From: Candidatus Nitrospira allomarina | Lineage (GTDB): Bacteria > Nitrospirota > Nitrospiria > Nitrospirales > UBA8639 | DNA length: 64,000 nucleotides | Reading direction: 5' to 3' | Assembly (NCBI RefSeq): GCF_032050975.1 | Contig: NZ_CP116967.1 | Location: 4,027,001 to 4,091,000, forward strand | Part shown: piece by piece, positions 1 to 64,000 of the stretch | Position numbering within the stretch: the stretch's first letter is position 1 | How the letters are laid out: each line of letters begins with the position of its first letter | Translations under genes and position numbers: made by a program | The notes under the pieces: model-generated | Databases searched by the model: none | What the model saw: only the letters and a program-made list of their open reading frames with translations | What the model was told of the DNA's origin: nothing

Positions 1-3000
1 CGAGCGTGATGACCAGCGCGGCCCCGCCGCTGCCCCCCGTGAACGTGCCGATTTGCGTGCCCCCATAACTGACCGCACTGCCCGCCACGGTGATATTGCT
101 GGGGCCCGCCCCCTGATCGCGGATCGCCAGCACATCCTCGGCCGCATCACTGCCCGCCGTAAAGCTCACCGTCAACGTCCCCGTGTCAAAGTCACTGCTG
201 TCCACATCACTCACCGCCGCATTGCTGCTCTGGTCAATGACTTGCGCGCCGTCGCCTTCGGTGTAGGCCAGCGTGTCGCCCCCTAAGTTGCTAATGACCG
301 GGATGTCATTGACCGCCGCCATCGTCACCGTCGTGTCGTAGTTGGCACTCGTGCCCCCGTCCCCATCGGTCAAGACATAGCGCACCGTGCGGCTGCCCAA
401 GGTCGGGTTAGCCGTGTCCGTGTTCTCATAGGTGATGTTCTGCACCAACGCACTCACCGCCGCGGCATCGGCGTTGGCATCGAGCGTGATGACCAGCGCG
501 GCCCCGCCGCTGCCCCCCGTGAACGTGCCGATTTGCGTGCCCCCATAACTGACCGCACTGCCCGCCACGGTGATATTGCTGGGGCCCGCCCCCTGATCGC
601 GGATCGCCAGCACATCCTCGGCCGCATCACTGCCCGCCGTAAAGCTCACCGTCAACGTCCCCGTGTCAAAGTCACTGCTGTCCACATCACTCACCGCCGC
701 ATTGCTGCTCTGGTCAATGACTTGCGCGCCGTCGCCTTCGGTGTAGGCCAGCGTGTCGCCCCCTAAGTTGCTAATGACCGGGATGTCATTGACCGCCGCC
801 ATCGTCACCGTCGTGTCGTAGTTGGCACTCGTGCCCCCGTCCCCATCGGTCAAGACATAGCGCACCGTGCGGCTGCCCAAGGTCGGGTTAGCCGTGTCCG
901 TGTTCTCATAGGTGATGTTCTGCACCAACGCACTCACCGCCGCGGCATCGGCGTTGGCATCGAGCGTGATGACCAGCGCGGCCCCGCCGCTGCCCCCCGT
1001 GAACGTGCCGATTTGCGTGCCCCCATAACTGACCGCACTGCCCGCCACGGTGATATTGCTGGGGCCCGCCCCCTGATCGCGGATCGCCAGCACATCCTCG
1101 GCCGCATCACTGCCCGCCGTAAAGCTCACCGTCAACGTCCCCGTGTCAAAGTCACTGCTGTCCACATCACTCACCGCCGCATTGCTGCTCTGGTCAATGA
1201 CTTGCGCGCCGTCGCCTTCGGTGTAGGCCAGCGTGTCGCCCCCTAAGTTGCTAATGACCGGGATGTCATTGACCGCCGCCATCGTCACCGTCGTGTCGTA
1301 GTTGGCACTCGTGCCCCCGTCCCCATCGGTCAAGATATAGCGCACCGTGCGGCTGCCCAAGGTCGGGTTAGCCGTGTCCGTGTTCTCATAGGTGATGTTC
1401 TGCACCAACGCACTCACCGCCGCGGCATCGGCGTTGGCATCGAGCGTGATGACCAGCGCGGCCCCGCCGCTGCCCCCCGTGAACGTGCCGATTTGCGTGC
1501 CCCCATAACTGACCGCACTGCCCGCCACGGTGATATTGCTGGGGCCCGCCCCCTGATCGCGGATCGCCAGCACATCCTCGGCCGCATCACTGCCCGCCGT
1601 AAAGCTCACCGTCAACGTCCCCGTGTCAAAGTCACTGCTGTCCACATCACTCACCGCCGCATTGCTGCTCTGGTCAATGACTTGCGCGCCGTCGCCTTCG
1701 GTGTAGGCCAGCGTGTCGCCCCCTAAGTTGCTAATGACCGGGATGTCATTGACCGCCGCCATCGTCACCGTCGTGTCGTAGTTGGCACTCGTGCCCCCGT
1801 CCCCATCGGTCAAGACATAGCGCACCGTGCGGCTGCCCAAGGTCGGGTTAGCCGTGTCCGTGTTCTCATAGGTGATGTTCTGCACCAACGCACTCACCGC
1901 CGCGGCATCGGCGTTGGCATCGAGCGTGATGACCAGCGCGGCCCCGCCGCTGCCCCCCGTGAACGTGCCGATTTGCGTGCCCCCATAACTGACCGCACTG
2001 CCCGCCACGGTGATATTGCTGGGGCCCGCCCCCTGATCGCGGATCGCCAGCACATCCTCGGCCGCATCACTGCCCGCCGTAAAGCTCACCGTCAACGTCC
2101 CCGTGTCAAAGTCACTGCTGTCCACATCACTCACCGCCGCATTGCTGCTCTGGTCAATGACTTGCGCGCCGTCGCCTTCGGTGTAGGCCAGCGTGTCGCC
2201 CCCTAAGTTGCTAATGACCGGGATGTCATTGACCGCCGCCATCGTCACCGTCGTGTCGTAGTTGGCACTCGTGCCCCCGTCCCCATCGGTCAAGACATAG
2301 CGCACCGTGCGGCTGCCCAAGGTCGGGTTAGCCGTGTCCGTGTTCTCATAGGTGATGTTCTGCACCAACGCACTCACCGCCGCGGCATCGGCGTTGGCAT
2401 CGAGCGTGATGACCAGCGCGGCCCCGCCGCTGCCCCCCGTGAACGTGCCGATTTGCGTGCCCCCATAACTGACCGCACTGCCCGCCACGGTGATATTGCT
2501 GGGGCCCGCCCCCTGATCGCGGATCGCCAGCACATCCTCGGCCGCATCACTGCCCGCCGTAAAGCTCACCGTCAACGTCCCCGTGTCAAAGTCACTGCTG
2601 TCCACATCACTCACCGCCGCATTGCTGCTCTGGTCAATGACTTGCGCGCCGTCGCCTTCGGTGTAGGCCAGCGTGTCGCCCCCTAAGTTGCTAATGACCG
2701 GGATGTCATTGACCGCCGCCATCGTCACCGTCGTGTCGTAGTTGGCACTCGTGCCCCCGTCCCCATCGGTCAAGACATAGCGCACCGTGCGGCTGCCCAA
2801 GGTCGGGTTAGCCGTGTCCGTGTTCTCATAGGTGATGTTCTGCACCAACGCACTCACCGCCGCGGCATCGGCGTTGGCATCGAGCGTGATGACCAGCGCG
2901 GCCCCGCCGCTGCCCCCCGTGAACGTGCCGATTTGCGTGCCCCCATAACTGACCGCACTGCCCGCCACGGTGATATTGCTGGGGCCCGCCCCCTGATCGC

Positions 3001-5112
3001 GGATCGCCAGCACATCCTCGGCCGCATCACTGCCCGCCGTAAAGCTCACCGTCAACGTCCCCGTGTCAAAGTCACTGCTGTCCACATCACTCACCGCCGC
3101 ATTGCTGCTCTGGTCAATGACTTGCGCGCCGTCGCCTTCGGTGTAGGCCAGCGTGTCGCCCCCTAAGTTGCTAATGACCGGGATGTCATTGACCGCCGCC
3201 ATCGTCACCGTCGTGTCGTAGTTGGCACTCGTGCCCCCGTCCCCATCGGTCAAGACATAGCGCACCGTGCGGCTGCCCAAGGTCGGGTTAGCCGTGTCCG
3301 TGTTCTCATAGGTGATGTTCTGCACCAACGCACTCACCGCCGCGGCATCGGCGTTGGCATCGAGCGTGATGACCAGCGCGGCCCCGCCGCTGCCCCCCGT
3401 GAACGTGCCGATTTGCGTGCCCCCATAACTGACCGCACTGCCCGCCACGGTGATATTGCTGGGGCCCGCCCCCTGATCGCGGATCGCCAGCACATCCTCG
3501 GCCGCATCACTGCCCGCCGTAAAGCTCACCGTCAACGTCCCCGTGTCAAAGTCACTGCTGTCCACATCACTCACCGCCGCATTGCTGCTCTGGTCAATGA
3601 CTTGCGCGCCGTCGCCTTCGGTGTAGGCCAGCGTGTCGCCCCCTAAGTTGCTAATGACCGGGATGTCATTGACCGCCGCCATCGTCACCGTCGTGTCGTA
3701 GTTGGCACTCGTGCCCCCGTCCCCATCGGTCAAGACATAGCGCACCGTGCGGCTGCCCAAGGTCGGGTTAGCCGTGTCCGTGTTCTCATAGGTGATGTTC
3801 TGCACCAACGCACTCACCGCCGCGGCATCGGCGTTGGCATCGAGCGTGATGACCAGCGCGGCCCCGCCGCTGCCCCCCGTGAACGTGCCGATTTGCGTGC
3901 CCCCATAACTGACCGCACTGCCCGCCACGGTGATATTGCTGGGGCCCGCCCCCTGATCGCGGATCGCCAGCACATCCTCGGCCGCATCACTGCCCGCCGT
4001 AAAGCTCACCGTCAACGTCCCCGTGTCAAAGTCACTGCTGTCCACATCACTCACCGCCGCATTGCTGCTCTGGTCAATGACTTGCGCGCCGTCGCCTTCG
4101 GTGTAGGCCAGCGTGTCGCCCCCTAAGTTGCTAATGACCGGGATGTCATTGACCGCCGCCATCGTCACCGTCGTGTCGTAGTTGGCACTCGTGCCTCCGT
4201 CCCCATCGGTCAAGATATAGCGCACCGTGCGGCTGCCCAAGGTCGGGTTAGCCGTGTCCGTGTTCTCATAGGTGATGTTCTGCACCAACGCACTCACCGC
4301 CGCGGCATCGGCGTTGGCATCGAGCGTGATGACCAGCGCGGCCCCGCCGCTGCCCCCCGTGAACGTGCCGATTTGCGTGCCCCCATAACTGACCGCACTG
4401 CCCGCCACGGTGATATTGCTGGGGCCCGCCCCCTGATCGCGGATCGCCAGCACATCCTCGGCCGCATCACTGCCCGCCGTAAAGCTCACCGTCAACGTCC
4501 CCGTGTCAAAGTCACTGCTGTCCACATCACTCACCGCCGCATTGCTGCTCTGGTCAATGACTTGCGCGCCGTCGCCTTCGGTGTAGGCCAGCGTGTCGCC
4601 CCCTAAGTTGCTAATGACCGGGATGTCATTGACCGCCGCCATCGTCACCGTCGTGTCGTAGTTGGCACTCGTGCCCCCGTCCCCATCGGTCAAGACATAG
4701 CGCACCGTGCGGCTGCCCAAGGTCGGGTTAGCCGTGTCCGTGTTCTCATAGGTGATGTTCTGCACCAACGCACTCACCGCCGCGGCATCGGCGTTGGCAT
4801 CGAGCGTGATGACCAGCGCGGCCCCGCCGCTGCCCCCCGTGAACGTGCCGATTTGCGTGCCCCCATAACTGACCGCACTGCCCGCCACGGTGATATTGCT
4901 GGGGCCCGCCCCCTGATCGCGGATCGCCAGCACATCCTCGGCCGCATCACTGCCCGCCGTAAAGCTCACCGTCAACGTCCCCGTGTCAAAGTCACTGCTG
5001 TCCACATCACTCACCGCCGCATTGCTGCTCTGGTCAATGACTTGCGCGCCGTCGCCTTCGGTGTAGGCCAGCGTGTCGCCCCCTAAGTTGCTAATGACCG
5101 GGATGTCATTGA
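1..5112. repeat. 480-bp near-perfect coding tandem repeat (about 10.6 copies visible)
   Basis: The sequence repeats exactly every 480 bp from position 1 to about 5112 and then passes into unique sequence at the tandem-95 domain. Each unit encodes 160 residues, starting near PVISNLGGDTLAYTEGDG and ending in a V-N-D-I-P junction typical of cadherin-like/VCBS repeats. Only three substitutions stand out: c to t at 1336 and at 4216 (both Val to Ile) and c to t at 4196 (silent Gly). 480 is a multiple of 3, so copy number can change without breaking the frame. The array is cut by the window edge, so its true length is unknown, and assembly collapse or expansion is possible. Confidence 0.97.
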
Positions 5113-8100
5113 CGCCATTAATCGTGACATAAACGGTTGCGGTATCGGTTCCCCCATTACCGTCATCTGCGGTGTAACTAAATTGATCCGATGCCTGTTC
5201 ACCGGCTGTCAGACTGTCGAATTGTCCATTGGGGTCGTAGGTAAAACCTCCATTAGCGTTAAGCGTGACCAAGGCACCGGATGCCAGGGCAACAGGATTG
5301 CCCACATTTGCGGCACTCCCGTTGATCTCACTCACCACAAGGGGGTCGCTTTCGGCATCCACATCGTTAACTAGGACGCCTGAGGCTGCAATATTCAGAA
5401 TGTTGTCCTGGTCCGTTGAATAGCCAACCCAGGTAGGTTCCTGTGAAGGCGTGCCTCCTCCAAGGGTGCCATCGTTTCCTGAGGATGAAAGGTCGGTAAC
5501 AGAAGTACCTGAGCCCTCTCTCAGTCGCCAATTCCCGACTAGTCCTGATTCATTTCCTGCCAATAAGAGGTCGTAGTTAGTCGCAATCTCGCCCGCCGTT
5601 CTTACCGTGTTCCATATTCGCACCTCACCAATTGAACCCTCAAAATACTGCCCCGTTGGATTGTTTGAACGACCACCGATAAGAAGATCATCCAGGGACG
5701 CATGAGCATCCCCTATGGAACCGGAACCGTTGTATGTGTCGACGGCTGATCCATTGACATAGGTAATGACGGTCCCACTGTTATAGGTAACGGCGACGTG
5801 TGTCCACTCATTGAGGGGCACTACATAGCCCGTGTCATGCCAAGCCCATCCTGGATCCGTGTTGGCAATAGCCCAACGGAGGGTACCATCAGGGAAAATT
5901 CCTATTTCATATTCCCCTTCTTTATTGAGAATGATTCCACTACTGCCACTTGGCAAACTCGTCGGACGGAACCAGGCCTCCATCGTCAGGGTGCTGGTCA
6001 TTTCCAGACTGGTATCACTTCCAAGCTGCACAAAATCATCCGTTCCATCAAAGACCAGACCGGGACGATCATCCGCGGCAACGGGCGCATCGTTGACAGC
6101 CGCTGCTGTCACATTTTGCGAAAATTCTGAAGTGGATGCGTAGGATCCCCCGCCAAGATCACGAGTGGCCGTGGCGGTCACAAACTCCCCAGCGGTGACG
6201 GCAGCTGTCAGGATAGCGCTGAAGGTCCCGTTTCCACTGCCGTCCGTCGTGACCGTCGTAAAACCTAAGAAGAACTCACCCTCTCCATGACTGGATGGAT
6301 CTTGTCCTGTCGAAATGGTGTTTTTAAAAAACTCGATCCGGAAGGAGGTGCTGGCTGTACTATTGAATGTCCCATCGATGGTGACCTGGGTGGGTGAGTC
6401 CACATCAGCTGTGGTGAGCACCGGAAAATTCTGCAAGTTATTAGCGCCGGAGTCAGGGTCACCCGCGTCGTTGGCGGTGACGCCGGCCGTGCCGAGGTTG
6501 ATGCCCAACAAACCATTGGAATGGATCGAGTTACGGATAACCGCGTTGTTCGTGCCGGCGATGACATCCACGCCGTTCATCGAATTATTGGCAATGATGT
6601 TGCCCTCATCGGTCCCATCGCCGCCAATCATGTTGTCATGGGCCGTGTTCTGGAAGGTGATGCCCTGACGATTACCCATTGCCGTGGTGCCGTCGACACC
6701 TACACCGATGTAGTTGCCTTGAACAGTGTTGTTGTCCGCATCCTGCCAGAATCCAATGCCGAAGCTGTCACCGCCTGTGGAGTTTCCTGCGATGATATTC
6801 CGGTCAGCATTCGTCGTGCCACCGATCGTATTCCCGTCGCTCTTGACGGTGATCCCGTAGCGGTTGCCGACCGTCGTCTGCAACCCACTGACGTCAGTGC
6901 CGAGGTAGTTGCCCACGATGGTCGAGCCCCCCGCATTGACATCAATCTCAATAGCGTCGTCGCCCGCGCGATTAATTACCAGGCCCCGCACGGTCGAGGC
7001 ACCGGTCGTCAGCGTGAGCCCGTTTGGATCGCCGGAGGAAATGCCAGCGGCGTTGAGTTCGATGATCGGCCCTTTCGCGGAGTCGTAGCCGGCCTGTGTG
7101 CCTCCGTCGATGATCACTGCCTGCGTGACGTTGAGGTCCGAACCGCTGAGCGAAATGCGGTACCAGGACCGCGCCGTACCGGTTAGATAGTCGGCATCGA
7201 AATCGGTGATCTCGGTATCCACCAGTGTCGTGGACACCGGGGCGGCGAACGTTCCCCCGGTGGCGTTATCGCGGTAGTAGACGTGATTGACGTCGTTTGC
7301 GGCGATGTTAAAGACGATCTTGTCCGGCGTGCCCCCGTTGGCCGTATTGTTAGCGGCAGCGATCGCCTCCCGCAACGAAATGCGTCCGTCGCCGCCGCGC
7401 GCGTTGCCCAGGTTGGTAATTGACGTCGTGGTGCCGTCGCTGACATCGCTCGTCGTATCGACAACCACAATCCCAGTTGAGGTGGCCGTGACGTTGGCTG
7501 CAAACTCGGAGGTATCCCCATAGTTGCCGCCGCCCAGATCACGGGTGGCCGTGGCAGTCACCCGATCCCCGGCGTTAATCCAGACGCCATTCAAGGTCAG
7601 GTTAAAACTTGCATTGCCGGACCCATCAGTGGTGACGGTTGTAAAGCCCAGATACCGCTCCCCTTCTCCGTTGGGACTATCCGCAATTGACGGCCGGCTC
7701 GCAAAGAATTCGATCCGATAGTTCAGACTGGCATTCGTGTTGAGCGTGCCGACGATCGTCGTGCCGGTGGCGTTTGAATTCGCTGACGTGACGACCGGGA
7801 AGTTTTGCAAATTGTTGGCCCCGGAGTCAGGGTCACCTGCGTCGTTCGCGGTGACGCCGGCCGTGCCGAGATTGATACCCAACAGGGTGTTGGAATGAAT
7901 CCGATTACCGAGAATCGAATGGCTTGAGCCATTCACCACATCCACGCCGTTGGCCGCATTGTAGGCGATGAGGTTGCCCGCCCCGGCCGCCGTCCCGCCG
8001 ATGAGATTGCCGGTCGAACTGCCTTGAATCTCGACGCCATCGCTGGAACGGTTTCCCCGGTTGAGCGTACCTGTGACATCCGTCCCGATGTAGTTTCCCT

Positions 8101-9685
8101 GCACAATATTATTGGACGTGTTGATCTCGATGCCTTCGACCATCCTCGAGATCACGTTGCGTGCGGCGGTTGTCGTGCCACCGATTGTGTTGCCAGTTCC
8201 CGAGATGATGGCGATGCCGACGTCGCCCAGTCCGTTGTTGGTCGAACCGTCAGGATCCAGGCCGATGATGTTGCCCTGAATGAGATGGCCCGTAACACCG
8301 CTGCCGACAATTGTAATACCTTCATCGGCGTTGTTGGTGATGACGTTGCGATCATTGGCACCCGTGCCGCCGATGATCGCATTGGACCCAGCGATATCAA
8401 TCCCATCGTCGCTGTTGCCCACACCCGTGGACCCTGTGCCAGTCGTGCCGATCCAGTTGCCGACAACGGTAATGTTGTCAGCTCCCGACTGAATGAGAAT
8501 CCCATCGCGGGAAAAACGGGTGATCATCAATCCCCGGACCGTACTGTTGTCGCTGGTACTGCTAAAGGTCAAACCGTCGACATTCGCTCCAGCAGCATTC
8601 CCGTCAATGCGAACAACCGGAGTTCCAGCAAAATCCGGCTCGCTCCACCCGTCGATGAGCACGGCACCGGTTATGGTCGGAAGAGCAGAGCTGAGGCTTA
8701 TCGTGTGGGGTCCCGCACCGGCAATGCTGAACGTGATGGTATCGGCACCGCCATTGGCATTGGCATCGAGGATGGCCTGTCTGAACGAGCCTGCCCCCGA
8801 ATCATTGGTATTGGTCACGGTATACGTGGCCAGCACCCCTTCCCATGCGTTTTGCGTGGCCTGGCCGATCACGATGGACGACTCAATGAACCCGGTGGAA
8901 ATTTCTAAATCCCAATTGGCATATTCGCTCACATGCCCGGTGCGGTCCGTGCTTGCGGCAATATCCGCCCCTGTCAGTTCGGCTAGGGTTTGGATTGCAG
9001 AGAACCCGGCCTGACCGCGTCCAAAGGTACAGCCATAGATCAACAGATCGGCGTCGGCAGACAAACTCTTCCCGATCTGACTCAACAGCGCCGCATAGTG
9101 ATTGCTGATCGAATCATTGGTGAGAAAGGCTGTGCCTAAATGCAATTCCGCTTCGGTGCCTTCTCCAATGAGATGAATGGCGTCGATATCGCTCCGGTCC
9201 TTGAGGGCTTCCGCAATCTGTTCGATCCCGTCCCGTCTCGCATCCAGAAGAATAACTTCCGCGGCCGGATCGATCCCGTCCATAAGCGTCTGATAATTTT
9301 CAACACGCGTATCGATGAAGACGATTTCTTTGCGTTCCGAAGACGCCGAAAGGGAAAGACCAGATGACCAGTGGGCGTCACTCTTGGAAGCATCGGTGGT
9401 GGTGGAGTCCGTATTGGTCTCATTCTTGACATCGGGAGCACCCGATTGATCTTGCGTGGTGGTGTCTTGTACGACTTCCGCTCCCGTGGCAAGGGCGGCT
9501 CCATCGAAGAGGATCCGTGGCTCTAAGGCGAGACAGGTTCCGGTCAATCGGGTCGGGGGAGGTTCTTGGGATGGACGAAGCTTCCGCTTCTTTCGGGCGC
9601 CAATTTTCCCCATCTTGGCGTCTTTCCGGGCTTCGAGCGTCGCGGGCTTGCAGCGTAAGTGCTTGATGTGACGATCTTCAATCAT
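1..9685 (-). CDS. Giant LEPR-XLL/DUF4347 surface protein 1 (C-terminal part beyond window)
   Basis: This minus-strand frame is open from an ATG at 9685 to the window edge (3228 codons), so the stop and C-terminus lie outside. The N-terminus has about 50 Lys/Arg-rich residues and then [11 protein letters not shown] (about residues 53-64), with no Sec signal peptide. DUF4347 follows (about 117-280, with [11 protein letters not shown] and LLIYGCTFGRG). Two beta-helix stretches rich in short N-N-x-I-x-G turns cover about 288-1115. A LamG-like domain (about 1195-1430) sits inside a tandem-95/VCBS-type domain. From about residue 1525 the protein is a tandem array of 160-residue beta-sandwich units. 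The architecture matches the gene at 11254-18870, whose N-terminal 300 residues are nearly the same. Proteins of this type are usually secreted surface adhesins; that role is inferred. I checked 5102 to about 6730 codon by codon and found no stop; the 480-bp units are in phase with the 9685 start. Confidence 0.9.
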   Translation of the reverse strand, partial: MIEDRHIKHLRCKPATLEARKDAKMGKIGARKKRKLRPSQEPPPTRLTGTCLALEPRILFDGAALATGAEVVQDTTTQDQSGAPDVKNETNTDSTTTDASKSDAHWSSGLSLSASSERKEIVFIDTRVENYQTLMDGIDPAAEVILLDARRDGIEQIAEALKDRSDIDAIHLIGEGTEAELHLGTAFLTNDSISNHYAALLSQIGKSLSADADLLIYGCTFGRGQAGFSAIQTLAELTGADIAASTDRTGHVSEYANWDLEISTGFIESSIVIGQATQNAWEGVLATYTVTNTNDSGAGSFRQAILDANANGGADTITFSIAGAGPHTISLSSALPTITGAVLIDGWSEPDFAGTPVVRIDGNAAGANVDGLTFSSTSDNSTVRGLMITRFSRDGILIQSGADNITVVGNWIGTTGTGSTGVGNSDDGIDIAGSNAIIGGTGANDRNVITNNADEGITIVGSGVTGHLIQGNIIGLDPDGSTNNGLGDVGIAIISGTGNTIGGTTTAARNVISRMVEGIEINTSNNIVQGNYIGTDVTGTLNRGNRSSDGVEIQGSSTGNLIGGTAAGAGNLIAYNAANGVDVVNGSSHSILGNRIHSNTLLGINLGTAGVTANDAGDPDSGANNLQNFPVVTSANSNATGTTIVGTLNTNASLNYRIEFFASRPSIADSPNGEGERYLGFTTVTTDGSGNASFNLTLNGVWINAGDRVTATATRDLGGGNYGDTSEFAANVTATSTGIVVVDTTSDVSDGTTTSITNLGNARGGDGRISLREAIAAANNTANGGTPDKIVFNIAANDVNHVYYRDNATGGTFAAPVSTTLVDTEITDFDADYLTGTARSWYRISLSGSDLNVTQAVIIDGGTQAGYDSAKGPIIELNAAGISSGDPNGLTLTTGASTVRGLVINRAGDDAIEIDVNAGGSTIVGNYLGTDVSGLQTTVGNRYGITVKSDGNTIGGTTNADRNIIAGNSTGGDSFGIGFWQDADNNTVQGNYIGVGVDGTTAMGNRQGITFQNTAHDNMIGGDGTDEGNIIANNSMNGVDVIAGTNNAVIRNSIHSNGLLGINLGTAGVTANDAGDPDSGANNLQNFPVLTTADVDSPTQVTIDGTFNSTASTSFRIEFFKNTISTGQDPSSHGEGEFFLGFTTVTTDGSGNGTFSAILTAAVTAGEFVTATATRDLGGGSYASTSEFSQNVTAAAVNDAPVAADDRPGLVFDGTDDFVQLGSDTSLEMTSTLTMEAWFRPTSLPSGSSGIILNKEGEYEIGIFPDGTLRWAIANTDPGWAWHDTGYVVPLNEWTHVAVTYNSGTVITYVNGSAVDTYNGSGSIGDAHASLDDLLIGGRSNNPTGQYFEGSIGEVRIWNTVRTAGEIATNYDLLLAGNESGLVGNWRLREGSGTSVTDLSSSGNDGTLGGGTPSQEPTWVGYSTDQDNILNIAASGVLVNDVDAESDPLVVSEINGSAANVGNPVALASGALVTLNANGGFTYDPNGQFDSLTAGEQASDQFSYTADDGNGGTDTATVYVTINGVNDIPVISNLGGDTLAYTEGDGAQVIDQSSNAAVSDVDSSDFDTGTLTVSFTAGSDAAEDVLAIRDQGAGPSNITVAGSAVSYGGTQIGTFTGGSGGAALVITLDANADAAAVSALVQNITYENTDTANPTLGSRTVRYVLTDGDGGTSANYDTTVTMAAVNDIPVISNLGGDTLAYTEGDGAQVIDQSSNAAVSDVDSSDFDTGTLTVSFTAGSDAAEDVLAIRDQGAGPSNITVAGSAVSYGGTQIGTFTGGSGGAALVITLDANADAAAVSALVQNITYENTDTANPTLGSRTVRYILTDGDGGTSANYDTTVTMAAVNDIPVISNLGGDTLAYTEGDGAQVIDQSSNAAVSDVDSSDFDTGTLTVSFTAGSDAAEDVLAIRDQGAGPSNITVAGSAVSYGGTQIGTFTGGSGGAALVITLDANADAAAVSALVQNITYENTDTANPTLGSRTVRYVLTDGDGGTSANYDTTVTMAAVNDIPVISNLGGDTLAYTEGDGAQVIDQSSNAAVSDVDSSDFDTGTLTVSFTAGSDAAEDVLAIRDQGAGPSNITVAGSAVSYGGTQIGTFTGGSGGAALVITLDANADAAAVSALVQNITYENTDTANPTLGSRTVRYVLTDGDGGTSANYDTTVTMAAVNDIPVISNLGGDTLAYTEGDGAQVIDQSSNAAVSDVDSSDFDTGTLTVSFTAGSDAAEDVLAIRDQGAGPSNITVAGSAVSYGGTQIGTFTGGSGGAALVITLDANADAAAVSALVQNITYENTDTANPTLGSRTVRYVLTDGDGGTSANYDTTVTMAAVNDIPVISNLGGDTLAYTEGDGAQVIDQSSNAAVSDVDSSDFDTGTLTVSFTAGSDAAEDVLAIRDQGAGPSNITVAGSAVSYGGTQIGTFTGGSGGAALVITLDANADAAAVSALVQNITYENTDTANPTLGSRTVRYVLTDGDGGTSANYDTTVTMAAVNDIPVISNLGGDTLAYTEGDGAQVIDQSSNAAVSDVDSSDFDTGTLTVSFTAGSDAAEDVLAIRDQGAGPSNITVAGSAVSYGGTQIGTFTGGSGGAALVITLDANADAAAVSALVQNITYENTDTANPTLGSRTVRYVLTDGDGGTSANYDTTVTMAAVNDIPVISNLGGDTLAYTEGDGAQVIDQSSNAAVSDVDSSDFDTGTLTVSFTAGSDAAEDVLAIRDQGAGPSNITVAGSAVSYGGTQIGTFTGGSGGAALVITLDANADAAAVSALVQNITYENTDTANPTLGSRTVRYILTDGDGGTSANYDTTVTMAAVNDIPVISNLGGDTLAYTEGDGAQVIDQSSNAAVSDVDSSDFDTGTLTVSFTAGSDAAEDVLAIRDQGAGPSNITVAGSAVSYGGTQIGTFTGGSGGAALVITLDANADAAAVSALVQNITYENTDTANPTLGSRTVRYVLTDGDGGTSANYDTTVTMAAVNDIPVISNLGGDTLAYTEGDGAQVIDQSSNAAVSDVDSSDFDTGTLTVSFTAGSDAAEDVLAIRDQGAGPSNITVAGSAVSYGGTQIGTFTGGSGGAALVITLDANADAAAVSALVQNITYENTDTANPTLGSRTVRYVLTDGDGGTSANYDTTVTMAAVNDIPVISNLGGDTLAYTEGDGAQVIDQSSNAAVSDVDSSDFDTGTLTVSFTAGSDAAEDVLAIRDQGAGPSNITVAGSAVSYGGTQIGTFTGGSGGAALVITL

Positions 9686-9712
9686 GATAGAAATCGGATG
9701 ACAAGTAGTCTC

Positions 9713-9845
9713 AGGTCACAAATTGTTGAAAAAGCCTTGATATCCCATACTTCATCGATTAACAGAGTCGTCCCCTCAAAATGGAGAAATCTCTAGATCT
9801 TTTGTCGGACCTTGGAGAAAGACACTTGATGCGGATTAGGAATCG
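9713..9845 (-). promoter_or_regulatory. Leader block shared with giant gene 2 (copy 1)
   Basis: The region just upstream of the giant gene 1 start resembles the region upstream of giant gene 2 (18898-19025) in content and order. A ggtcacaaattnttnaaaaa block comes first, tttgtcggaccttg (9801-9814) comes second, and cttgatgcggattagg (9825-9840) is the most distal. The conservation lies outside the coding sequence, so a shared promoter or 5' UTR is likely. I could not pick a convincing -35/-10 pair. Confidence 0.5.
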
Positions 9846-10183
9846 TTTTAGAGGGTTATTTTCCGGCTACTGACTGTTAGTGGAGGTTCTGTCACGTATC
9901 GAAAACATATTGCAGGTTGAGTTGCAGAAAAGGGTGTCGAATACCACAGCATTCCGGATATCAATCAGTCTCTTCATCCTCTCAGGGATGCGTGAGGAAA
10001 AGGCTTGCCATTGTATCATTTTCTCCTTAAGAGCATGGACGGGTTTTCCGATACAAAGACACACCTTCACATCACCGGTGAATAGATTCAGACTTCTCAC
10101 CACAACACCAAGCCACTACGGACACTTTGACGGGGAGACAAACCAAAGACATTCCGAAACCTACCATAGAGAGGGAACTGGAG

Positions 10184-11098
10184 ATGGAGATTCAAAAAAC
10201 CGTGCAAGCGTTTCAGCGATTGAAAGGACAGGAAACTATACTCCAAGCGGCCGGAGTCGATACGGCCGATACAAGCGAGGCGACATCACCCAGCCGTGTG
10301 ATTGGCTTTGCCGGTGCCAAGGGAGGAGTCGGAACGACCACGGTGGCACTCAATGTCGCCATGACCCTTGTTCATGGAGGCCACCGCGTCATCTATGTCG
10401 AGCTGAGCCCCCATTTGGGAACGGCCACGCGGCTTCTTCATATGGCACCCCAACCGCCTTTGAGCCATGCATCGACAACGTTAACAGACATGAATGAAGC
10501 TGTGGTGAGCCAACTGCTCATGCAACATTCGACAGGACTGCAAGTCCTCTGTGTATCCACCTGGGATCAAGAAGTGGGGGCACAAATCTCCACGGAATTC
10601 CTGACAGTATTATTCCGGGAACTCAAAGGACTCGCAGACTATCTGATACTTGATTTCCCTTTGGAACCCTCTTTTCCGTCCATGTGTTTTCTCGGTCAAT
10701 GTCAGATCCTGGATCTCGTAATGGAGAGCGATGCCATTGGTCTGAATTTAGCGAAAAACCAATTAGCGTTTATTCGTAGCCACTGCGAAACTCCCGTTTT
10801 TGTCACCCTCGTAAATCGCTCGGGTATTCCATTAGCTGACGGGGTTCAGGGTATCCAGGAAGAAATCGGCTATGAAATTCCGGTCGTCATCCCCACGGCC
10901 CCGGAGTTATGTTATACCGCCGGCATTAAAAAATTGCCGATCGTCTGCTTCAACCCCGAAAGCGTCCTTGCCTTACAGTTTGTCAAACTGAGCGAACAAT
11001 TGCTCGGGTCCTTTTCCGAAGACGGTCCGGAGCCCAAACGAGACCGACGAGGCCGGGACCGCCGGAAAGGCAACCGTCGAGACCGTGGTGTCTGGTAA
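10184..11098 (+). CDS. CpaE/TadZ-like MinD-family ATPase
   Basis: This encodes 304 residues of a MinD/ParA-superfamily protein. The deviant Walker A is AKGGVGTTT: the signature lysine before GG is present, but the usual P-loop Lys is Thr, as is common in CpaE/TadZ proteins that localise Tad pili. No receiver domain precedes it; only about 35 residues lie before the ATPase core. A hydrophobic strand ending in ILDFP looks like the Walker B region. The C-terminus is very Arg/Lys-rich. I chose ATG 10184 because GAGGGA lies 7 nt upstream; a longer TTG start at 10127 has no ribosome-binding site. The gene is divergent from giant gene 1 and convergent with giant gene 2, and no pilus genes are nearby. 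It may help place the secretion or adhesin apparatus; that is speculative. Confidence 0.8.
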   Translation: MEIQKTVQAFQRLKGQETILQAAGVDTADTSEATSPSRVIGFAGAKGGVGTTTVALNVAMTLVHGGHRVIYVELSPHLGTATRLLHMAPQPPLSHASTTLTDMNEAVVSQLLMQHSTGLQVLCVSTWDQEVGAQISTEFLTVLFRELKGLADYLILDFPLEPSFPSMCFLGQCQILDLVMESDAIGLNLAKNQLAFIRSHCETPVFVTLVNRSGIPLADGVQGIQEEIGYEIPVVIPTAPELCYTAGIKKLPIVCFNPESVLALQFVKLSEQLLGSFSEDGPEPKRDRRGRDRRKGNRRDRGVW

Positions 11099-11100
11099 CC

Positions 11101-11135
11101 TCTTCTCCCCTTTCTAAGGAGAGTTCTGGAGAAGA
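11101..11135 (+). terminator. Stem-loop after the CpaE-like gene
   Basis: TCTTCTCC (11101-11108) and GGAGAAGA (11128-11135) can form a perfect 8-bp stem immediately after the stop. No T-run follows, so it is a weak terminator candidate. It lies between convergent genes. Confidence 0.3.
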
Positions 11136-11253
11136 AGGCCTCACACAACCGCCCCCTCCAGCCTGTTGTTATATCGCCGGTCCTTGCACAACACAACTTA
11201 CGGAAATACTCGGGTAAGAGAAACCAACCCCAGACTCCTCCAACAGGTGGGCG

Positions 11254-14200
11254 TCAGTCGCTTCTTGAAGGTCGTATGCGGGGAGAAACGGAAGGCATAG
11301 GAGATGTACCAACCTCCGGGTCCAACATCTGGTCTAATCCTTGATGCTCTCCGGCCTCCTTTTGTGAGGCTTCTTTCATCTTTTTTGTCCAACTCTCCCG
11401 ACCCTGTTTATCCATATCCAATATCGCAATAGGGTCAAAATTGCGCCAAGCCGGGAGGGAAGCTAATACGCTCGCCAACAGCGTGCCACTTCTTACCAGC
11501 CACGCCACTAGGACTCCCGAGACACCAAGTCCGGTGAATTCCATCATTTTGACGAAGAAGGACCGTTCGTTGATAGTTTGTTGGGTGGCCTCTGCTAACT
11601 GATCGGAAAACGCATTCAACTGCTGAAGAAATTCCTGGCCCAGCTCAATGCCTGAGAACAGCACCGGGGCCGGGGCGTACGCCCGAATTTGTTCTGAGGT
11701 GGTGCCGGACTCGCCTGCACGCAGGAAGGGGGCGACTTCTAAGACCCGGCTCCAGTCCCGGGGCAACTGAGAATCTGGCCCACTGGAAAGATCCCGTCCC
11801 GCCATGGATGGCCCTCCAAAGGAACTCGAAAACGGGACCGCGGGTGTATCCGTCGTCGAAGAATTCGTCTCAGCCACCGGCTCCGGAATCGGACGAGGAT
11901 TTGGGGAAGACATGGGCGTGGGATCCGGCCGCGGCGGAGGCGCTTGGGCCATGCCTTCCTGGACATTTGTGACGGTTACCCGAATCATTTGAGAATCTAC
12001 CCCACCGTTGCCGTCACTCACCTGTACGATAACCTCATAGATATTATTCCCATCAGCGTCGGCTGGCGTCTCGAAATCTTGGGGCACCGTGAAGGTCAAC
12101 ACACCGCTGATTGGGTCAATTCTGAACAGCGCCGCATCCGCCCCACCTAAAATCGAATAGGTCAGCGTCTCCGCCGGCAGATCCACATCCGTGGCCGTCA
12201 CCGTCGTGACATACGTTTGATTCTCCGCCGCATTCGCTACCGCCGAAGGGCCACCCCCATTACTGGTTATCACCGGCGCATCGTTGCCATCCGTCACCGT
12301 CACGGTAATCGCTTGCGTATCCACACCGCCATTGCCGTCATTCACCTGGACCACCACGTCATAGACGTTATTGGCACCCACATCCCCGGGCACATCAAAG
12401 TCGGGGGCGATGATGAAGGTTAACACTCCACTGGTCGGATGCAGACTGAACCGGGCCGCATCCGCTCCGCCCACAATCGTATAGGTCAACGTATCTGCCG
12501 GCACATCCACATCCGTGGCCGTCACCGTCGTGACATACGTTTGATTCTCCACAGCATTCACGGAGGCTGTGGGGCCGCCGCCATTACTGGTCACCACGGG
12601 CGCATCATTGACCGCTGTCACCGTGATGCCCACCATGTCCACATCCGTCGCAGTATTGCCGTCCGTACTGGTCACCGTCATGGTGTCTGACCCGTTGTAA
12701 TTCGGGTTACCCTGATAGCTGAGTGACGCTAAGGTCGCATTGATGTCGGCTTCACTGCCGGAAAGGGTCAGCGTGTTCGTTCCATTGGCCCCGGCACTGA
12801 TGGTCGCTGCGCCACTCACCGTCACCGTCACTGTCCCTTGAGTCACGGCCAACTGCACCGTGCTCAGGTTGCCATCCACATCCGTTACACTGAGCCCACT
12901 GATGGCCAACGCCGTATCTTCTGCCACCAACTGCGCCCCCGGCACCGTATTCACCGGCGCATCATTGACCGCGGCCAACGTCACCGTCGTGTCGTAGTTG
13001 GCACTCGTGCCCCCGTCCCCATCGGTCAAGACATAGCGCACCGTGCGGCTGCCCAGCGTCGGGTTAGCCGTGTCCGTGTTCTCATAGGTGATGTTCTGCA
13101 CCAACGCACTCACCGCCGCGGCATCGGCGTTGGCATCGAGCGTGATGACCAGCGCGGCCCCGCCGCTGCCCCCCGTGAACGTGCCGATTTGCGTGCCCCC
13201 ATAACTGACCGCACTGCCCGCCACGGTGATATTGCTGGGGCCCGCCCCCTGATCGCGGATCGCCAGCACATCCTCGGCCGCATCACTGCCCGCCGTAAAG
13301 CTCACCGTCAACGTCCCCGTGTCAAAGTCACTGCTGTCCACATCACTCACCGCCGCATTGCTGCTCTGGTCAATGACTTGCGCGCCGTCGCCTTCGGTGT
13401 AGGCCAGCGTGTCGCCCCCCAGGTTGCTAATGACCGGGATGTCATTGACGGCGGTGACTTGAACTATTTTGGTCGGCACATTTGAACTATCTACTCCATC
13501 ATCAAAACTGAAGGAGATCGTCCGATCCAGCTCACTGGGCATGTCACTGCCGTTATAGAATGTGACGCTGCGCAATGCCGCTTGGAATTCGGCAATGGTG
13601 GCGGTCTGCCCGCCAATGACCGAGAGGGTTAAGAGATCACCCACCAGATTGCCTTGAATCTTCGCCGTATTGGTGAACCCGAGAATGTCACTCGCTTGGT
13701 AATTGCCCGTGACCTGGACCGTGGCAGTGAACTGATCCGAAGGGTCAGCCCCATCAAATCCATCCGGATCTGTTACGGTAAGCGCTCCGTCAATAACGGT
13801 GGCGGTGGCTTGTTCGGTATAACTGGTTGCTCCCCCGCTGGCTGTGATTACCGGCGCATCGTTCACTTGGGTAACTGTAATTCCCACATTATCGGAATCC
13901 GTGGCCGTATTGCTGTCTGTGCTTAACACCGCTAGTGTGTCCGCACCCACATAATTCAAATTGCCTTGATAGCTGAGAGAGGCCAGCGTCGCATTAAGGT
14001 CTGTTTGGCTACCCGAGAGGGTCAACGTGCTACTCCCATTCGCCCCTGCGCTAATGGTGGCCGTCCCAATGAGGGTTACGGTCACCGTCCCTTGTGTCAC
14101 CGATAACTGCACCGTGGAGAGATTGCCATCCGTGTCGTTTACGCTGATGCCTGTAATGGCTATCGAAGTATCCTCCGCCACCACTTGTCCCCCCGGCACC

Positions 14201-17200
14201 GTGTTGACCGGCGCATCATTGACCGCCGTCATCGTCACCGTCGTGTCGTAGTTGGCACTGGTGCCCCCGCCCCCATCGGTCAAGACATAGCGCACCGTGC
14301 GGCTGCCCGGCGTGGGGTTGACCGTGTCGGTGTTCTCATAGGTAATGTTCTGGACGAGGGCGCTAACCGCCGCCGCATCGGCATTACTGTTGAGCGTAAT
14401 AATCAAGTCGGTGCCATTGCTGCCCCCGGTAAACGTGCCGATGGTCACGCCGGCATACGTCACCGTCGCCCCACTGACGCCAATTTGCCCCGCGCCCGCC
14501 CCCTGATCGCGGATCGCCAGCACATCCTCGGCCGCATCACTGCCCGCCGTAAAGCTCACCGTCAACGTCCCCGTGTCAAAGTCACTGCTGTCCACATCAC
14601 TCACCGCCGCATTGCTGCTCTGGTCAATGACTTGCGCGCCGTCGCCTTCGGTGTAGGCCAGCGTGTCGCCCCCTAAGTTGCTAATGACCGGGATGTCATT
14701 GACCGCCGCCATCGTCACCGTCGTGTCGTAGTTGGCACTCGTGCCCCCGTCCCCATCGGTCAAGACATAGCGCACCGTGCGGCTGCCCAAGGTCGGGTTA
14801 GCCGTGTCCGTGTTCTCATAGGTGATGTTCTGCACCAACGCACTCACCGCCGCGGCATCGGCGTTGGCATCGAGCGTGATGACCAGCGCGGCCCCGCCGC
14901 TGCCCCCCGTGAACGTGCCGATTTGCGTGCCCCCATAACTGACCGCACTGCCCGCCACGGTGATATTGCTGGGGCCCGCCCCCTGATCGCGGATCGCCAG
15001 CACATCCTCGGCCGCATCACTGCCCGCCGTAAAGCTCACCGTCAACGTCCCCGTGTCAAAGTCACTGCTGTCCACATCACTCACCGCCGCATTGCTGCTC
15101 TGGTCAATGACTTGCGCGCCGTCGCCTTCGGTGTAGGCCAGCGTGTCGCCCCCTAAGTTGCTAATGACCGGAGCATGGTTGGTCACGACGTTGGCGGAAA
15201 ACTCAGAGGTATTGTTTGACACATCGGTGGCCGTGGCCGTTAAGCGATCACCTGCGACAAGTAGGTTAGTCGAGAAGCTGATGCTGAACTGACGAGCGGC
15301 AGGGTCAAAATTGCCCGGTGTCGATCCGTTCATAATTCCGGTGTTTAGGTAGGTGTCACCTTCCCCATAGCCGCTCGCGTTGGGCGCCGCTTTAAAGAAC
15401 TCGACGGTCGAACCCGCCCCCGCCTCACCAGTGATCGTGACCGTCGTGCCCAAGACCTGCACGCTGTAGATCACCGGAAAATTCATCAGGTTATTGCCGC
15501 CGGTGTCGGCGTCGCCAGCATCATTGGGGGTCACGAAAGGCGCGGTGCCCAAGTCGCCCGGGTCGCCCGCCGTCAGAAGATCGATGCCAATCCCCCCTCC
15601 TGGGCCCGTCCCGTTGCCATAAATTGAGTTCTGCGTGATCAGATTGCCCGTTGAGGAACCCGAACGGATCATCACACCGGCACCGGCGTTACCGCTGCTG
15701 ATGTTCTTGCTGATCGTCAAGTTCGACGACCGGGCGCGGATGCCCGCGGACTCATTGCTCGCGCTGCCGTTGTTGCTGACCGTATTATTGTCTACCAGCG
15801 ATCCGGTAGCGGTGATCAGGTCCAAGCCGGGCCCCGCATTGGCGATAATCAGGTTGCCCTGGACTGTCAGCGCAAGACTGTTGCTATTGGCGGCGACCGC
15901 GTCGGCCCGCATGTTGCTGCTGCCAAAGGCGTTGCCGCGCAATTCGTTGCCCGTGATCAGCCAGTTGTTCGAACCACTGAGCAGGTTGATGCCGGACTCG
16001 GTCGCGAAACCGATCAGATTGTTGCGGATAATGCCAGTGTCGCCACCGGCCGAGTAGATGTTGGAGCCTTCGGTCTTGGCTCCCGGCGCCGGCGCATTGA
16101 AACTGGTCGCATCCGCGCCAATGATGTTGTTCTCGATCAACGCATTGTTCGCGGTGCTGCCGATGGTGATGTTGCCATTGCTCGAGTTGCTGCCGAAGCC
16201 GTAGATTGCCATGCCGCGGATCGTCACGTTGCTCACGTTGATGGCCAGACCGGTGGTAAGACCGCCGCCGTCAACGATCTCAATCTCCGGTCGCTCGACT
16301 TGCGACAACACCAGTGCATCGACCCCGACGGTGCCTCCGGCGCCGAGAAGCCCGGCATTGGTGTTGCCGATGTTGAGAGCCTGCGTGCTACCGTCCATCG
16401 TCAGCGCATCGGTGATTGCCGGCAGCAACGACATGACGTTGATCGTGAACACACCACGGCCCGCGCCATAGCCGGCATCGCCGGTAGCGATGGCAAAGAC
16501 GATACTGTCGGCGCCGGCTGTGCTGTTGGTAGCGGTTATGGCCTCGCGCAGACTGATGCGACCGTCGGCGCCGCGTGCGTTGCCCAGGTTGGTGATAGAG
16601 GTCGTGGTACCGTCGCTGACATCGCTGGTCGTGTCGACAACCACAATCCCCGTGGATGTCGCTGTGACGTTGGCCGCAAACTCGGAGGAATCCCCATAAC
16701 TGCCACCACCCAGATCACGGGTGGCCGTTGCCGTGACAAGGTCGCCCGCATTAATCCAGACGCCATTCAAGGTCATGTTGAAACTCGCATTGCCGGAACC
16801 ATCAGTGTTGACGGTCGTGAACCCCAGATACCGCTCTCCCTCTCCGTTGGGACTATCAGCAATGGAGGGCCGGTTCGCAAAGAATTCGATACGATAGGTG
16901 AGACTGGCATTCGTGTTGAGCGTGCCGACAATCGTCGTGCCGCTTGCATTTGAATTTGCTGACGTCACCACCGGGAAATTTTGAAGATTATTTGTCCCGC
17001 TATCCGGATCCCCTGTGTCGTTTGGGGTCACGCCGTCGTTTCTCAGATCAATACCGTTGCCGGCATTCGAAAATAATTGGTTCCCCAAAATGGCATTTCC
17101 GCTGCCGGCAGCTGTAAGGAGGCGCACACCGTCACCAAGGTTATAGCCAATGAGGTTGCCCGCGCCGGCGACGCTTCCACCGATCAGGTTCGTGGATGCT

Positions 17201-18870
17201 GAACTGTCCAACGAAATGCCCGCACCGTCGTTGCCAAGATTCGCAGTGCCGTTGATATCGGTACCGATCAGATTACCCTGAATGAGGTTCCCCGAGCCGG
17301 TAACATAGATACCTGCCGATGCTGCGGTATTGGTTGCGTTATTGCCGGAGATCAGGTTGCTATGGACAGCGGTTGTCCCTCCGATCGTCGTATTGGAGCC
17401 GTTGATGAGCACGCCCCTCCCGGAATTGCCCAAAGCGAGCGTACCGGTTACGTCCGTCCCAATATAATTTCCGATTACGACCGACCCGGAGGAGCCACTC
17501 CCGAAGTTAATGCCATCATCGTTATTACCGGAGATGATGTTCCGCTCCACCGCGATGAGACCACCAATGATCGCATTATGTCCGTCGTAATCAATGCCGT
17601 CATCGCCATTACCAAGGCTCACCGTTCCGGTCACATCGGTGCCGAGGTAGTTCCCGACGATAGTCACATTGTCGGCGTCAATGTTGAGTGCATCACCCCC
17701 GAAGCGGTTGATCACAAGTCCACGGATGGTACTGCCTGACCCCGTGGAGATCGTCAACCCATGTACCCCGCCACCCGCCGACGCCCCATTGAGTTCAATG
17801 ACCGGCGTCCCGGCGAAATCGGGTTCACTCCACCCGTCGATGAGCACAGCCTCGGTTATCGTAGGAAGGGCGGACAGAAGAGTGATCGTATGTGGGCCAG
17901 CACCCGCAATGTTGAACGTAATGGTATCTGCACCGGCATTGGCATTCGCATCAATGATGGCTTGCCGAAGGGAGTTCACTCCCGAATCATTGGTGTTGGT
18001 CACCGTATACGTCGCCAACACGCCTTCCCACGCGTCCTGGGTGGCCTGGCCGATCACGATGGACGACTCAATGAATCCGGTGGAAATTTCTAATTCCCAG
18101 TTGGCATATTCGCTGACGTGCCCGGTGCGGTCCGTGCTTGCCGCGATATCGGATCCGGTAAGGTCCGCTAACGTGTGAATGGCGGAGAGGCCGCTTACTC
18201 CACGACCAAAATTGCAGCCGTAGATCAACAGATCGGCGTCGACATCCAAACTCTGTCCGATTTGCTCAAACAGTTCGGCATAGTGACCGCTGATCGAATC
18301 ATTGGTGAGAAAGGCCGTGCCCAAATGCATCTCGGCCTCGGTGCCTTCCCCGATGAGATGAATGGCGTCGATCCCACTTCGTCCCTTGAGGGCTTCCGCA
18401 ATTTGTTCGATCCCATCCCGTCTCGCATCCAGGAGAATGACTTCCGCGGCCGGATCGATGCCTTCCATGAGCGTCTGGTAATTTTCAACACGCGTATCGA
18501 TGAAGACGATTTCTTTGCGGTGGGAAGACGCGAAGAGGGAAAGACCCGATGACCAAAGCGCATCATTCTGGGAAGAATCGTTGGTGGTGGAATCCGTACT
18601 GGTCTCCCCATTGCCTTCGGGAACGCCCGGTTGATCCTGTGTGGTGGTGTCTTGAACCACTTCCGCTCCCGTGGCGAGGGCGGCTCCATCAAACAGGATC
18701 CGTGGCTCCAAGGCAATACAGGTTCCGGTCAATCGGGGCGTGGGGGATTCTTGGGGTGCACGGGACTTCCGCTTCTTTCGGGCGCCGGGTTTCACCACCT
18801 TGCCGTCTTTCCCCGCTTGGAGTGTTGCGGGCTTACAGTGCAGGTGTGTCATGTGACGATTTTCAATCAT
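11254..18870 (-). CDS. Giant LEPR-XLL/DUF4347 surface protein 2 (2538 aa)
   Basis: This is a complete 2538-residue paralogue of giant protein 1. Order: Lys/Arg-rich N-terminus; [11 protein letters not shown] (about 53-63); DUF4347 (about 118-285); two right-handed beta-helix regions (about 290-640 and 740-1120) separated by VTATATRDLGGG-type linkers; three 160-residue units of the kind arrayed in protein 1 (about 1230, 1390 variant, 1805); two NTVPG-type Ig-like domains (about 1550 and 1970); a distinct beta domain (about 1660-1805); two cadherin-like repeats with VTSNGGG starts (about 2090-2300); a Pro-rich linker (about 2305-2335); a helical segment; and a hydrophobic module (about 2450-2488, ending LASLPAWRNFDP) followed by a charged tail. 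There is no Sec signal, and no RTX nonapeptides were seen. Likely a surface adhesin (inferred). The start at 18870 matches that of protein 1; no strong ribosome-binding site. Confidence 0.93.
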   Translation of the reverse strand: MIENRHMTHLHCKPATLQAGKDGKVVKPGARKKRKSRAPQESPTPRLTGTCIALEPRILFDGAALATGAEVVQDTTTQDQPGVPEGNGETSTDSTTNDSSQNDALWSSGLSLFASSHRKEIVFIDTRVENYQTLMEGIDPAAEVILLDARRDGIEQIAEALKGRSGIDAIHLIGEGTEAEMHLGTAFLTNDSISGHYAELFEQIGQSLDVDADLLIYGCNFGRGVSGLSAIHTLADLTGSDIAASTDRTGHVSEYANWELEISTGFIESSIVIGQATQDAWEGVLATYTVTNTNDSGVNSLRQAIIDANANAGADTITFNIAGAGPHTITLLSALPTITEAVLIDGWSEPDFAGTPVIELNGASAGGGVHGLTISTGSGSTIRGLVINRFGGDALNIDADNVTIVGNYLGTDVTGTVSLGNGDDGIDYDGHNAIIGGLIAVERNIISGNNDDGINFGSGSSGSVVIGNYIGTDVTGTLALGNSGRGVLINGSNTTIGGTTAVHSNLISGNNATNTAASAGIYVTGSGNLIQGNLIGTDINGTANLGNDGAGISLDSSASTNLIGGSVAGAGNLIGYNLGDGVRLLTAAGSGNAILGNQLFSNAGNGIDLRNDGVTPNDTGDPDSGTNNLQNFPVVTSANSNASGTTIVGTLNTNASLTYRIEFFANRPSIADSPNGEGERYLGFTTVNTDGSGNASFNMTLNGVWINAGDLVTATATRDLGGGSYGDSSEFAANVTATSTGIVVVDTTSDVSDGTTTSITNLGNARGADGRISLREAITATNSTAGADSIVFAIATGDAGYGAGRGVFTINVMSLLPAITDALTMDGSTQALNIGNTNAGLLGAGGTVGVDALVLSQVERPEIEIVDGGGLTTGLAINVSNVTIRGMAIYGFGSNSSNGNITIGSTANNALIENNIIGADATSFNAPAPGAKTEGSNIYSAGGDTGIIRNNLIGFATESGINLLSGSNNWLITGNELRGNAFGSSNMRADAVAANSNSLALTVQGNLIIANAGPGLDLITATGSLVDNNTVSNNGSASNESAGIRARSSNLTISKNISSGNAGAGVMIRSGSSTGNLITQNSIYGNGTGPGGGIGIDLLTAGDPGDLGTAPFVTPNDAGDADTGGNNLMNFPVIYSVQVLGTTVTITGEAGAGSTVEFFKAAPNASGYGEGDTYLNTGIMNGSTPGNFDPAARQFSISFSTNLLVAGDRLTATATDVSNNTSEFSANVVTNHAPVISNLGGDTLAYTEGDGAQVIDQSSNAAVSDVDSSDFDTGTLTVSFTAGSDAAEDVLAIRDQGAGPSNITVAGSAVSYGGTQIGTFTGGSGGAALVITLDANADAAAVSALVQNITYENTDTANPTLGSRTVRYVLTDGDGGTSANYDTTVTMAAVNDIPVISNLGGDTLAYTEGDGAQVIDQSSNAAVSDVDSSDFDTGTLTVSFTAGSDAAEDVLAIRDQGAGAGQIGVSGATVTYAGVTIGTFTGGSNGTDLIITLNSNADAAAVSALVQNITYENTDTVNPTPGSRTVRYVLTDGGGGTSANYDTTVTMTAVNDAPVNTVPGGQVVAEDTSIAITGISVNDTDGNLSTVQLSVTQGTVTVTLIGTATISAGANGSSTLTLSGSQTDLNATLASLSYQGNLNYVGADTLAVLSTDSNTATDSDNVGITVTQVNDAPVITASGGATSYTEQATATVIDGALTVTDPDGFDGADPSDQFTATVQVTGNYQASDILGFTNTAKIQGNLVGDLLTLSVIGGQTATIAEFQAALRSVTFYNGSDMPSELDRTISFSFDDGVDSSNVPTKIVQVTAVNDIPVISNLGGDTLAYTEGDGAQVIDQSSNAAVSDVDSSDFDTGTLTVSFTAGSDAAEDVLAIRDQGAGPSNITVAGSAVSYGGTQIGTFTGGSGGAALVITLDANADAAAVSALVQNITYENTDTANPTLGSRTVRYVLTDGDGGTSANYDTTVTLAAVNDAPVNTVPGAQLVAEDTALAISGLSVTDVDGNLSTVQLAVTQGTVTVTVSGAATISAGANGTNTLTLSGSEADINATLASLSYQGNPNYNGSDTMTVTSTDGNTATDVDMVGITVTAVNDAPVVTSNGGGPTASVNAVENQTYVTTVTATDVDVPADTLTYTIVGGADAARFSLHPTSGVLTFIIAPDFDVPGDVGANNVYDVVVQVNDGNGGVDTQAITVTVTDGNDAPVITSNGGGPSAVANAAENQTYVTTVTATDVDLPAETLTYSILGGADAALFRIDPISGVLTFTVPQDFETPADADGNNIYEVIVQVSDGNGGVDSQMIRVTVTNVQEGMAQAPPPRPDPTPMSSPNPRPIPEPVAETNSSTTDTPAVPFSSSFGGPSMAGRDLSSGPDSQLPRDWSRVLEVAPFLRAGESGTTSEQIRAYAPAPVLFSGIELGQEFLQQLNAFSDQLAEATQQTINERSFFVKMMEFTGLGVSGVLVAWLVRSGTLLASVLASLPAWRNFDPIAILDMDKQGRESWTKKMKEASQKEAGEHQGLDQMLDPEVGTSPMPSVSPRIRPSRSD
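12961..13450. repeat. Dispersed copy of the 480-bp unit inside giant gene 2
   Basis: Apart from a few substitutions (for example cccagcgtcgggtt for cccaaggtcgggtt), this stretch is the same 480-bp unit as the array at 1-5112. It is in the same coding frame relative to its gene. Confidence 0.9.
14216..15175. repeat. Two adjacent 480-bp units (one divergent, one array-identical) in giant gene 2
   Basis: The unit at about 14700-15175 appears identical to the giant gene 1 array consensus. The unit at about 14216-14700 is a mosaic: its first half (14216-14500) is diverged (protein GAGQIGVSGATVTYAGVTIG), while its second half is array-identical. This is the pattern expected from recombination or gene conversion between the two genes. 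Confidence 0.85.
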
Positions 18871-18897
18871 GAAGAAAATATGAAGCCGAATCGTTTG

Positions 18898-19025
18898 AGG
18901 TCACAAATTATTCAAAAAACCTTGGTATCCCAGGAGGTTTTCGGTCAACAAAGCGATCCCCTCGGAAGGAGGGGCTCCATCTCCTTTGTCGGACCTTGAG
19001 GGAAGACTCTTGATGCGGATTAGGG
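18898..19025 (-). promoter_or_regulatory. Leader block shared with giant gene 1 (copy 2)
   Basis: Counterpart of 9713-9845, with tttgtcggaccttg at 18985-18998 and cttgatgcggattagg at 19009-19024. This copy also has a perfect 6-bp hairpin CCCCTC/GAGGGG (18958-18974) that copy 1 lacks. Probably the promoter and leader of giant gene 2. Confidence 0.5.
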
Positions 19026-19193
19026 AATGTTGTGGCCGGTTATGTTACAGCTACGGAATGGAGTTGGACGTGATATCGAAGTAAAGAAGTTTTCAAATGT
19101 CGGGGAAGATGAAGGAACCGACCTCACACAAATAAAGTTGCAAGACGTCCTTACTCTATAGAAAGGATTTCCTATAATTGAAAGGAGTATGTC

Positions 19194-19430
19194 ATGGCTG
19201 TTGCGGCATTGACCAGCAAAGGGCAAATTACCCTCCCAAAGGAGATCCGGGAACAATTAAAGTTACAACCCGGGATCGCGTGGAAGTTCTTGTGGGAACT
19301 GATGGGCGGATTACCGTTTGTCCGGTTACCTCAGATGTCACAATTTTAACAGGTCTGATCCCCAAGCCAAAACAACCAGTCACTCTCGAAGCCATGCGGG
19401 CTGCCATAAAAAAGCGAGGGGGCCGACCAT
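19194..19430 (+). pseudogene. Frameshifted AbrB/MazE-type antitoxin (VapB-like)
   Basis: From ATG 19194 (AAAGGAG at 19181-19187) the frame reads MAVAALTSKGQITLPKEIRE, a classic AbrB/SpoVT swapped-hairpin start. It then goes wrong at about 19269-19275 and stops at 19347 after 51 codons. The next frame continues the family sequence (DRVEVLVGTDGRITV, then a C-terminal PKPKQPVTLEAMRAAIKKRG). A single G missing from a CCCGGGG run explains this. The homologous part runs into the toxin start at 19429. A sequencing error cannot be excluded, but the partner toxin is also broken. Confidence 0.75.
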
Positions 19431-19827
19431 GGCGGGCCTCGATGCGAATGTGCTCGTCCACTATCTCGTTCAGGACGATCCCGCCCAATCCAAAGCCGCG
19501 ACGCAATTTATTGAAAAGCCATGCTCTCAGGAAAACCCCGGCTTTTTAAACCACTTGGTGGTATGTGAAACGCTTTGGGTTCTGGAGGGCTGTTACCCAC
19601 AATCAAAGGAGACGAGGGTGAAGACCATTGAACAAGTGTTCCGTGTCGCCCAATTACGAGTGGAAGATCCTCAGGTGGTCTGGTAAACATTAGACGATTA
19701 CCGAAAGAGCCGTGCTGATTTTGCCGACCATTTATTGAGCCGAATTAATCGTGGTCAGGATTGCACCACTACTATGACGTTTGATCGTGAGGCGGGGAAG
19801 TCTCCAGAATTTTCCTTCTTGCCGTAG
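19429..19827 (+). pseudogene. VapC-like PIN-domain toxin with an in-frame stop
   Basis: ATG 19429 overlaps the end of the antitoxin reading, as in intact vapBC operons. The frame reads MAGLDANVLVHYLVQDDP and has the four PIN acidic positions: LDANV (Asp5), CETLWVL (Glu), DFADHLL (Asp) and TFDREA (Asp). A TAA at 19684-19686 interrupts it after 85 codons. Reading through, the frame continues as good PIN sequence to TAG at 19825-19827 (132 codons). The stop removes the third and fourth metal-binding acids, so the product should be inactive. Confidence 0.8.
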
Positions 19828-19886
19828 CCAAAAAAAAGGCCGCTCAAGTGAGCGCATCTCCCCAACCCCACTGTTCCTTCGAACAA

Positions 19887-22016
19887 TCAGGCACCGCTTT
19901 CCCGAATGAGGATGGAGGCCACTCGCGTCCAGAGATGCCCCATCACACTTTGCCCATTGCCCTTCACATGGACCACCCCTCGCACCACCTGATCCCAGGA
20001 TGGATCCCTGTCCGTCACATCCAGTTCCACTCGGTACACGGAATGCTCGGGAATCAATCTGCCCCGCGCATCCTGGCGCACGGGCACACCACCGGAATAG
20101 GTCGAGGCTAAATACGGTAACGCCATTTCCGATTCGTCCACATGACGAAGGTCCCGAAGCTGACCCTGTCGGGCAGGTCGCATAGGGTCGTCCGGGAAAA
20201 ACCATCCTTCGTTCCCCACCGAGAGCCGGGCTTTTTCTTTTTCCGTGGCGAGGGCCAGCATCACGGATGGATGTTCCCCAATCACATGGGCCATCGCCAC
20301 GTCGGTATTCACCCACAGCCCTGGATGAAGTGATGATGCCAGATCCGTAATTTCGCCGGAGAACGGAGCACGCAAGATCAATTGCTCCCGGAGCGTAACC
20401 AGGCCGGCCAACGCCTTTCGTTCTCCCACCAACGTCTCCCAAATGACCAGATGATCATCCCGATCATCCTGATAGGCGACTTCTCGTTCTGCACGCAATT
20501 CTAACGCCGCAATGCGATGTCCAATAATGTCAATCTGATGTTCCACCTGTGGCGACTGTAAGATCAAAAGCGTTTGACCGTGTTCGACCCGATCTCCCTC
20601 CTCAACCAACACCTCCACCACCATTGCGGGAGCCGGTGGAAACAGAGTCGTGCGTTCCGGAGCCTCAAGGATCGCCGGAATCTCCACTGTCGTATCCAAA
20701 GGCATCACGCTCATCAGCAGACACCCCACCAGTGCGACTCCGATTACCCTCCCTCGCCAGGATTGGGTGACGGCCGCCCGACGTGTCCACCAGACCTGCA
20801 GTTCCTCATAGACCGGCCATGCCAGAAACCAGCCTATTTCTACGAGAAAGAGGATGACGCCCAAAACCTTGAAAAAAAAGTAATACACCAGGATCGCAAT
20901 GCCGACAAACACGACGGCCCGGTAGACCCACACCGCCCACGCATAGGCGATCAGCACCGATTGCCGTTGCGGGGGCATGTGTTCCGGAGGAGCATCTCCC
21001 CAGGCAAACAACCATTCCCGTAATTTCCAACGACCAAACCCGAAAGCCCGGGATTGCAAATTTGGAACACCCAGCCAATCGGAGAGTACGTAGTAGCCGT
21101 CAAACCGGAGCAAGGGATTCAAATTGATCAGCAGCCCCGTCACCCAACTGGTGGTCGCCAACACAAAGAGCATGCTTTTGACAATGCCATCAGGACAAAA
21201 GTTCCACAAAAAGGTTGCGATCATCGCCACACTGAGTTCCACCACCATTCCCGCAGCGGCAATGGCCGCGCGTTGCCTCCGGACCGTGAGCCGCCAGGAA
21301 TCGGTCGTGTCGGTATAGAGGACAGGCACCATAATGAGGAATCCGAGGCCCATCGTGGGGACCCGGCACCCGTATCGAACGGCGGTATAGGCATGCCCCA
21401 GTTCATGCAATATTTTAATGGCCACCAACCCGATGATATAACCGGTCATCCCTTGAAACGTGAAAAAGTATAAAAAGACATTGGCAAACGATTCCCACTG
21501 CCGCACGACTCCCATGCACCCGATCACACCCAGGATAACCACACACCATAAGGCCCAGCGACTAAACAGCGGAATAACGAACGGAAGCGTTGTTCGTAAG
21601 AATCTGTCGGGATTACAAAGGGGAATTCTGAAAAATAAATAGTTGTGGAGCACTCTCAGCAGCCAATGGTGTTTCGCCTGTTCGGCCTGTCCTAAGAATC
21701 CCTGACTTCCACCGGCTATGGAATCCCGGGTTAAATTGTTCCGATAGAGAAACTGGACCAACTCCATCACATTCCCGGTTGAGACCTTGGCCGAGGTGGT
21801 TCGGGTCACCAGATCCACCAGTCCCTTGGCCGTTCCCGCCTGCCAATGTGAAAGCAGTTGGAACGCGGACCATTCAATTTGGAAAAATTGATTTCGAACT
21901 GTGTCCACGATCGTCCAGGTAGGGACGCCATCGGGCGTGGGGGTACCGGGCAGGATCTGAAGATCTTCGCGCAAGGGTGGAAGGGAAACGTCTTCTTGAG
22001 GCTTTGGCTGGCCCAT
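19887..22016 (-). CDS. Site-2-protease (M50)-HlyD fusion, membrane protease/adaptor
   Basis: This encodes a 709-residue membrane protein. The N-terminal 100 residues resemble PqqD-like peptide-binding domains. Transmembrane helices follow around an HELGH zinc site (His204, Glu205, His208) and a second site, NLNPLLRFDGYYVLSD (Asp306), which together define M50/site-2 proteases. More helices lead to a C-terminal biotinyl-lipoyl/HlyD-like region (about 437-709) with the usual EEGDRVEHGQTLL half-motif. The catalytic residues look intact. It is the last gene of a minus-strand operon: its ATG directly follows the upstream stop (TAAATG). The fusion suggests an inner-membrane protease built into a TolC-HlyD conduit. 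The natural substrates may be the neighbouring giant proteins, which end in hydrophobic modules (inference). Confidence 0.85.
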   Translation of the reverse strand: MGQPKPQEDVSLPPLREDLQILPGTPTPDGVPTWTIVDTVRNQFFQIEWSAFQLLSHWQAGTAKGLVDLVTRTTSAKVSTGNVMELVQFLYRNNLTRDSIAGGSQGFLGQAEQAKHHWLLRVLHNYLFFRIPLCNPDRFLRTTLPFVIPLFSRWALWCVVILGVIGCMGVVRQWESFANVFLYFFTFQGMTGYIIGLVAIKILHELGHAYTAVRYGCRVPTMGLGFLIMVPVLYTDTTDSWRLTVRRQRAAIAAAGMVVELSVAMIATFLWNFCPDGIVKSMLFVLATTSWVTGLLINLNPLLRFDGYYVLSDWLGVPNLQSRAFGFGRWKLREWLFAWGDAPPEHMPPQRQSVLIAYAWAVWVYRAVVFVGIAILVYYFFFKVLGVILFLVEIGWFLAWPVYEELQVWWTRRAAVTQSWRGRVIGVALVGCLLMSVMPLDTTVEIPAILEAPERTTLFPPAPAMVVEVLVEEGDRVEHGQTLLILQSPQVEHQIDIIGHRIAALELRAEREVAYQDDRDDHLVIWETLVGERKALAGLVTLREQLILRAPFSGEITDLASSLHPGLWVNTDVAMAHVIGEHPSVMLALATEKEKARLSVGNEGWFFPDDPMRPARQGQLRDLRHVDESEMALPYLASTYSGGVPVRQDARGRLIPEHSVYRVELDVTDRDPSWDQVVRGVVHVKGNGQSVMGHLWTRVASILIRESGA

Positions 22017-23462
22017 TTAGAAACCTAACGTTTGTCGAAGAACTCCGAGGGGGCGCCGGAAGAGATGGAAAAAGAGGGTAACCGGTTCCCCATAGATTTT
22101 GGCGGTGCCTTGCCAGCCGATTCGAATATCTTCGGGCGGGTCCATGAACTCGGCTTCCACTCGATAGGCCAGGACATTGGTTGGGAGAATACTCGCATGA
22201 TAACTGGCATGGATTAATTGGGCAGGAATGGCTCGTAAGGGATTGGCATTCAAAAACACCTCGACTTCGGCGCCTTCCCGTAATACGATCGCGTCTTCTA
22301 CCGGTAGATCAATTTTCAATTCAAATTCCTGGGGATCGGCCACTTCCATAATGCGTTCCCCCACCGCCACCGGCTTGCCGATCCATTCGGATTTATCCGT
22401 GAAAATCACGATGCCTGACCGGGGAGCTTTGACCTCCACTTGCTGTAACATGTCCCAGGCGTAATCCCGTTCGGCTTCTTTCAGCCGGACTTCCGAGGCT
22501 TGCACGGGCATACCCGCACCGGTGTCATGGTCGACAAATGCACCCTGCGACACTTTGCGATACTCCATCCAGGTGACGGATAGATTCTTTTCCGCCACTT
22601 CAAATTGATTCCTGAATGTGGTGTCCTCATAACGAAAGAGGGTTTGCCCCTTCTGAACCAGGGTATTCGGGTGGACCAGGATTTCTCCCAGCACCCCATC
22701 CAATGGCGCCGTCACCACCGACGGATCCCGCGGCACCACTTCCACCGGAGCCAGCGTGGACAATCGAACGGGCAGCCACATGGCGGCTATCACGACTACC
22801 AGTACTCCCCATAGCCAGTTTTTGAGAACCTTCCAGTTTTTTACTCTCCGTTTCGTGCCCCCGAGCGCCTGCCAGGCATGAGCCACCGTTTCGGCAAACC
22901 GCCGGATCACTTGCACTTCTCCGTCTTGCCAAGGTACCTCCCTGGTCAACCACAAGCCACCAATCACCTGCTGATCCTGGCGGATTAATGGACACCAGAG
23001 GACACAGGGAAACGCAAAAGACTTCCAATCACGTTGGAGTTCTGCCGAACAATGAGAGGAGGAGAGAGGACCGGGATCTTTGAGGGTGCCTTGCTCCCAT
23101 AATTCTGAAATGATGCGTTCGATCCAAGTGATCATCGGCGCATTGCGGTCAACCACGGCCACACTGGACACCGCTTCCACCCTGCCCCGCATCCGCCCCT
23201 TCGGCGTGATGGAAAAAATACAGGCTTGTCGAAAGTCCACGAGACGCCGGGTCTCATTGGCCAGAAGAAAACAGAGTTCTTTGACCGTTTGAGCCTTGCG
23301 AACCTGACTTTCCAGTTGAAGAAGCGCCAGGAAAATATTTGAATCTTTTTCCGTTTTGACTTTGGACGCAATGGAAGGGGCGCCGGCCAGACCGGAGGAG
23401 GGTCTAAAGTCCTTCCCGGTCCCTCGCGAAGGGGACTCTGTTTGAGTTGCTGTTTGCACCAC
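22017..23462 (-). CDS. GAF-domain/HlyD fusion membrane adaptor
   Basis: Residue numbers here count from the longer TTG start at 23486. A Ser/Thr-rich N-terminus leads to a GAF-like domain (about 50-207), one transmembrane helix (about 224-242, WLWGVLVVVIAAMWLPV) and a HlyD-type periplasmic part. The latter has split lipoyl motifs (APLDGVLGEILVHPNTLVQKG and VKAPRSGIVIFTDKSEWIGK) and a beta-barrel region (LKIDLPVEDAIVLREG). By topology the GAF domain would be cytoplasmic and the adaptor periplasmic, so a small-molecule or redox signal could gate export. I prefer GTG 23462 because AGGAGG lies 9 nt upstream; the TTG at 23486 lies upstream of that site. It follows the HlyD gene closely and its stop abuts the protease start. 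Confidence 0.85.
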   Translation of the reverse strand: MVQTATQTESPSRGTGKDFRPSSGLAGAPSIASKVKTEKDSNIFLALLQLESQVRKAQTVKELCFLLANETRRLVDFRQACIFSITPKGRMRGRVEAVSSVAVVDRNAPMITWIERIISELWEQGTLKDPGPLSSSHCSAELQRDWKSFAFPCVLWCPLIRQDQQVIGGLWLTREVPWQDGEVQVIRRFAETVAHAWQALGGTKRRVKNWKVLKNWLWGVLVVVIAAMWLPVRLSTLAPVEVVPRDPSVVTAPLDGVLGEILVHPNTLVQKGQTLFRYEDTTFRNQFEVAEKNLSVTWMEYRKVSQGAFVDHDTGAGMPVQASEVRLKEAERDYAWDMLQQVEVKAPRSGIVIFTDKSEWIGKPVAVGERIMEVADPQEFELKIDLPVEDAIVLREGAEVEVFLNANPLRAIPAQLIHASYHASILPTNVLAYRVEAEFMDPPEDIRIGWQGTAKIYGEPVTLFFHLFRRPLGVLRQTLGF

Positions 23463-23510
23463 GCTCGTTTCCCTCCTGTGGATCAACAGAGAAGTCGATC
23501 CGGGAAGGAG

Positions 23511-24368
23511 TTAATGTTTGGCAGTCTGTTTACTCGTGGACGTCGGTGAGGCTGCAGGCTTCGTGCTTGGCGTAAATGTTGATTGAGTGGGAAACGTGCC
23601 TTCCGGAAATTTTGCACTTCCGCTCATACCCGCTAAGACACCTGTGGGATGTTTGTGAAATCGGCCAAAGACCCGAATGGTTTGACTTACAGGATCAACA
23701 CGAGGACCAATTTCCACCACTTCCGCCGAATAGTCCTTTTGCGTCTCATCGATGCTAAATGAAAACGGACTGTTCTTGGCGATCCACCGTAGCGAAGACG
23801 ACGGGAGAATCAATTCAATATCCAGATCCTGATTACTGACAATACTCACCAGATCATCGTACGGATTGACACTTTCATAGGGGTGGACCAACGTCTTGAC
23901 CACATGTCCGGCAAAAGGGGCAGGAATCCGGCAACCTTGAACAATCACTTGTGCTCTGGTGAGAACCGCCTGAGCCTTTTTTAATTCGGCCAGCGAAATG
24001 TCCACTTCCAACCGGCCGATCCCGTGAAGAGCGGCCAGCTCCTCGTTATTGATGACGGTCTTTTGCCTTGCATCCAAATCCGCTTGGGCGGCCGATAATT
24101 CCGCCCGGTATTTGGCACATTCAAATTCAACGAGGATATCTCCCATTTTAAATGCATCACCGTCTCGAAACGGCATCCGTTTCACTAACGCCTGGATTTC
24201 ACTGGCCAGCACCGCTTCAACGACGGGTTTCACGATCCCCCGAATCGTCTGAAGATCCGATGAGGGCATACTACTGCGTCCTCCGCTTTTTGCCAGACTG
24301 ACGCCTGAAGGCAGCATGATCAGACCCAGGGCTAAACACAGAATAGTGATAGGGTGTCGATGTATCAT
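23511..24368 (-). CDS. HlyD-family periplasmic adaptor protein
   Basis: This encodes 285 residues with an N-terminal signal sequence (ITILCLALGLIMLPSGVSLA). It has the membrane-fusion-protein layout: first lipoyl half (MPFRDGDAFKMGDILVEFEC), a short alpha-helical hairpin (about 90-140), second lipoyl half (CRIPAPFAGHVVKTLVHPYE), a beta-barrel, and a Ser/Thr/Pro-rich tail. Its ATG overlaps the stop of the TolC-like gene (ATGA, 24365-24368), so the two are translationally coupled. It would bridge the inner membrane to the TolC-like factor. RND-type and ABC-type adaptors look alike; neither an RND pump nor an ABC transporter is encoded nearby. Confidence 0.88.
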   Translation of the reverse strand: MIHRHPITILCLALGLIMLPSGVSLAKSGGRSSMPSSDLQTIRGIVKPVVEAVLASEIQALVKRMPFRDGDAFKMGDILVEFECAKYRAELSAAQADLDARQKTVINNEELAALHGIGRLEVDISLAELKKAQAVLTRAQVIVQGCRIPAPFAGHVVKTLVHPYESVNPYDDLVSIVSNQDLDIELILPSSSLRWIAKNSPFSFSIDETQKDYSAEVVEIGPRVDPVSQTIRVFGRFHKHPTGVLAGMSGSAKFPEGTFPTQSTFTPSTKPAASPTSTSKQTAKH

Positions 24369-26158
24369 GGGTTAACTCTTTCTTGGGGTTGAGTGGTTGT
24401 CTTTTGGGATTGCGCGATAGTGTTTTGAGGCTGGGCCTCAGGCTTTTGAGGTTGAACGCCAGTCTCTTGGAGTTGGGCCTCAGGTTCTTGAGATAGCGCG
24501 CCAGTCTCTTGGAGTCGGGCTTCAGATTCCTGAGATAGCGCATCCTCTTGGGATCGCCCGACCGTATCTAGGGGTTGAGGTTCGGCCCCTTGGGATTGAG
24601 TGGTTGGCGCTTGAGTTCGAGCGTCGGTTGAATGAACCTGCGCCAGGACCTCCGGGCGTTCCAGCCATTCCCAACGTTCTTGCAAGGCCACAGCCAATTC
24701 TTCGACCCCGTCTCCCGTGATGTCCGTGGGGAAGGGATCTTCTCCGATCGCGGCTAACACATTGGCATAGGCCATTTCCAATTTGGCCAATGCCGATTCA
24801 TACCGTAATTCAGCTACCAGACCTTGCATTTTTTCCCGGATGACCAGATGCTCACTGAGCCGGTTCAGGGACCAGGCACGTTGAACCTGATCGGCAATGG
24901 CCATTTGGGTCTCGAGGTAGCGCTTCCCGGTGGCCGCATCCTTCATGGCCGCATGATATTGCGCCACCGACACATGGACCTGACTCATCAAAGCCATCGT
25001 CAACGCCAGGCTTTGCATGTCCAACACCTTCTCCTGGGCGTCAATGACCTGCAAGCGGACGGGATGCCGGAATACATTCAACAGATTCCAGCTGACCTTG
25101 GCTCCGTAATTCAGCCAATTATTATGAAACAGAAAATTGTTGCTATCGTAATTGCCCCCCATATACACATTAAGGTTGGGGAGCAATTCCAGGATGGCGG
25201 CTTTGGTTTCCTTGGCGTTAATACGTTTTTGGTAGTCGACCTTTCGGAGTTCAGGACGATTCATGAGTGCCCGGTATTCCAAATCTTCCAGCTTCTCGGA
25301 GACCTTCGACACGAGGGGTGGATGTTCCGGCACCGCCAATTCATAGGGCTCACCGGGATCCAGGTTCATGAGTTCGGCGAGGTGAATCCTGGATAGCGAT
25401 AATTCCTGATACAGCTGTTGAATTTCACGTTGCGCGCTCAGAAGTTCTCGTTCATATTGTAGTGAAGTGAGTGGATCCGCCAAGGCCCGCTCCCGGATCA
25501 GATGAACTTCACCCAGCGCTTGCGTCACCCAATCCTGAAGAAACGCCAGGCGACCCAACGCCCGTTCCGCTCCCACGGCCTTCCAGAAGGCTGAACGGAC
25601 ATCCTGAATAACCCGATTGGCAATGCGACGCTTATCTTCTTCGGCAATAAGCACATCGTTAGCCGCTTGTTCCGCCCGGACATAAGACAGTCCGAAATCC
25701 AGCACATCCCAGCTTAGGGCTAAATTGGCCGTGTATATATTTTTGTCAGAAGACGTGGAAGACACGAGGGATTGTTGGCCTGTTTCTAATGACTGACTGC
25801 TCGCTCCCGCAAAGTTGCTGCGTCCATTATAGGCCGCATCAGCCACCACTTTCGGTAGCATGTCGTAATGCGCCAGATCCAGTTGGCGATGCGTGACCAT
25901 TTCCTTTAATCCCTGCACCCGCGTTTCCAGATTATATTTCAACGCCCGCGCCATTGCTTCAAAGAGCGTGATGGGACGAGCCACGGGTTCCTGATATTGC
26001 GTGAGTTGCGCCAGGTCCTCTTGGACCCGCTGTTGAATTTCTTCCTGAGTGAGTGGAGTGGGCATAACGGCACAGCCGGAGTCCAGCAGGACCAACCCGA
26101 TCACCACCACACCGATCGGAAATTTTGGAATGTGTAATGCCATAGTTAAAAAATGCAC
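24365..26158 (-). CDS. TolC-family outer-membrane lipoprotein with Gln-rich tail
   Basis: This encodes 597 residues. A signal sequence with a lipobox (VLLDSGCAV) is followed by two outer-membrane-efflux repeats of long amphipathic helices (about 60-270 and 290-490), the TolC fold. The last 100 residues are an unusual Gln/Glu/Pro-rich tail containing four 14-residue repeats. This is the first gene of the four-gene operon and probably forms the outer-membrane channel. The frame opens with GTG at 26158; ATG 26143 (MALHIPKFPIG) is an equally good start, and neither has a clear ribosome-binding site. Confidence 0.88.
   Translation of the reverse strand: MHFLTMALHIPKFPIGVVVIGLVLLDSGCAVMPTPLTQEEIQQRVQEDLAQLTQYQEPVARPITLFEAMARALKYNLETRVQGLKEMVTHRQLDLAHYDMLPKVVADAAYNGRSNFAGASSQSLETGQQSLVSSTSSDKNIYTANLALSWDVLDFGLSYVRAEQAANDVLIAEEDKRRIANRVIQDVRSAFWKAVGAERALGRLAFLQDWVTQALGEVHLIRERALADPLTSLQYERELLSAQREIQQLYQELSLSRIHLAELMNLDPGEPYELAVPEHPPLVSKVSEKLEDLEYRALMNRPELRKVDYQKRINAKETKAAILELLPNLNVYMGGNYDSNNFLFHNNWLNYGAKVSWNLLNVFRHPVRLQVIDAQEKVLDMQSLALTMALMSQVHVSVAQYHAAMKDAATGKRYLETQMAIADQVQRAWSLNRLSEHLVIREKMQGLVAELRYESALAKLEMAYANVLAAIGEDPFPTDITGDGVEELAVALQERWEWLERPEVLAQVHSTDARTQAPTTQSQGAEPQPLDTVGRSQEDALSQESEARLQETGALSQEPEAQLQETGVQPQKPEAQPQNTIAQSQKTTTQPQERVNP
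24371..24538. repeat. Four degenerate 42-bp repeats in the TolC-like gene
   Basis: The C-terminal tail is built of four 14-residue units: LSQESEARLQETGA, LSQEPEAQLQETGV, QPQKPEAQPQNTIA and QSQKTTTQPQERVN. At the DNA level these are 42-bp in-frame repeats that decay towards the stop. Confidence 0.8.
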
Positions 26159-26913
26159 GATCCAGTTGCTACAATTTATTTGGGCACAGATCTCATGGCC
26201 CCAAGAACTTGCCTGCGGAACGTCACCACCCGAATGACTGCACAGATCGGCATGTCAAATCTTCCGCAACTCAAGTCCGTCTTTCCCTCCCCGCCTTTTG
26301 ACCATTTTTTTTCACAATAGAAACCGGAATTACCCCTTTGGGGCATTCCAGTTCTGTTTCTCGGTTTTTCTTTTCTAAAGATTAAATAACGGGAATTTTT
26401 TGGTTATTAGATTTCTGTAAAGTGGTGAAACAATACACAACAATTCCTCCCAACCTCCTATATCATCATCTATTGAGAGCCATACCACTCCAAAAAAAAT
26501 TTCCATATTTACCTCATTTCCCCCTCAAGTCTTGATTTCACTATCCTTATGAAGCAGATCCCACCCGGTTTGTTATCAACCAAGTGCGAAAATTCGCCCT
26601 CCTCCCTGCTGAACATCCCTTGCATCCCCGATCAGAAGGAATGTCTATAGGCAAATTTTTCCTTATTTCATACAGAAAGCAAAACCAATGACCGAATAAG
26701 GAGATGGCGCAATCCCGGGCCATGATGGGCCTGTGTCAACAGAGGCAAGAAGATGTCAGATGCGCCATGGAAGATCGGTTGGAATTATGTCTGCCGGTGA
26801 AAGACGACAAGAAAAATTGCGACATCGGATAGTGGAACCAGCACAGGCAGAGCGAATATCTGTAACACCAAACAGCTGCGTCCGCGCTTACCGGCAATAG
26901 GAATTGCATTGGA
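26159..26913. other. 755-bp divergent intergenic region (export operon / giant gene 3)
   Basis: AT-rich DNA between divergent genes, with no convincing ORF. It holds a hairpin with stems GGAAT/ATTCC and CCCC/GGGG around a TTT loop (26326-26349) and an AAATTTTTCCT box (26653-26663) resembling one arm of the inverted repeat upstream of giant gene 4. It should contain promoters for both directions; I could not define them reliably. Confidence 0.5.
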
Positions 26914-29900
26914 ATGAAAACACTGTTAGCGCTTGAACCCAGAATCCTCTTTGATGGAGCCGCCCTTGCCACGGGAGCAGAAGTGGTTCAGGACACCACG
27001 ACCCAAGATCAACCTAATCCAGACGCCAATGCTGATGCGGAAAATAGTTCCGGCCAAAACATCGCCACCGATCATGACCCCGTCTGGTCCTCCGATCTCT
27101 CACCGGCCACTCCATCTGATCGTCGGGAAATTGTTTTCATCGATACCCGTGTCGAGGATTACCAGACGCTCATAGAAGGCATCGATCCGGCCGCGGAGGT
27201 TTTTCTCCTGGATGCGAGACGTGACGGAATCGAACAGATAGCGGAAGCCCTCAAGGACCGGAGGGATATCGACGCCATTCACCTTATTGGGGAAGGCACC
27301 GAGGCGGAGCTGCATGTGGGCTCGGCCTTTCTCACCAACGAATCAATATCCAATCAGTATGCCGAGCTGTTCACACAGATTGGGCAGAGTCTGTCTGCGG
27401 ACGCGGATCTCTTGATCTACGGCTGTAATTTTGGCCGTGGAGTAAGCGGCTTCTCCGCCATGCAAACCTTGGCCGAATTGACAGGGGCTGATATCGCGGC
27501 AAGCACGGACCGCACCGGACACGTCAGCGAATTTGCCAATTGGCACCTGGAAGTCTCCACCGGGTTTATTGAAACCTCGATCATCATTGGGCAGGCCACC
27601 CAGGATGCCTGGGAAGGAGTGTTGGCCACCTATACCGTCACGACGACCACAGATGGAGGTGCGGGGTCTCTCCGACAAGCCATCCTCAATGCCAATGCCA
27701 ATGCCGGCACCGATACCATCACCTTCGTCGGGTCCGGGACCTATCTGCTCACCCTCACCGGAACGGGCGAAAATGCTGCCGCCACAGGTGACCTGGATAT
27801 CACCGAAAGCCTCAACATTATTGGGAACGGTGCGGGTAGCACCATAATTGATGCCTCAGGTCTTGGAGCCACACCGGATCGGGTGTTCGACATACGGACC
27901 GGAATTACGACGATATCCGGAGTGACGATCAAGGGTGGATCTGGGACAACCGGGGCGGGCATTGAGACTCAGACAGGGACAACGCTGAATCTGATTGATG
28001 TCGAGCTTCGTGAAAACGTCTCCTCGAGTAACGGTGGTGCGATTTTCAATCGCGCGACGCTCAGCCTTGACCGCGTGACGATTGCCAATAATACGGCTTC
28101 CAGTAATGGTGGTGGCATTTATTTTTCAGGAGGTGGTAGTGGGACTCTTACGAACGTCACAATCAGCAGCAATAGCGCGGCTAACGCCGGAGGGCTCTAT
28201 AATTTCAACACAACTGTGACCATTCTCAACAGCACAATCGCCAACAACTCAACTGGCATCACACAGGTAGGGGGGGGTGCTATTACCCAACTGAAAAATT
28301 CGATTCTCGACAACGTGGGGGCGAACGCAAATACTCCTTTAACCTCCATGGGATTCAATATCGATAGTGATGGAACGGCAGGTTTTGGAGGTCCAGTTGA
28401 TCCCATGCTGGGAGCGTTAACTGACAACGGCGGTCCAACCAGAACACATGCCCTGCTGGCCGGAAGCCCTGCCATCGACGCGGGCACGGCAACCGGTGCA
28501 CCGGCCGTCGACCAGCGCGGCGTGACTCGCGACGCGAGCGTCGATATCGGCGCGTTTGAGTCGATTAGTAACACCCCGCCGGTGATCAATGACCAGGTTT
28601 TCCCGGTTACAGAAAACAGCGCAAACGGCACGAGTGTCGGAACCGTGGTGGGAACAGATGCGGATCCACAAAAGGGATACGGCAAACTCTATTGGGTGGA
28701 TCTTGATACCGACGAAGTGCGACGCATCAATCTGGATGGCAGCGGGAGCCAGCAACTGGCCGTGCAGTTCGACGGCACCGGCGCGACAGGACCACGCGGT
28801 GTCACGGTTGACGATGTGAACGGGAAAATCTATTGGACCAATAACACGACAAATTCCCTTTGGCGCGCCGATCTTGATGGCGGCAACCCGCAACAACTTC
28901 TGACCGGACTTAACGGCCCGCTAGGGATCGCCGTCGATCCGGCGGGTGGAAAAATCTATTGGGTCGATACCGCCGCGACGGCCATCTGGCAAGCCAATCT
29001 GGACGGCAGCAGTCCTGCGGCGTTGATCACCGGCATCACCAACAGCAAAGATCTCGCCGTCGATGTGGCCGGCGGAAAACTTTACTGGACCGACAAGGGA
29101 GCCGGTACCATTAAACGGGCGAATCTGAATGGAAGCACTATCGAGACAATCGTTAGCGGACTCAACGACCCGTGGGGCATCGCCCTCGATATTGGCGCAG
29201 GCAAGGTCTACTGGAGCGATGCCACGTTAAATGAAATACAACGCGCAGACATGATGGTCGGCGCAACCGCCCAAACCGTTGTCACCGGAGCGAACCAGCC
29301 GCGCGATCTGACGCTGGATTTGGTTCAGGGAAAAATCTACTGGACTGCCGCAACCACTGACCGAATCGAAAGTGCGACTTTAGCTGGATCGCCTCTACCG
29401 CCGGTGACACCCACCGGCAATTGGCCAAGCGGCCTGGCGATCGGGCCGGCAGTGCCCAATTTAACGTATGCCATCATCGGTGGTAACACCGGAGGCGCAT
29501 TTGCCATCAACTCGGTGAGTGGAGAACTCACGGTCGTGAATAGCGCCGCACTGGACTACGAAACCAATCCTTCCTTTGGTCTCACCGTTCAGCTCACCGA
29601 CAGCCTGGGGCTTAACGACACCGCGACCATCACCATCAACCTTGGAGGGGTCAACGAGGGTCCGGCATTCAGTGGTCTGGACAACACCCCCACCTTTACG
29701 GAAGGCGGCCCGGCGGTGGTTCTCGACAACAATGCCACGATCACCGATCCCGAACTGGATGCCGCCAATAACTATAACGGTGCGACGCTCACGCTGGTCC
29801 GAAACGGCGGGGCGAACCCGGACGACAGATTCGCCGGCAGCGGATCGCTGAGTGCCTTGACCGAGAGCGGAAATCTGGTGGTGGGCGGCACGACCATTGG

Positions 29901-32900
29901 GACGGTGACCACCAACAGTGGCGGCACACTGGTCCTGACCTTTAACAGCAATGCGACCACGGCCCGGGTCAACAGCGCCTTGCAGCAGATTACATACGCC
30001 AACAGCAGCGGCACCCCACCGGCCACCGTGCAGGTTGATTTTACGATTGACGACGGCAACGCCGGGGGCCAGGGCAGCGGTGGCGCGCTCAACGATACCG
30101 GATCGATCACCGTCACCATTGATCCCAATGCAACGCCCGTGGCAGCTCCCGACAGCTACACGATCGATGAAGACACTTCGCTGACAACTGAGCCGACCTG
30201 GTTTAACGAGGCGTGGCTCAGCAGACAGAAGTTGACGTTCAACAACACCGCTCAGGCCGAAAACTTAACGGATTTTCCGGTGCTGATCACCCTGAATGCC
30301 GGGAACATTGATTACACCAGGGTGCAGAACGCGGGGGAAGACCTCCGGTTTGTCGATCCTGATGGCACCGAGTTGGCCTACGAAATTGAAAGTTGGAATG
30401 AGTCGGGCACATCCTATGTCTGGGTCAAAGTGCCGCAAATCGATGCGTCGTCCGGCACGGATTACATCTGGATGTATTACGACAACGCCGGTGCCACCGA
30501 CAACCAAAACGCAGCGGGCGTGTGGTCCAATAATTTCGAGGCCCTCTCACATCTTCACAATGATTTCTTAGATTCAACCGGCAACGCCCACAATGGTATC
30601 AACAATGGCTCTTTGGACATCACCGGCACCATTGGTGACGGACAATCGTTCGACGGCGTCGATGACCGGATTGACATTCCGTCGGGTGCGGGCATCGACA
30701 ACCTCTTTACGGGTGGAGCTACGGTGTCCGCCTGGATCAACCCCAGCGGCTGGGGCGAGGGCGGCTTTGGCCGTATCCTGGATAAGGGTAATGCGGTCGC
30801 GGTCACTAACGGCTGGGCTCTCCAGGTAGAAAACACCGGCAATCGACTGATCTTTGAACTCGGATTTTCCGGCAACGCCGGACGGTGGCGGTCATCCATC
30901 AATTCCATTTCGCTGGATACATGGCAACTCGTCACGGTGGCCTATGATAGCAGTTCAGCGGCCAACGATCCGACGATCTACGTGAACGGCGTGGCCCTAG
31001 GGCTTACGGAATCGAGCACACCGAGCGGAACAGCCAATTCCGATGCCGGGCTTGATCTGTCTATCGGAAATCGATCGGGAGCAACGGACCGCACGTTCCA
31101 GGGAATATTGGACGAAACGCGGATTGAAACTGCGATACGTTCCGCCGATTGGATCAAAGCACAATATCTCTCGATGACCGATGCCTTCGTCACGTTCACG
31201 GCGGCGGAAGGTCCGGCCGGGGTGCTGGCCAATGACACCGACGCAGATGGTGATCCGTTGACGGCCATCCAGGTAAGCGCCGACCCCGCCAATGCCCAAT
31301 CCTTCACCTTCAATGCGGATGGATCTTTCTCCTACACGCCTGTGGCAAATTTCACCGGCGTCGACACCTTTACTTATAAAGTGAACGACGGCACCGTCGA
31401 CGGGAATACGGTCGTGGTCACGATTAACGTCACTCCCGTGAACGATGCTCCCCTTGTTGCCACCAACACGGGAACCACGGTGAGTGAAGCCTCCTCGGGC
31501 AATACCATCACCACGGCGATGCTCAACGAAGGAGATCCTGATGATGCCGGCACCGGTCTGACCTATACGGTGACCGCCGTCACGACCAACGGCACATTAC
31601 GACTCTCCGGCACCGCACTTGGCCTGAACGACACGTTCACACAGGACGACATCGATACCAATCGTGTGACCTACGACCACAATGGTAGTGAGACCACGAC
31701 CGACTCTTTCAGCTTCTCCCTGGCTGACGGCGGTGAGGACGGTGCCACACCTGCGACTGGGGTATTTTCCATCACGATCACTCCAGCAAACGACCAGCCG
31801 GTATTCAACGGTCTGGATAATACCCCGACCTTCACCGAGGGCGGCGCGGCGGTGGTGTTGGATGGCAACGCAACGATTGCGGACACGGAACTGGATGCGT
31901 TCAATAACTATAACGGCGCCACGCTCACATTGGTCCGCAACGGCGGCGCGAACGCGGACGACGTCTTCGCCGGAAGCGGCACATTGGGTACACTGACCGA
32001 CAGTGGGAGCCTGGTCGTCGCCGGCACCACCATCGGGACGGTCACCACCAATAGTGGCGGAACCCTCGTCTTGACCTTCAATGGGAATGCCACCACGGCC
32101 CGCGTCAATAGCACCCTACAGCAAATCACCTATGCCAACAGCAGCGGCGCGCCCCCCGCCACGGTCCAGATCGACTTCACGATCAACGACGGGAATGCCG
32201 GCAGCCAGGGTAGCGGCGGCGCGCTCAACGATACCGGCTCAATTACCGTCACCATCAATGCCAATAACTCCGCCCCTACCTTTAATGGATTGGACCAGAC
32301 CCCCACCTTCGTGCAAGGCGGCGGGGCCGTCGTGCTCGATAACAACGCCTCCATTACCGACCCCGAACTGGATGCCGCCAACAACTACAATGGTGCCACA
32401 CTGACTTTGGTTCGCAATGGCGGGGCCAACGCCGAGGACCTATTCAACCGCAGCGGCACGCTCAATCCACTGGTGGAAAGCGGGAACCTGGTGGTGAGCG
32501 GCACCACCATTGGGACGGTCACCACCAACAGCGGAGGCGCGCTCGTCTTAACCTTCAATAGCAACGCCACCACGGCCCGGGTCAACAGTACTCTGCAACA
32601 AATCACCTATGCCAATAGCAGCGGCACGCCTCCCGCCACGGTCCAGATCGATTTCACCATAGACGATGGCAACGCGGGCAGCCAGGGTAGCGGCGGGGCC
32701 CTCAACGATACCGGCTCCATCACGGTCACCATCAATGCGACCAACATTCCTCCCGTGGCCGTGGCCGATAGCTTTACCGTCACTCAAGGCTCGACCACGA
32801 TCCTGAACCTGGCAGGGAATGACCTCGATGCGGATGACGGCCTCGATCTGACCAGTATCACCATCATTTCCGGGCCCACCAACGGCACCATCGCCAGCAT

Positions 32901-34839
32901 TAATACCGATGGGACCGTGACGTACACGCACAATGGGTCAGCCACGATCACGGACAGTTTTACCTACACCATCAATGATTTGGCCGCCGCCACCTCGAAC
33001 ACCGTCACCGTGAGCCTGGTGGTGAATCTGCTGAACGTGCCACCCGTCGCTCTGGCCGATAGCTTTACCGTCAACGAAGGTTCGACCAACACCTTGAATC
33101 TTGCCGGAAATGATCTCGATGTCGATGACGGCCTGGACCTGACGAGCATCACCATTGTCGCCGGACCTACCAATGGTACCATCGCCAGCATTAATCCCGA
33201 TGGGACGGTCACGTACAGGCACAATGGGTCAGAAACCCTCAGCGACAGTTTCACGTACACGATCCGGGATCAGAGCGGCGCGACGTCCAACACCGTGACT
33301 GTGAGCCTGAATGTGACGCCGATCAATAATTCGCCGACACTCAGAAACGTGCCGGTAGCGCTGAATCCGGGAACCGAAGATAGCGGTCCGCCGGTGGGAG
33401 CCGTCGGTACGCTGGTTTCAAGCCTGGTGGATTTGGATACGATACCCGGCGGACACGACAACGTCACCGATCCGGATCCCGGCGCACTAACAGGAATGGC
33501 CGTGACTCAGGTCGACGAAGCGAATGGCGCGTGGTTCTACAGTACGGATAACGGGGCAAACTGGTTAGCTTTGAGCGGAGTCAATCCCAACGCGGCGCGT
33601 CTGTTAGCCGCCGATGGGGTAACCCGTCTCTATTTTCAGCCGAATCCGGACTATTTTGGAACGGTAACCTCTGGGATCAGATTTCGCGCGTGGGATCAGG
33701 TTAATGGGAGCAACGGGGCAATTGGCGTTACAACCCCGCCAGGGGGCACGTCAGGATTCAGTCCAGCACAGGTCACCGCCGCTATCACGATCAATCCTGT
33801 TGGCGATGCCCCTATCATCACCTCGAATGGAGGTGGCCCCACCGCTAATGTGACCGTTCTTGAGGGGAGCACGGTGGTGACCGATGTGAATGCCAGCGAT
33901 GCCGACGGGGATCTTCTGACCTATAGCATTATTGGTGGAGCCGATGCGACGCTCTTTCGCATTGATCCAACAACCGGTATCCTCACTTTCATCACGGCGC
34001 CGGACTTCCGAACCCCGGGCGATGTGGGAGCCGACAATGTCTATGACGTGATCGTCCAGGCCTCCGACGGGACCTCCGTCGATACACAGGCCATTGCCAT
34101 CACCGTCACGAACGTCCCACCAACCCAATTTACCCCGCCTCCGGCGTCCTCTCCTACGCCCACACCGGATCCCCCGCCGAGAGAATCCGGCGAAGACACC
34201 ACGGAAAACCAGGTGCCGGTCAATGGGGGCAGTCTTGATCCCAGCTCGCCAGGAACTGTACCTGAAGGCGGCCAGGGCTTAACCACCAATGGCCCCAGAG
34301 ATTCGGACACGGGGATTACTCTGGGACAACACGATTTGTCCGCTAAGCAAGTGGAGGGAGAACGGACCGGTACCGGAGAGATGTTGATTGACATAATAGG
34401 GTTCCTCCAGAAGCCCTTTGACATCACAGCTCTGAAGAGTGAAATCCGGTCATTGTTGCACCGATCAGGATTCCTTCAGGACCTGGATCGCGTCCGCGAC
34501 GAGGTAGAGGATGTCTCGGCCACCGAAAAAACCTATGTGGCCTCCAGCATTGCCGTGTCCACCGGGCTGTCGATCGGTTATGTCGTCTGGCTCCTTCGCA
34601 GTGGGGTGCTGTTGACCGCCCTGCTCTCCTCTGTACCTGCCTGGCAGTTTGTGAATCCACTGTTGGTGCTCGATTCGGCTGCAAGAAAGAAGCGGCAAAA
34701 GGGTCGTAAGGATGTGAAAGACGATTCGGTTGAGTTCCTGTTCGAGAAATCCGCAGCGTCTACCGGGATAGGTGAGGAGAAAACCGTGGACCGCGCCAGG
34801 CATCCTCGAGCCCGGTGGTTCCAGCGAAACAGACCATAA
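26914..34839 (+). CDS. Giant LEPR-XLL/DUF4347 surface protein 3 (2641 aa)
   Basis: The ATG at 26914 gives [18 protein letters not shown] directly, without the basic extension of proteins 1 and 2. Order: DUF4347 (about 71-245), beta-helix (about 250-550), a cadherin-like domain interrupted by a six-blade YWTD propeller (about 588-848; six GK[LIV]YW motifs), a TPTFTEGG domain (about 925-1072), a tandem-95 domain interrupted by DUF2341 plus LamG (about 1093-1409), two more TPTFTEGG-type domains (about 1628-1942), two [11 protein letters not shown]-type domains (about 1945-2135), a distinct beta domain, a cadherin repeat (about 2305-2400), a Pro-rich linker and the hydrophobic C-terminal module ([20 protein letters not shown]) with a basic tail. 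No Sec signal and no RTX repeats. Presumed surface adhesin. The propeller and LamG modules suggest ligand or glycan binding (inferred). Confidence 0.93.
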
Positions 34840-35418
34840 ACATCTTTTCGAAAAATCTTGCCTAAGTTTTTTGTTTTGCCGGCTTCCAGGTTACATTTGA
34901 ATTCTTTTTTCCATGAGGTTTCTATCCGGACGTTGATCAACCTCCAATAACTTTCATGACCATTTATCCATGTCACCTAATCTGAACTGAAAACCCCCAC
35001 GATATTTCAAGGGCCATTCCCTCCTTTTTTTCACGTTGAGTCAATAAGGCTCCTCCAAGCGGTCGGTTGAAAATCACAAACCCGACTCAGCTCGCTCAAT
35101 CTGACCTCTCGTTTTTTCCTGAGTCCTCCAATTCGTGAATAAGGAAAAATTGGGGAATGGGTAAATTTTTCCTGATGACGTCCAGTAATTATCTAAATGG
35201 CCGAAAAGAAAGGGAAAGTCTTCTTTAATTATTTTGGCCATAGAGAACAAATAGGGAGAAAGGATGAACCAGGCAAAATTTGCCGTTCCTACGGTAAAAC
35301 GTCAATCCAATGACCAAACGACGTGCAACTTTTCAATTGGACAAGGATTACAGAGACCCATGGATTTGGAACCACACATCCGGACGGCCACGCACACGGG
35401 GTGGAGGCGGCCAAGGGC
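34840..35418. other. Intergenic region before giant gene 4, with 10-bp inverted repeat
   Basis: About 580 bp of AT-rich DNA. It contains a perfect inverted repeat AGGAAAAATT (35142-35151) / AATTTTTCCT (35164-35173) with a 12-nt spacer, which could be an operator or an RNA hairpin. The frame of giant gene 4 is open upstream to a GTG at 35323, but without a ribosome-binding site. Confidence 0.5.
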
Positions 35419-38400
35419 ATGAAAACACTATTAGCTCTCGAACCAAGAATTCTCTTTGATGGAGCCGCCCTTTCCACGGGGGCAGAAGTGGCTCAGGATC
35501 AGACCGCTCAAAATCAAACGATGCCGGGTACCGATGGGCATGTAGAGACCAATTCCGATGCCGTCATGGCCGCTGACGGTGAAGCCGATTGGGCCGACAG
35601 CTTTTCACTTGCCGCACCCACTCCATCAGGTCGACGGGAAATTGTCTTCATCGATACCAGGGTTGAGGATTACCAGACCCTGATGAAAGGTATCCATCCT
35701 AGCGCAGAAGTCATTCTTCTGGATGCAGAGCGGGACGGACTTGAACAAATTGCCGAGGTACTCGAGGGCCGGAATGCCGTAGATGCCATTCATCTCATTG
35801 GAGAAGGCACCGAAGCGGAACTGCATTTAGGCACGGCCTTTCTCACCAATGATTCGATCAGCAATCACTATGCGGCGCTGTTGAGTCAGATCGGGCAAAG
35901 TCTGTCTGCCGACGCCGATCTGTTGATCTATGGCTGTACCTTTGGACGCGGTCAGGCCGGCTTCTCTGCGATCCAAACACTAGCCGAACTGACAGGGGCT
36001 GATATTGCCGCGAGCACGGACCGGACCGGCCACGTCAGCGAATATGCCAACTGGGAACTGGAAGTCTCAGTTGGCTCCATAGAAACATCCATTGTCATTG
36101 GCGAAGCCACCCAAAAAGCCTGGGAGGGTGTCCTCGCGACCTTTACCGTCACCAATACGAATGACGCCGGAGCAGGGTCACTTCGTCAGGCCATCATCGA
36201 CGCCAATGCCGCACCCGGAACCGACACGATTATCATTCCTACAGGCACGTATGTGTTGACCACAGGGCAACTGCAAATAAATGACCATGTGATTATCACC
36301 GGAGCCGGCGCAACCACCACCATCATCGATGGCAATGCAAATGAACGGGTGTTTGAGACCACAGGAAGCAGTACGACCACCATGAGCGGGATCACAATTC
36401 AAAACGGTCGTGAAAGTGGGAATGGGGCCGGGGTGTATGTCAATAACTCCAGCATTCTGAATCTGAGCGATGCCATCCTGACGAATAACAACGGCACGGG
36501 GGGCGACGGTGGAGCTTTCCACGTGCATGGCACACTGAATCTTAACCGGGTGCTCATTGATAATAACCAGGCAAATAAGGGAGCCGGAATCTATTTTCAC
36601 AATGCCATTGGAGGCACTCTGACCAACGTCACGATCAGCGGCAACACCGCGACCAACGAAGGGGGTGGGATCTGGACGGAGAATCCCATCACGATTATGA
36701 ATTCCACGATTGCGTTTAATACGGCACCCCTTGGCGGTGGCGTGTATGACAAGGATGGCATGGAGATCACCATCACCAATTCGATTCTTCATAATCCAGG
36801 ATCACCCAATAGTTTTGGCACGTTAATCTCGGGTGGGAACAACATCGACAGTGATGGCACGGCGGGATTAGGTGATCCATTGGATGGTGCCGACCCCATG
36901 CTCGGAGCTCTACTTCCTAACGGCGGCCCCACGGACACCCATGCACTGCAAGCCGGCAGTCCGGCTCTCAACGCGGGCACGACATCCGGTGCGCCTGCCG
37001 TTGACCAGCGGGGATTCACCCGTGATGCGGCGCCGGACATTGGCGCGTACGAATATAAATCCTCTGCCTTTGTCTCAAAAAGTGAATTCACGGTCAACGA
37101 TCCATCCGGAAACAACGAAATGACCAGCGGCCCGGTGCGAGGAGCCGAAAGGGCTGTCGATATCGCGCCCAACGGCGATTACGTGGTGGTCTGGACGAAC
37201 GGAACTTCAAACGACAAGGTGTTCGCGAAGGTGTTGGATGGTGGTGGCAATGAGAAGGTCGCGCAGTTTCAAGTCAATATCGGTGGTGGGACGAACGCGT
37301 GGACGGATGTCGCCGTCGACGACAGCGGGAATTTCGTCGTCACCTGGACTCAAGGGAACGATGTGTTCATGCGCCGCTTCCTGCCCAACGGCACTGCCGT
37401 GGATGCTGGAGATGTACGAGTCAACACGATCACCTCCAACACTCAGCAAAACCCATCCGTGAACATGAACGGTACCGGGGATTTCGTGATCGGCTGGGAA
37501 GGCGATGGCGGAGGCAATGAAGGCATCTTCGTGCGCCTGGGCAGCTTTGGCGGAGGATTAGTCGGCGGTGACATTACCGTGAACACCGCCGCTGCCGCTA
37601 AAGATCCGTCTGTGGGCATTGACGATTCGGGAAACTTCGTCGTCGTGTGGGATAACGGATCGGACGTCTTCTTTCAACTCTACAACAGCGCAGGTGTTCC
37701 ACAAAACAGCGGTCAGGTTGACGTATTCTTACAGCTCAGTGCCGGTGCCGCCGCAGTGGATATGAGTGGCGACGGCCGGTTCACCGTGGCCTATCGAGCT
37801 TCCATCCTGAGCGTGGATGTCTACGCCAGACAATTCGACGCCGCAGGGAATGCGCTCTTCCTGCCAAAAATCGTGAACACCTCGGTTCTAGGCACTCAGA
37901 CGAATCCCTCCGTGACCATGGACGATATCGGTGAGTTCATCGTTGTGTGGGAGGGTGCCGGAGATCGCCCTGGGCAGAATGACAACGCCGGTGTTTTCGG
38001 CCAGAAATTTAACGCCAGTGGTCAAAAAATCGGTGTTGAGTTTTTGATTAATCAAACTACCGGCAACGTGCAGGACCGCGCCTCGGTAGCCATGCTGGAC
38101 CGTGATAACTTTGTGGCCGTCTGGACCGGCAGCGACGGGGCGCAAACCGATATTTTTGCGCGCCAGTACGGGGCCACCACCTCACCGACTCTGGATCTGG
38201 ATGCCAATGACAGTTCGGGTGCCACAGGCAACGATTATGCTTTCACCTTTACCGAGGGCGACGTCCCAACGGCAATTGCCGACAGCGACACCAACCTGGC
38301 GGATGTGGACAGCACGACATTCGCTTACGTGACTCTATCCGTCAGCGGCCTGCTGGACGGCAATGCGGAGGTTTTGATCCTCGACGGTGATACGTTTGCC

Positions 38401-41265
38401 CTGGCCACCGATGCGCCAGGCCAGGACACCACCGGTGGCAATTACCATGTGCGGGTATCCACGGCCACCGGCACGGCCCTCTTGACGATCATCAAGCAGA
38501 GCGGCGGAACATTTACTGAGATCGAGATGGAAACGCTCATCAAGGGGATTCGATATCAGCACCAGGATACGGGCGCTCCCACCGACGGGGACCGGCTGAT
38601 CGAGGTGAGGGTGAATGACGGCACGACCGACAGTGCCGCAGCCCGCACGACCATCAACGTGGATCCTGCCAATGATCAGCCGGTCTTCGGCGGTCTGGAC
38701 AACACGCCTACCTTCACTGAAGGCGGTGCGGCGGTGGTGCTCGACAGCAATGCCACGATCGCCGACGCTGAACTGGATGCCGCCAATGATTATAACGGTG
38801 CCACACTCACCTTGGCCCGGAACGGCGGAGCCAATGCGGAGGATGTGTTCGCTGAAAGCGGCACGCTGAGTACTCTGACCGAAAGCGGCAGCCTGGTTGT
38901 TGGCGGTACGACCATCGGCACCGTCACTACCAACAGCGGTGGGACATTGGTTCTCACTTTCAACAGTAACGCCACCACCGCCCTGGTCAACAGTGCCCTG
39001 CAGCAGATCACCTATGCCAATAGCAGCAGCAACCCTCCGGCCAACGTGCAAGTTGATTTTGTGATTAACGACGGCAACTCGGGCGGACAAGGCAGCGGCG
39101 GCGCGCTGAGCGGTACGGGATCCATCACCGTCACCATCAATGCGGTCAATGACCCACCATCCCTCGATTTGGATGTAAACGACAGCTCCGGGGCCACGGG
39201 AAACGACTATGCCCTCACATTCACTGAAGGCGGCGGGCCGATTGGCATCGCCGATAGTGACACGGATTTAGTTGACCCGGACAATACCTCCTTCGCCTAT
39301 GTGAAACTGGGCGTGAGCGGACTGCTGGACGGCAATGCCGAGACACTCGTGCTCGACGGCAATACCTTTACCCTAGGGACCGCGGTGGCCGGACAGAACA
39401 CCACCGGCGGGAACTATCATGTGGCGATCGCCACGGGTGCCGGAACAGCCACTGTCACGATAACCAAACAAGGCGGCGGGACGTTTACAGAGGTCGAGAC
39501 GGAAACGTTGATCAAGGCGATTCAGTACCAGCACACAGATACGAACGCTCCCACCGATGGGGACCGATTAATCGACGTGTTTGTCAATGACGGCACCGCA
39601 GACAGTGCGGCAGCCCGCACGACCATCAACGTCAATCCCGTCAATGATCCCCCGGTAGCCGTGGGGGATGGTTTTATCGTCAATGAAGGGTCGACCACCA
39701 TCCTGAACCTTTCCAACAATGATAGCGATCCCGATGACGGGTTGGATCTGACCAGCATCACCATTGTCTCCGGCCCCACCAATGGCACCATCACGAGCAT
39801 TAATCCCGATGGGACGGTGACGTACACTCACAATGGCTCCGAAACCCTTGCCGACAGCTTCACATATACGATCCGGGATCTCTCCGGCTTAACCTCGAAT
39901 ACGGTCACGGTGGACTTGACCGTGACCCCGGTCAACGATGCGCCCATTGCGGTGGCCGACGCCTTTACTGTCAATGAAGGATCGACCACCATCCTGAATC
40001 TTTCCAACAATGATACCGATCCCGATGACGGACTGGATCTGACCAGCATCACCATTGTCTCCGGACCCGCTAATGGCACCATCACGAGCATTAATCCCGA
40101 TGGGACGGTGACGTACACTCACAATGGCTCCGAAACCCTTGCCGACAGCTTCACGTATACAATCCGGGATCTCTCCGGCCTTACCTCGAATACCATCAGG
40201 GTGGATTTGATCGTAAGCCCGATCAACGATGCCCCCGTCATCACCTCAAACGGGGGTGGAACCACCGCGAATGTTTCCGTTGTCACGGGCACCACGGCAG
40301 TGACTAATGTGAATGCCACAGATGCAGAGAGCAACCCTTGGACCTACAGCATTATCGGCGGTGCCGATGCGGCATTGTTTACCATCGATCCCGTGACCGG
40401 GGTCCTCACCTTTATCACCGCCCCCGATTTCCAGGCACCCGGCGATGTCGGGGCCGATAATATCTATGACGTGATCGTCCAGGTCTCCGACGGCCTCGCC
40501 GTCGATACGCAGGCCCTTGCCGTCACGGTTACCCAAGTCAATGTTCCGCCGCAAATTTTCATTCCACCGCCACCGGACTCTCCGCCTTCACCGGATCCCC
40601 GGCCCAGAGATACCGGCGAAGAGACTTCAGAGGACCAGGCCCCCGGTAATGGGGGCAGTCTTGATCCTGGCTCGCCAGGGAATATCCCTGACGGCGGCCA
40701 GGCCTCCACGATCACTGGCGCCAAAAATTCGGTGACGGAGAATACACTGGGACGACAGGAATTGCCGGCGAAGCAAGAGGATGGAGAACGCACAGGCATC
40801 GTGGGGATAGTGAATGACATGTGGAGTGTGCTCAGGAAGTCTCTTGATATCACAGCCTTTAAGAATGAAATCCGGTCATTGCTGCACCGATCAGGATTCC
40901 TTCAGGACCTGGATAGGGTCCGCGACGATGTTCAGGAGGTCGCCGCCACGGAACAAACCTACTTGGCTTCCAGCATTGCGGTCTCCACCGGGTTGTCGAT
41001 CGGCTATGTCGTCTGGCTCCTGCGTAGTGGGGTGCTGTTGACCGCCCTGCTCTCCTCTGTACCTGCCTGGCAGTTTGTAAACCCCCTGTTGGTCCTGGAT
41101 GCCGAAGGGAAGAAGAAGCAACAACGGGGGCAGAAAGACGTGGACGGCGATTCGGTGGAGTCCCTGTTTGAGAAACCCACCATATCTGCCGAGATAGGTG
41201 AGAAGAAGACCGGGGGCCCCGCTAAGGCCCTTCGATCCCGTTGGTTCAATTGGAATAAGGGATGA
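35419..41265 (+). CDS. Giant LEPR-XLL/DUF4347 surface protein 4 (1948 aa)
   Basis: I start it at ATG 35419 because the product then begins [18 protein letters not shown], exactly as in protein 3, with GGAGG at 35403. Order: DUF4347 (about 73-240), beta-helix (about 243-547), a propeller-like region with seven G-[DN]-[FY]-V-V-x-W-type repeats (about 553-916), a LDLDANDSSGATGND Ig-like domain, a TPTFTEGG domain, a second LDLDVNDSSG domain, two [11 protein letters not shown] domains, one cadherin repeat, a Pro-rich linker and the hydrophobic module (about 1848-1896, [11 protein letters not shown]) with a basic tail. The 3' 250 bp closely match giant gene 3. Its TGA overlaps the ATG of the downstream histidine kinase. 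Presumed secreted adhesin. Confidence 0.92.
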   Translation: MKTLLALEPRILFDGAALSTGAEVAQDQTAQNQTMPGTDGHVETNSDAVMAADGEADWADSFSLAAPTPSGRREIVFIDTRVEDYQTLMKGIHPSAEVILLDAERDGLEQIAEVLEGRNAVDAIHLIGEGTEAELHLGTAFLTNDSISNHYAALLSQIGQSLSADADLLIYGCTFGRGQAGFSAIQTLAELTGADIAASTDRTGHVSEYANWELEVSVGSIETSIVIGEATQKAWEGVLATFTVTNTNDAGAGSLRQAIIDANAAPGTDTIIIPTGTYVLTTGQLQINDHVIITGAGATTTIIDGNANERVFETTGSSTTTMSGITIQNGRESGNGAGVYVNNSSILNLSDAILTNNNGTGGDGGAFHVHGTLNLNRVLIDNNQANKGAGIYFHNAIGGTLTNVTISGNTATNEGGGIWTENPITIMNSTIAFNTAPLGGGVYDKDGMEITITNSILHNPGSPNSFGTLISGGNNIDSDGTAGLGDPLDGADPMLGALLPNGGPTDTHALQAGSPALNAGTTSGAPAVDQRGFTRDAAPDIGAYEYKSSAFVSKSEFTVNDPSGNNEMTSGPVRGAERAVDIAPNGDYVVVWTNGTSNDKVFAKVLDGGGNEKVAQFQVNIGGGTNAWTDVAVDDSGNFVVTWTQGNDVFMRRFLPNGTAVDAGDVRVNTITSNTQQNPSVNMNGTGDFVIGWEGDGGGNEGIFVRLGSFGGGLVGGDITVNTAAAAKDPSVGIDDSGNFVVVWDNGSDVFFQLYNSAGVPQNSGQVDVFLQLSAGAAAVDMSGDGRFTVAYRASILSVDVYARQFDAAGNALFLPKIVNTSVLGTQTNPSVTMDDIGEFIVVWEGAGDRPGQNDNAGVFGQKFNASGQKIGVEFLINQTTGNVQDRASVAMLDRDNFVAVWTGSDGAQTDIFARQYGATTSPTLDLDANDSSGATGNDYAFTFTEGDVPTAIADSDTNLADVDSTTFAYVTLSVSGLLDGNAEVLILDGDTFALATDAPGQDTTGGNYHVRVSTATGTALLTIIKQSGGTFTEIEMETLIKGIRYQHQDTGAPTDGDRLIEVRVNDGTTDSAAARTTINVDPANDQPVFGGLDNTPTFTEGGAAVVLDSNATIADAELDAANDYNGATLTLARNGGANAEDVFAESGTLSTLTESGSLVVGGTTIGTVTTNSGGTLVLTFNSNATTALVNSALQQITYANSSSNPPANVQVDFVINDGNSGGQGSGGALSGTGSITVTINAVNDPPSLDLDVNDSSGATGNDYALTFTEGGGPIGIADSDTDLVDPDNTSFAYVKLGVSGLLDGNAETLVLDGNTFTLGTAVAGQNTTGGNYHVAIATGAGTATVTITKQGGGTFTEVETETLIKAIQYQHTDTNAPTDGDRLIDVFVNDGTADSAAARTTINVNPVNDPPVAVGDGFIVNEGSTTILNLSNNDSDPDDGLDLTSITIVSGPTNGTITSINPDGTVTYTHNGSETLADSFTYTIRDLSGLTSNTVTVDLTVTPVNDAPIAVADAFTVNEGSTTILNLSNNDTDPDDGLDLTSITIVSGPANGTITSINPDGTVTYTHNGSETLADSFTYTIRDLSGLTSNTIRVDLIVSPINDAPVITSNGGGTTANVSVVTGTTAVTNVNATDAESNPWTYSIIGGADAALFTIDPVTGVLTFITAPDFQAPGDVGADNIYDVIVQVSDGLAVDTQALAVTVTQVNVPPQIFIPPPPDSPPSPDPRPRDTGEETSEDQAPGNGGSLDPGSPGNIPDGGQASTITGAKNSVTENTLGRQELPAKQEDGERTGIVGIVNDMWSVLRKSLDITAFKNEIRSLLHRSGFLQDLDRVRDDVQEVAATEQTYLASSIAVSTGLSIGYVVWLLRSGVLLTALLSSVPAWQFVNPLLVLDAEGKKKQQRGQKDVDGDSVESLFEKPTISAEIGEKKTGGPAKALRSRWFNWNKG

Positions 41266-43802
41266 ACATTCTTTCGACAAAATCCCGTCTGGCCTTCGGC
41301 CAAGTCAGTCTCCTTATCAGTGTGTTACTGACAGCGAGCTTGTTTGGCTTGATGCCGGATCGAACCGGAGCGGTTCGCCAGGGACGTGCGGCCTTGGCCG
41401 AGTCCATTGCTGCCAATAGCACGATCCTGATTACCCAGGATGATGTTGATCGCCTGGAGGGGATTTTGCAGTTGGTCGTGGACCGTAACCCAGACCTGTT
41501 GTCTGCCGGATTGCGAACTGAATCGGGTGATTGGCTTGTCACAATAGGTGACCATGAGACCCATTGGCGGGACAACAATTCGGACTATTCTTCAAATACC
41601 CAGGTAACGGTCGCTATTTGGGAAGGGGAAGACAAATGGGGCCAAGTCGAACTGCGATTTACACCGTTAATTGACGAAGGCTGGCTCGGGTTTATCACGG
41701 GCCCACAGCCACAACTCCTGCTATTTGTAGGTCTGATGTGTTTCATCGGATTTTATCTGTATTTGGGAAAAATGTTGAAGCAACTCGATCCCTCACAGGC
41801 TGTTCCTGAGCGTGTACGATCCGCTCTGGATACGATGGCAGAAGGGCTCCTGGTGCTCGACAACAAAGGTCAAATCATGCTGGCCAATCGGGCCTTCGCC
41901 ACGTTGTTAACCAAAACGCCTGAGGCGCTCTTGGGTCAGGCGGTCGGAGCGTTTCCGTGGTCGGACATCGAAGGCCATCCGTTGGCACCGGGGACACACC
42001 CCTGGCATATCGCATTGAATTCGGGAGAAGCTCAAAAGAACGAACGCGTCCGATTGACTCTGCCCGACGGCACACGGCTGACGTTTATGATTAACTGCTC
42101 CCCTATCCTTGGCAGCGGGGCAAAAAATGTCGGAGTCCTGGTCAGCTTTGACGACGTCACGCAATTGGAAGAAGCGGAAATCGAGTTACTGAAGTCCAAA
42201 GAAGAGGCCGTTGCGGCCAATCAGGCCAAGAGCGCCTTCCTGGCCAATATGAGTCATGAGATCCGCACACCGATGAATGCCATACTGGGTTTCACAGAAC
42301 TGATTAAACGTGGTTACGGACGTGACTCGGTTGAAACCCGTAAACACCTCGAAATCATCCATTCCAGTGGGAAACATTTGCTTGACCTCATTAACGATAT
42401 TCTAGATCTCTCGAAAGTCGAGTCGGGGCGTCTGGAAATCGAACGGGTACGATTCAATCCCTACCTCGTAATCATGGATGTCGTTAGAGTCCTGGGCGTG
42501 AGGGCACACGAGAAGGGCATCGAACTCGAGCTCAAGATACCTGCTGACGTCCCGGAGACCATAATCGGCGATCCGGGCCGGATTCGCCAGATCATTACCA
42601 ACCTCGTGGGGAACGCGGTGAAATTCACTGAGCGCGGCGCGGTCACGGTGACCGCGCACGCCAAGCAGGTTGCCGGAGAGCTGATCCAATTTCATATCGA
42701 TATCGCAGATACCGGGATTGGAATGAATGTGGAGGCCACTCAGCGAATTTTTGAAGATTTTGTCCAGGCCGATGCTTCGGTGACCCGAAAGTTTGGAGGA
42801 ACCGGCCTTGGACTAGCTATCAGCCGCAAATTCGCACGCGCCCTGGGTGGGGATATTACGGTGGAAAGTCAGCCGGGAGTCGGCAGTGTATTCAAGATCA
42901 CACTGAATGCCGGCAGTGCGGTGGAAGTGGCCTGGGTCACACCCGAGCAGGCCTTAACGATCGACGAATCGGGCATGATGCAGGAACTCACCAACTGGGT
43001 CTTTCCATCGGCCAGGATCCTGGTCGTAGACGATGGCCCGGAAAACCGCGAATTCGTAAAGGTGGTCCTGGAGGGTTATGGGCTGAGCATCGACGAAGCG
43101 GGAAACGGTCTGATTGGAGTGGAAAAGGCTATGGCCAGCGAGTATGACGTCATTCTCATGGACATGCAAATGCCTGAGATGGACGGGCTCACTGCCACTC
43201 GCACCTTACGCGACAGAGGCCTGCAGACCCCCATCATTTCGCTCACCGCCAACGCCATGAAAGGCTTCGAGCAGGAGTTATTTGATGCCGGATTTTCCGA
43301 CTATCTCACCAAACCTATCGACATCGACCGGTTCCTCGCCAAATTGGCGCAATTCCTTCATGGTCAACCAGTCGGTGAATCATCCAGACAATCCGTCCTC
43401 CCGGAGTCCTCGCACCATCAAGCCTCACAGATTGAGGATTCCTCACCCATCGTTTCCAAGTTAGGGTCGACCAATCCGAAATTCGCCAACGTGATTGCCC
43501 GTTTTGTGGGTCGCCTGGGTGAACAACTGCAGGCAATGGATGCTGCCTACTCGAATCGGGATATGGAAACCCTGGCCAAGCTGGCTCATTGGCTGAAGGG
43601 TGCGGGTGGCACTGTGGGGTTCGATGTGTTGAACAAGCCGGCTGCTGACCTGGAAGCCGGGGCCAAGGCTGCCGATCTGGCCATCATCGAACAGCACCTT
43701 CACCGTATTCACCTTCTGGCGACACGAATAGCTCATGGAACTCAAGGTACCCCAGAGCCCGTGGCAATGGGACTGTCCTCTGCATCAAAATCTGCCGGGT
43801 AA
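41262..43802 (+). CDS. Hybrid sensor histidine kinase (PAS-HisKA-HATPase-REC-Hpt)
   Basis: This encodes 846 residues. TM1 (about 10-30) and TM2 (about 147-168) flank a periplasmic sensor of about 115 residues that I do not recognise. A PAS domain follows (about 185-300), then HisKA with NMSHEIRTPMNAILGFTEL (phospho-acceptor His332), HATPase_c (NLVGNAVKFTERG, DTGIGM, GTGLGLAIS), a receiver (ILVVDDG; MDMQMPEMDG with Asp634; LTKPID) and a C-terminal Hpt domain (LAHWLKGAGG, His776). All phosphorelay residues look intact. The start overlaps the stop of giant gene 4 by 4 nt (ATGA), implying coupled translation. The likely partner is the receiver-EAL protein 235 bp downstream. This layout resembles BarA-type kinases; the signal is unknown. 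Confidence 0.93.
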   Translation: MNILSTKSRLAFGQVSLLISVLLTASLFGLMPDRTGAVRQGRAALAESIAANSTILITQDDVDRLEGILQLVVDRNPDLLSAGLRTESGDWLVTIGDHETHWRDNNSDYSSNTQVTVAIWEGEDKWGQVELRFTPLIDEGWLGFITGPQPQLLLFVGLMCFIGFYLYLGKMLKQLDPSQAVPERVRSALDTMAEGLLVLDNKGQIMLANRAFATLLTKTPEALLGQAVGAFPWSDIEGHPLAPGTHPWHIALNSGEAQKNERVRLTLPDGTRLTFMINCSPILGSGAKNVGVLVSFDDVTQLEEAEIELLKSKEEAVAANQAKSAFLANMSHEIRTPMNAILGFTELIKRGYGRDSVETRKHLEIIHSSGKHLLDLINDILDLSKVESGRLEIERVRFNPYLVIMDVVRVLGVRAHEKGIELELKIPADVPETIIGDPGRIRQIITNLVGNAVKFTERGAVTVTAHAKQVAGELIQFHIDIADTGIGMNVEATQRIFEDFVQADASVTRKFGGTGLGLAISRKFARALGGDITVESQPGVGSVFKITLNAGSAVEVAWVTPEQALTIDESGMMQELTNWVFPSARILVVDDGPENREFVKVVLEGYGLSIDEAGNGLIGVEKAMASEYDVILMDMQMPEMDGLTATRTLRDRGLQTPIISLTANAMKGFEQELFDAGFSDYLTKPIDIDRFLAKLAQFLHGQPVGESSRQSVLPESSHHQASQIEDSSPIVSKLGSTNPKFANVIARFVGRLGEQLQAMDAAYSNRDMETLAKLAHWLKGAGGTVGFDVLNKPAADLEAGAKAADLAIIEQHLHRIHLLATRIAHGTQGTPEPVAMGLSSASKSAG

Positions 43803-43804
43803 AG

Positions 43805-43831
43805 CCCCGACAGACCTTTCCAACGTCGGGG
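43805..43831 (+). other. Hairpin just after the histidine kinase
   Basis: CCCCGAC (43805-43811) and GTCGGGG (43825-43831) form a perfect 7-bp stem with a 13-nt loop, starting 2 nt after the kinase stop. It may protect the mRNA 3' end or assist the terminator downstream. Confidence 0.4.
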
Positions 43832-43867
43832 GATCCCCCGGCTCACCTTCCAGCTCAATAAATGCCA

Positions 43868-43910
43868 GGTGGCCTCGGGGTGTCTCTATTGAGTCGGCCA
43901 CCGTTTTTTT
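43868..43910 (+). terminator. Rho-independent terminator
   Basis: GGTGGCC (43868-43874) pairs with GGCCACC (43896-43902), with an inner CTC/GAG, followed by G and seven T residues (43904-43910). It would end the giant gene 4-kinase transcript, so the receiver-EAL gene probably has its own promoter. Confidence 0.8.
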
Positions 43911-44037
43911 CGGACTTTTCGCTTTTTACACTTTATTTTCCCTTTCGGAAGACCGAAAAGTTTCCATAGAAAAAGAACACCCTTGCCCTAAAGCCGGAGA
44001 TACCGCCTTTTTTTTTAAGCTTTGAAGTGATCGCGCC

Positions 44038-45870
44038 ATGGAAACCGAGCAGTCAGACCAGAGAGCTTACCAATCACAACATAACGACGGGGTACTCCTG
44101 GCGAAACCCGTCCTTAATGAATTGGGGTGTGATGAAACCTCTCTGACTCAGGCCACGATCATGATGGTCGACGATGAGGAAACGACCATGGAGATCATGC
44201 GGGCCTATCTGGAGGATGCCGGTTACCAGAACTTTGTGCTGGTGGAGGATTCCTCTCGGGCCATGCAACAGATTGAAGAGTATCGACCCGATATTCTGTT
44301 ACTTGATCTGATGATGCCGAACGTCCCGGGATTTGAAATCCTGCAGCTTGTGAGGGACCATCCCAAACTGAAGCATCTTCCTGTCATTATCCTGACCTCT
44401 TCCTCCGACGCGGAGACCAAACTCCAGGCTCTTGACCGGGGTGCCACAGATTTTCTCGCCAAGCCGGTCGATCCCAGTGAATTGAAGCTTCGGGTTCGCA
44501 ACACCCTCGCCGCCCGAGCCTATCAGAACCAACTTGCCTACTATGATGCCTTGACAAAATTGCCGAACCGGAGTTTGTTTCTTGACCGATTGGCTTGGTT
44601 TATCCAGCGAGCGGAACGCCATCATGACAACCTGGTTTTGCTCCATATTACTCTCAACCAGTTTAAGCGCCTCTCCACGACCTTCGGGCCGGAAATCTCG
44701 GATCAGCTCATCTCACAGATCGCGGAGCGGATGAGTTCCTGCATGCGCCGATCAGATGTATTTGGGAGGGGAATACCCGATTCGACTGAGCTGGATAGCC
44801 TGTTTCGCGTGGATGGGGATGAATTCTCTTTATTGTGCCCGACAATGGCGCATGCCGAACATGCGACAAAGTTAGCTTCTCGTATTCTCAAGGTCATGGA
44901 ATCTCCATTTAATGCCAATGGGACCGAGGTCTATATTGCCCCAAGTATTGGTATTGCGAGTTTTCCTGCGGATGCCACAGACGTGACAGCCCTCATTCAA
45001 TGCGCTGTTGGTGCGAGCACCCAGGCCAACTTGCATGGAAAGGGAGGCTTCAATTTTTATTCGAGCGAACTGAATTCTCAAAGCCTGGAGCGCCTGCGAA
45101 TGGAAGCAGACTTGCGCCATGCTATCGAGGGAGACCAACTGCTGTTGTACTATCAGCCGAAGGTTGAGGTGAAAAGTGGTCACATTATCGGGGTCGAAGC
45201 GCTGGTTCGATGGCAGAAACCGGACGGCACGCTTATCTTTCCGGATCAATTCATTCCCTTGGCCGAAGAGACCGGCTTGATCATCTCTCTGGGTGAATGG
45301 GTGCTCAAAGAAGCGTGCGCGCAATTAGCAAAATGGCAGGCTCAGGGGATACGGCTTCAGGTGGCGGTCAATGTGTCGGCAAAACAATTCAATGACGGCT
45401 ATCTGGTGCAGTTGGTGAGGGAGACCTTACAGAGCACAGGGATCGATGCAAAGTATTTAACACTCGAACTGACGGAAAGCCTCTTAATGGGAAATGCCGA
45501 GCAGGCCGTGGAGACCTTGAACCACCTGATGGCCTTGGGACCAAAGATCTCTATGGATGATTTCGGAACAGGCTACTCCTCTCTCAGCTATTTGAAACGT
45601 TTCCCCATTCATGAATTGAAGATCGACCGCTCCTTTTTGAGCGATATTACCCATAACCCTGAAGCCCGAGCCTTGGTCTCTGCCATGATTTATTTGGCGC
45701 ATGAATTTTCTCTGACGGTTGTTGCCGAAGGGGTAGAGAATCAGGAGCAACTTGATCTTCTCACCACCTTGAATTGCGACCAATATCAGGGTTATTTCTT
45801 CAGCCGACCAATCAGGGTTGAGGCCCTGACTACTCTGCTCCATCCCCAATGCCTTTCAGACAAGACATAG
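44038..45870 (+). CDS. Receiver-GGDEF(degenerate)-EAL c-di-GMP phosphodiesterase
   Basis: This encodes 610 residues. A receiver domain (about 35-160; MVDDEE acidic pocket, phospho-acceptor Asp90 in LLLDLMMP, LAKP lysine) is followed by a GGDEF-type domain (about 165-340) and an EAL domain (about 350-600). The GGDEF signature reads RVDGDEF, with the first Gly changed to Asp, so cyclase activity is doubtful. The EAL side keeps EALVRW, NVSAKQF, ELTES, DDFGTGYSSL, KIDRSF and AEGVEN, as in active phosphodiesterases. It should hydrolyse c-di-GMP under control of phosphorylation, probably by the hybrid kinase upstream (inferred from adjacency). A terminator separates the two genes. In other bacteria c-di-GMP controls retention of large adhesins; a similar role here is plausible but unproven. 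Confidence 0.9.
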   Translation: METEQSDQRAYQSQHNDGVLLAKPVLNELGCDETSLTQATIMMVDDEETTMEIMRAYLEDAGYQNFVLVEDSSRAMQQIEEYRPDILLLDLMMPNVPGFEILQLVRDHPKLKHLPVIILTSSSDAETKLQALDRGATDFLAKPVDPSELKLRVRNTLAARAYQNQLAYYDALTKLPNRSLFLDRLAWFIQRAERHHDNLVLLHITLNQFKRLSTTFGPEISDQLISQIAERMSSCMRRSDVFGRGIPDSTELDSLFRVDGDEFSLLCPTMAHAEHATKLASRILKVMESPFNANGTEVYIAPSIGIASFPADATDVTALIQCAVGASTQANLHGKGGFNFYSSELNSQSLERLRMEADLRHAIEGDQLLLYYQPKVEVKSGHIIGVEALVRWQKPDGTLIFPDQFIPLAEETGLIISLGEWVLKEACAQLAKWQAQGIRLQVAVNVSAKQFNDGYLVQLVRETLQSTGIDAKYLTLELTESLLMGNAEQAVETLNHLMALGPKISMDDFGTGYSSLSYLKRFPIHELKIDRSFLSDITHNPEARALVSAMIYLAHEFSLTVVAEGVENQEQLDLLTTLNCDQYQGYFFSRPIRVEALTTLLHPQCLSDKT

Positions 45871-46000
45871 ACGTTCTCCGAAAATCTCGAATCTAACTGG
45901 GCATCGACGCCTGTTCGCCCAGATGCCATATCCTGTCATCCGGTTGAGCCGTCATTCCCATAACCCGAGGCCCGTTCCAATCACCACGGCCAACTATAGA

Positions 46001-46386
46001 AATATCTTCGTCGGTCGCCAACCCATCCTAGGCCCGAATCTGAACACCATTGGTCGAAAATGTGTGAGAGCCTAGGACAGCGGCTTGGCACCGATTCTCC
46101 AGAAAAGTATTTCACCATGGGCCTTCTGTCGGTCTTGGAAGCCTTGTACGGATCTCCTATGGAAAAACTTGTGGGGAACCTTCCGCCCCCGGACGATATT
46201 CTTGAAGCCTTAATACTGGAGAAAGGAACAATGGGAGCCCCGTTGAGTAACGTGAAAGCCTACGAAAAAGGGGAATGGTTGCAACTCAAATCACTCCAAC
46301 TCACCCCCGGCACGATTCGGGAATTCTATGTGCAAGCCATTGATTGGGCCAACCACTTCTCTCCTATGATTGATGAGCCCGCATGA
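46001..46386 (+). pseudogene. Internally deleted EAL-HDOD (YuxH-like) signalling gene remnant
   Basis: At 46001-46054 one frame reads NIFVGRQPILGPNLNTIG, the typical start of EAL-HDOD proteins ([VI]ARQPI..), but without a start codon. From about 46055 the adjacent frame reads SKMCESLGQRLGTDSPEK and MGLLSVLEALYGSPMEK to a stop at 46384, matching the C-terminal end of the HDOD half. The roughly 280 residues between are gone and the two ends lie in different frames. An ATG-started ORF of 108 codons (46060-46386) remains and might be translated, but I regard it as a fossil. Confidence 0.7.
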
Positions 46387-46601
46387 CATGCTGATAAAAC
46401 CGCCCATAGGCTCACATTCGCCAACTTCAGCCCTCATCGCTTACTAGAATCCCCTCGCTCCGTGACGCTTGGGCAGATCTTTTCGAGAAAGTAGGCATCC
46501 CTATATTCACGTGTTAGAATAGGACATGGCTATCGGGTGCTTGGTTCTCTCGATGCCATCTCAGGACACGTTCACAGATCACAATACACTCGAAGCCAAA
46601 C

Positions 46602-47507
46602 ATGACATTCATTCCTACTTCAGAAATCACTCCCGTCTCTTCTTCCGGAAAGACCTCACGCAGGAGAAACCTCCCTTCCTGGTTTAAAGTCCGTTTCCGG
46701 CCGGGCCCCCACTATCAGGAAATCCGGCAACTGATGAACACGCACCGCCTGCATACCATTTGTGAAGAGGCACGATGTCCGAATATATGGGAATGTTGGA
46801 ATAATCGGACAGCCACCTTCCTTATCCTTGGAGATATCTGCACCAGGCGGTGTCATTACTGCTCGGTGACCACCGGACGCCCGTCCACAGTGGACAGAGA
46901 AGAGCCTCAGCGCGTGGCGGATGCCGTCAAGCTTCTTAAACTGCGGCATGCGGTCGTGACATCGGTCAATCGAGACGACCTCCCCGATGGAGGGGCCGCA
47001 CTGTTTGCCGAGACCATTCAACGAATCCGACAGGAAAATCCCGAATGCACCGTCGAAGTATTAATCCCGGACTTTCAGGGGCAACAAACTGATCTGGAAA
47101 TAGTCATGCAGGCCAAGCCGGATATTTTGAACCATAACATTGAGAGCGTCCCCCGCCTTTTCCCTTCCATTCGTCCACAGGGAAAATACCAACGCTCGCT
47201 TCAGGTTCTTGCTTGGGCTAAAACCATGGGAGGACGAACCAAATCCGGACTAATGGCAGGATTAGGGGAATCAAATGATGAAATTCGGCAGGTGATGCAG
47301 GATCTTCGAAAAGTGGATTGTGACATTCTGACCATCGGCCAATACCTTCAGCCGACTCTTCAGCATGCGCCGGTTTCTCGATACTATAGTCCGGAGGAAT
47401 TTGAAGAATTTAAACAGGAGGGAACGGCTTTAGGTTTTCAGCACGTAGAGTCCGGACCGCTCGTCCGGAGTTCTTACCATGCAGAAGAGCAAACCCATTT
47501 CCACTGA
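46602..47507 (+). CDS. lipA: Lipoyl synthase
   Basis: This 301-residue radical SAM enzyme inserts two sulfurs into octanoyl groups on the lipoyl domains of 2-oxoacid dehydrogenases and the glycine cleavage H-protein. The auxiliary cluster motif is CEEARCPNIWEC (C-x4-C-x5-C) and the radical SAM motif is CTRRCHYC (C-x3-C-x2-C). The C-terminal RSSYHAEE carries the Ser ligand of the auxiliary cluster. Length and order are standard, and no lipB is adjacent in the window. A 215-bp gap without features precedes it. Confidence 0.97.
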   Translation: MTFIPTSEITPVSSSGKTSRRRNLPSWFKVRFRPGPHYQEIRQLMNTHRLHTICEEARCPNIWECWNNRTATFLILGDICTRRCHYCSVTTGRPSTVDREEPQRVADAVKLLKLRHAVVTSVNRDDLPDGGAALFAETIQRIRQENPECTVEVLIPDFQGQQTDLEIVMQAKPDILNHNIESVPRLFPSIRPQGKYQRSLQVLAWAKTMGGRTKSGLMAGLGESNDEIRQVMQDLRKVDCDILTIGQYLQPTLQHAPVSRYYSPEEFEEFKQEGTALGFQHVESGPLVRSSYHAEEQTHFH

Positions 47508-47547
47508 ATTTCCCAGATCATTCGATCTGCGGTGCCTCAAACCCTGA

Positions 47548-47715
47548 TCAGACCGGTTGGTGAAGATCTATTCGGGAAACCGGCGTGTCTGACTTGGAAT
47601 GAGAGGGTTTTTGCTTTTGAGCGAGAGAGTCCAAATACACATGTTCGCAGAGATTTCGTAGAGTGACGAAATCGAATTGCGTATACTCTTGACAACAGGT
47701 TTCACATTTCATCAT
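47548..47715 (-). CDS. Small Cys-rich protein, function unknown (55 aa)
   Basis: The product begins MMKCETCCQEYTQFDFVTLR and contains Cys4, Cys7, Cys8 and a later LCEHVYLDSL segment, which could form a small zinc-ribbon-like site. I start it at 47715 because GGAGAGAAGG lies a few bases upstream; a longer reading from 47748 lacks support. It is convergent with lipA. The family is not recognised. Confidence 0.5.
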   Translation of the reverse strand: MMKCETCCQEYTQFDFVTLRNLCEHVYLDSLAQKQKPSHSKSDTPVSRIDLHQPV

Positions 47716-47952
47716 TGGCCTTCTCTCCAATAATTTGCTAATATGCACCTAAATTAATTAAAATTAGCGGAAGGACGAACACTTCGAATCACACACCGTA
47801 TCTCCCCCAAGTGACAAAGTGAATAATTCTGAAATGTCCACCCTTCCCGCATTCATGACATCGTGGTTTCTTCCTCTAATTACCTTCCGCGATGTCCTCG
47901 TCCCATAAAATTAATTCCTTCAGTTTCAGGCAATGCATTAACACACTTCCTG

Positions 47953-48297
47953 TTATCGAATGATCAACGCATGTCCGTCCTGGGCGGAGACCAGGGCATT
48001 TACGGGTTGCCCGAGTTCTTTTTGCCCATTAGGAAATGCGGTATCTTTTCCCACCTGAATTTTAATCTGTTTTTCGGCTGACGCCCCTTCAATGATAAAC
48101 AGGTCCCCCTGGATGGCCTGAAGCGTCCCTTCCACATTGACATACCGTGCCGTCGAAGTCGGCGAATTCGTCTGTAGTTCCTGCCGAACTTGAGGTACTT
48201 GAGACATTTGTTCTCCCTCCATGGCAAGCCCCGAGAGAACTCCCTGGAAACCACCCATCACCACCATCAAGATACAAAATTTGGTCAATGGTTTCAT
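47953..48297 (-). CDS. Small periplasmic protein, unknown (114 aa)
   Basis: It starts at ATG 48297, with AAGGAGG a few bases upstream. The N-terminus is a signal peptide (MKPLTKFCILMVVMGGFQG, cleavage near LAMEG). The mature part has alternating beta segments (VNVEGTLQAIQGDLFIIEG, then IKIQVGKDTAF and VNALVSAQDGHALIIR), suggesting a small beta-barrel or OB-like fold. I do not recognise a named family. It lies downstream of the Spy-like gene on the same strand, 390 bp away. Confidence 0.7.
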   Translation of the reverse strand: MKPLTKFCILMVVMGGFQGVLSGLAMEGEQMSQVPQVRQELQTNSPTSTARYVNVEGTLQAIQGDLFIIEGASAEKQIKIQVGKDTAFPNGQKELGQPVNALVSAQDGHALIIR

Positions 48298-48687
48298 TTC
48301 AACCTCCTTACCACGACAACTAAATGCGACTGAGGACCTTATCGTGTTTTGTTGCCGACATAAAATTAGATATTGCAAGGCTCATTCCCTACCATGACAT
48401 CTTTTTTTTCATGAACAACATCAAGTGGTTAGATTTATCGTGTGGCAAACCGCAACAGGATTCACATAAGGAGGTGCAGGCAATCGCCTACAACTTCACC
48501 AGTAACCCTGTAGGGAGATAAATGCAGATGGGCTGGTATCTGAAATACGACGAGCCCCTCCTCCTGTTGATGAAGAAGGGGCCCCGAAGAATGACTTGGT
48601 CGAACGCTCCCATGCGCCCAAACCTTAATACGTCCTCTCAGGTCCCCATAAAACGAAAGAACCTTTCTCAAGAGGAACTTTTTATGA
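48298..48687. other. Intergenic region between two minus-strand periplasmic genes
   Basis: 390 bp without a supported gene. An imperfect hairpin GCCCCTCCTCC/GAAGAAGGGGC (48554-48582, 9 of 11 pairs) lies about 105 nt beyond the Spy-like stop and may be a transcript end. The promoter of the small periplasmic gene probably lies near 48350-48400. Confidence 0.4.
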
Positions 48688-49287
48688 TCATGGATGGTTT
48701 TTCTCTATCCCACCACCATGACCATGCGATTTTTCTGAATACTCTGCATGAGGGTTTTTTCCTTCAGTCATCTGCCCTCCACGAATGGCCATGCCTTCCA
48801 TATGTTCACGAATCCTGGACCGAAACTGTTCATATTGCACGGGCGACAAGACCTCTTTGACTTTGAGATAAACCCCGACACGATACATCATCATGTTTTT
48901 TTGTAATTGGCTGATTTCATCGACTTTTCTGGGAATGGCAGCCATATCGGCTTGTTTGGCATCCATGAGAGTCCCCATATCGACCATGGCCACCCGTAAA
49001 TCAGCCCCATTTTGGATCATGGTCTTCCGATAATCCAATTCAAGCGGGAGGAGCCGGGTCACCTGCTCCTCGGAAAGACCCAACTCTTCTTTCATGTCTA
49101 ATGGAGATAGACCACCATGATGCTCCATTCCTTCATGATCACTTTCGGCATATCCCATTCCCGCATGAGGTTGTTTTCCATGGGGATCGTGAGCACTCCC
49201 GGGGTTCGCTTCTACCAAGGGTCCTGTTCCCCCTATGACAAGTGTCACCATACCTACGACGACCATGAAGTGTTTAAAACCCTGCAT
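48688..49287 (-). CDS. Spy/CpxP-like periplasmic protein with His-rich ends
   Basis: This encodes 199 residues from ATG 49287 (GGATTTGAG upstream). A signal peptide (MQGFKHFMVVVGMVTLVIGG) precedes a His-rich segment (HDPHGKQPHAGMG, HEGMEHHGG), a helical core typical of Spy/CpxP/heavy-metal-resistance proteins (LGLSEEQVTRLLPLELDYRK, VLSPVQYEQFRSRIREHMEG) and a His-rich tail (HGHGGG). Spy-type proteins are periplasmic chaperones or metal-stress sensors. The His clusters suggest metal binding. The N-terminus could be 12 residues longer (49323), but the signal peptide argues for the shorter start. Confidence 0.75.
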   Translation of the reverse strand: MQGFKHFMVVVGMVTLVIGGTGPLVEANPGSAHDPHGKQPHAGMGYAESDHEGMEHHGGLSPLDMKEELGLSEEQVTRLLPLELDYRKTMIQNGADLRVAMVDMGTLMDAKQADMAAIPRKVDEISQLQKNMMMYRVGVYLKVKEVLSPVQYEQFRSRIREHMEGMAIRGGQMTEGKNPHAEYSEKSHGHGGGIEKNHP

Positions 49288-49410
49288 ACTCAAATCCCCT
49301 TTCTGGAAAGTAAAATTACCCACGCGTCCGAAACCAAGTCCACACCTGCTTTCATACTAATTTCCCCAAATAACTATTGCAAATTCATCAGGAAAGTTGG
49401 GGGGAAGATC

Positions 49411-49461
49411 ATGAGCAAGGTATACTGGGATCATGAGCCATTATTCGGAGATGACCACTAA
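49411..49461 (+). other. Possible 16-codon leader ORF before gltA
   Basis: ATG 49411, preceded by a strong GGGGGGAAG, opens a 16-codon frame (MSKVYWDHEPLFGDDH) that stops at 49459-49461, 17 nt before gltA. It may be a leader peptide or chance. Confidence 0.25.
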
Positions 49462-49478
49462 GAGAAAGAGAAGGTGAC

Positions 49479-50618
49479 ATGGAAGATTATTTGCCAGGCC
49501 TAGCGGGGGTTCCTGCTGCGAAATCAACGATCAGTTTTGTCGATGGAATCCAGGGAATTCTAGAATATCGCGGGATCCCGATTGAGGAACTTGCAACCCG
49601 AAGCACCTTTACCGAAACGGCGTTTTTGTTATTATTCAACCGGCTTCCCACTCAAGCAGAACTCTCCCGGTTTCATGAGGATCTTACTCACCATCGCCGG
49701 ATCAAATATCGCATCACCGATCTCCTGAAATGCCTTCCGGAGCATGGACACCCGATGGATGCCCTTCAAGCGGCAGTGGCCGCCCTGGGCATGTTTTATC
49801 CGGTGCCGGATGTCCGTGATGATGCCACCCGATACTGGACCGCTGTCCGGCTTATCGCCAAACTGCCCACCATTGTCGCCGCGTTTGCCCGCCTGCGCCA
49901 TGGTGATGAGCAGATCCAACCACGTGACGACCTTTCCTTCGCCGAAAATTTTTTGTACATGCTCACCGAAAAGGTCCCTGCTCCCGATATTGCCAGGATG
50001 TTTGATATCTGTTTGATTCTCCATGCCGAACACACCATGAACGCCTCGACATTTAGCGGACTGGTGACGGCCTCCACACTGGCCGATCCGTTTACGGTAA
50101 TCGCCTCCGCCATTGGCACCCTCGAAGGCCCATTACATGGCGGCGCCAACGAGGCGGTCATTCACATGCTGGAGGATATAGGAACCGTTGAGGCTATTCC
50201 TGCATACCTGGATCAGAAGTTTTCATTAAAGGAAAAAATTATGGGGTTTGGGCATCGAATTTATAAGGTCAAAGACCCACGCGCCACCGTGTTACAAGAA
50301 TTCGCCCAAGAATTGGATACCCGACCGGATGGCAATTCCTTATTTTCTCTGGCCAGAGCGGTTGAGCAGGAAATGGAAAAACGCGTGGGACCAAAAGGCA
50401 TACGGCCCAACGTGGATTTTTACTCAGGGATTATTTACCATCGAATGGGCATCGATACTGATTTATTCACTCCGGTCTTTGCGATGGCCAGGGTAGCCGG
50501 GTGGTTAGCGCACTGCTTTGAACAATATCAGGACAATCACTTGTTCCGGCCTGACCAGATTTATGAGGGCCCCCGTCATCGTTCTTATCAATCAGTGGAA
50601 ACGCGTGAAACTCGTTAA
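49479..50618 (+). CDS. gltA: Citrate synthase
   Basis: This 379-residue citrate synthase condenses acetyl-CoA and oxaloacetate. The catalytic residues are visible: His in GPLHGGANE, His in MGFGHRIYK and Asp in PNVDFYSG. The length fits the shorter dimeric citrate/2-methylcitrate synthase group. A 2-methylcitrate synthase role cannot be excluded from sequence alone, but no prp genes are present and the succinate dehydrogenase genes follow. The ribosome-binding site is AAGGTGA at 49471. Confidence 0.9.
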   Translation: MEDYLPGLAGVPAAKSTISFVDGIQGILEYRGIPIEELATRSTFTETAFLLLFNRLPTQAELSRFHEDLTHHRRIKYRITDLLKCLPEHGHPMDALQAAVAALGMFYPVPDVRDDATRYWTAVRLIAKLPTIVAAFARLRHGDEQIQPRDDLSFAENFLYMLTEKVPAPDIARMFDICLILHAEHTMNASTFSGLVTASTLADPFTVIASAIGTLEGPLHGGANEAVIHMLEDIGTVEAIPAYLDQKFSLKEKIMGFGHRIYKVKDPRATVLQEFAQELDTRPDGNSLFSLARAVEQEMEKRVGPKGIRPNVDFYSGIIYHRMGIDTDLFTPVFAMARVAGWLAHCFEQYQDNHLFRPDQIYEGPRHRSYQSVETRETR

Positions 50619-50688
50619 TCAAGTCGCAAACCCGGCCGACGTCATCGCTGTGAGAATCTTTGTGCCACGTATTTTTGCTTGAAAAGCA

Positions 50689-52404
50689 ATGAACTCCTCT
50701 TTTTCTTATGATGTGCTTATCATTGGGGCCGGGCTGGCGGGAATGCGGGCGGCTATTGCCGCGCATACCCAAGGGGCTTCTGTGGCCATCATGACGAAAG
50801 TCCATCCTGTACGCAGTCATTCCAATGCCGCGCAAGGCGGCATTAACGCCGCGCTGACAGACCGGGGAGATCACTGGGAAGATCATGCCTTCGAAACGGT
50901 GAAAGGCAGTGATTATCTCAGCGACCAGGACGCCGTTGAGGTCCTCGCTCAGGAAGCTGGCCAGGATATTATCGCCTTGGAGCATATGGGGGTTATCTTT
51001 AACCGAAACGAGGAAGGCCACCTCGGAACGCGCCGATTCGGTGGACAAAAACGGGCACGAACTTTTTTTGTGTCCGACTTTACCGGGCAGGCGCTGCTTC
51101 ACGTGCTGTATGAACAAACTTTGCAGGCAAACATTCCCGTCTTTGAAGAATGGTTTGCGACCTCCTTGGTAAAAGACGACCAGGGACGGTGTGCCGGAGT
51201 GGTGGCCTTTGAAATTCGTACAGGAACATTCGCGCTTTTTCGAGCCAAAGCGGTGATCATGGCCACAGGCGGCTTAGGGCGGGTGTACGAACCCAGTACC
51301 AATGCCTTGATTTGTACGGGTGATGGCATGGCCGTGGCCTACCGGGCCGGGGCCCCATTAATGGATATGGAAATGGTGCAATATCACCCGACGACACTGA
51401 AGGGGAAGGGCCTTTTGATAACAGAAGCCGCCAGAGGAGAAGGGGCCTACCTTCTCAACAGCAAGGGGGAGCGCTTTATGGAACGCTATGCGCCCAATAT
51501 GCTTGAGCTGGCTTCGCGTGATGTCGTCTCCCGAGCAGAACAGATTGAAATCAATGAAGGACGTGGCATCAAAGGCTGCGTCTTGCTTGACTGCCGGCAC
51601 TTGGGAAGGGCTTTTCTTCAGGATCGTCTCGGACAAATCTATGCCGAAGCCAAAACATTTGCCAATATCGATTTAGCCGAAGAGCCGTTACCCATTCGAC
51701 CGGGCATGCACTACCAAATGGGGGGCATCAAAACCGATACCGAAGGCCGATGTTGGGATGTCCAGGGCCAATGGGCCGGCGTGCCAGGCCTCTTCGCTGC
51801 AGGAGAAACTGCCTGCGTGAGCTTGCATGGCGGCAACAGGCTGGGCGCGAACTCACTATTGGACACCGTGGTATTTGGTCGGCGAGCTGGAATATGTGCC
51901 GCAGAGTATGCCAGCACGATCCCTTCTCCCACCATTCCAGATAGCGCGGTGGACGCAGACAAAAACCTCGTTGCCGGCATCGTGGCACGGAAAGGACCGG
52001 GAGAACGAGCGGCTGCGATGCGCCTGGAGATGGGCACCACCATGAACCGGCATGTGTCAGTCTTTCGTGAGGAGGAAGGCATGGAGACCGCCCTCCACCA
52101 AATCACCCAATTAAAAGCACGTTGGCCCGACCTCACCATCCAGGATAAAGGACAGGTGTTTAATACCGGATTGATCGCGGCACTGGAACTGGGGTTTATG
52201 TTGGACTGTGCGGAAGCCATCATTGTGGGCGCGCTTACCAGACAGGAAAGCCGTGGGGCCCATTTCCGGACGGATTACCTTGATCGGGACGACGAACACT
52301 GGCTCAAACATGTGTTGTTGTATCATAGACCCGATGCTCCTCCACACGTCGACTATCTCCCGGTGCGAATCACCCAATGGCAACCTCAAATTCGCGTCTA
52401 TTAA
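50689..52404 (+). CDS. sdhA: Succinate dehydrogenase/fumarate reductase flavoprotein subunit
   Basis: This encodes 571 residues. The N-terminal dinucleotide fold is IIGAGLAGMRAA. HSNAAQGGINAAL carries the His that covalently binds FAD. Substrate and catalytic residues appear in TEAARGEGAYL, ASRDVVSR and HGGNRLGANSLLD, and the C-terminal Arg/His region is complete. It oxidises succinate (or reduces fumarate) and passes electrons to the iron-sulfur subunit encoded next. Whether it runs as dehydrogenase or reductase cannot be told from sequence. Confidence 0.95.
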   Translation: MNSSFSYDVLIIGAGLAGMRAAIAAHTQGASVAIMTKVHPVRSHSNAAQGGINAALTDRGDHWEDHAFETVKGSDYLSDQDAVEVLAQEAGQDIIALEHMGVIFNRNEEGHLGTRRFGGQKRARTFFVSDFTGQALLHVLYEQTLQANIPVFEEWFATSLVKDDQGRCAGVVAFEIRTGTFALFRAKAVIMATGGLGRVYEPSTNALICTGDGMAVAYRAGAPLMDMEMVQYHPTTLKGKGLLITEAARGEGAYLLNSKGERFMERYAPNMLELASRDVVSRAEQIEINEGRGIKGCVLLDCRHLGRAFLQDRLGQIYAEAKTFANIDLAEEPLPIRPGMHYQMGGIKTDTEGRCWDVQGQWAGVPGLFAAGETACVSLHGGNRLGANSLLDTVVFGRRAGICAAEYASTIPSPTIPDSAVDADKNLVAGIVARKGPGERAAAMRLEMGTTMNRHVSVFREEEGMETALHQITQLKARWPDLTIQDKGQVFNTGLIAALELGFMLDCAEAIIVGALTRQESRGAHFRTDYLDRDDEHWLKHVLLYHRPDAPPHVDYLPVRITQWQPQIRVY

Positions 52405-52519
52405 TGAAGTCAAAGGCCCCATCATGGTCTCCTCGGAACCGTCTGAGGGATGCGAAGCCACCCGGTAACGGGTCAAAGGAGGTATACTGTATACATAAGC
52501 CGAGGAATCATCCCCACTG

Positions 52520-53479
52520 ATGCACACCACTCTTCGCATACGCCGATTTAATCCGGAACACGATCGTCCCTCCTCGTACTATCAGGAATATGATCTGGAA
52601 ATGGATCCTTCCGACAGTGTCCTCGATGGACTCATTAAAATTCGAGAAACCATCGATGATTCCTTAACACTTCGTTGTTCCTGTCGCGGAGCTATTTGCG
52701 GGTCCTGCGGCATGCGCATTAACGGGCACGCCACACTAGCCTGCAAAACCAAGATGATTTCGGTCGCCTCGGAAGGAGGGACGATCCAGGTTGAACCCAT
52801 GAATAACATGCCGGTCATTAAAGATCTGGTCACGGATATGGCGCCATTCTGGTCAAAGATTCGACAGATCCAGCCGTGGCTCCAACCGGAAGGGCCGCTT
52901 CCCGCCGCTGAATACACTGCCTCTCCGGAGTCCATGAGCCACCTTTCCGGGGTCATGAGCTGTATTATGTGTGGCGCCTGCGTCTCCGACTGCACGGTGT
53001 TGGATGTCGATAAGACGTTTGTCGGGCCTGCAGCACTGGCAAAAGCCTATCGGTTTGTCGCTGACCCGCGGGATGCGGCTACCTCCCAACGACTGAATTC
53101 CCTTAATCAGGCGGGGGGCATGTGGGATTGCACCCGATGCATGGAATGTATTCAGGTCTGCCCCAAAGGGGTAGGCCCAATGGACCGAATCATGGCGTTG
53201 CGGGCAAAAGGTCTGGCAGAAAAAGTTCCTGCCACCTGTGGCTCCCGACATGCCGAAGTCTTTTCGGACATCATCAAACACAAAGGAATTCTTGACGAAC
53301 CGATGCTGGCGATCAGAACCTTCGGCCTTAAAAATATTAGCCGATTACTCGGTATGATCCCAATGGTTGTTCAATCGGTCCTCAAAGGCAAAGTCCCCCT
53401 CTCGGGTCCACTTCACCGCCCGATTCCTGGAATCCAACATATCCAACGGCTCTTTAAACAGGTCAGGATTAAACGATGA
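52520..53479 (+). CDS. sdhB: Succinate dehydrogenase iron-sulfur subunit, type-E-like
   Basis: This encodes 319 residues, longer than the usual 230-250 because of an extra C-terminal segment of about 80 residues. The [2Fe-2S] cluster binds at CSCRGAICGSCGMRI plus a later Cys. A [4Fe-4S] motif is CIMCGACVSDC. The third motif is CTRCMECIQVCPKG (Cys204, 207, 210, 214); the classical enzyme has no Cys at the second position and holds [3Fe-4S]. The extra Cys predicts a second [4Fe-4S], as reported for type-E enzymes, and fits with the HdrB-like gene next door instead of a haem-binding anchor. GAGGAA lies 12 nt before the ATG. Confidence 0.92.
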   Translation: MHTTLRIRRFNPEHDRPSSYYQEYDLEMDPSDSVLDGLIKIRETIDDSLTLRCSCRGAICGSCGMRINGHATLACKTKMISVASEGGTIQVEPMNNMPVIKDLVTDMAPFWSKIRQIQPWLQPEGPLPAAEYTASPESMSHLSGVMSCIMCGACVSDCTVLDVDKTFVGPAALAKAYRFVADPRDAATSQRLNSLNQAGGMWDCTRCMECIQVCPKGVGPMDRIMALRAKGLAEKVPATCGSRHAEVFSDIIKHKGILDEPMLAIRTFGLKNISRLLGMIPMVVQSVLKGKVPLSGPLHRPIPGIQHIQRLFKQVRIKR

Positions 53480-53561
53480 CATCTGCCAAAACCATCTTAT
53501 GTAGTTCTGGGAACAAACCTTTCCTCCCTGATATCGCGAGAAAAACGCAAGGAGGACAGCG

Positions 53562-54446
53562 ATGAAATATGCCTTTTTCCCCGGTTGCGTTTCAAAGGGT
53601 GCCTGCCCGGAATTATACCAATCCGTCATGCAAGTCTATCCCAAATTGGGAATCGAACTTGCGGAAATGACGACCGCCTCTTGTACCGGTGCGGGTGTGT
53701 TGCAGGAAAAAGACCTGCGGCTTGGCGATGCGCTGAATGCCCGCACCTTTGCGCTGGCCGAACAACAAGGCCTCCCCATCATGACCATCTGTAGTACCTG
53801 CCAAGGGGTGATGAGCCAAGCCAACCATCGTCTCACGACTCAACCACATTATCTTCAGGAAATTAACGACTTCCTCCGGGACGAAGGATTAACCTATCGC
53901 GGAACCACCACGATCAAACATTTTTTGTGGATTCTCCTGGAAGACGTGGGGGAGGACACTTTGCGACGCCACATTACCCGTCCCTTATCGGGGCTTCGTG
54001 CCGCGCCGTTTTATGGATGCTATATTCAACGGCCGACCAATGCGCTGGAATTCGACCGGCATCCTGATCGGGGAAAGTCCCTTGAACGGATCATCGAAAT
54101 ATTAGGAGCGGAGGTCGTGGACTTTCCCGGGAAAACCCGATGTTGCGGGTTTCCCATTTTGACCATTAATGAAAAAAACTCGCTCACGATGGTCGCCACG
54201 CATACGCGGGATGCCAAATCACACGGAGCCGATATTATGGTTACCCCCTGTCCGCTCTGCCATCTCAACCTCGACGGCATGCAGACCAAAGCCGCCAACC
54301 AGGAACAGACTTCTATCGATCTCCCGATTCTCCATCTTCCGCAACTACTGGGCCTTGCCATGGGGTTGGATGCCAAGAGCCTCGGATTACAACGAAACCT
54401 TATTTCTCCTGAATCGGCTCTGGCCAAAATTGGTGTCGGCGGATAA
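53562..54446 (+). CDS. HdrB-like CCG-domain subunit (type-E SQR anchor)
   Basis: This 294-residue protein has two cysteine-rich CCG-type domains: AFFPGCVSKG with SCTGAGV, then GCYIQRP with TRCCGFPIL and CPLCHLNLDG. The same family includes heterodisulfide reductase HdrB, GlpC and the SdhE subunit of type-E succinate:quinone reductases. No transmembrane helices are evident, so membrane contact would be by amphipathic helices. It follows sdhB by 82 bp with an ideal AAGGAGG 6 nt before the ATG. No cytochrome b anchor gene (sdhC/D) is present, which supports this protein as the quinone-side subunit. The first CCG motif has Thr in place of one Cys (SCTGAG). Confidence 0.85.
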   Translation: MKYAFFPGCVSKGACPELYQSVMQVYPKLGIELAEMTTASCTGAGVLQEKDLRLGDALNARTFALAEQQGLPIMTICSTCQGVMSQANHRLTTQPHYLQEINDFLRDEGLTYRGTTTIKHFLWILLEDVGEDTLRRHITRPLSGLRAAPFYGCYIQRPTNALEFDRHPDRGKSLERIIEILGAEVVDFPGKTRCCGFPILTINEKNSLTMVATHTRDAKSHGADIMVTPCPLCHLNLDGMQTKAANQEQTSIDLPILHLPQLLGLAMGLDAKSLGLQRNLISPESALAKIGVGG

Positions 54447-54482
54447 CCACAGTCTTCCTGATAAGAAGAGAGGTCTGTCATG

Positions 54483-55454
54483 TTAGAACGGCGCCTCATC
54501 GAAGCTTAACGCAATGGCGTAAATACCGAATTGGGGAACCCAATGCCCGTGCTTTCGGTAATCATCCCGCCAATATTGGGGCATGTGCATATGTGTCGCA
54601 ATATGGTTCACGTACAGATCGCGGAAGACCGGATCCTTCGTATGCTGATACACGGTCCACAGGCCCCAGCTCCGGCTGAAGTTCAGGCCTGCTGAATGAA
54701 CCGTGGGGAAAGAAGTCAGAGGGGAAAGACGTCCGATATCCTGGATGTGAGCTGCCAGCCATTTCCCAGAGTCTTCAGGTGGAAGGATCGTGAGCAGTGC
54801 CCGGCATCGCTGAAGCGCCGCTGGAAAAAATTCATCCGTAACCTGGTCAAGGGAAGGAGGACATTCCTGATTAAGCGGCAACAGGCGAATCCGCGTAAAA
54901 TTTGCCAGTTCTTTCAGCAAATCAGAATCCTGCTTCCATTTTCCCCAATGCCAGAGATTTACCAGCGGCCAGGAAAGATTCCCGTATTCGCAACGTTGCA
55001 CATGATTCGCAAGATCCTCATCCGACAAAGAAAAGAGCCAGCGTCCCACACGCAATGCGATCTCCGTGGCCAACGGTTGGAGCTCATTTTTCCCACAGCC
55101 GTGTTCACGCTCCTGCGCGAGCTTGAGAAACCATGCAAAACCATAGGGCAACTCATGATCCAAATCGCCTCGTTTGAGCGCAGCTAATTCGCCTTCCAGG
55201 CAATCAGGTGCCAGCGCAGCATCCACAACCCTGACCCACCGAGGTTCACTCGTCAGCCGCGAAGCCGTCAATAACGCGTAGGCGCCATGAACACTGGAAT
55301 GCCAATCGATACACCCACAAAAGGTCGGATGAGTCGTATCCCGCCGGAGAAAACTCTGTTCCACCGTCTCAGCCAATGCCCTCACATAGTCCAGCCGGGC
55401 CCCGCAAAATACCTCCCACGACGGATAGTGTTGATCGGGTTGTGCATCCACCAT
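54483..55454 (-). CDS. DUF2891 family protein
   Basis: This 323-residue protein has the family hallmark HPTFCGCIDWHSSVHGAYALL near residue 42. It is Trp/His-rich and predicted mostly alpha-helical (GFAWFLKLAQE, WPLVNLWHWGKW, HSAGLNFSRSWGLW), like an alpha/alpha-barrel. Function of the family is unknown. It is convergent with the sdh operon, with only 36 bp between stops, and no signal peptide is seen. Confidence 0.8.
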   Translation of the reverse strand: MVDAQPDQHYPSWEVFCGARLDYVRALAETVEQSFLRRDTTHPTFCGCIDWHSSVHGAYALLTASRLTSEPRWVRVVDAALAPDCLEGELAALKRGDLDHELPYGFAWFLKLAQEREHGCGKNELQPLATEIALRVGRWLFSLSDEDLANHVQRCEYGNLSWPLVNLWHWGKWKQDSDLLKELANFTRIRLLPLNQECPPSLDQVTDEFFPAALQRCRALLTILPPEDSGKWLAAHIQDIGRLSPLTSFPTVHSAGLNFSRSWGLWTVYQHTKDPVFRDLYVNHIATHMHMPQYWRDDYRKHGHWVPQFGIYAIALSFDEAPF

Positions 55455-55634
55455 TGAGCCCCTTCCCTCCTTAAATGGTAACCTACATCACACCATCATG
55501 GCTCAGCTAGAGAGTCCTGTTCCTTTTAAGGCTTCGTTTATCGCTTGCCAAATTTTGAATACGCAAACTCTTCGTAAATCTGCTACACTCCTTGACGTTC
55601 AGATACCTCATGTTCACAGACAAAGGCGTTTCAC

Positions 55635-56066
55635 ATGAATTTTGATCCAGCTATCGCTGCCCTGCACGCCCTTCAACAAGCGGAAGAGCAAGGAGAACTT
55701 GGCGGTCTTGAATCGGACATTTTAGAAGCCGAGGCGATATTTTCCACCGATCAAGGACCACAAGCCAAGCGAGCGTTTGATACCCTTCAGGAATTGGGAG
55801 CACAGCTTTCACAGGCTCGACACCTGCAGGAGTTCCTCATTTACATTACCTGGCAGCAAGTCACCGAAGGCCCCCTGCCCCGATATTTTCAACTTGGGCT
55901 GGACCTCTGCGATCGATTCCTCGATCGATTCGGGAAGCAAATTGAAGGCACTCCCTCACATCAACACGTGGTCGCCATCCGGGAATCGTTTCAGGGCGGA
56001 TTAGGCATCGAGGAAGAGGATCTCATGCCGGAACATGACGAGGATGCGTTTCTGGGCGGTGATTGA
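55635..56066 (+). CDS. Hypothetical acidic helical protein (143 aa)
   Basis: Acidic, Gln/Glu-rich and probably all-helical (LHALQQAEEQGELGGLESDI, AFDTLQELGAQLSQARHLQE), with an acidic C-terminal tail (EEEDLMPEHDEDAF). No signal peptide or membrane segment. The codon pattern and AAAGGCG before the ATG support a real gene. Family not recognised. Confidence 0.65.
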   Translation: MNFDPAIAALHALQQAEEQGELGGLESDILEAEAIFSTDQGPQAKRAFDTLQELGAQLSQARHLQEFLIYITWQQVTEGPLPRYFQLGLDLCDRFLDRFGKQIEGTPSHQHVVAIRESFQGGLGIEEEDLMPEHDEDAFLGGD

Positions 56067-56282
56067 CCTTGAGACATCCCCTGCGCACTCGCCGCTGTCT
56101 TCGAGAATAATCAGGCCTTCTTCCGGTGCGTCCGATCGAGTGAATGAACTTCGCCGGAAAACACGTGCCGTCTTTCCTTTCTCCATCTCTCCTTCATCCT
56201 TGCCTCACCAACTTCCCATTTTGTACAGTTCCCTGAAATCCGTTCCCCCATAAATATTCCAACGTATTGTTTCCCTCTGCGC

Positions 56283-56720
56283 ATGTCCCCAACTAATCGA
56301 ACTTCGGCCCGCAAAACCAGATGGCCCATTCCGATGGAAGTCAAGACCAGCGTCATTGAGGGTCGCGGCCTATACACCAAAGTGCCATTGCGACCCAGAC
56401 AAAAAATTGGAGAGTATGAAGGGGAACGCATTTCGCAAAGAGAAGGACGAAGGCGCGCGAAAATCCAAAAGTGGATTGCCATTGTCGAGGTGAATAATGG
56501 GAAGTCGATCGATGGGGCAGAAGAGACAACAGGATTCCGGTTCATCAACCATTCCTGCACACCCAATACCTTTATGCGCATAATAGGTGAACGGGCTGAG
56601 TTTTATGCCTTACACCCGATCAAGGCCGGAACCGAACTCACGCTTGACTATGGCGACTCACACCATAACGGGGAACTGGCCTGTACCTGTGGAAGCCGAA
56701 AATGTCGAAAATTTCTTTAG
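56283..56720 (+). CDS. SET-domain protein (putative lysine methyltransferase)
   Basis: This 145-residue minimal SET domain keeps the start (SVIEGRGLYTKVPLRPRQKI GEYEG region), the pseudoknot RFINHSCTPNTFM, the catalytic GTELTLDYG and a post-SET zinc motif (CTCGSRKCRKFL). It would use S-adenosylmethionine to methylate lysine; the bacterial target is unknown. The first 17 residues are basic and may not be translated, as a second ATG at 56335 begins MEVKTSVIEG. No clear operon partner. Confidence 0.88.
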   Translation: MSPTNRTSARKTRWPIPMEVKTSVIEGRGLYTKVPLRPRQKIGEYEGERISQREGRRRAKIQKWIAIVEVNNGKSIDGAEETTGFRFINHSCTPNTFMRIIGERAEFYALHPIKAGTELTLDYGDSHHNGELACTCGSRKCRKFL

Positions 56721-56965
56721 AAAAGCTGAAACGCTTTTATTTCACATACCTGCCACTGGGTCGCCTCGACCAGTGCTGTTCAGCCCAGGATCTTCGGGAT
56801 GGAGTTTTTCGCAATCCATAACCCATCGTCCATCCTTTCATCCACATCCTGGACCACTTCCGCATTTTACCTGTGCTTGAATCCAAATCTCTGGCGGGTC
56901 CTATGTCTCACTGGAATCTCATGAACCACACCGACAACCATGGTCCCTGACAATTCTTTTACGCG

Positions 56966-56986
56966 AGGCCTCACAGGCCTTTTTTC
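56966..56986 (+). terminator. Probable Rho-independent terminator
   Basis: AGGCCT-CAC-AGGCCT (56966-56980) forms a 6-bp stem with a 3-nt loop, followed by a T-run (56981-56985). It lies 246 bp after the SET gene. No gene between can be supported. Confidence 0.55.
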
Positions 56987-57089
56987 TAAAATTTTCGGAT
57001 GCGTGCTCGTCGGGCTGCTGCTGTCCAAAAGGATTCAGGGTAGTTGAGCGGAATCTGGTCCCCTCACAACCGATTCTTCGCAATCCCCT

Positions 57090-57325
57090 TTGACCCAACT
57101 CCAAAGACTTCTGGCCGAAGGCAGTCAGAATTCTTCAGACCCGGCCATGCTCTTACAATTAGCCGACCTGTATCTGAAAATTGGACAGGAAATCTATCAG
57201 GACGAGGACGGAAACGTCAGGCATTGGATGAAGGAACATCGGGATACTGGCAATACAATCATCAGGAAGCCCAAATCCTTCTTGACGCCCTTCCCAATCT
57301 TCGTCGGCCGAGCATGGCTCCATGA
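57090..57325 (+). pseudogene. Possible frameshifted small helical/TPR-like gene
   Basis: One frame (TTG 57090) reads LTQLQRLLAEGSQ, AMLLQLADLYLKIGQEIY, like the start of a tetratricopeptide-type protein, but loses coding character at about 57208. The next frame then reads RQALDEGTSGYWQYN, HQEAQILLDALPNL to a stop at 57323. A one-base shift would join them. There is no ribosome-binding site. Weak evidence. Confidence 0.3.
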
Positions 57326-57437
57326 CGCCTCACCGCTGCACTATCAGCGAAGATTCCCGAGGACTTTTCATCTTTTTTCCCCACAACCCCGAACAGTAAA
57401 GAGTCCGCACTTTCTCCTCGGACAGCTGCAATCCTGA

Positions 57438-58354
57438 AGGCATTTTAACCTTCTTCATAATTTTCATTTTCATACAAAACTTTTTCATTTCTACCATCGT
57501 ACGTTCGATGTCTGATTATTCATAAATAATGACATTTTTCCTCGATTCCTTCCGTTTTCCAATCTGGCGTAATTTGTGCTGAACCCGTCCATACCAGAAG
57601 CCATTGAAAAAGGACCAGCTTCTAAGCCGATTGTGTGCCTACATTTTCAATCCTCACCATGCTGTATTTATCTTCTGTCGTCTGTGGATCAATTTATGCG
57701 GTGCTCTGTTTGGCGAATGTCATTGGTTTGCCCTTCAGGACTCCTATCACCAGACGGCACATCTTTTCTGAATGGCCTTCCGTGAGCATGCTCTAGCCCA
57801 TCTGTCGGTCTACATTGTGGTGGGATCCTTCCTAATTGACATCACTTATAGCCATCGGTGGGACTCGCACGATATTCCCCGCTTCAGACCTTTATGGCCT
57901 GAGGTGATTATGAGCAATTTTGAACAGACTAAACCCGGTCTTTTGATCATACTGAAATGAACATGTGGGCTTTCTGGATGAGATCCACATTGGATCCTCT
58001 CATGCAGAAGGCCATCAAGAGTCCGCTGATAGAACAAGCCATGACGGAGGATGCTGAGCCATACACATCATTTATTACGGCGAAAACCTGTTCCGACAAG
58101 GCTACAATCGATTTTCCCGCATTGTTTTTCCGCTTTCGTCGGATAAAGAAATGAAACCGCAAAAGCGAATCCATGCGGGGGCTCTAAGAACACAATATAT
58201 TCTAAGTTTCGACGGCCGAACAAAAATGGGGTGACTACACACCGGCCATTGTTTCCGGCCCAAGCAGAAGATAGCGGGAGATCAGCTTTTCTCAAGAGCC
58301 AGTTAGCACGAAAGGCCCGGAATCAACATCCGGTCATCTTTCGGAATAGGAATT
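57438..58354. other. About 0.9 kb without a supported gene
   Basis: Only short ORFs (69 codons or fewer) in conflicting frames, none with a ribosome-binding site and recognisable sequence together. Possibly decayed genes plus the promoter of the membrane sulfatase gene at 58355. Confidence 0.5.
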
Positions 58355-60628
58355 ATGAATCGTTTTCTTTGCCCACATAACCGTTTCCGGCTTTTCAAGT
58401 ATCCCCGGTCGCTCGCTTATCTATTGGGCTGCTGGTGGGTGATTCTTGTCGGCATCCAACAAGCCGAACGCTGGTTTCTCTTTCCTCACGTCATTGCCAA
58501 AGAACCACCGACCATCAGTCTCTTGGGCAAGACTCTCCTCGTGGGAGCCCTCAGTGACGGCGTGACAGCAAGTGCGGGAATCCTTCTGGCTATGATCCTC
58601 GCCCTGGCTGGCATACCGGTAGGCGTGTTTCTGGAAAGACCTCCTGGCTTGAAACGTTTGATCTCCGTCTATCGACGGACCCTTCAGTGGGCTCTCATAC
58701 TGATAGGTGTACTGTTCTTGATGAGCGTTATGGTGGACATTTCATACTATCGTCTGTTTCACCATCACCTGGATTTTCCATTCTTTGAATACGTGGATGA
58801 AGCCTTCCAAGCCAGCCGCCATCACACGGAATCTCAGGGCTCCAACCAAACCATCGCAGAATTGGCTGAAGCCGGGAATTGGCTCAGGTATCTCATCACA
58901 TATTTCATGCTCCTCGCTTTGACCATTCTGACAGGAGTCTGGGGCATGAATCGCCTCTGGTCTCATTCGATATTCGCCTACGCACACACCACTCACTTTC
59001 AGTTCCGGGCAATCCTGTTTGCCGTTCCATTTGCCCTTGGAGCTGCCGCATGGAGTCCCTTGCTTCCAGAGGCCTTGACCCTGCAAATTGAAAGTACGGC
59101 CTATCATAGCTTAGCTCAAAATCCAATCCTTTCTGCCTCTCGCCCGCTTCAAGAGTACATCCGATCCAAAGGAATGTGGGCACCGGCGCAGCTTTCCCGA
59201 CCCATGAGTGCGCACAAGGCATTAACCGTCACCCATCAGATTCTCGCTCCATCGGCACGATGGCCATCCCTTCAATATCCCCTGATCAAAGAACAATCTA
59301 CCATCCCGTCATTCATGCTTCCCTCACGAGTGAATATCCTCGTACTGTTGGTGGAAGGCCTGGATCGACGTTATCTTGGAAAAATCCTATCCCTTTCGAA
59401 TCCGGCAGAGAAGGGGACGAACCTTCCCTCAAGAATCTCTCTCACTCCCTTTCTTGATTCCCTGCGGCAAGACAGTGTGTACTTTGAACATTTTTTCAGC
59501 AATGGGGTGCAAACCACCAGGGGCCTCCTGGCCACCCTATGCTCAGTGTTTCCGAGGCAGGGAACCGCCGTCATCAAGACTCGCAACACGCATGAGTATC
59601 TTTGCTTTCCCTCTGTGTTAAAGAAGGCCGGGTATCGGACAGAAATGATGATGGGCATCGATAGCGATATTCCAGGTTCACGTGCATTTTTAGCCAGAAA
59701 TGGATTCGAGCAGATCTCCGGTGGTCAGGACTTTCCCGCGGGGCTGAAGCGAATGGGCATTGGCCTCACGGACGGCGCATTGCTTGATGTCCTGTACCAA
59801 CGAATCGCCGAATTGCAGCAGCAGCCAGCCCCCTATTTCCTTGCTGCCCTCACAACCGGGACTCATCATCCTTTTACGATTCCCTTGCGGCACCCTGAAG
59901 TTCGGGCATTAACAGATCAGCCCGATCCCTATCTGGCGGCTCTTCGGCATTTTGATCTTGAATTTTCGCGGGTGTTTACCCATCTCAAACGTGACGGACT
60001 GTTGACCAACACCATACTTTTCGTCCTGGGAGACCATGGCCGACATGAATCTGTAGGCTTCACGGAAGGCGAACGCGTGGCAGGACATTTTTCGACCCCT
60101 CTGTTCATCTGGATGGATGAGGCACTCAGAACACAACTCCAGATCATGCCCCACACCGTGACAACCGTTGGTAGTCAGGTAGATATCGCACCGACGATAT
60201 TGTCCCTCACTGGTCTGACCCCGAACCGCACCCCTTTTATGGGAAGGGATTTAACTTGCCTCCTTATCAGGAACTGTTTGTCGGATAACCTGGCGTACCT
60301 CAGCAATATGTATGATGATGCGATTGGAATAGCCGATCATCAAGGGATCTGGTGGTATGCATTTGATACGGGATTGCTCAACCATACCGATCTGGATCTG
60401 CAGACACCTGTCACGCACCCCTCCCTTGATGAAATGGATGCGGCGCACGCTTACCGTTCCATGATCGGTCTCTACCTCACCGCCAATACTCTCATCGAAC
60501 ACAATCGGATCTGGTCGTGGGGGAAATTCAACTCATCCTTCACCCCACCCGGAGCCTTGATTGCCGAATCTACAACTCGCATCCCTGATTTGACTCGTGG
60601 TGAACCCCATTCTCTTCAATCTGAATGA
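58355..60628 (+). CDS. LTA-synthase-like membrane sulfatase/phosphotransferase
   Basis: This encodes 757 residues. About five transmembrane helices (22-245) are followed by an extracytoplasmic alkaline-phosphatase-fold domain (about 325-680). Family motifs: the first metal/Glu site in VNILVLLVEGLDRRY, the nucleophile region NGVQTTRGLLATLCSVFP, and the metal site LFVLGDHGRHES with a later HFSTP. The family (LtaS, MdoB/OpgB, phosphoglycerol transferases) moves phosphoglycerol or phosphoethanolamine groups onto envelope glycans. In a Gram-negative, modification of periplasmic glucan or lipopolysaccharide is more likely than lipoteichoic acid (inferred). The Omp85-type gene follows after 33 bp, probably in the same operon. 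Confidence 0.85.
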   Translation: MNRFLCPHNRFRLFKYPRSLAYLLGCWWVILVGIQQAERWFLFPHVIAKEPPTISLLGKTLLVGALSDGVTASAGILLAMILALAGIPVGVFLERPPGLKRLISVYRRTLQWALILIGVLFLMSVMVDISYYRLFHHHLDFPFFEYVDEAFQASRHHTESQGSNQTIAELAEAGNWLRYLITYFMLLALTILTGVWGMNRLWSHSIFAYAHTTHFQFRAILFAVPFALGAAAWSPLLPEALTLQIESTAYHSLAQNPILSASRPLQEYIRSKGMWAPAQLSRPMSAHKALTVTHQILAPSARWPSLQYPLIKEQSTIPSFMLPSRVNILVLLVEGLDRRYLGKILSLSNPAEKGTNLPSRISLTPFLDSLRQDSVYFEHFFSNGVQTTRGLLATLCSVFPRQGTAVIKTRNTHEYLCFPSVLKKAGYRTEMMMGIDSDIPGSRAFLARNGFEQISGGQDFPAGLKRMGIGLTDGALLDVLYQRIAELQQQPAPYFLAALTTGTHHPFTIPLRHPEVRALTDQPDPYLAALRHFDLEFSRVFTHLKRDGLLTNTILFVLGDHGRHESVGFTEGERVAGHFSTPLFIWMDEALRTQLQIMPHTVTTVGSQVDIAPTILSLTGLTPNRTPFMGRDLTCLLIRNCLSDNLAYLSNMYDDAIGIADHQGIWWYAFDTGLLNHTDLDLQTPVTHPSLDEMDAAHAYRSMIGLYLTANTLIEHNRIWSWGKFNSSFTPPGALIAESTTRIPDLTRGEPHSLQSE

Positions 60629-60661
60629 ACATCATGACTATTCATCCGAAAACCATGAACC

Positions 60662-62032
60662 ATGCGCCGACAATTTTCCGGGTCTTTCAACAAGATCGTT
60701 ACCTTCGTGATTTTTGTGATGTGCGGAGCGGGTGTTTACCCAGAAACCTCCCTGGGGCAAAACGCTCCTGATCCCGACCGGGCCTCTCAAAAGCGGCAGG
60801 AACGATTCAAGCACGACCCGGATTTTCCCGTACAGGGTACGGAAGGACAAAGAGGGGAAGCGAAACAGGAAAAAGCCAAAGAGGAAGCGATCAGGTCTCT
60901 TGCGACCAAGGGAAAATTTACGGTGTTTCCCGTCCCGGCTTTCGCCTACAGCCGCAATGAAGGGGCCTATTACGGATTTCTCGTCCCGATGCTCCGATCA
61001 AATGCGAACGGCCATTTAGAAGACATTATTGCTCCCCAATATTTGCATAATAAGTATATCGGTGAAACATTGACCTTGAACTACTATGGATATCCTTCTG
61101 ATACCACGCAATACAGTGCGATCCTGTCCTACTCCACCAAAGTTCAGCGTGATATCGATCTGTCTTACAAAAATGTTGGGGCAGGAGGGGGGCGTTATAT
61201 CCTGGCGGGACGGGCCTCCTGGTTTAAAAATCCCTTCAGACGATTTTTCGGAATCGGAAGTCAAACGAATGAATCCGATGAAACCTCTTATACGTCAAAG
61301 GAAATTCTGGTGGATCTCACTGCCGGGATCCATTTGGCTCAGGATATCGCCCTAATGTGGAGTGAGCGGTACCACCAGGTACGCGTCGACGACGGAATCA
61401 TCAATACGCTGCCAGACATTCAAGAGGATTTCCCAAACAGTAACGGCATTGGCGGAGCAGATATTCTGGGACATAAACTGACTTTTCGTTATGACACAAG
61501 GGACCGCCAATTAATCTCCACGCAGGGAACCTATTTGAACGTGTCCGTCGAATGGAATCAGAATTTCAAACAACAACCTGTGACGGACTGGTGGCGAACC
61601 ACCATTGATGCCCGCCATCTTGTCCCACATTTCCATAACCGTCTGGTTTTTGTATCCCATTTGTACGCAGACACTGTTAATGGGGGAACACCGCCCTTTT
61701 ATGAACGCCCAACCTTGGGAGGAGAGGATTCCCTTCGAGCCTTCGGAAGGAGCCGATTCATCGATTCCACCGCCCTGGTAATCAATCTGGAGGAACGGGT
61801 GCTGATTCGACAACAAAAAATCTTCGGATATCTTCTGGACTTCCAAGTTGCGCCATTCATCGATATCGGTCGAGTAGGATCCCATTTTATCAGCAACACC
61901 ATCCTCCATCCTCAGGTCAATCCTGGGATAGGATTCCGATTCCTAGCCCGCCCCCATATCGTGGGTCGGGTTGATGTGGCGTATGGGAAGGATGGAGTCA
62001 ATGTGTATGCCGGATTGGATTATCCCTTTTAA
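60662..62032 (+). CDS. Omp85/BamA-family surface antigen barrel without POTRA
   Basis: This encodes 456 residues. An N-terminal hydrophobic signal (IVTFVIFVMCGAGVYPE) and a charged linker (about 40-80, Lys/Glu/Arg-rich) precede a beta-barrel of about 370 residues with alternating strands. It shows the Omp85 L6-type motif LGGEDSLRAFGRSRF and ends in Phe (GLDYPF), as outer-membrane barrels do. No POTRA domains are present, unlike BamA or TamA, so it resembles the short surface-antigen (D15) group. Function unknown; possibly lipid or small-substrate transport across the outer membrane. Confidence 0.85.
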   Translation: MRRQFSGSFNKIVTFVIFVMCGAGVYPETSLGQNAPDPDRASQKRQERFKHDPDFPVQGTEGQRGEAKQEKAKEEAIRSLATKGKFTVFPVPAFAYSRNEGAYYGFLVPMLRSNANGHLEDIIAPQYLHNKYIGETLTLNYYGYPSDTTQYSAILSYSTKVQRDIDLSYKNVGAGGGRYILAGRASWFKNPFRRFFGIGSQTNESDETSYTSKEILVDLTAGIHLAQDIALMWSERYHQVRVDDGIINTLPDIQEDFPNSNGIGGADILGHKLTFRYDTRDRQLISTQGTYLNVSVEWNQNFKQQPVTDWWRTTIDARHLVPHFHNRLVFVSHLYADTVNGGTPPFYERPTLGGEDSLRAFGRSRFIDSTALVINLEERVLIRQQKIFGYLLDFQVAPFIDIGRVGSHFISNTILHPQVNPGIGFRFLARPHIVGRVDVAYGKDGVNVYAGLDYPF

Positions 62033-62092
62033 GGTGGTCAATGCTTTCTTGAGCGATTGGGCATGAATAGACATCCAGCCACAGGACCCATC

Positions 62093-62620
62093 ATGAACAG
62101 ATACGTCTATCGCCTTGCCTACCTGTTCATGGCCTTAATTTTTTCGGGATGCTCCTTGTCGTATTTTAACGCTGCCACCAACGGCGACACGGAAAAAGTG
62201 TTGGCCCTCCTCAAGGATGGTATCGATGTCAACACCACCTTTCCCATTGTTAGGACCCACGCACTTATGGTCGCGGCCGCATTCGGTCATGTGGACACGG
62301 TCAGCGCACTTATTGAAAGGGGAGCTGACGTCAACGCGAAGGATTTGACAGGGTGGACTCCCCTGCATGCCGCAGCATTTAAAGGCAACATGCAAATCGT
62401 TCGCCTCCTCCTTGAAAAAGGCGCGGTCGCTGAGCCATCTACCTGGTTTTTGGAAAGTCCGTGGGTCATGGCGGAGGAATTGGGATATACGGCAATCATT
62501 CCTCTATTGAAACAAGCTGAATGGCAAACGGTAGCAAGCCGCCATCCCCTGCCCTGCATACCCCAGGATTTCGTCACAAATAACGCTCTCATATCCGCAT
62601 CTTCTCAACACGTCTGTTAA
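62093..62620 (+). CDS. Ankyrin-repeat lipoprotein
   Basis: Starting at ATG 62093 (AGGA 7 nt upstream) gives 175 residues with a lipoprotein signal: MNRYVYRLAYLFMALIFSGC. Three ankyrin repeats follow (NAATNGDTEKVLALLKDGID; ALMVAAAFGHVDTVSALIER; GWTPLHAAAFKGNMQIVRLL) and then a degenerate fourth. Likely a periplasmic protein-protein interaction factor anchored to a membrane. In-frame starts at 62057 (TTG) and 62063 (ATG) would place extra residues before the signal and are unlikely. Confidence 0.85.
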   Translation: MNRYVYRLAYLFMALIFSGCSLSYFNAATNGDTEKVLALLKDGIDVNTTFPIVRTHALMVAAAFGHVDTVSALIERGADVNAKDLTGWTPLHAAAFKGNMQIVRLLLEKGAVAEPSTWFLESPWVMAEELGYTAIIPLLKQAEWQTVASRHPLPCIPQDFVTNNALISASSQHVC

Positions 62621-62725
62621 TCATCATTGGAAACCCACCACACAACTTCTTTCGGATCTGATATACTGGATAGTTTTCCCATAACCGTTCACCCTGTGTA
62701 TCATTTCTTAATCTAGGAGGTAGGT

Positions 62726-63172
62726 ATGAAGCATTCACTCGAACACCAGATTACCCAAGCCGGTCAACAACCATGGCTGTGCCGACTAATGATCGCCGGA
62801 TTGTTCAGCAGCGCGTTGATTTTTGGTGCCGGAGCAGCCTGGGCAGATGGAGACGGGCATGGTTACGGACATGATCCAAAATCCATGCTGGAGAAACTCA
62901 CGCAGAAGCTGTCGCTCACGCAGGAGCAACAGGACAAAATCCTTCCCATCATTGAGGAAAAGCACCAGAAGATGGAAGGGCTTCACCAACAAATGAAAGA
63001 GATGCGCCAACAGGCCATGGGAAAAATTGAGGCCGAACTGACGCCGGAACAACAAGCGAAATGGAAAGAAATGCAAGAAGAACGGCAGGAAAAGATGAAG
63101 GAATACAAAGAAAAGCATGGCAAGGATTGTGACAAAAAAGGCAAGCACGGCAAGGGCGAAAAGCACGATTAA
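62726..63172 (+). CDS. Spy-like periplasmic protein, Lys/His-rich tail
   Basis: This encodes 148 residues, with AGGAGG upstream of the ATG. A signal peptide (LMIAGLFSSALIFGAGAAWA) is followed by a short His/Gly segment (DGHGYGHD) and a long helical core of Spy type (LSLTQEQQDKILPIIEEKHQ; LTPEQQAKWKEMQEERQEKM), ending in Lys/His-rich HGKDCDKKGKHGKGEKHD. Periplasmic chaperone or metal-stress role (family inference). The second such protein in the window, after 48688-49287. Confidence 0.8.
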   Translation: MKHSLEHQITQAGQQPWLCRLMIAGLFSSALIFGAGAAWADGDGHGYGHDPKSMLEKLTQKLSLTQEQQDKILPIIEEKHQKMEGLHQQMKEMRQQAMGKIEAELTPEQQAKWKEMQEERQEKMKEYKEKHGKDCDKKGKHGKGEKHD

Positions 63173-63187
63173 GCCTTAATTGAGAAT

Positions 63188-63230
63188 GGAGGGCGGATCT
63201 ATTCACTAACCGGTGCATATCCGTCCCTCC
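63188..63230 (+). terminator. Strong stem-loop after the Spy-like gene
   Basis: GGAGGGCGGAT (63188-63198) pairs with ATCCGTCCCTCC (63219-63230) with one bulged T: 11 pairs, 20-nt loop. No T-run follows, so it may be a Rho-dependent or mRNA-stabilising end. Confidence 0.45.
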
Positions 63231-63527
63231 GTCCCTATCCCTTCGGCATGCTTCTGCTTCCCATCCTTCCTCGCAAAATTAACCGCAGACCATAAACTGT
63301 CTCTCCTTTAGACGATTCCCCCGATAATAAAAGGTGTACCCCTCTGTTATCCCCACCACTATCCATCCGTAAAAGAGAGGGGCTCAAATGAAGAAATAAG
63401 GCCAAGCATGTCTGACAAGGCAGAAAAAAATTCCCAATGGCTCTTCTCAATTTCCCAATAGAGGCCATTATTGTTAGGGTATGACTTTCCAAACAGGATT
63501 TATTCGACAGCACAGGGAGATTAAGGC
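63231..63527. other. Intergenic region with long-loop hairpin
   Basis: No gene seen. CCCCTCT (63339-63345) and AGAGGGG (63376-63382) could pair across a 30-nt loop. The promoter of the next gene probably lies near 63440-63510. Confidence 0.35.
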
Positions 63528-63899
63528 ATGCTTGAGGTGGTAGAGATTCGGGTCAGCTATCGATATGTGAAAGAGCATCCCTGGGTGGTACAGGGCATCA
63601 CGGGGTTTCTTTCTGCCTATTTCATGGAAAAACCAGGATTTACTCTAAAACGACACTTTGAAGAATTGGAAACCGGTATGCACGTCTGGTTGTGTGATGT
63701 TCCTCCCAAGATGAAAGTCCCCACGCTCCTAAGGCGGCTAAAGGATGACATTCCTCCCTGCCAATATACACAGTTCGAAACGAGTCCCCCGGCGCCCCCG
63801 CGTTTTCTCATCGATTCACTGGAACCGGAATCCGCCTCTTCCTCTTCCACTCCAAACGAAGATTTCAAAGCAACTGAGGACGGAAAAACAACAGGGTAA
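63528..63899 (+). CDS. Hypothetical protein (123 aa)
   Basis: The product has a mixed alpha/beta first two-thirds (VVEIRVSYRYVKEHPWVVQG, MHVWLCDVPPKMKVPTLLRR, ending near CQYTQFETSPP) and a disordered Ser/Pro/Glu-rich tail from about residue 85. No signal peptide. GGGAGA precedes the ATG (63518-63523). Family not recognised. Confidence 0.6.
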   Translation: MLEVVEIRVSYRYVKEHPWVVQGITGFLSAYFMEKPGFTLKRHFEELETGMHVWLCDVPPKMKVPTLLRRLKDDIPPCQYTQFETSPPAPPRFLIDSLEPESASSSSTPNEDFKATEDGKTTG

Positions 63900-64000
63900 C
63901 CACACGGAAAGCGCCACGAGGTGAGCTGAAATTCATGCTCGCTAGGCTGAGCATCCTAGAGGGGTTGATTGGGATCGATGCACAAAACCGATCGAAGAAG

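Follow-up and report, generated by a model that had tools for sequence, protein, structure and literature searches.

A candidate ABC-independent exporter for giant LEPR-XLL proteins in Candidatus Nitrospira allomarina

The operon and the giant genes around it

The window, a stretch of 64,000 nucleotides from the genome of Candidatus Nitrospira allomarina, harbours an operon (19887-26158) coding for a TolC-family outer-membrane factor, an HlyD adaptor, a GAF-HlyD protein and an M50-HlyD protein, all on the reverse strand (Table 1). The TolC and HlyD genes share a 4-base ATGA overlap, a gap of 24 bases separates HlyD from GAF-HlyD, and GAF-HlyD and M50-HlyD meet at TAA-ATG. A preliminary description of this DNA had reported four tightly packed genes, and both its coordinates and all three junctions match the ORF calls. 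Pfam searches yielded OEP (PF02321, 94.3 bits) in TolC, HlyD_3 and HlyD_D23 in HlyD, HlyD_3 in GAF-HlyD, and a Peptidase_M50 match exceeding its cut-off in M50-HlyD. TolC has a lipoprotein-like N-terminus and a Q-rich C-tail, and HlyD starts with a signal-like segment. GAF-HlyD is predicted to consist of a cytoplasmic GAF-like part, a single membrane helix and a periplasmic HlyD part. The GAF match in this protein is weak (E 0.0035) and lies under the Pfam cut-off.

The operon lies between two pairs of DUF4347 giants, which make up the whole DUF4347 set of the genome; the preliminary description had likewise placed four giant genes around it. Giant A extends past the window edge, with a full frame of 4832 aa. 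Proteins of the LEPR-XLL/DUF4347 type rank among the largest bacterial proteins, and the open frames of giants in relatives reach 13,078 aa. In the genome search all four giants scored 17.1-18.8 bits against the NCBIfam LEPR-XLL model NF012209, barely at its cut-off of 17 bits, and their N-terminal pieces scored 15.8-17.6 bits by hmmscan, at or near this cut-off. The tagged giants showed no Sec-signal-like N-terminus, and a sequence search with DUF4347 against the PDB returned nothing useful. Genes for a histidine kinase and a GGDEF-EAL response regulator (Pfam) adjoin giant D.

Table 1 Features of the operon and the flanking giants (window coordinates)
Feature	Position	Strand	Evidence or remark
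Giant A: LEPR-XLL, DUF4347, repeats	2..9685	-	
LEPR-XLL tag of giant A	9488..9529	-	NF012209, 17.5 bits
Giant B: LEPR-XLL, DUF4347, cadherin-like repeats, C-terminal hydrophobic hairpin	11254..18870	-	
Hydrophobic core of giant B C-terminal hairpin	11461..11517	-	
LEPR-XLL tag of giant B	18673..18714	-	NF012209, 17.1 bits
M50-HlyD, 709 aa	19887..22016	-	Pfam, AF2 model, fold matches
HlyD/MacA-like periplasmic adaptor domain	19929..20699	-	Fold match
HELGH zinc site of M50 protease	21393..21407	-	Conservation in relatives
RRE/PqqD-like domain (model residues 10-97)	21723..21986	-	AF2, fold matches
GAF-HlyD	22017..23486	-	ORF call, Pfam; start codon uncertain
HlyD adaptor	23511..24368	-	Pfam
TolC-family outer-membrane factor (OEP)	24365..26158	-	Pfam
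Giant C: LEPR-XLL, DUF4347, repeats, C-terminal hydrophobic hairpin	26914..34839	+	
LEPR-XLL tag of giant C	26923..26970	+	NF012209, 18.8 bits
Hydrophobic core of giant C C-terminal hairpin	34573..34629	+	
Giant D: LEPR-XLL, DUF4347, repeats, C-terminal hydrophobic hairpin	35323..41265	+	
LEPR-XLL tag of giant D	35428..35475	+	NF012209, 18.6 bits
Hydrophobic core of giant D C-terminal hairpin	40999..41055	+	

Domains of M50-HlyD

M50-HlyD combines, in this order, an N-terminal RRE-like domain, an intramembrane M50 protease and a C-terminal periplasmic adaptor. The AF2 model of the whole protein has a pLDDT of 88, with several predicted membrane helices, and the N-terminal domain modelled alone reached 92.9. 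In the model this domain adopts a three-strand, three-helix winged fold that matches lasso B1 (6jx3, Z 9.5), PqqD (5sxy, Z 8.3) and TbiB1 with its leader peptide (Foldseek prob 1.00). At the sequence level it is too divergent for a good match: Pfam PqqD was found in 4 of 34 members (best E 0.0056) and not in the protein of the window, and a sequence search of the domain against the PDB gave no useful match. The predicted structure suggests that the N-terminal domain folds like a RiPP recognition element (RRE), a leader-peptide binder.

In all 49 relatives H203, E204, H207 and D305 are invariant, and the HExxH motif together with the third zinc ligand, Asp in an NPxxRFDG motif, is invariant or nearly so (49/49). 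Residues 184-315 match RseP (Z 11.0) and residues 440-686 match MacA (Z 16.4). Because the zinc ligands are invariant, the M50 domain is putatively catalytic. The region of residues 104-394 also resembles the M50 maturation proteases of daptides and epipeptides (NF041824, NF058609), but with 153.8 bits against an equivalog cut-off of 300, and with the HlyD part unmatched.

The RRE-like fold and the partial similarity to a daptide M50 protease could indicate a RiPP-like machine that exports a short peptide, with the giants as chance neighbours. This is considered very improbable, since clustering of flanking ORFs of at least 100 aa turned up no recurrent gene for a short precursor next to the operon, and the conserved leader-like tag sits on the giants themselves. 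RiPP leader recognition by PqqD, lasso B1 and TbiB1 differs in acting on short peptides, where giant proteins are proposed here, and in M50-HlyD the domain forms one chain with a protease and an export adaptor. If the exporter model proposed below is true, a RiPP-type recognition domain has been put to use in giant-protein export.

Co-inheritance with LEPR-XLL giants

The gene order of the operon recurs in Proteobacteria, Desulfobacterota-type genomes and Nitrospirota, and in relatives a giant recurs beside it. In a census of 63 relatives' loci with sufficient upstream DNA, GAF-HlyD was present in 62, HlyD in 58 and TolC in 50. DUF4347 giants were found in 44 of the 48 genomes of relatives. 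Among Nitrospirota, 35 of 36 genomes with M50-HlyD encode a DUF4347 giant, versus 3 of 210 without it; in the order of Pectobacterium the figures are 21/23 and 18/273 (Fisher tests in which related genomes were counted, so that p-values overstate independence). Where either class of M50-HlyD was present, 29 of 42 Nitrospirota genomes had matches to the LEPR-XLL model, compared with 3 of 204 where neither was. The suspected co-occurrence beyond chance of M50-HlyD with DUF4347/LEPR-XLL giants was thereby seen in two groups, and this genomic evidence argues strongly for an export link between module and giants.

A tag of the pattern LExRxx[FYLM][DS][AG], composed post hoc from inspected sequences, was found in 57 of 57 DUF4347 proteins beside M50-HlyD, versus 1 of 17 from genomes lacking M50-HlyD. 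Four genomes (G420, G272, G273, G269) harbour M50-HlyD and no DUF4347, yet a tagged giant adjoins their operon. DUF4347 was rejected as the invariant partner, in view of these tagged giants without it and of the untagged DUF4347 proteins in genomes without the exporter. Judged from these sequence patterns, the invariant partner of M50-HlyD is the N-terminal LEPR-XLL tag. The name of NF012209 assigns no function, and its tie to M50-HlyD exporters is made here. At the C-terminus, [FL]xxQ[LV], likewise a post hoc pattern from inspected sequences, occurs in 30 of 37 proteobacterial giants, where shuffling gave 4.2 +/- 1.8. The C-terminal hydrophobic hairpin was rejected as a general signal, as it is present in Nitrospirales giants and absent from proteobacterial ones.

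Alternatively, the giants could get to the surface in some other way, with M50-HlyD and GAF-HlyD controlling their release or retention in the style of LapD/LapG-LapA. The hairpins of the Nitrospirales giants, the GAF-like domain and the signalling genes next to giant D fit such a role. However, proteobacterial giants keep the operon without having a hairpin, and the lack of a Sec-signal-like N-terminus on tagged giants would require a different export route; a system for regulated proteolysis or anchoring is therefore considered unlikely.

Candidate motors, known systems and a proposed mechanism

Type I secretion employs an ABC ATPase with a membrane domain, an HlyD-family adaptor and TolC. 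The present module is alike in its HlyD-type adaptors and its TolC-type channel, and its proposed giant repetitive substrates may be alike too, with no Sec-signal-like N-terminus and a conserved C-terminal motif that could act as a signal. It differs in lacking an ABC ATPase, in the N-terminal position of the tag and in having three adaptors, two of which carry added cytoplasmic or membrane domains. The main ORFs of the window encode neither an ABC nor an RND protein, as had been noted earlier, and no dedicated type I ABC transporter was found in the complete genome. A PF00664 search retrieved three ABC exporters, all MsbA-like and with no HlyD or TolC linked to them, and a dedicated ABC transporter for the giants elsewhere in the genome was rejected on this basis. 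Five MacB_PCD matches are likewise unlinked; MacB-type permeases could in principle energise the conduit. Among relatives, a type I ABC gene accompanies the module in 1 of 63 loci. None of six annotated plasmid loci has an ABC gene inside the operon, and only that of Phyllobacterium has a type I ABC gene nearby (~5 kb away). Ordinary type I secretion, in which an unlinked MsbA-like or MacB-like ABC protein joins the adaptors and TolC, would agree with the MacA-like adaptor domains and with the ABC genes of the genome, but it is considered improbable, as no ABC gene travels with the module and the three PF00664 proteins have neither HlyD nor TolC linked to them.

The motor is not encoded within the four-gene module. 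Single-linkage clustering of flanking ORFs (at least 100 aa) revealed no recurrent extra motor gene; the proteobacterial clusters consisted for the most part of antisense shadow frames and members of generic superfamilies. A SecA gene lies beside the operon in none of the 63 loci. The genome encodes a single SecA_DEAD protein, of canonical length, and a secondary SecA was sought besides this copy and not found.

A locus with secondary SecA_DEAD, HlyD, M50 and GAF proteins has been described, with unknown substrate, and it was suggested that M50 may form a pore (Kamneva et al. 2015; PMC4452313). This locus likewise holds GAF-HlyD, M50-HlyD and HlyD, sometimes OEP, and no ABC gene. In contrast to the window module it has a secondary SecA; its M50 proteins share only 25-29% identity with that of the window, and the tag there ends in LLSA instead of FDA/FDG. 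SecA-bearing loci of this type occur in Nitrospirota (L095-L105) with LEPR-XLL proteins near, and their M50-HlyD N-termini are likewise RRE-like. The module, which is widespread, is a sister of the 2015 locus without the SecA, and the idea is not wholly new; the substrate class is a proposal of the present analysis, absent from that paper. The SecA of the sister loci makes an unlinked ABC protein a less likely motor than housekeeping SecA/SecYEG or the proton-motive force. By analogy the motor could resemble SecA, and in this genome it might be the housekeeping protein.

The preliminary description let an intramembrane protease stand in for the pump, and the 2015 paper (PMC4452313) suggested M50 as a pore. 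If the M50 membrane domain formed a channel through the inner membrane, powered by the proton-motive force, a protease fold would replace the pump, in line with a module without ATPase and with the several membrane helices predicted in M50-HlyD. The invariant zinc ligands argue for catalysis instead, and the sister systems add SecA, so that we regard this channel as doubtful. We know of no site-2 protease that acts as a polypeptide channel. The earlier view of a different trans-envelope machine is upheld as far as an ABC-less gene set is co-inherited with LEPR-XLL/DUF4347 giants and no dedicated type I ABC transporter was found in the genome. Its notion of a protease that takes the place of the ATPase, or assists it, finds no support; the invariant protease site and the RRE-like fold point to leader recognition and processing rather than to a motor.

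On the basis of association, homology and predicted folds, the operon is probably a dedicated ABC-independent trans-envelope exporter for giants in which the N-terminal LEPR-XLL tag replaces a Sec signal. In such an exporter the cytoplasmic RRE-like domain of M50-HlyD would bind the LEPR leader of the giant, as fold and association suggest, and the chain would cross the inner membrane at a complex of M50-HlyD and GAF-HlyD. The M50 zinc site, with its invariant catalytic residues, would then cut the leader and free the chain; in Nitrospirales the C-terminal hydrophobic hairpin might be cut by M50 as well. By homology, the HlyD adaptors and then TolC would carry the chain to the surface. The GAF part might conceivably gate activity upon a cytoplasmic signal. 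More tentatively, these systems may constitute a separate secretion class, with SecA-bearing and SecA-less versions, in which ABC-free, RRE-guided export of LEPR giants is coupled to leader cleavage by an adaptor-fused intramembrane metalloprotease. In the literature searched on export of LEPR-XLL/DUF4347 proteins and M50-HlyD, only the 2015 paper (PMC4452313) and passing mentions were found, and no export route had been assigned to these proteins. New here are the co-occurrence, LEPR-XLL as the invariant partner, the RRE-like fold, the protease invariance and the C-terminal [FL]xxQ[LV] motif.

If the exporter model is true, the LEPR-XLL tag marks the substrates of an export machine that has so far escaped study and that can be tested in tractable hosts. 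The module is carried by hundreds of bacteria, including nitrifiers, root-associated bacteria and Pelagibacteraceae, and it was found in 24 of 5426 complete E. coli genomes and occurs on plasmids of this species.

The operon and its flanking giants

The tight packing of the four exporter genes is present in the ORFs, as the preliminary description had it, and so are the four giant proteins (A to D) that flank them, two on each side of the operon and each with a DUF4347 domain. The 4.55-Mb single-contig genome holds no further DUF4347 proteins. The weakest assignment in the operon is the GAF domain of GAF-HlyD (E 0.0035, under the Pfam cut-off).

Positions of the exporter genes and associated features (in the window unless stated otherwise)
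Feature	Position	Strand
DUF4347 regions of the four giants	8831-9325, 18016-18510, 27130-27624, 35641-36135	
Short frames in the giant B/M50-HlyD interval	19178-19686	
Operon: TolC-family channel, HlyD adaptor, GAF-HlyD, M50-HlyD	19887-26158	minus
Region of hybrid histidine kinase and response regulator	41262-45870	
Variovorax giant	L074 1-13742 (CP063167.1 19413-68132)	

The SHG...YGC pattern of DUF4347 is conserved in most aligned relatives (second His in 63 of 78, Cys in 77 of 78) and appears to resemble that of caspase-type (clan CD) proteases; a sequence search of the PDB gave no relative of the domain. In the window's giants Glu replaces the second His (HLIGEGTE), so that the domain may be inactive there. 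The short frames beside giant B resemble, in a translation judged by eye, decayed antitoxin and PIN-domain (VapC-like) toxin genes. The hybrid histidine kinase gene shares 4 bases with the end of the giant D gene, and a GGDEF-EAL response regulator comes next, an arrangement suggestive of regulation of giant D by cyclic-di-GMP.

Distribution, co-inheritance and the LEPR-XLL tag

At least 563 relatives turned up when 84,980 species genomes were scanned; 80 of them were retained. Among the 63 loci with enough upstream DNA, M50-HlyD was accompanied by GAF-HlyD in 62, HlyD in 58, TolC in 50, a T1SS-type ABC transporter in one and SecA in none. The order giant-TolC-HlyD-GAF-HlyD-M50-HlyD occurs on plasmids of Azospirillum, E. 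coli, Kosakonia, Burkholderia anthina and Variovorax, where a giant of ~16,000 amino acids lies directly upstream. The operon was found in 24 of 5426 complete E. coli genomes, 21 of its 25 places being plasmids. Phyllobacterium has the GAF-HlyD and M50-HlyD genes and, ~5 kb off, a separate T1SS. Eight loci with both fusions (L156, L161, L173, L176, L179, L180, L183, L186), most also with HlyD, belong to Pelagibacteraceae and other uncultured Alphaproteobacteria; a DUF4347 giant was present wherever searched, a heavy load, together with the exporter, for genomes of ~0.8-1.4 Mb.

The proposed association of the exporter with DUF4347 giants was borne out in surveys whose p-values overstate independence, because related species are counted. 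DUF4347 was found in 35 of 36 Nitrospirota genomes with window-type (SecA-less) M50-HlyD versus 3 of the 210 others (246 genomes, Fisher 8e-38), and, in the order of Pectobacterium (296 genomes), in 21/23 with M50-HlyD versus 18/273 without (Fisher 2e-19). Presence and absence of the two agree within several genera, for instance g5, g6 and g9, in each of which some genomes have both and others have neither, and 44 of the 48 genomes behind the relatives' loci encode DUF4347. The one Nitrospirota genome with window-type M50-HlyD but no DUF4347 (G167) showed no LEPR motif in the 20 kb fetched at its locus (L110).

All 57 DUF4347 proteins encoded beside M50-HlyD carry LExRxx[FYLM][DS][AG], the NCBIfam LEPR-XLL motif, ahead of the domain, with little hydrophobic sequence at the N-terminus. 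This pattern was composed after inspection of the sequences, and its weight rests on the contrast with DUF4347 proteins of genomes without M50-HlyD, 16/17 of which lack it, most having signal-peptide-like N-termini. The one tagged control frame (L238, G458; no full-length M50-HlyD match) has only 595 amino acids and may be broken. The constant partner of the exporter is the tag and not DUF4347, which is ruled out in this role since exporter genomes without it still have a tagged giant next to the operon, as in G420, Serratia G272, Pantoea G273 and Micavibrio G269 (tag LEKR). Counting frames of at least 300 amino acids at 17 bits or more, plus slightly lower-scoring frames of tagged giants, the LEPR-XLL model matches 29 of 42 Nitrospirota genomes with either M50-HlyD class (see below) versus 3 of 204 without. 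At the other end, [FL]xx[QE][LVIFM], with its second position restricted, occurs in the last 60 residues of 30 of the 37 proteobacterial giants ending beside the operon, against 4.2 +/- 1.8 in shuffled sequences. A comparable FLQQL/FLQDL stretch is present in Nitrospirales giants, ahead of a hydrophobic hairpin and charged tail.

M50-HlyD, the SecA-type loci and the energy source

The HExxH motif and Asp ligand of M50 are invariant across 49 relatives, which argues that catalysis matters. The AlphaFold model of M50-HlyD (pLDDT 88) resembles MacA over its C-terminal part (Z 16.4) and RseP over a portion of the membrane domain (Z 11.0). The N-terminal 99 residues, modelled alone (pLDDT 92.9), match RiPP recognition elements (RREs): lasso peptide B1 with leader (Z 9.5), PqqD (Z 8.3) and TbiB1 with leader (Foldseek probability 1.00), other RRE proteins ranking below these. 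The domain is thus predicted to be RRE-like at the level of fold, since Foldseek E-values (best 0.03) and Pfam PqqD matches (4/34 members) are weak. The analysis shows the gene order, the co-inheritance, the association with the tag, the conservation of the catalytic residues and the folds as predicted; in the mechanism proposed, the RRE-like domain would capture the leader of the giant and M50 cut it, the chain would travel through the adaptors and TolC, and the GAF part would gate the system.

Loci of the kind described by Kamneva et al. (2015; PMC4452313), an HlyD/M50/GAF set with a secondary SecA, were also found in Nitrospirota, some in the same genomes as the window type. Their M50-HlyD forms a second class, only 25-29 % identical to that of the window but with a similar N-terminus, and in eight such loci that were checked the distance between the M50 gene and the LEPR-XLL match is 3-15 kb. 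The window's system, a sister without SecA, is best classed as a variant of the 2015 locus; what it adds is the link to LEPR-XLL proteins as putative substrates, along with the RRE-like domain.

The absence of ABC and RND transporters, noted in the preliminary description, holds for the window's main ORFs. The three PF00664 proteins of the genome are all MsbA-like half transporters, one adjoining an LpxB-like frame, and the 20 kb retrieved around each contained no HlyD or TolC. The five MacB_PCD matches are unlinked; these MacB-type proteins are possible partners. The original observation was confirmed and its interpretation supported in part, namely in the link to LEPR-XLL giants; the analysis gave no support for the protease as motor. 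Since SecA is present in the sister systems, housekeeping SecA/SecYEG or proton-motive force would be the likelier energy source; the genome encodes one SecA, of canonical length.
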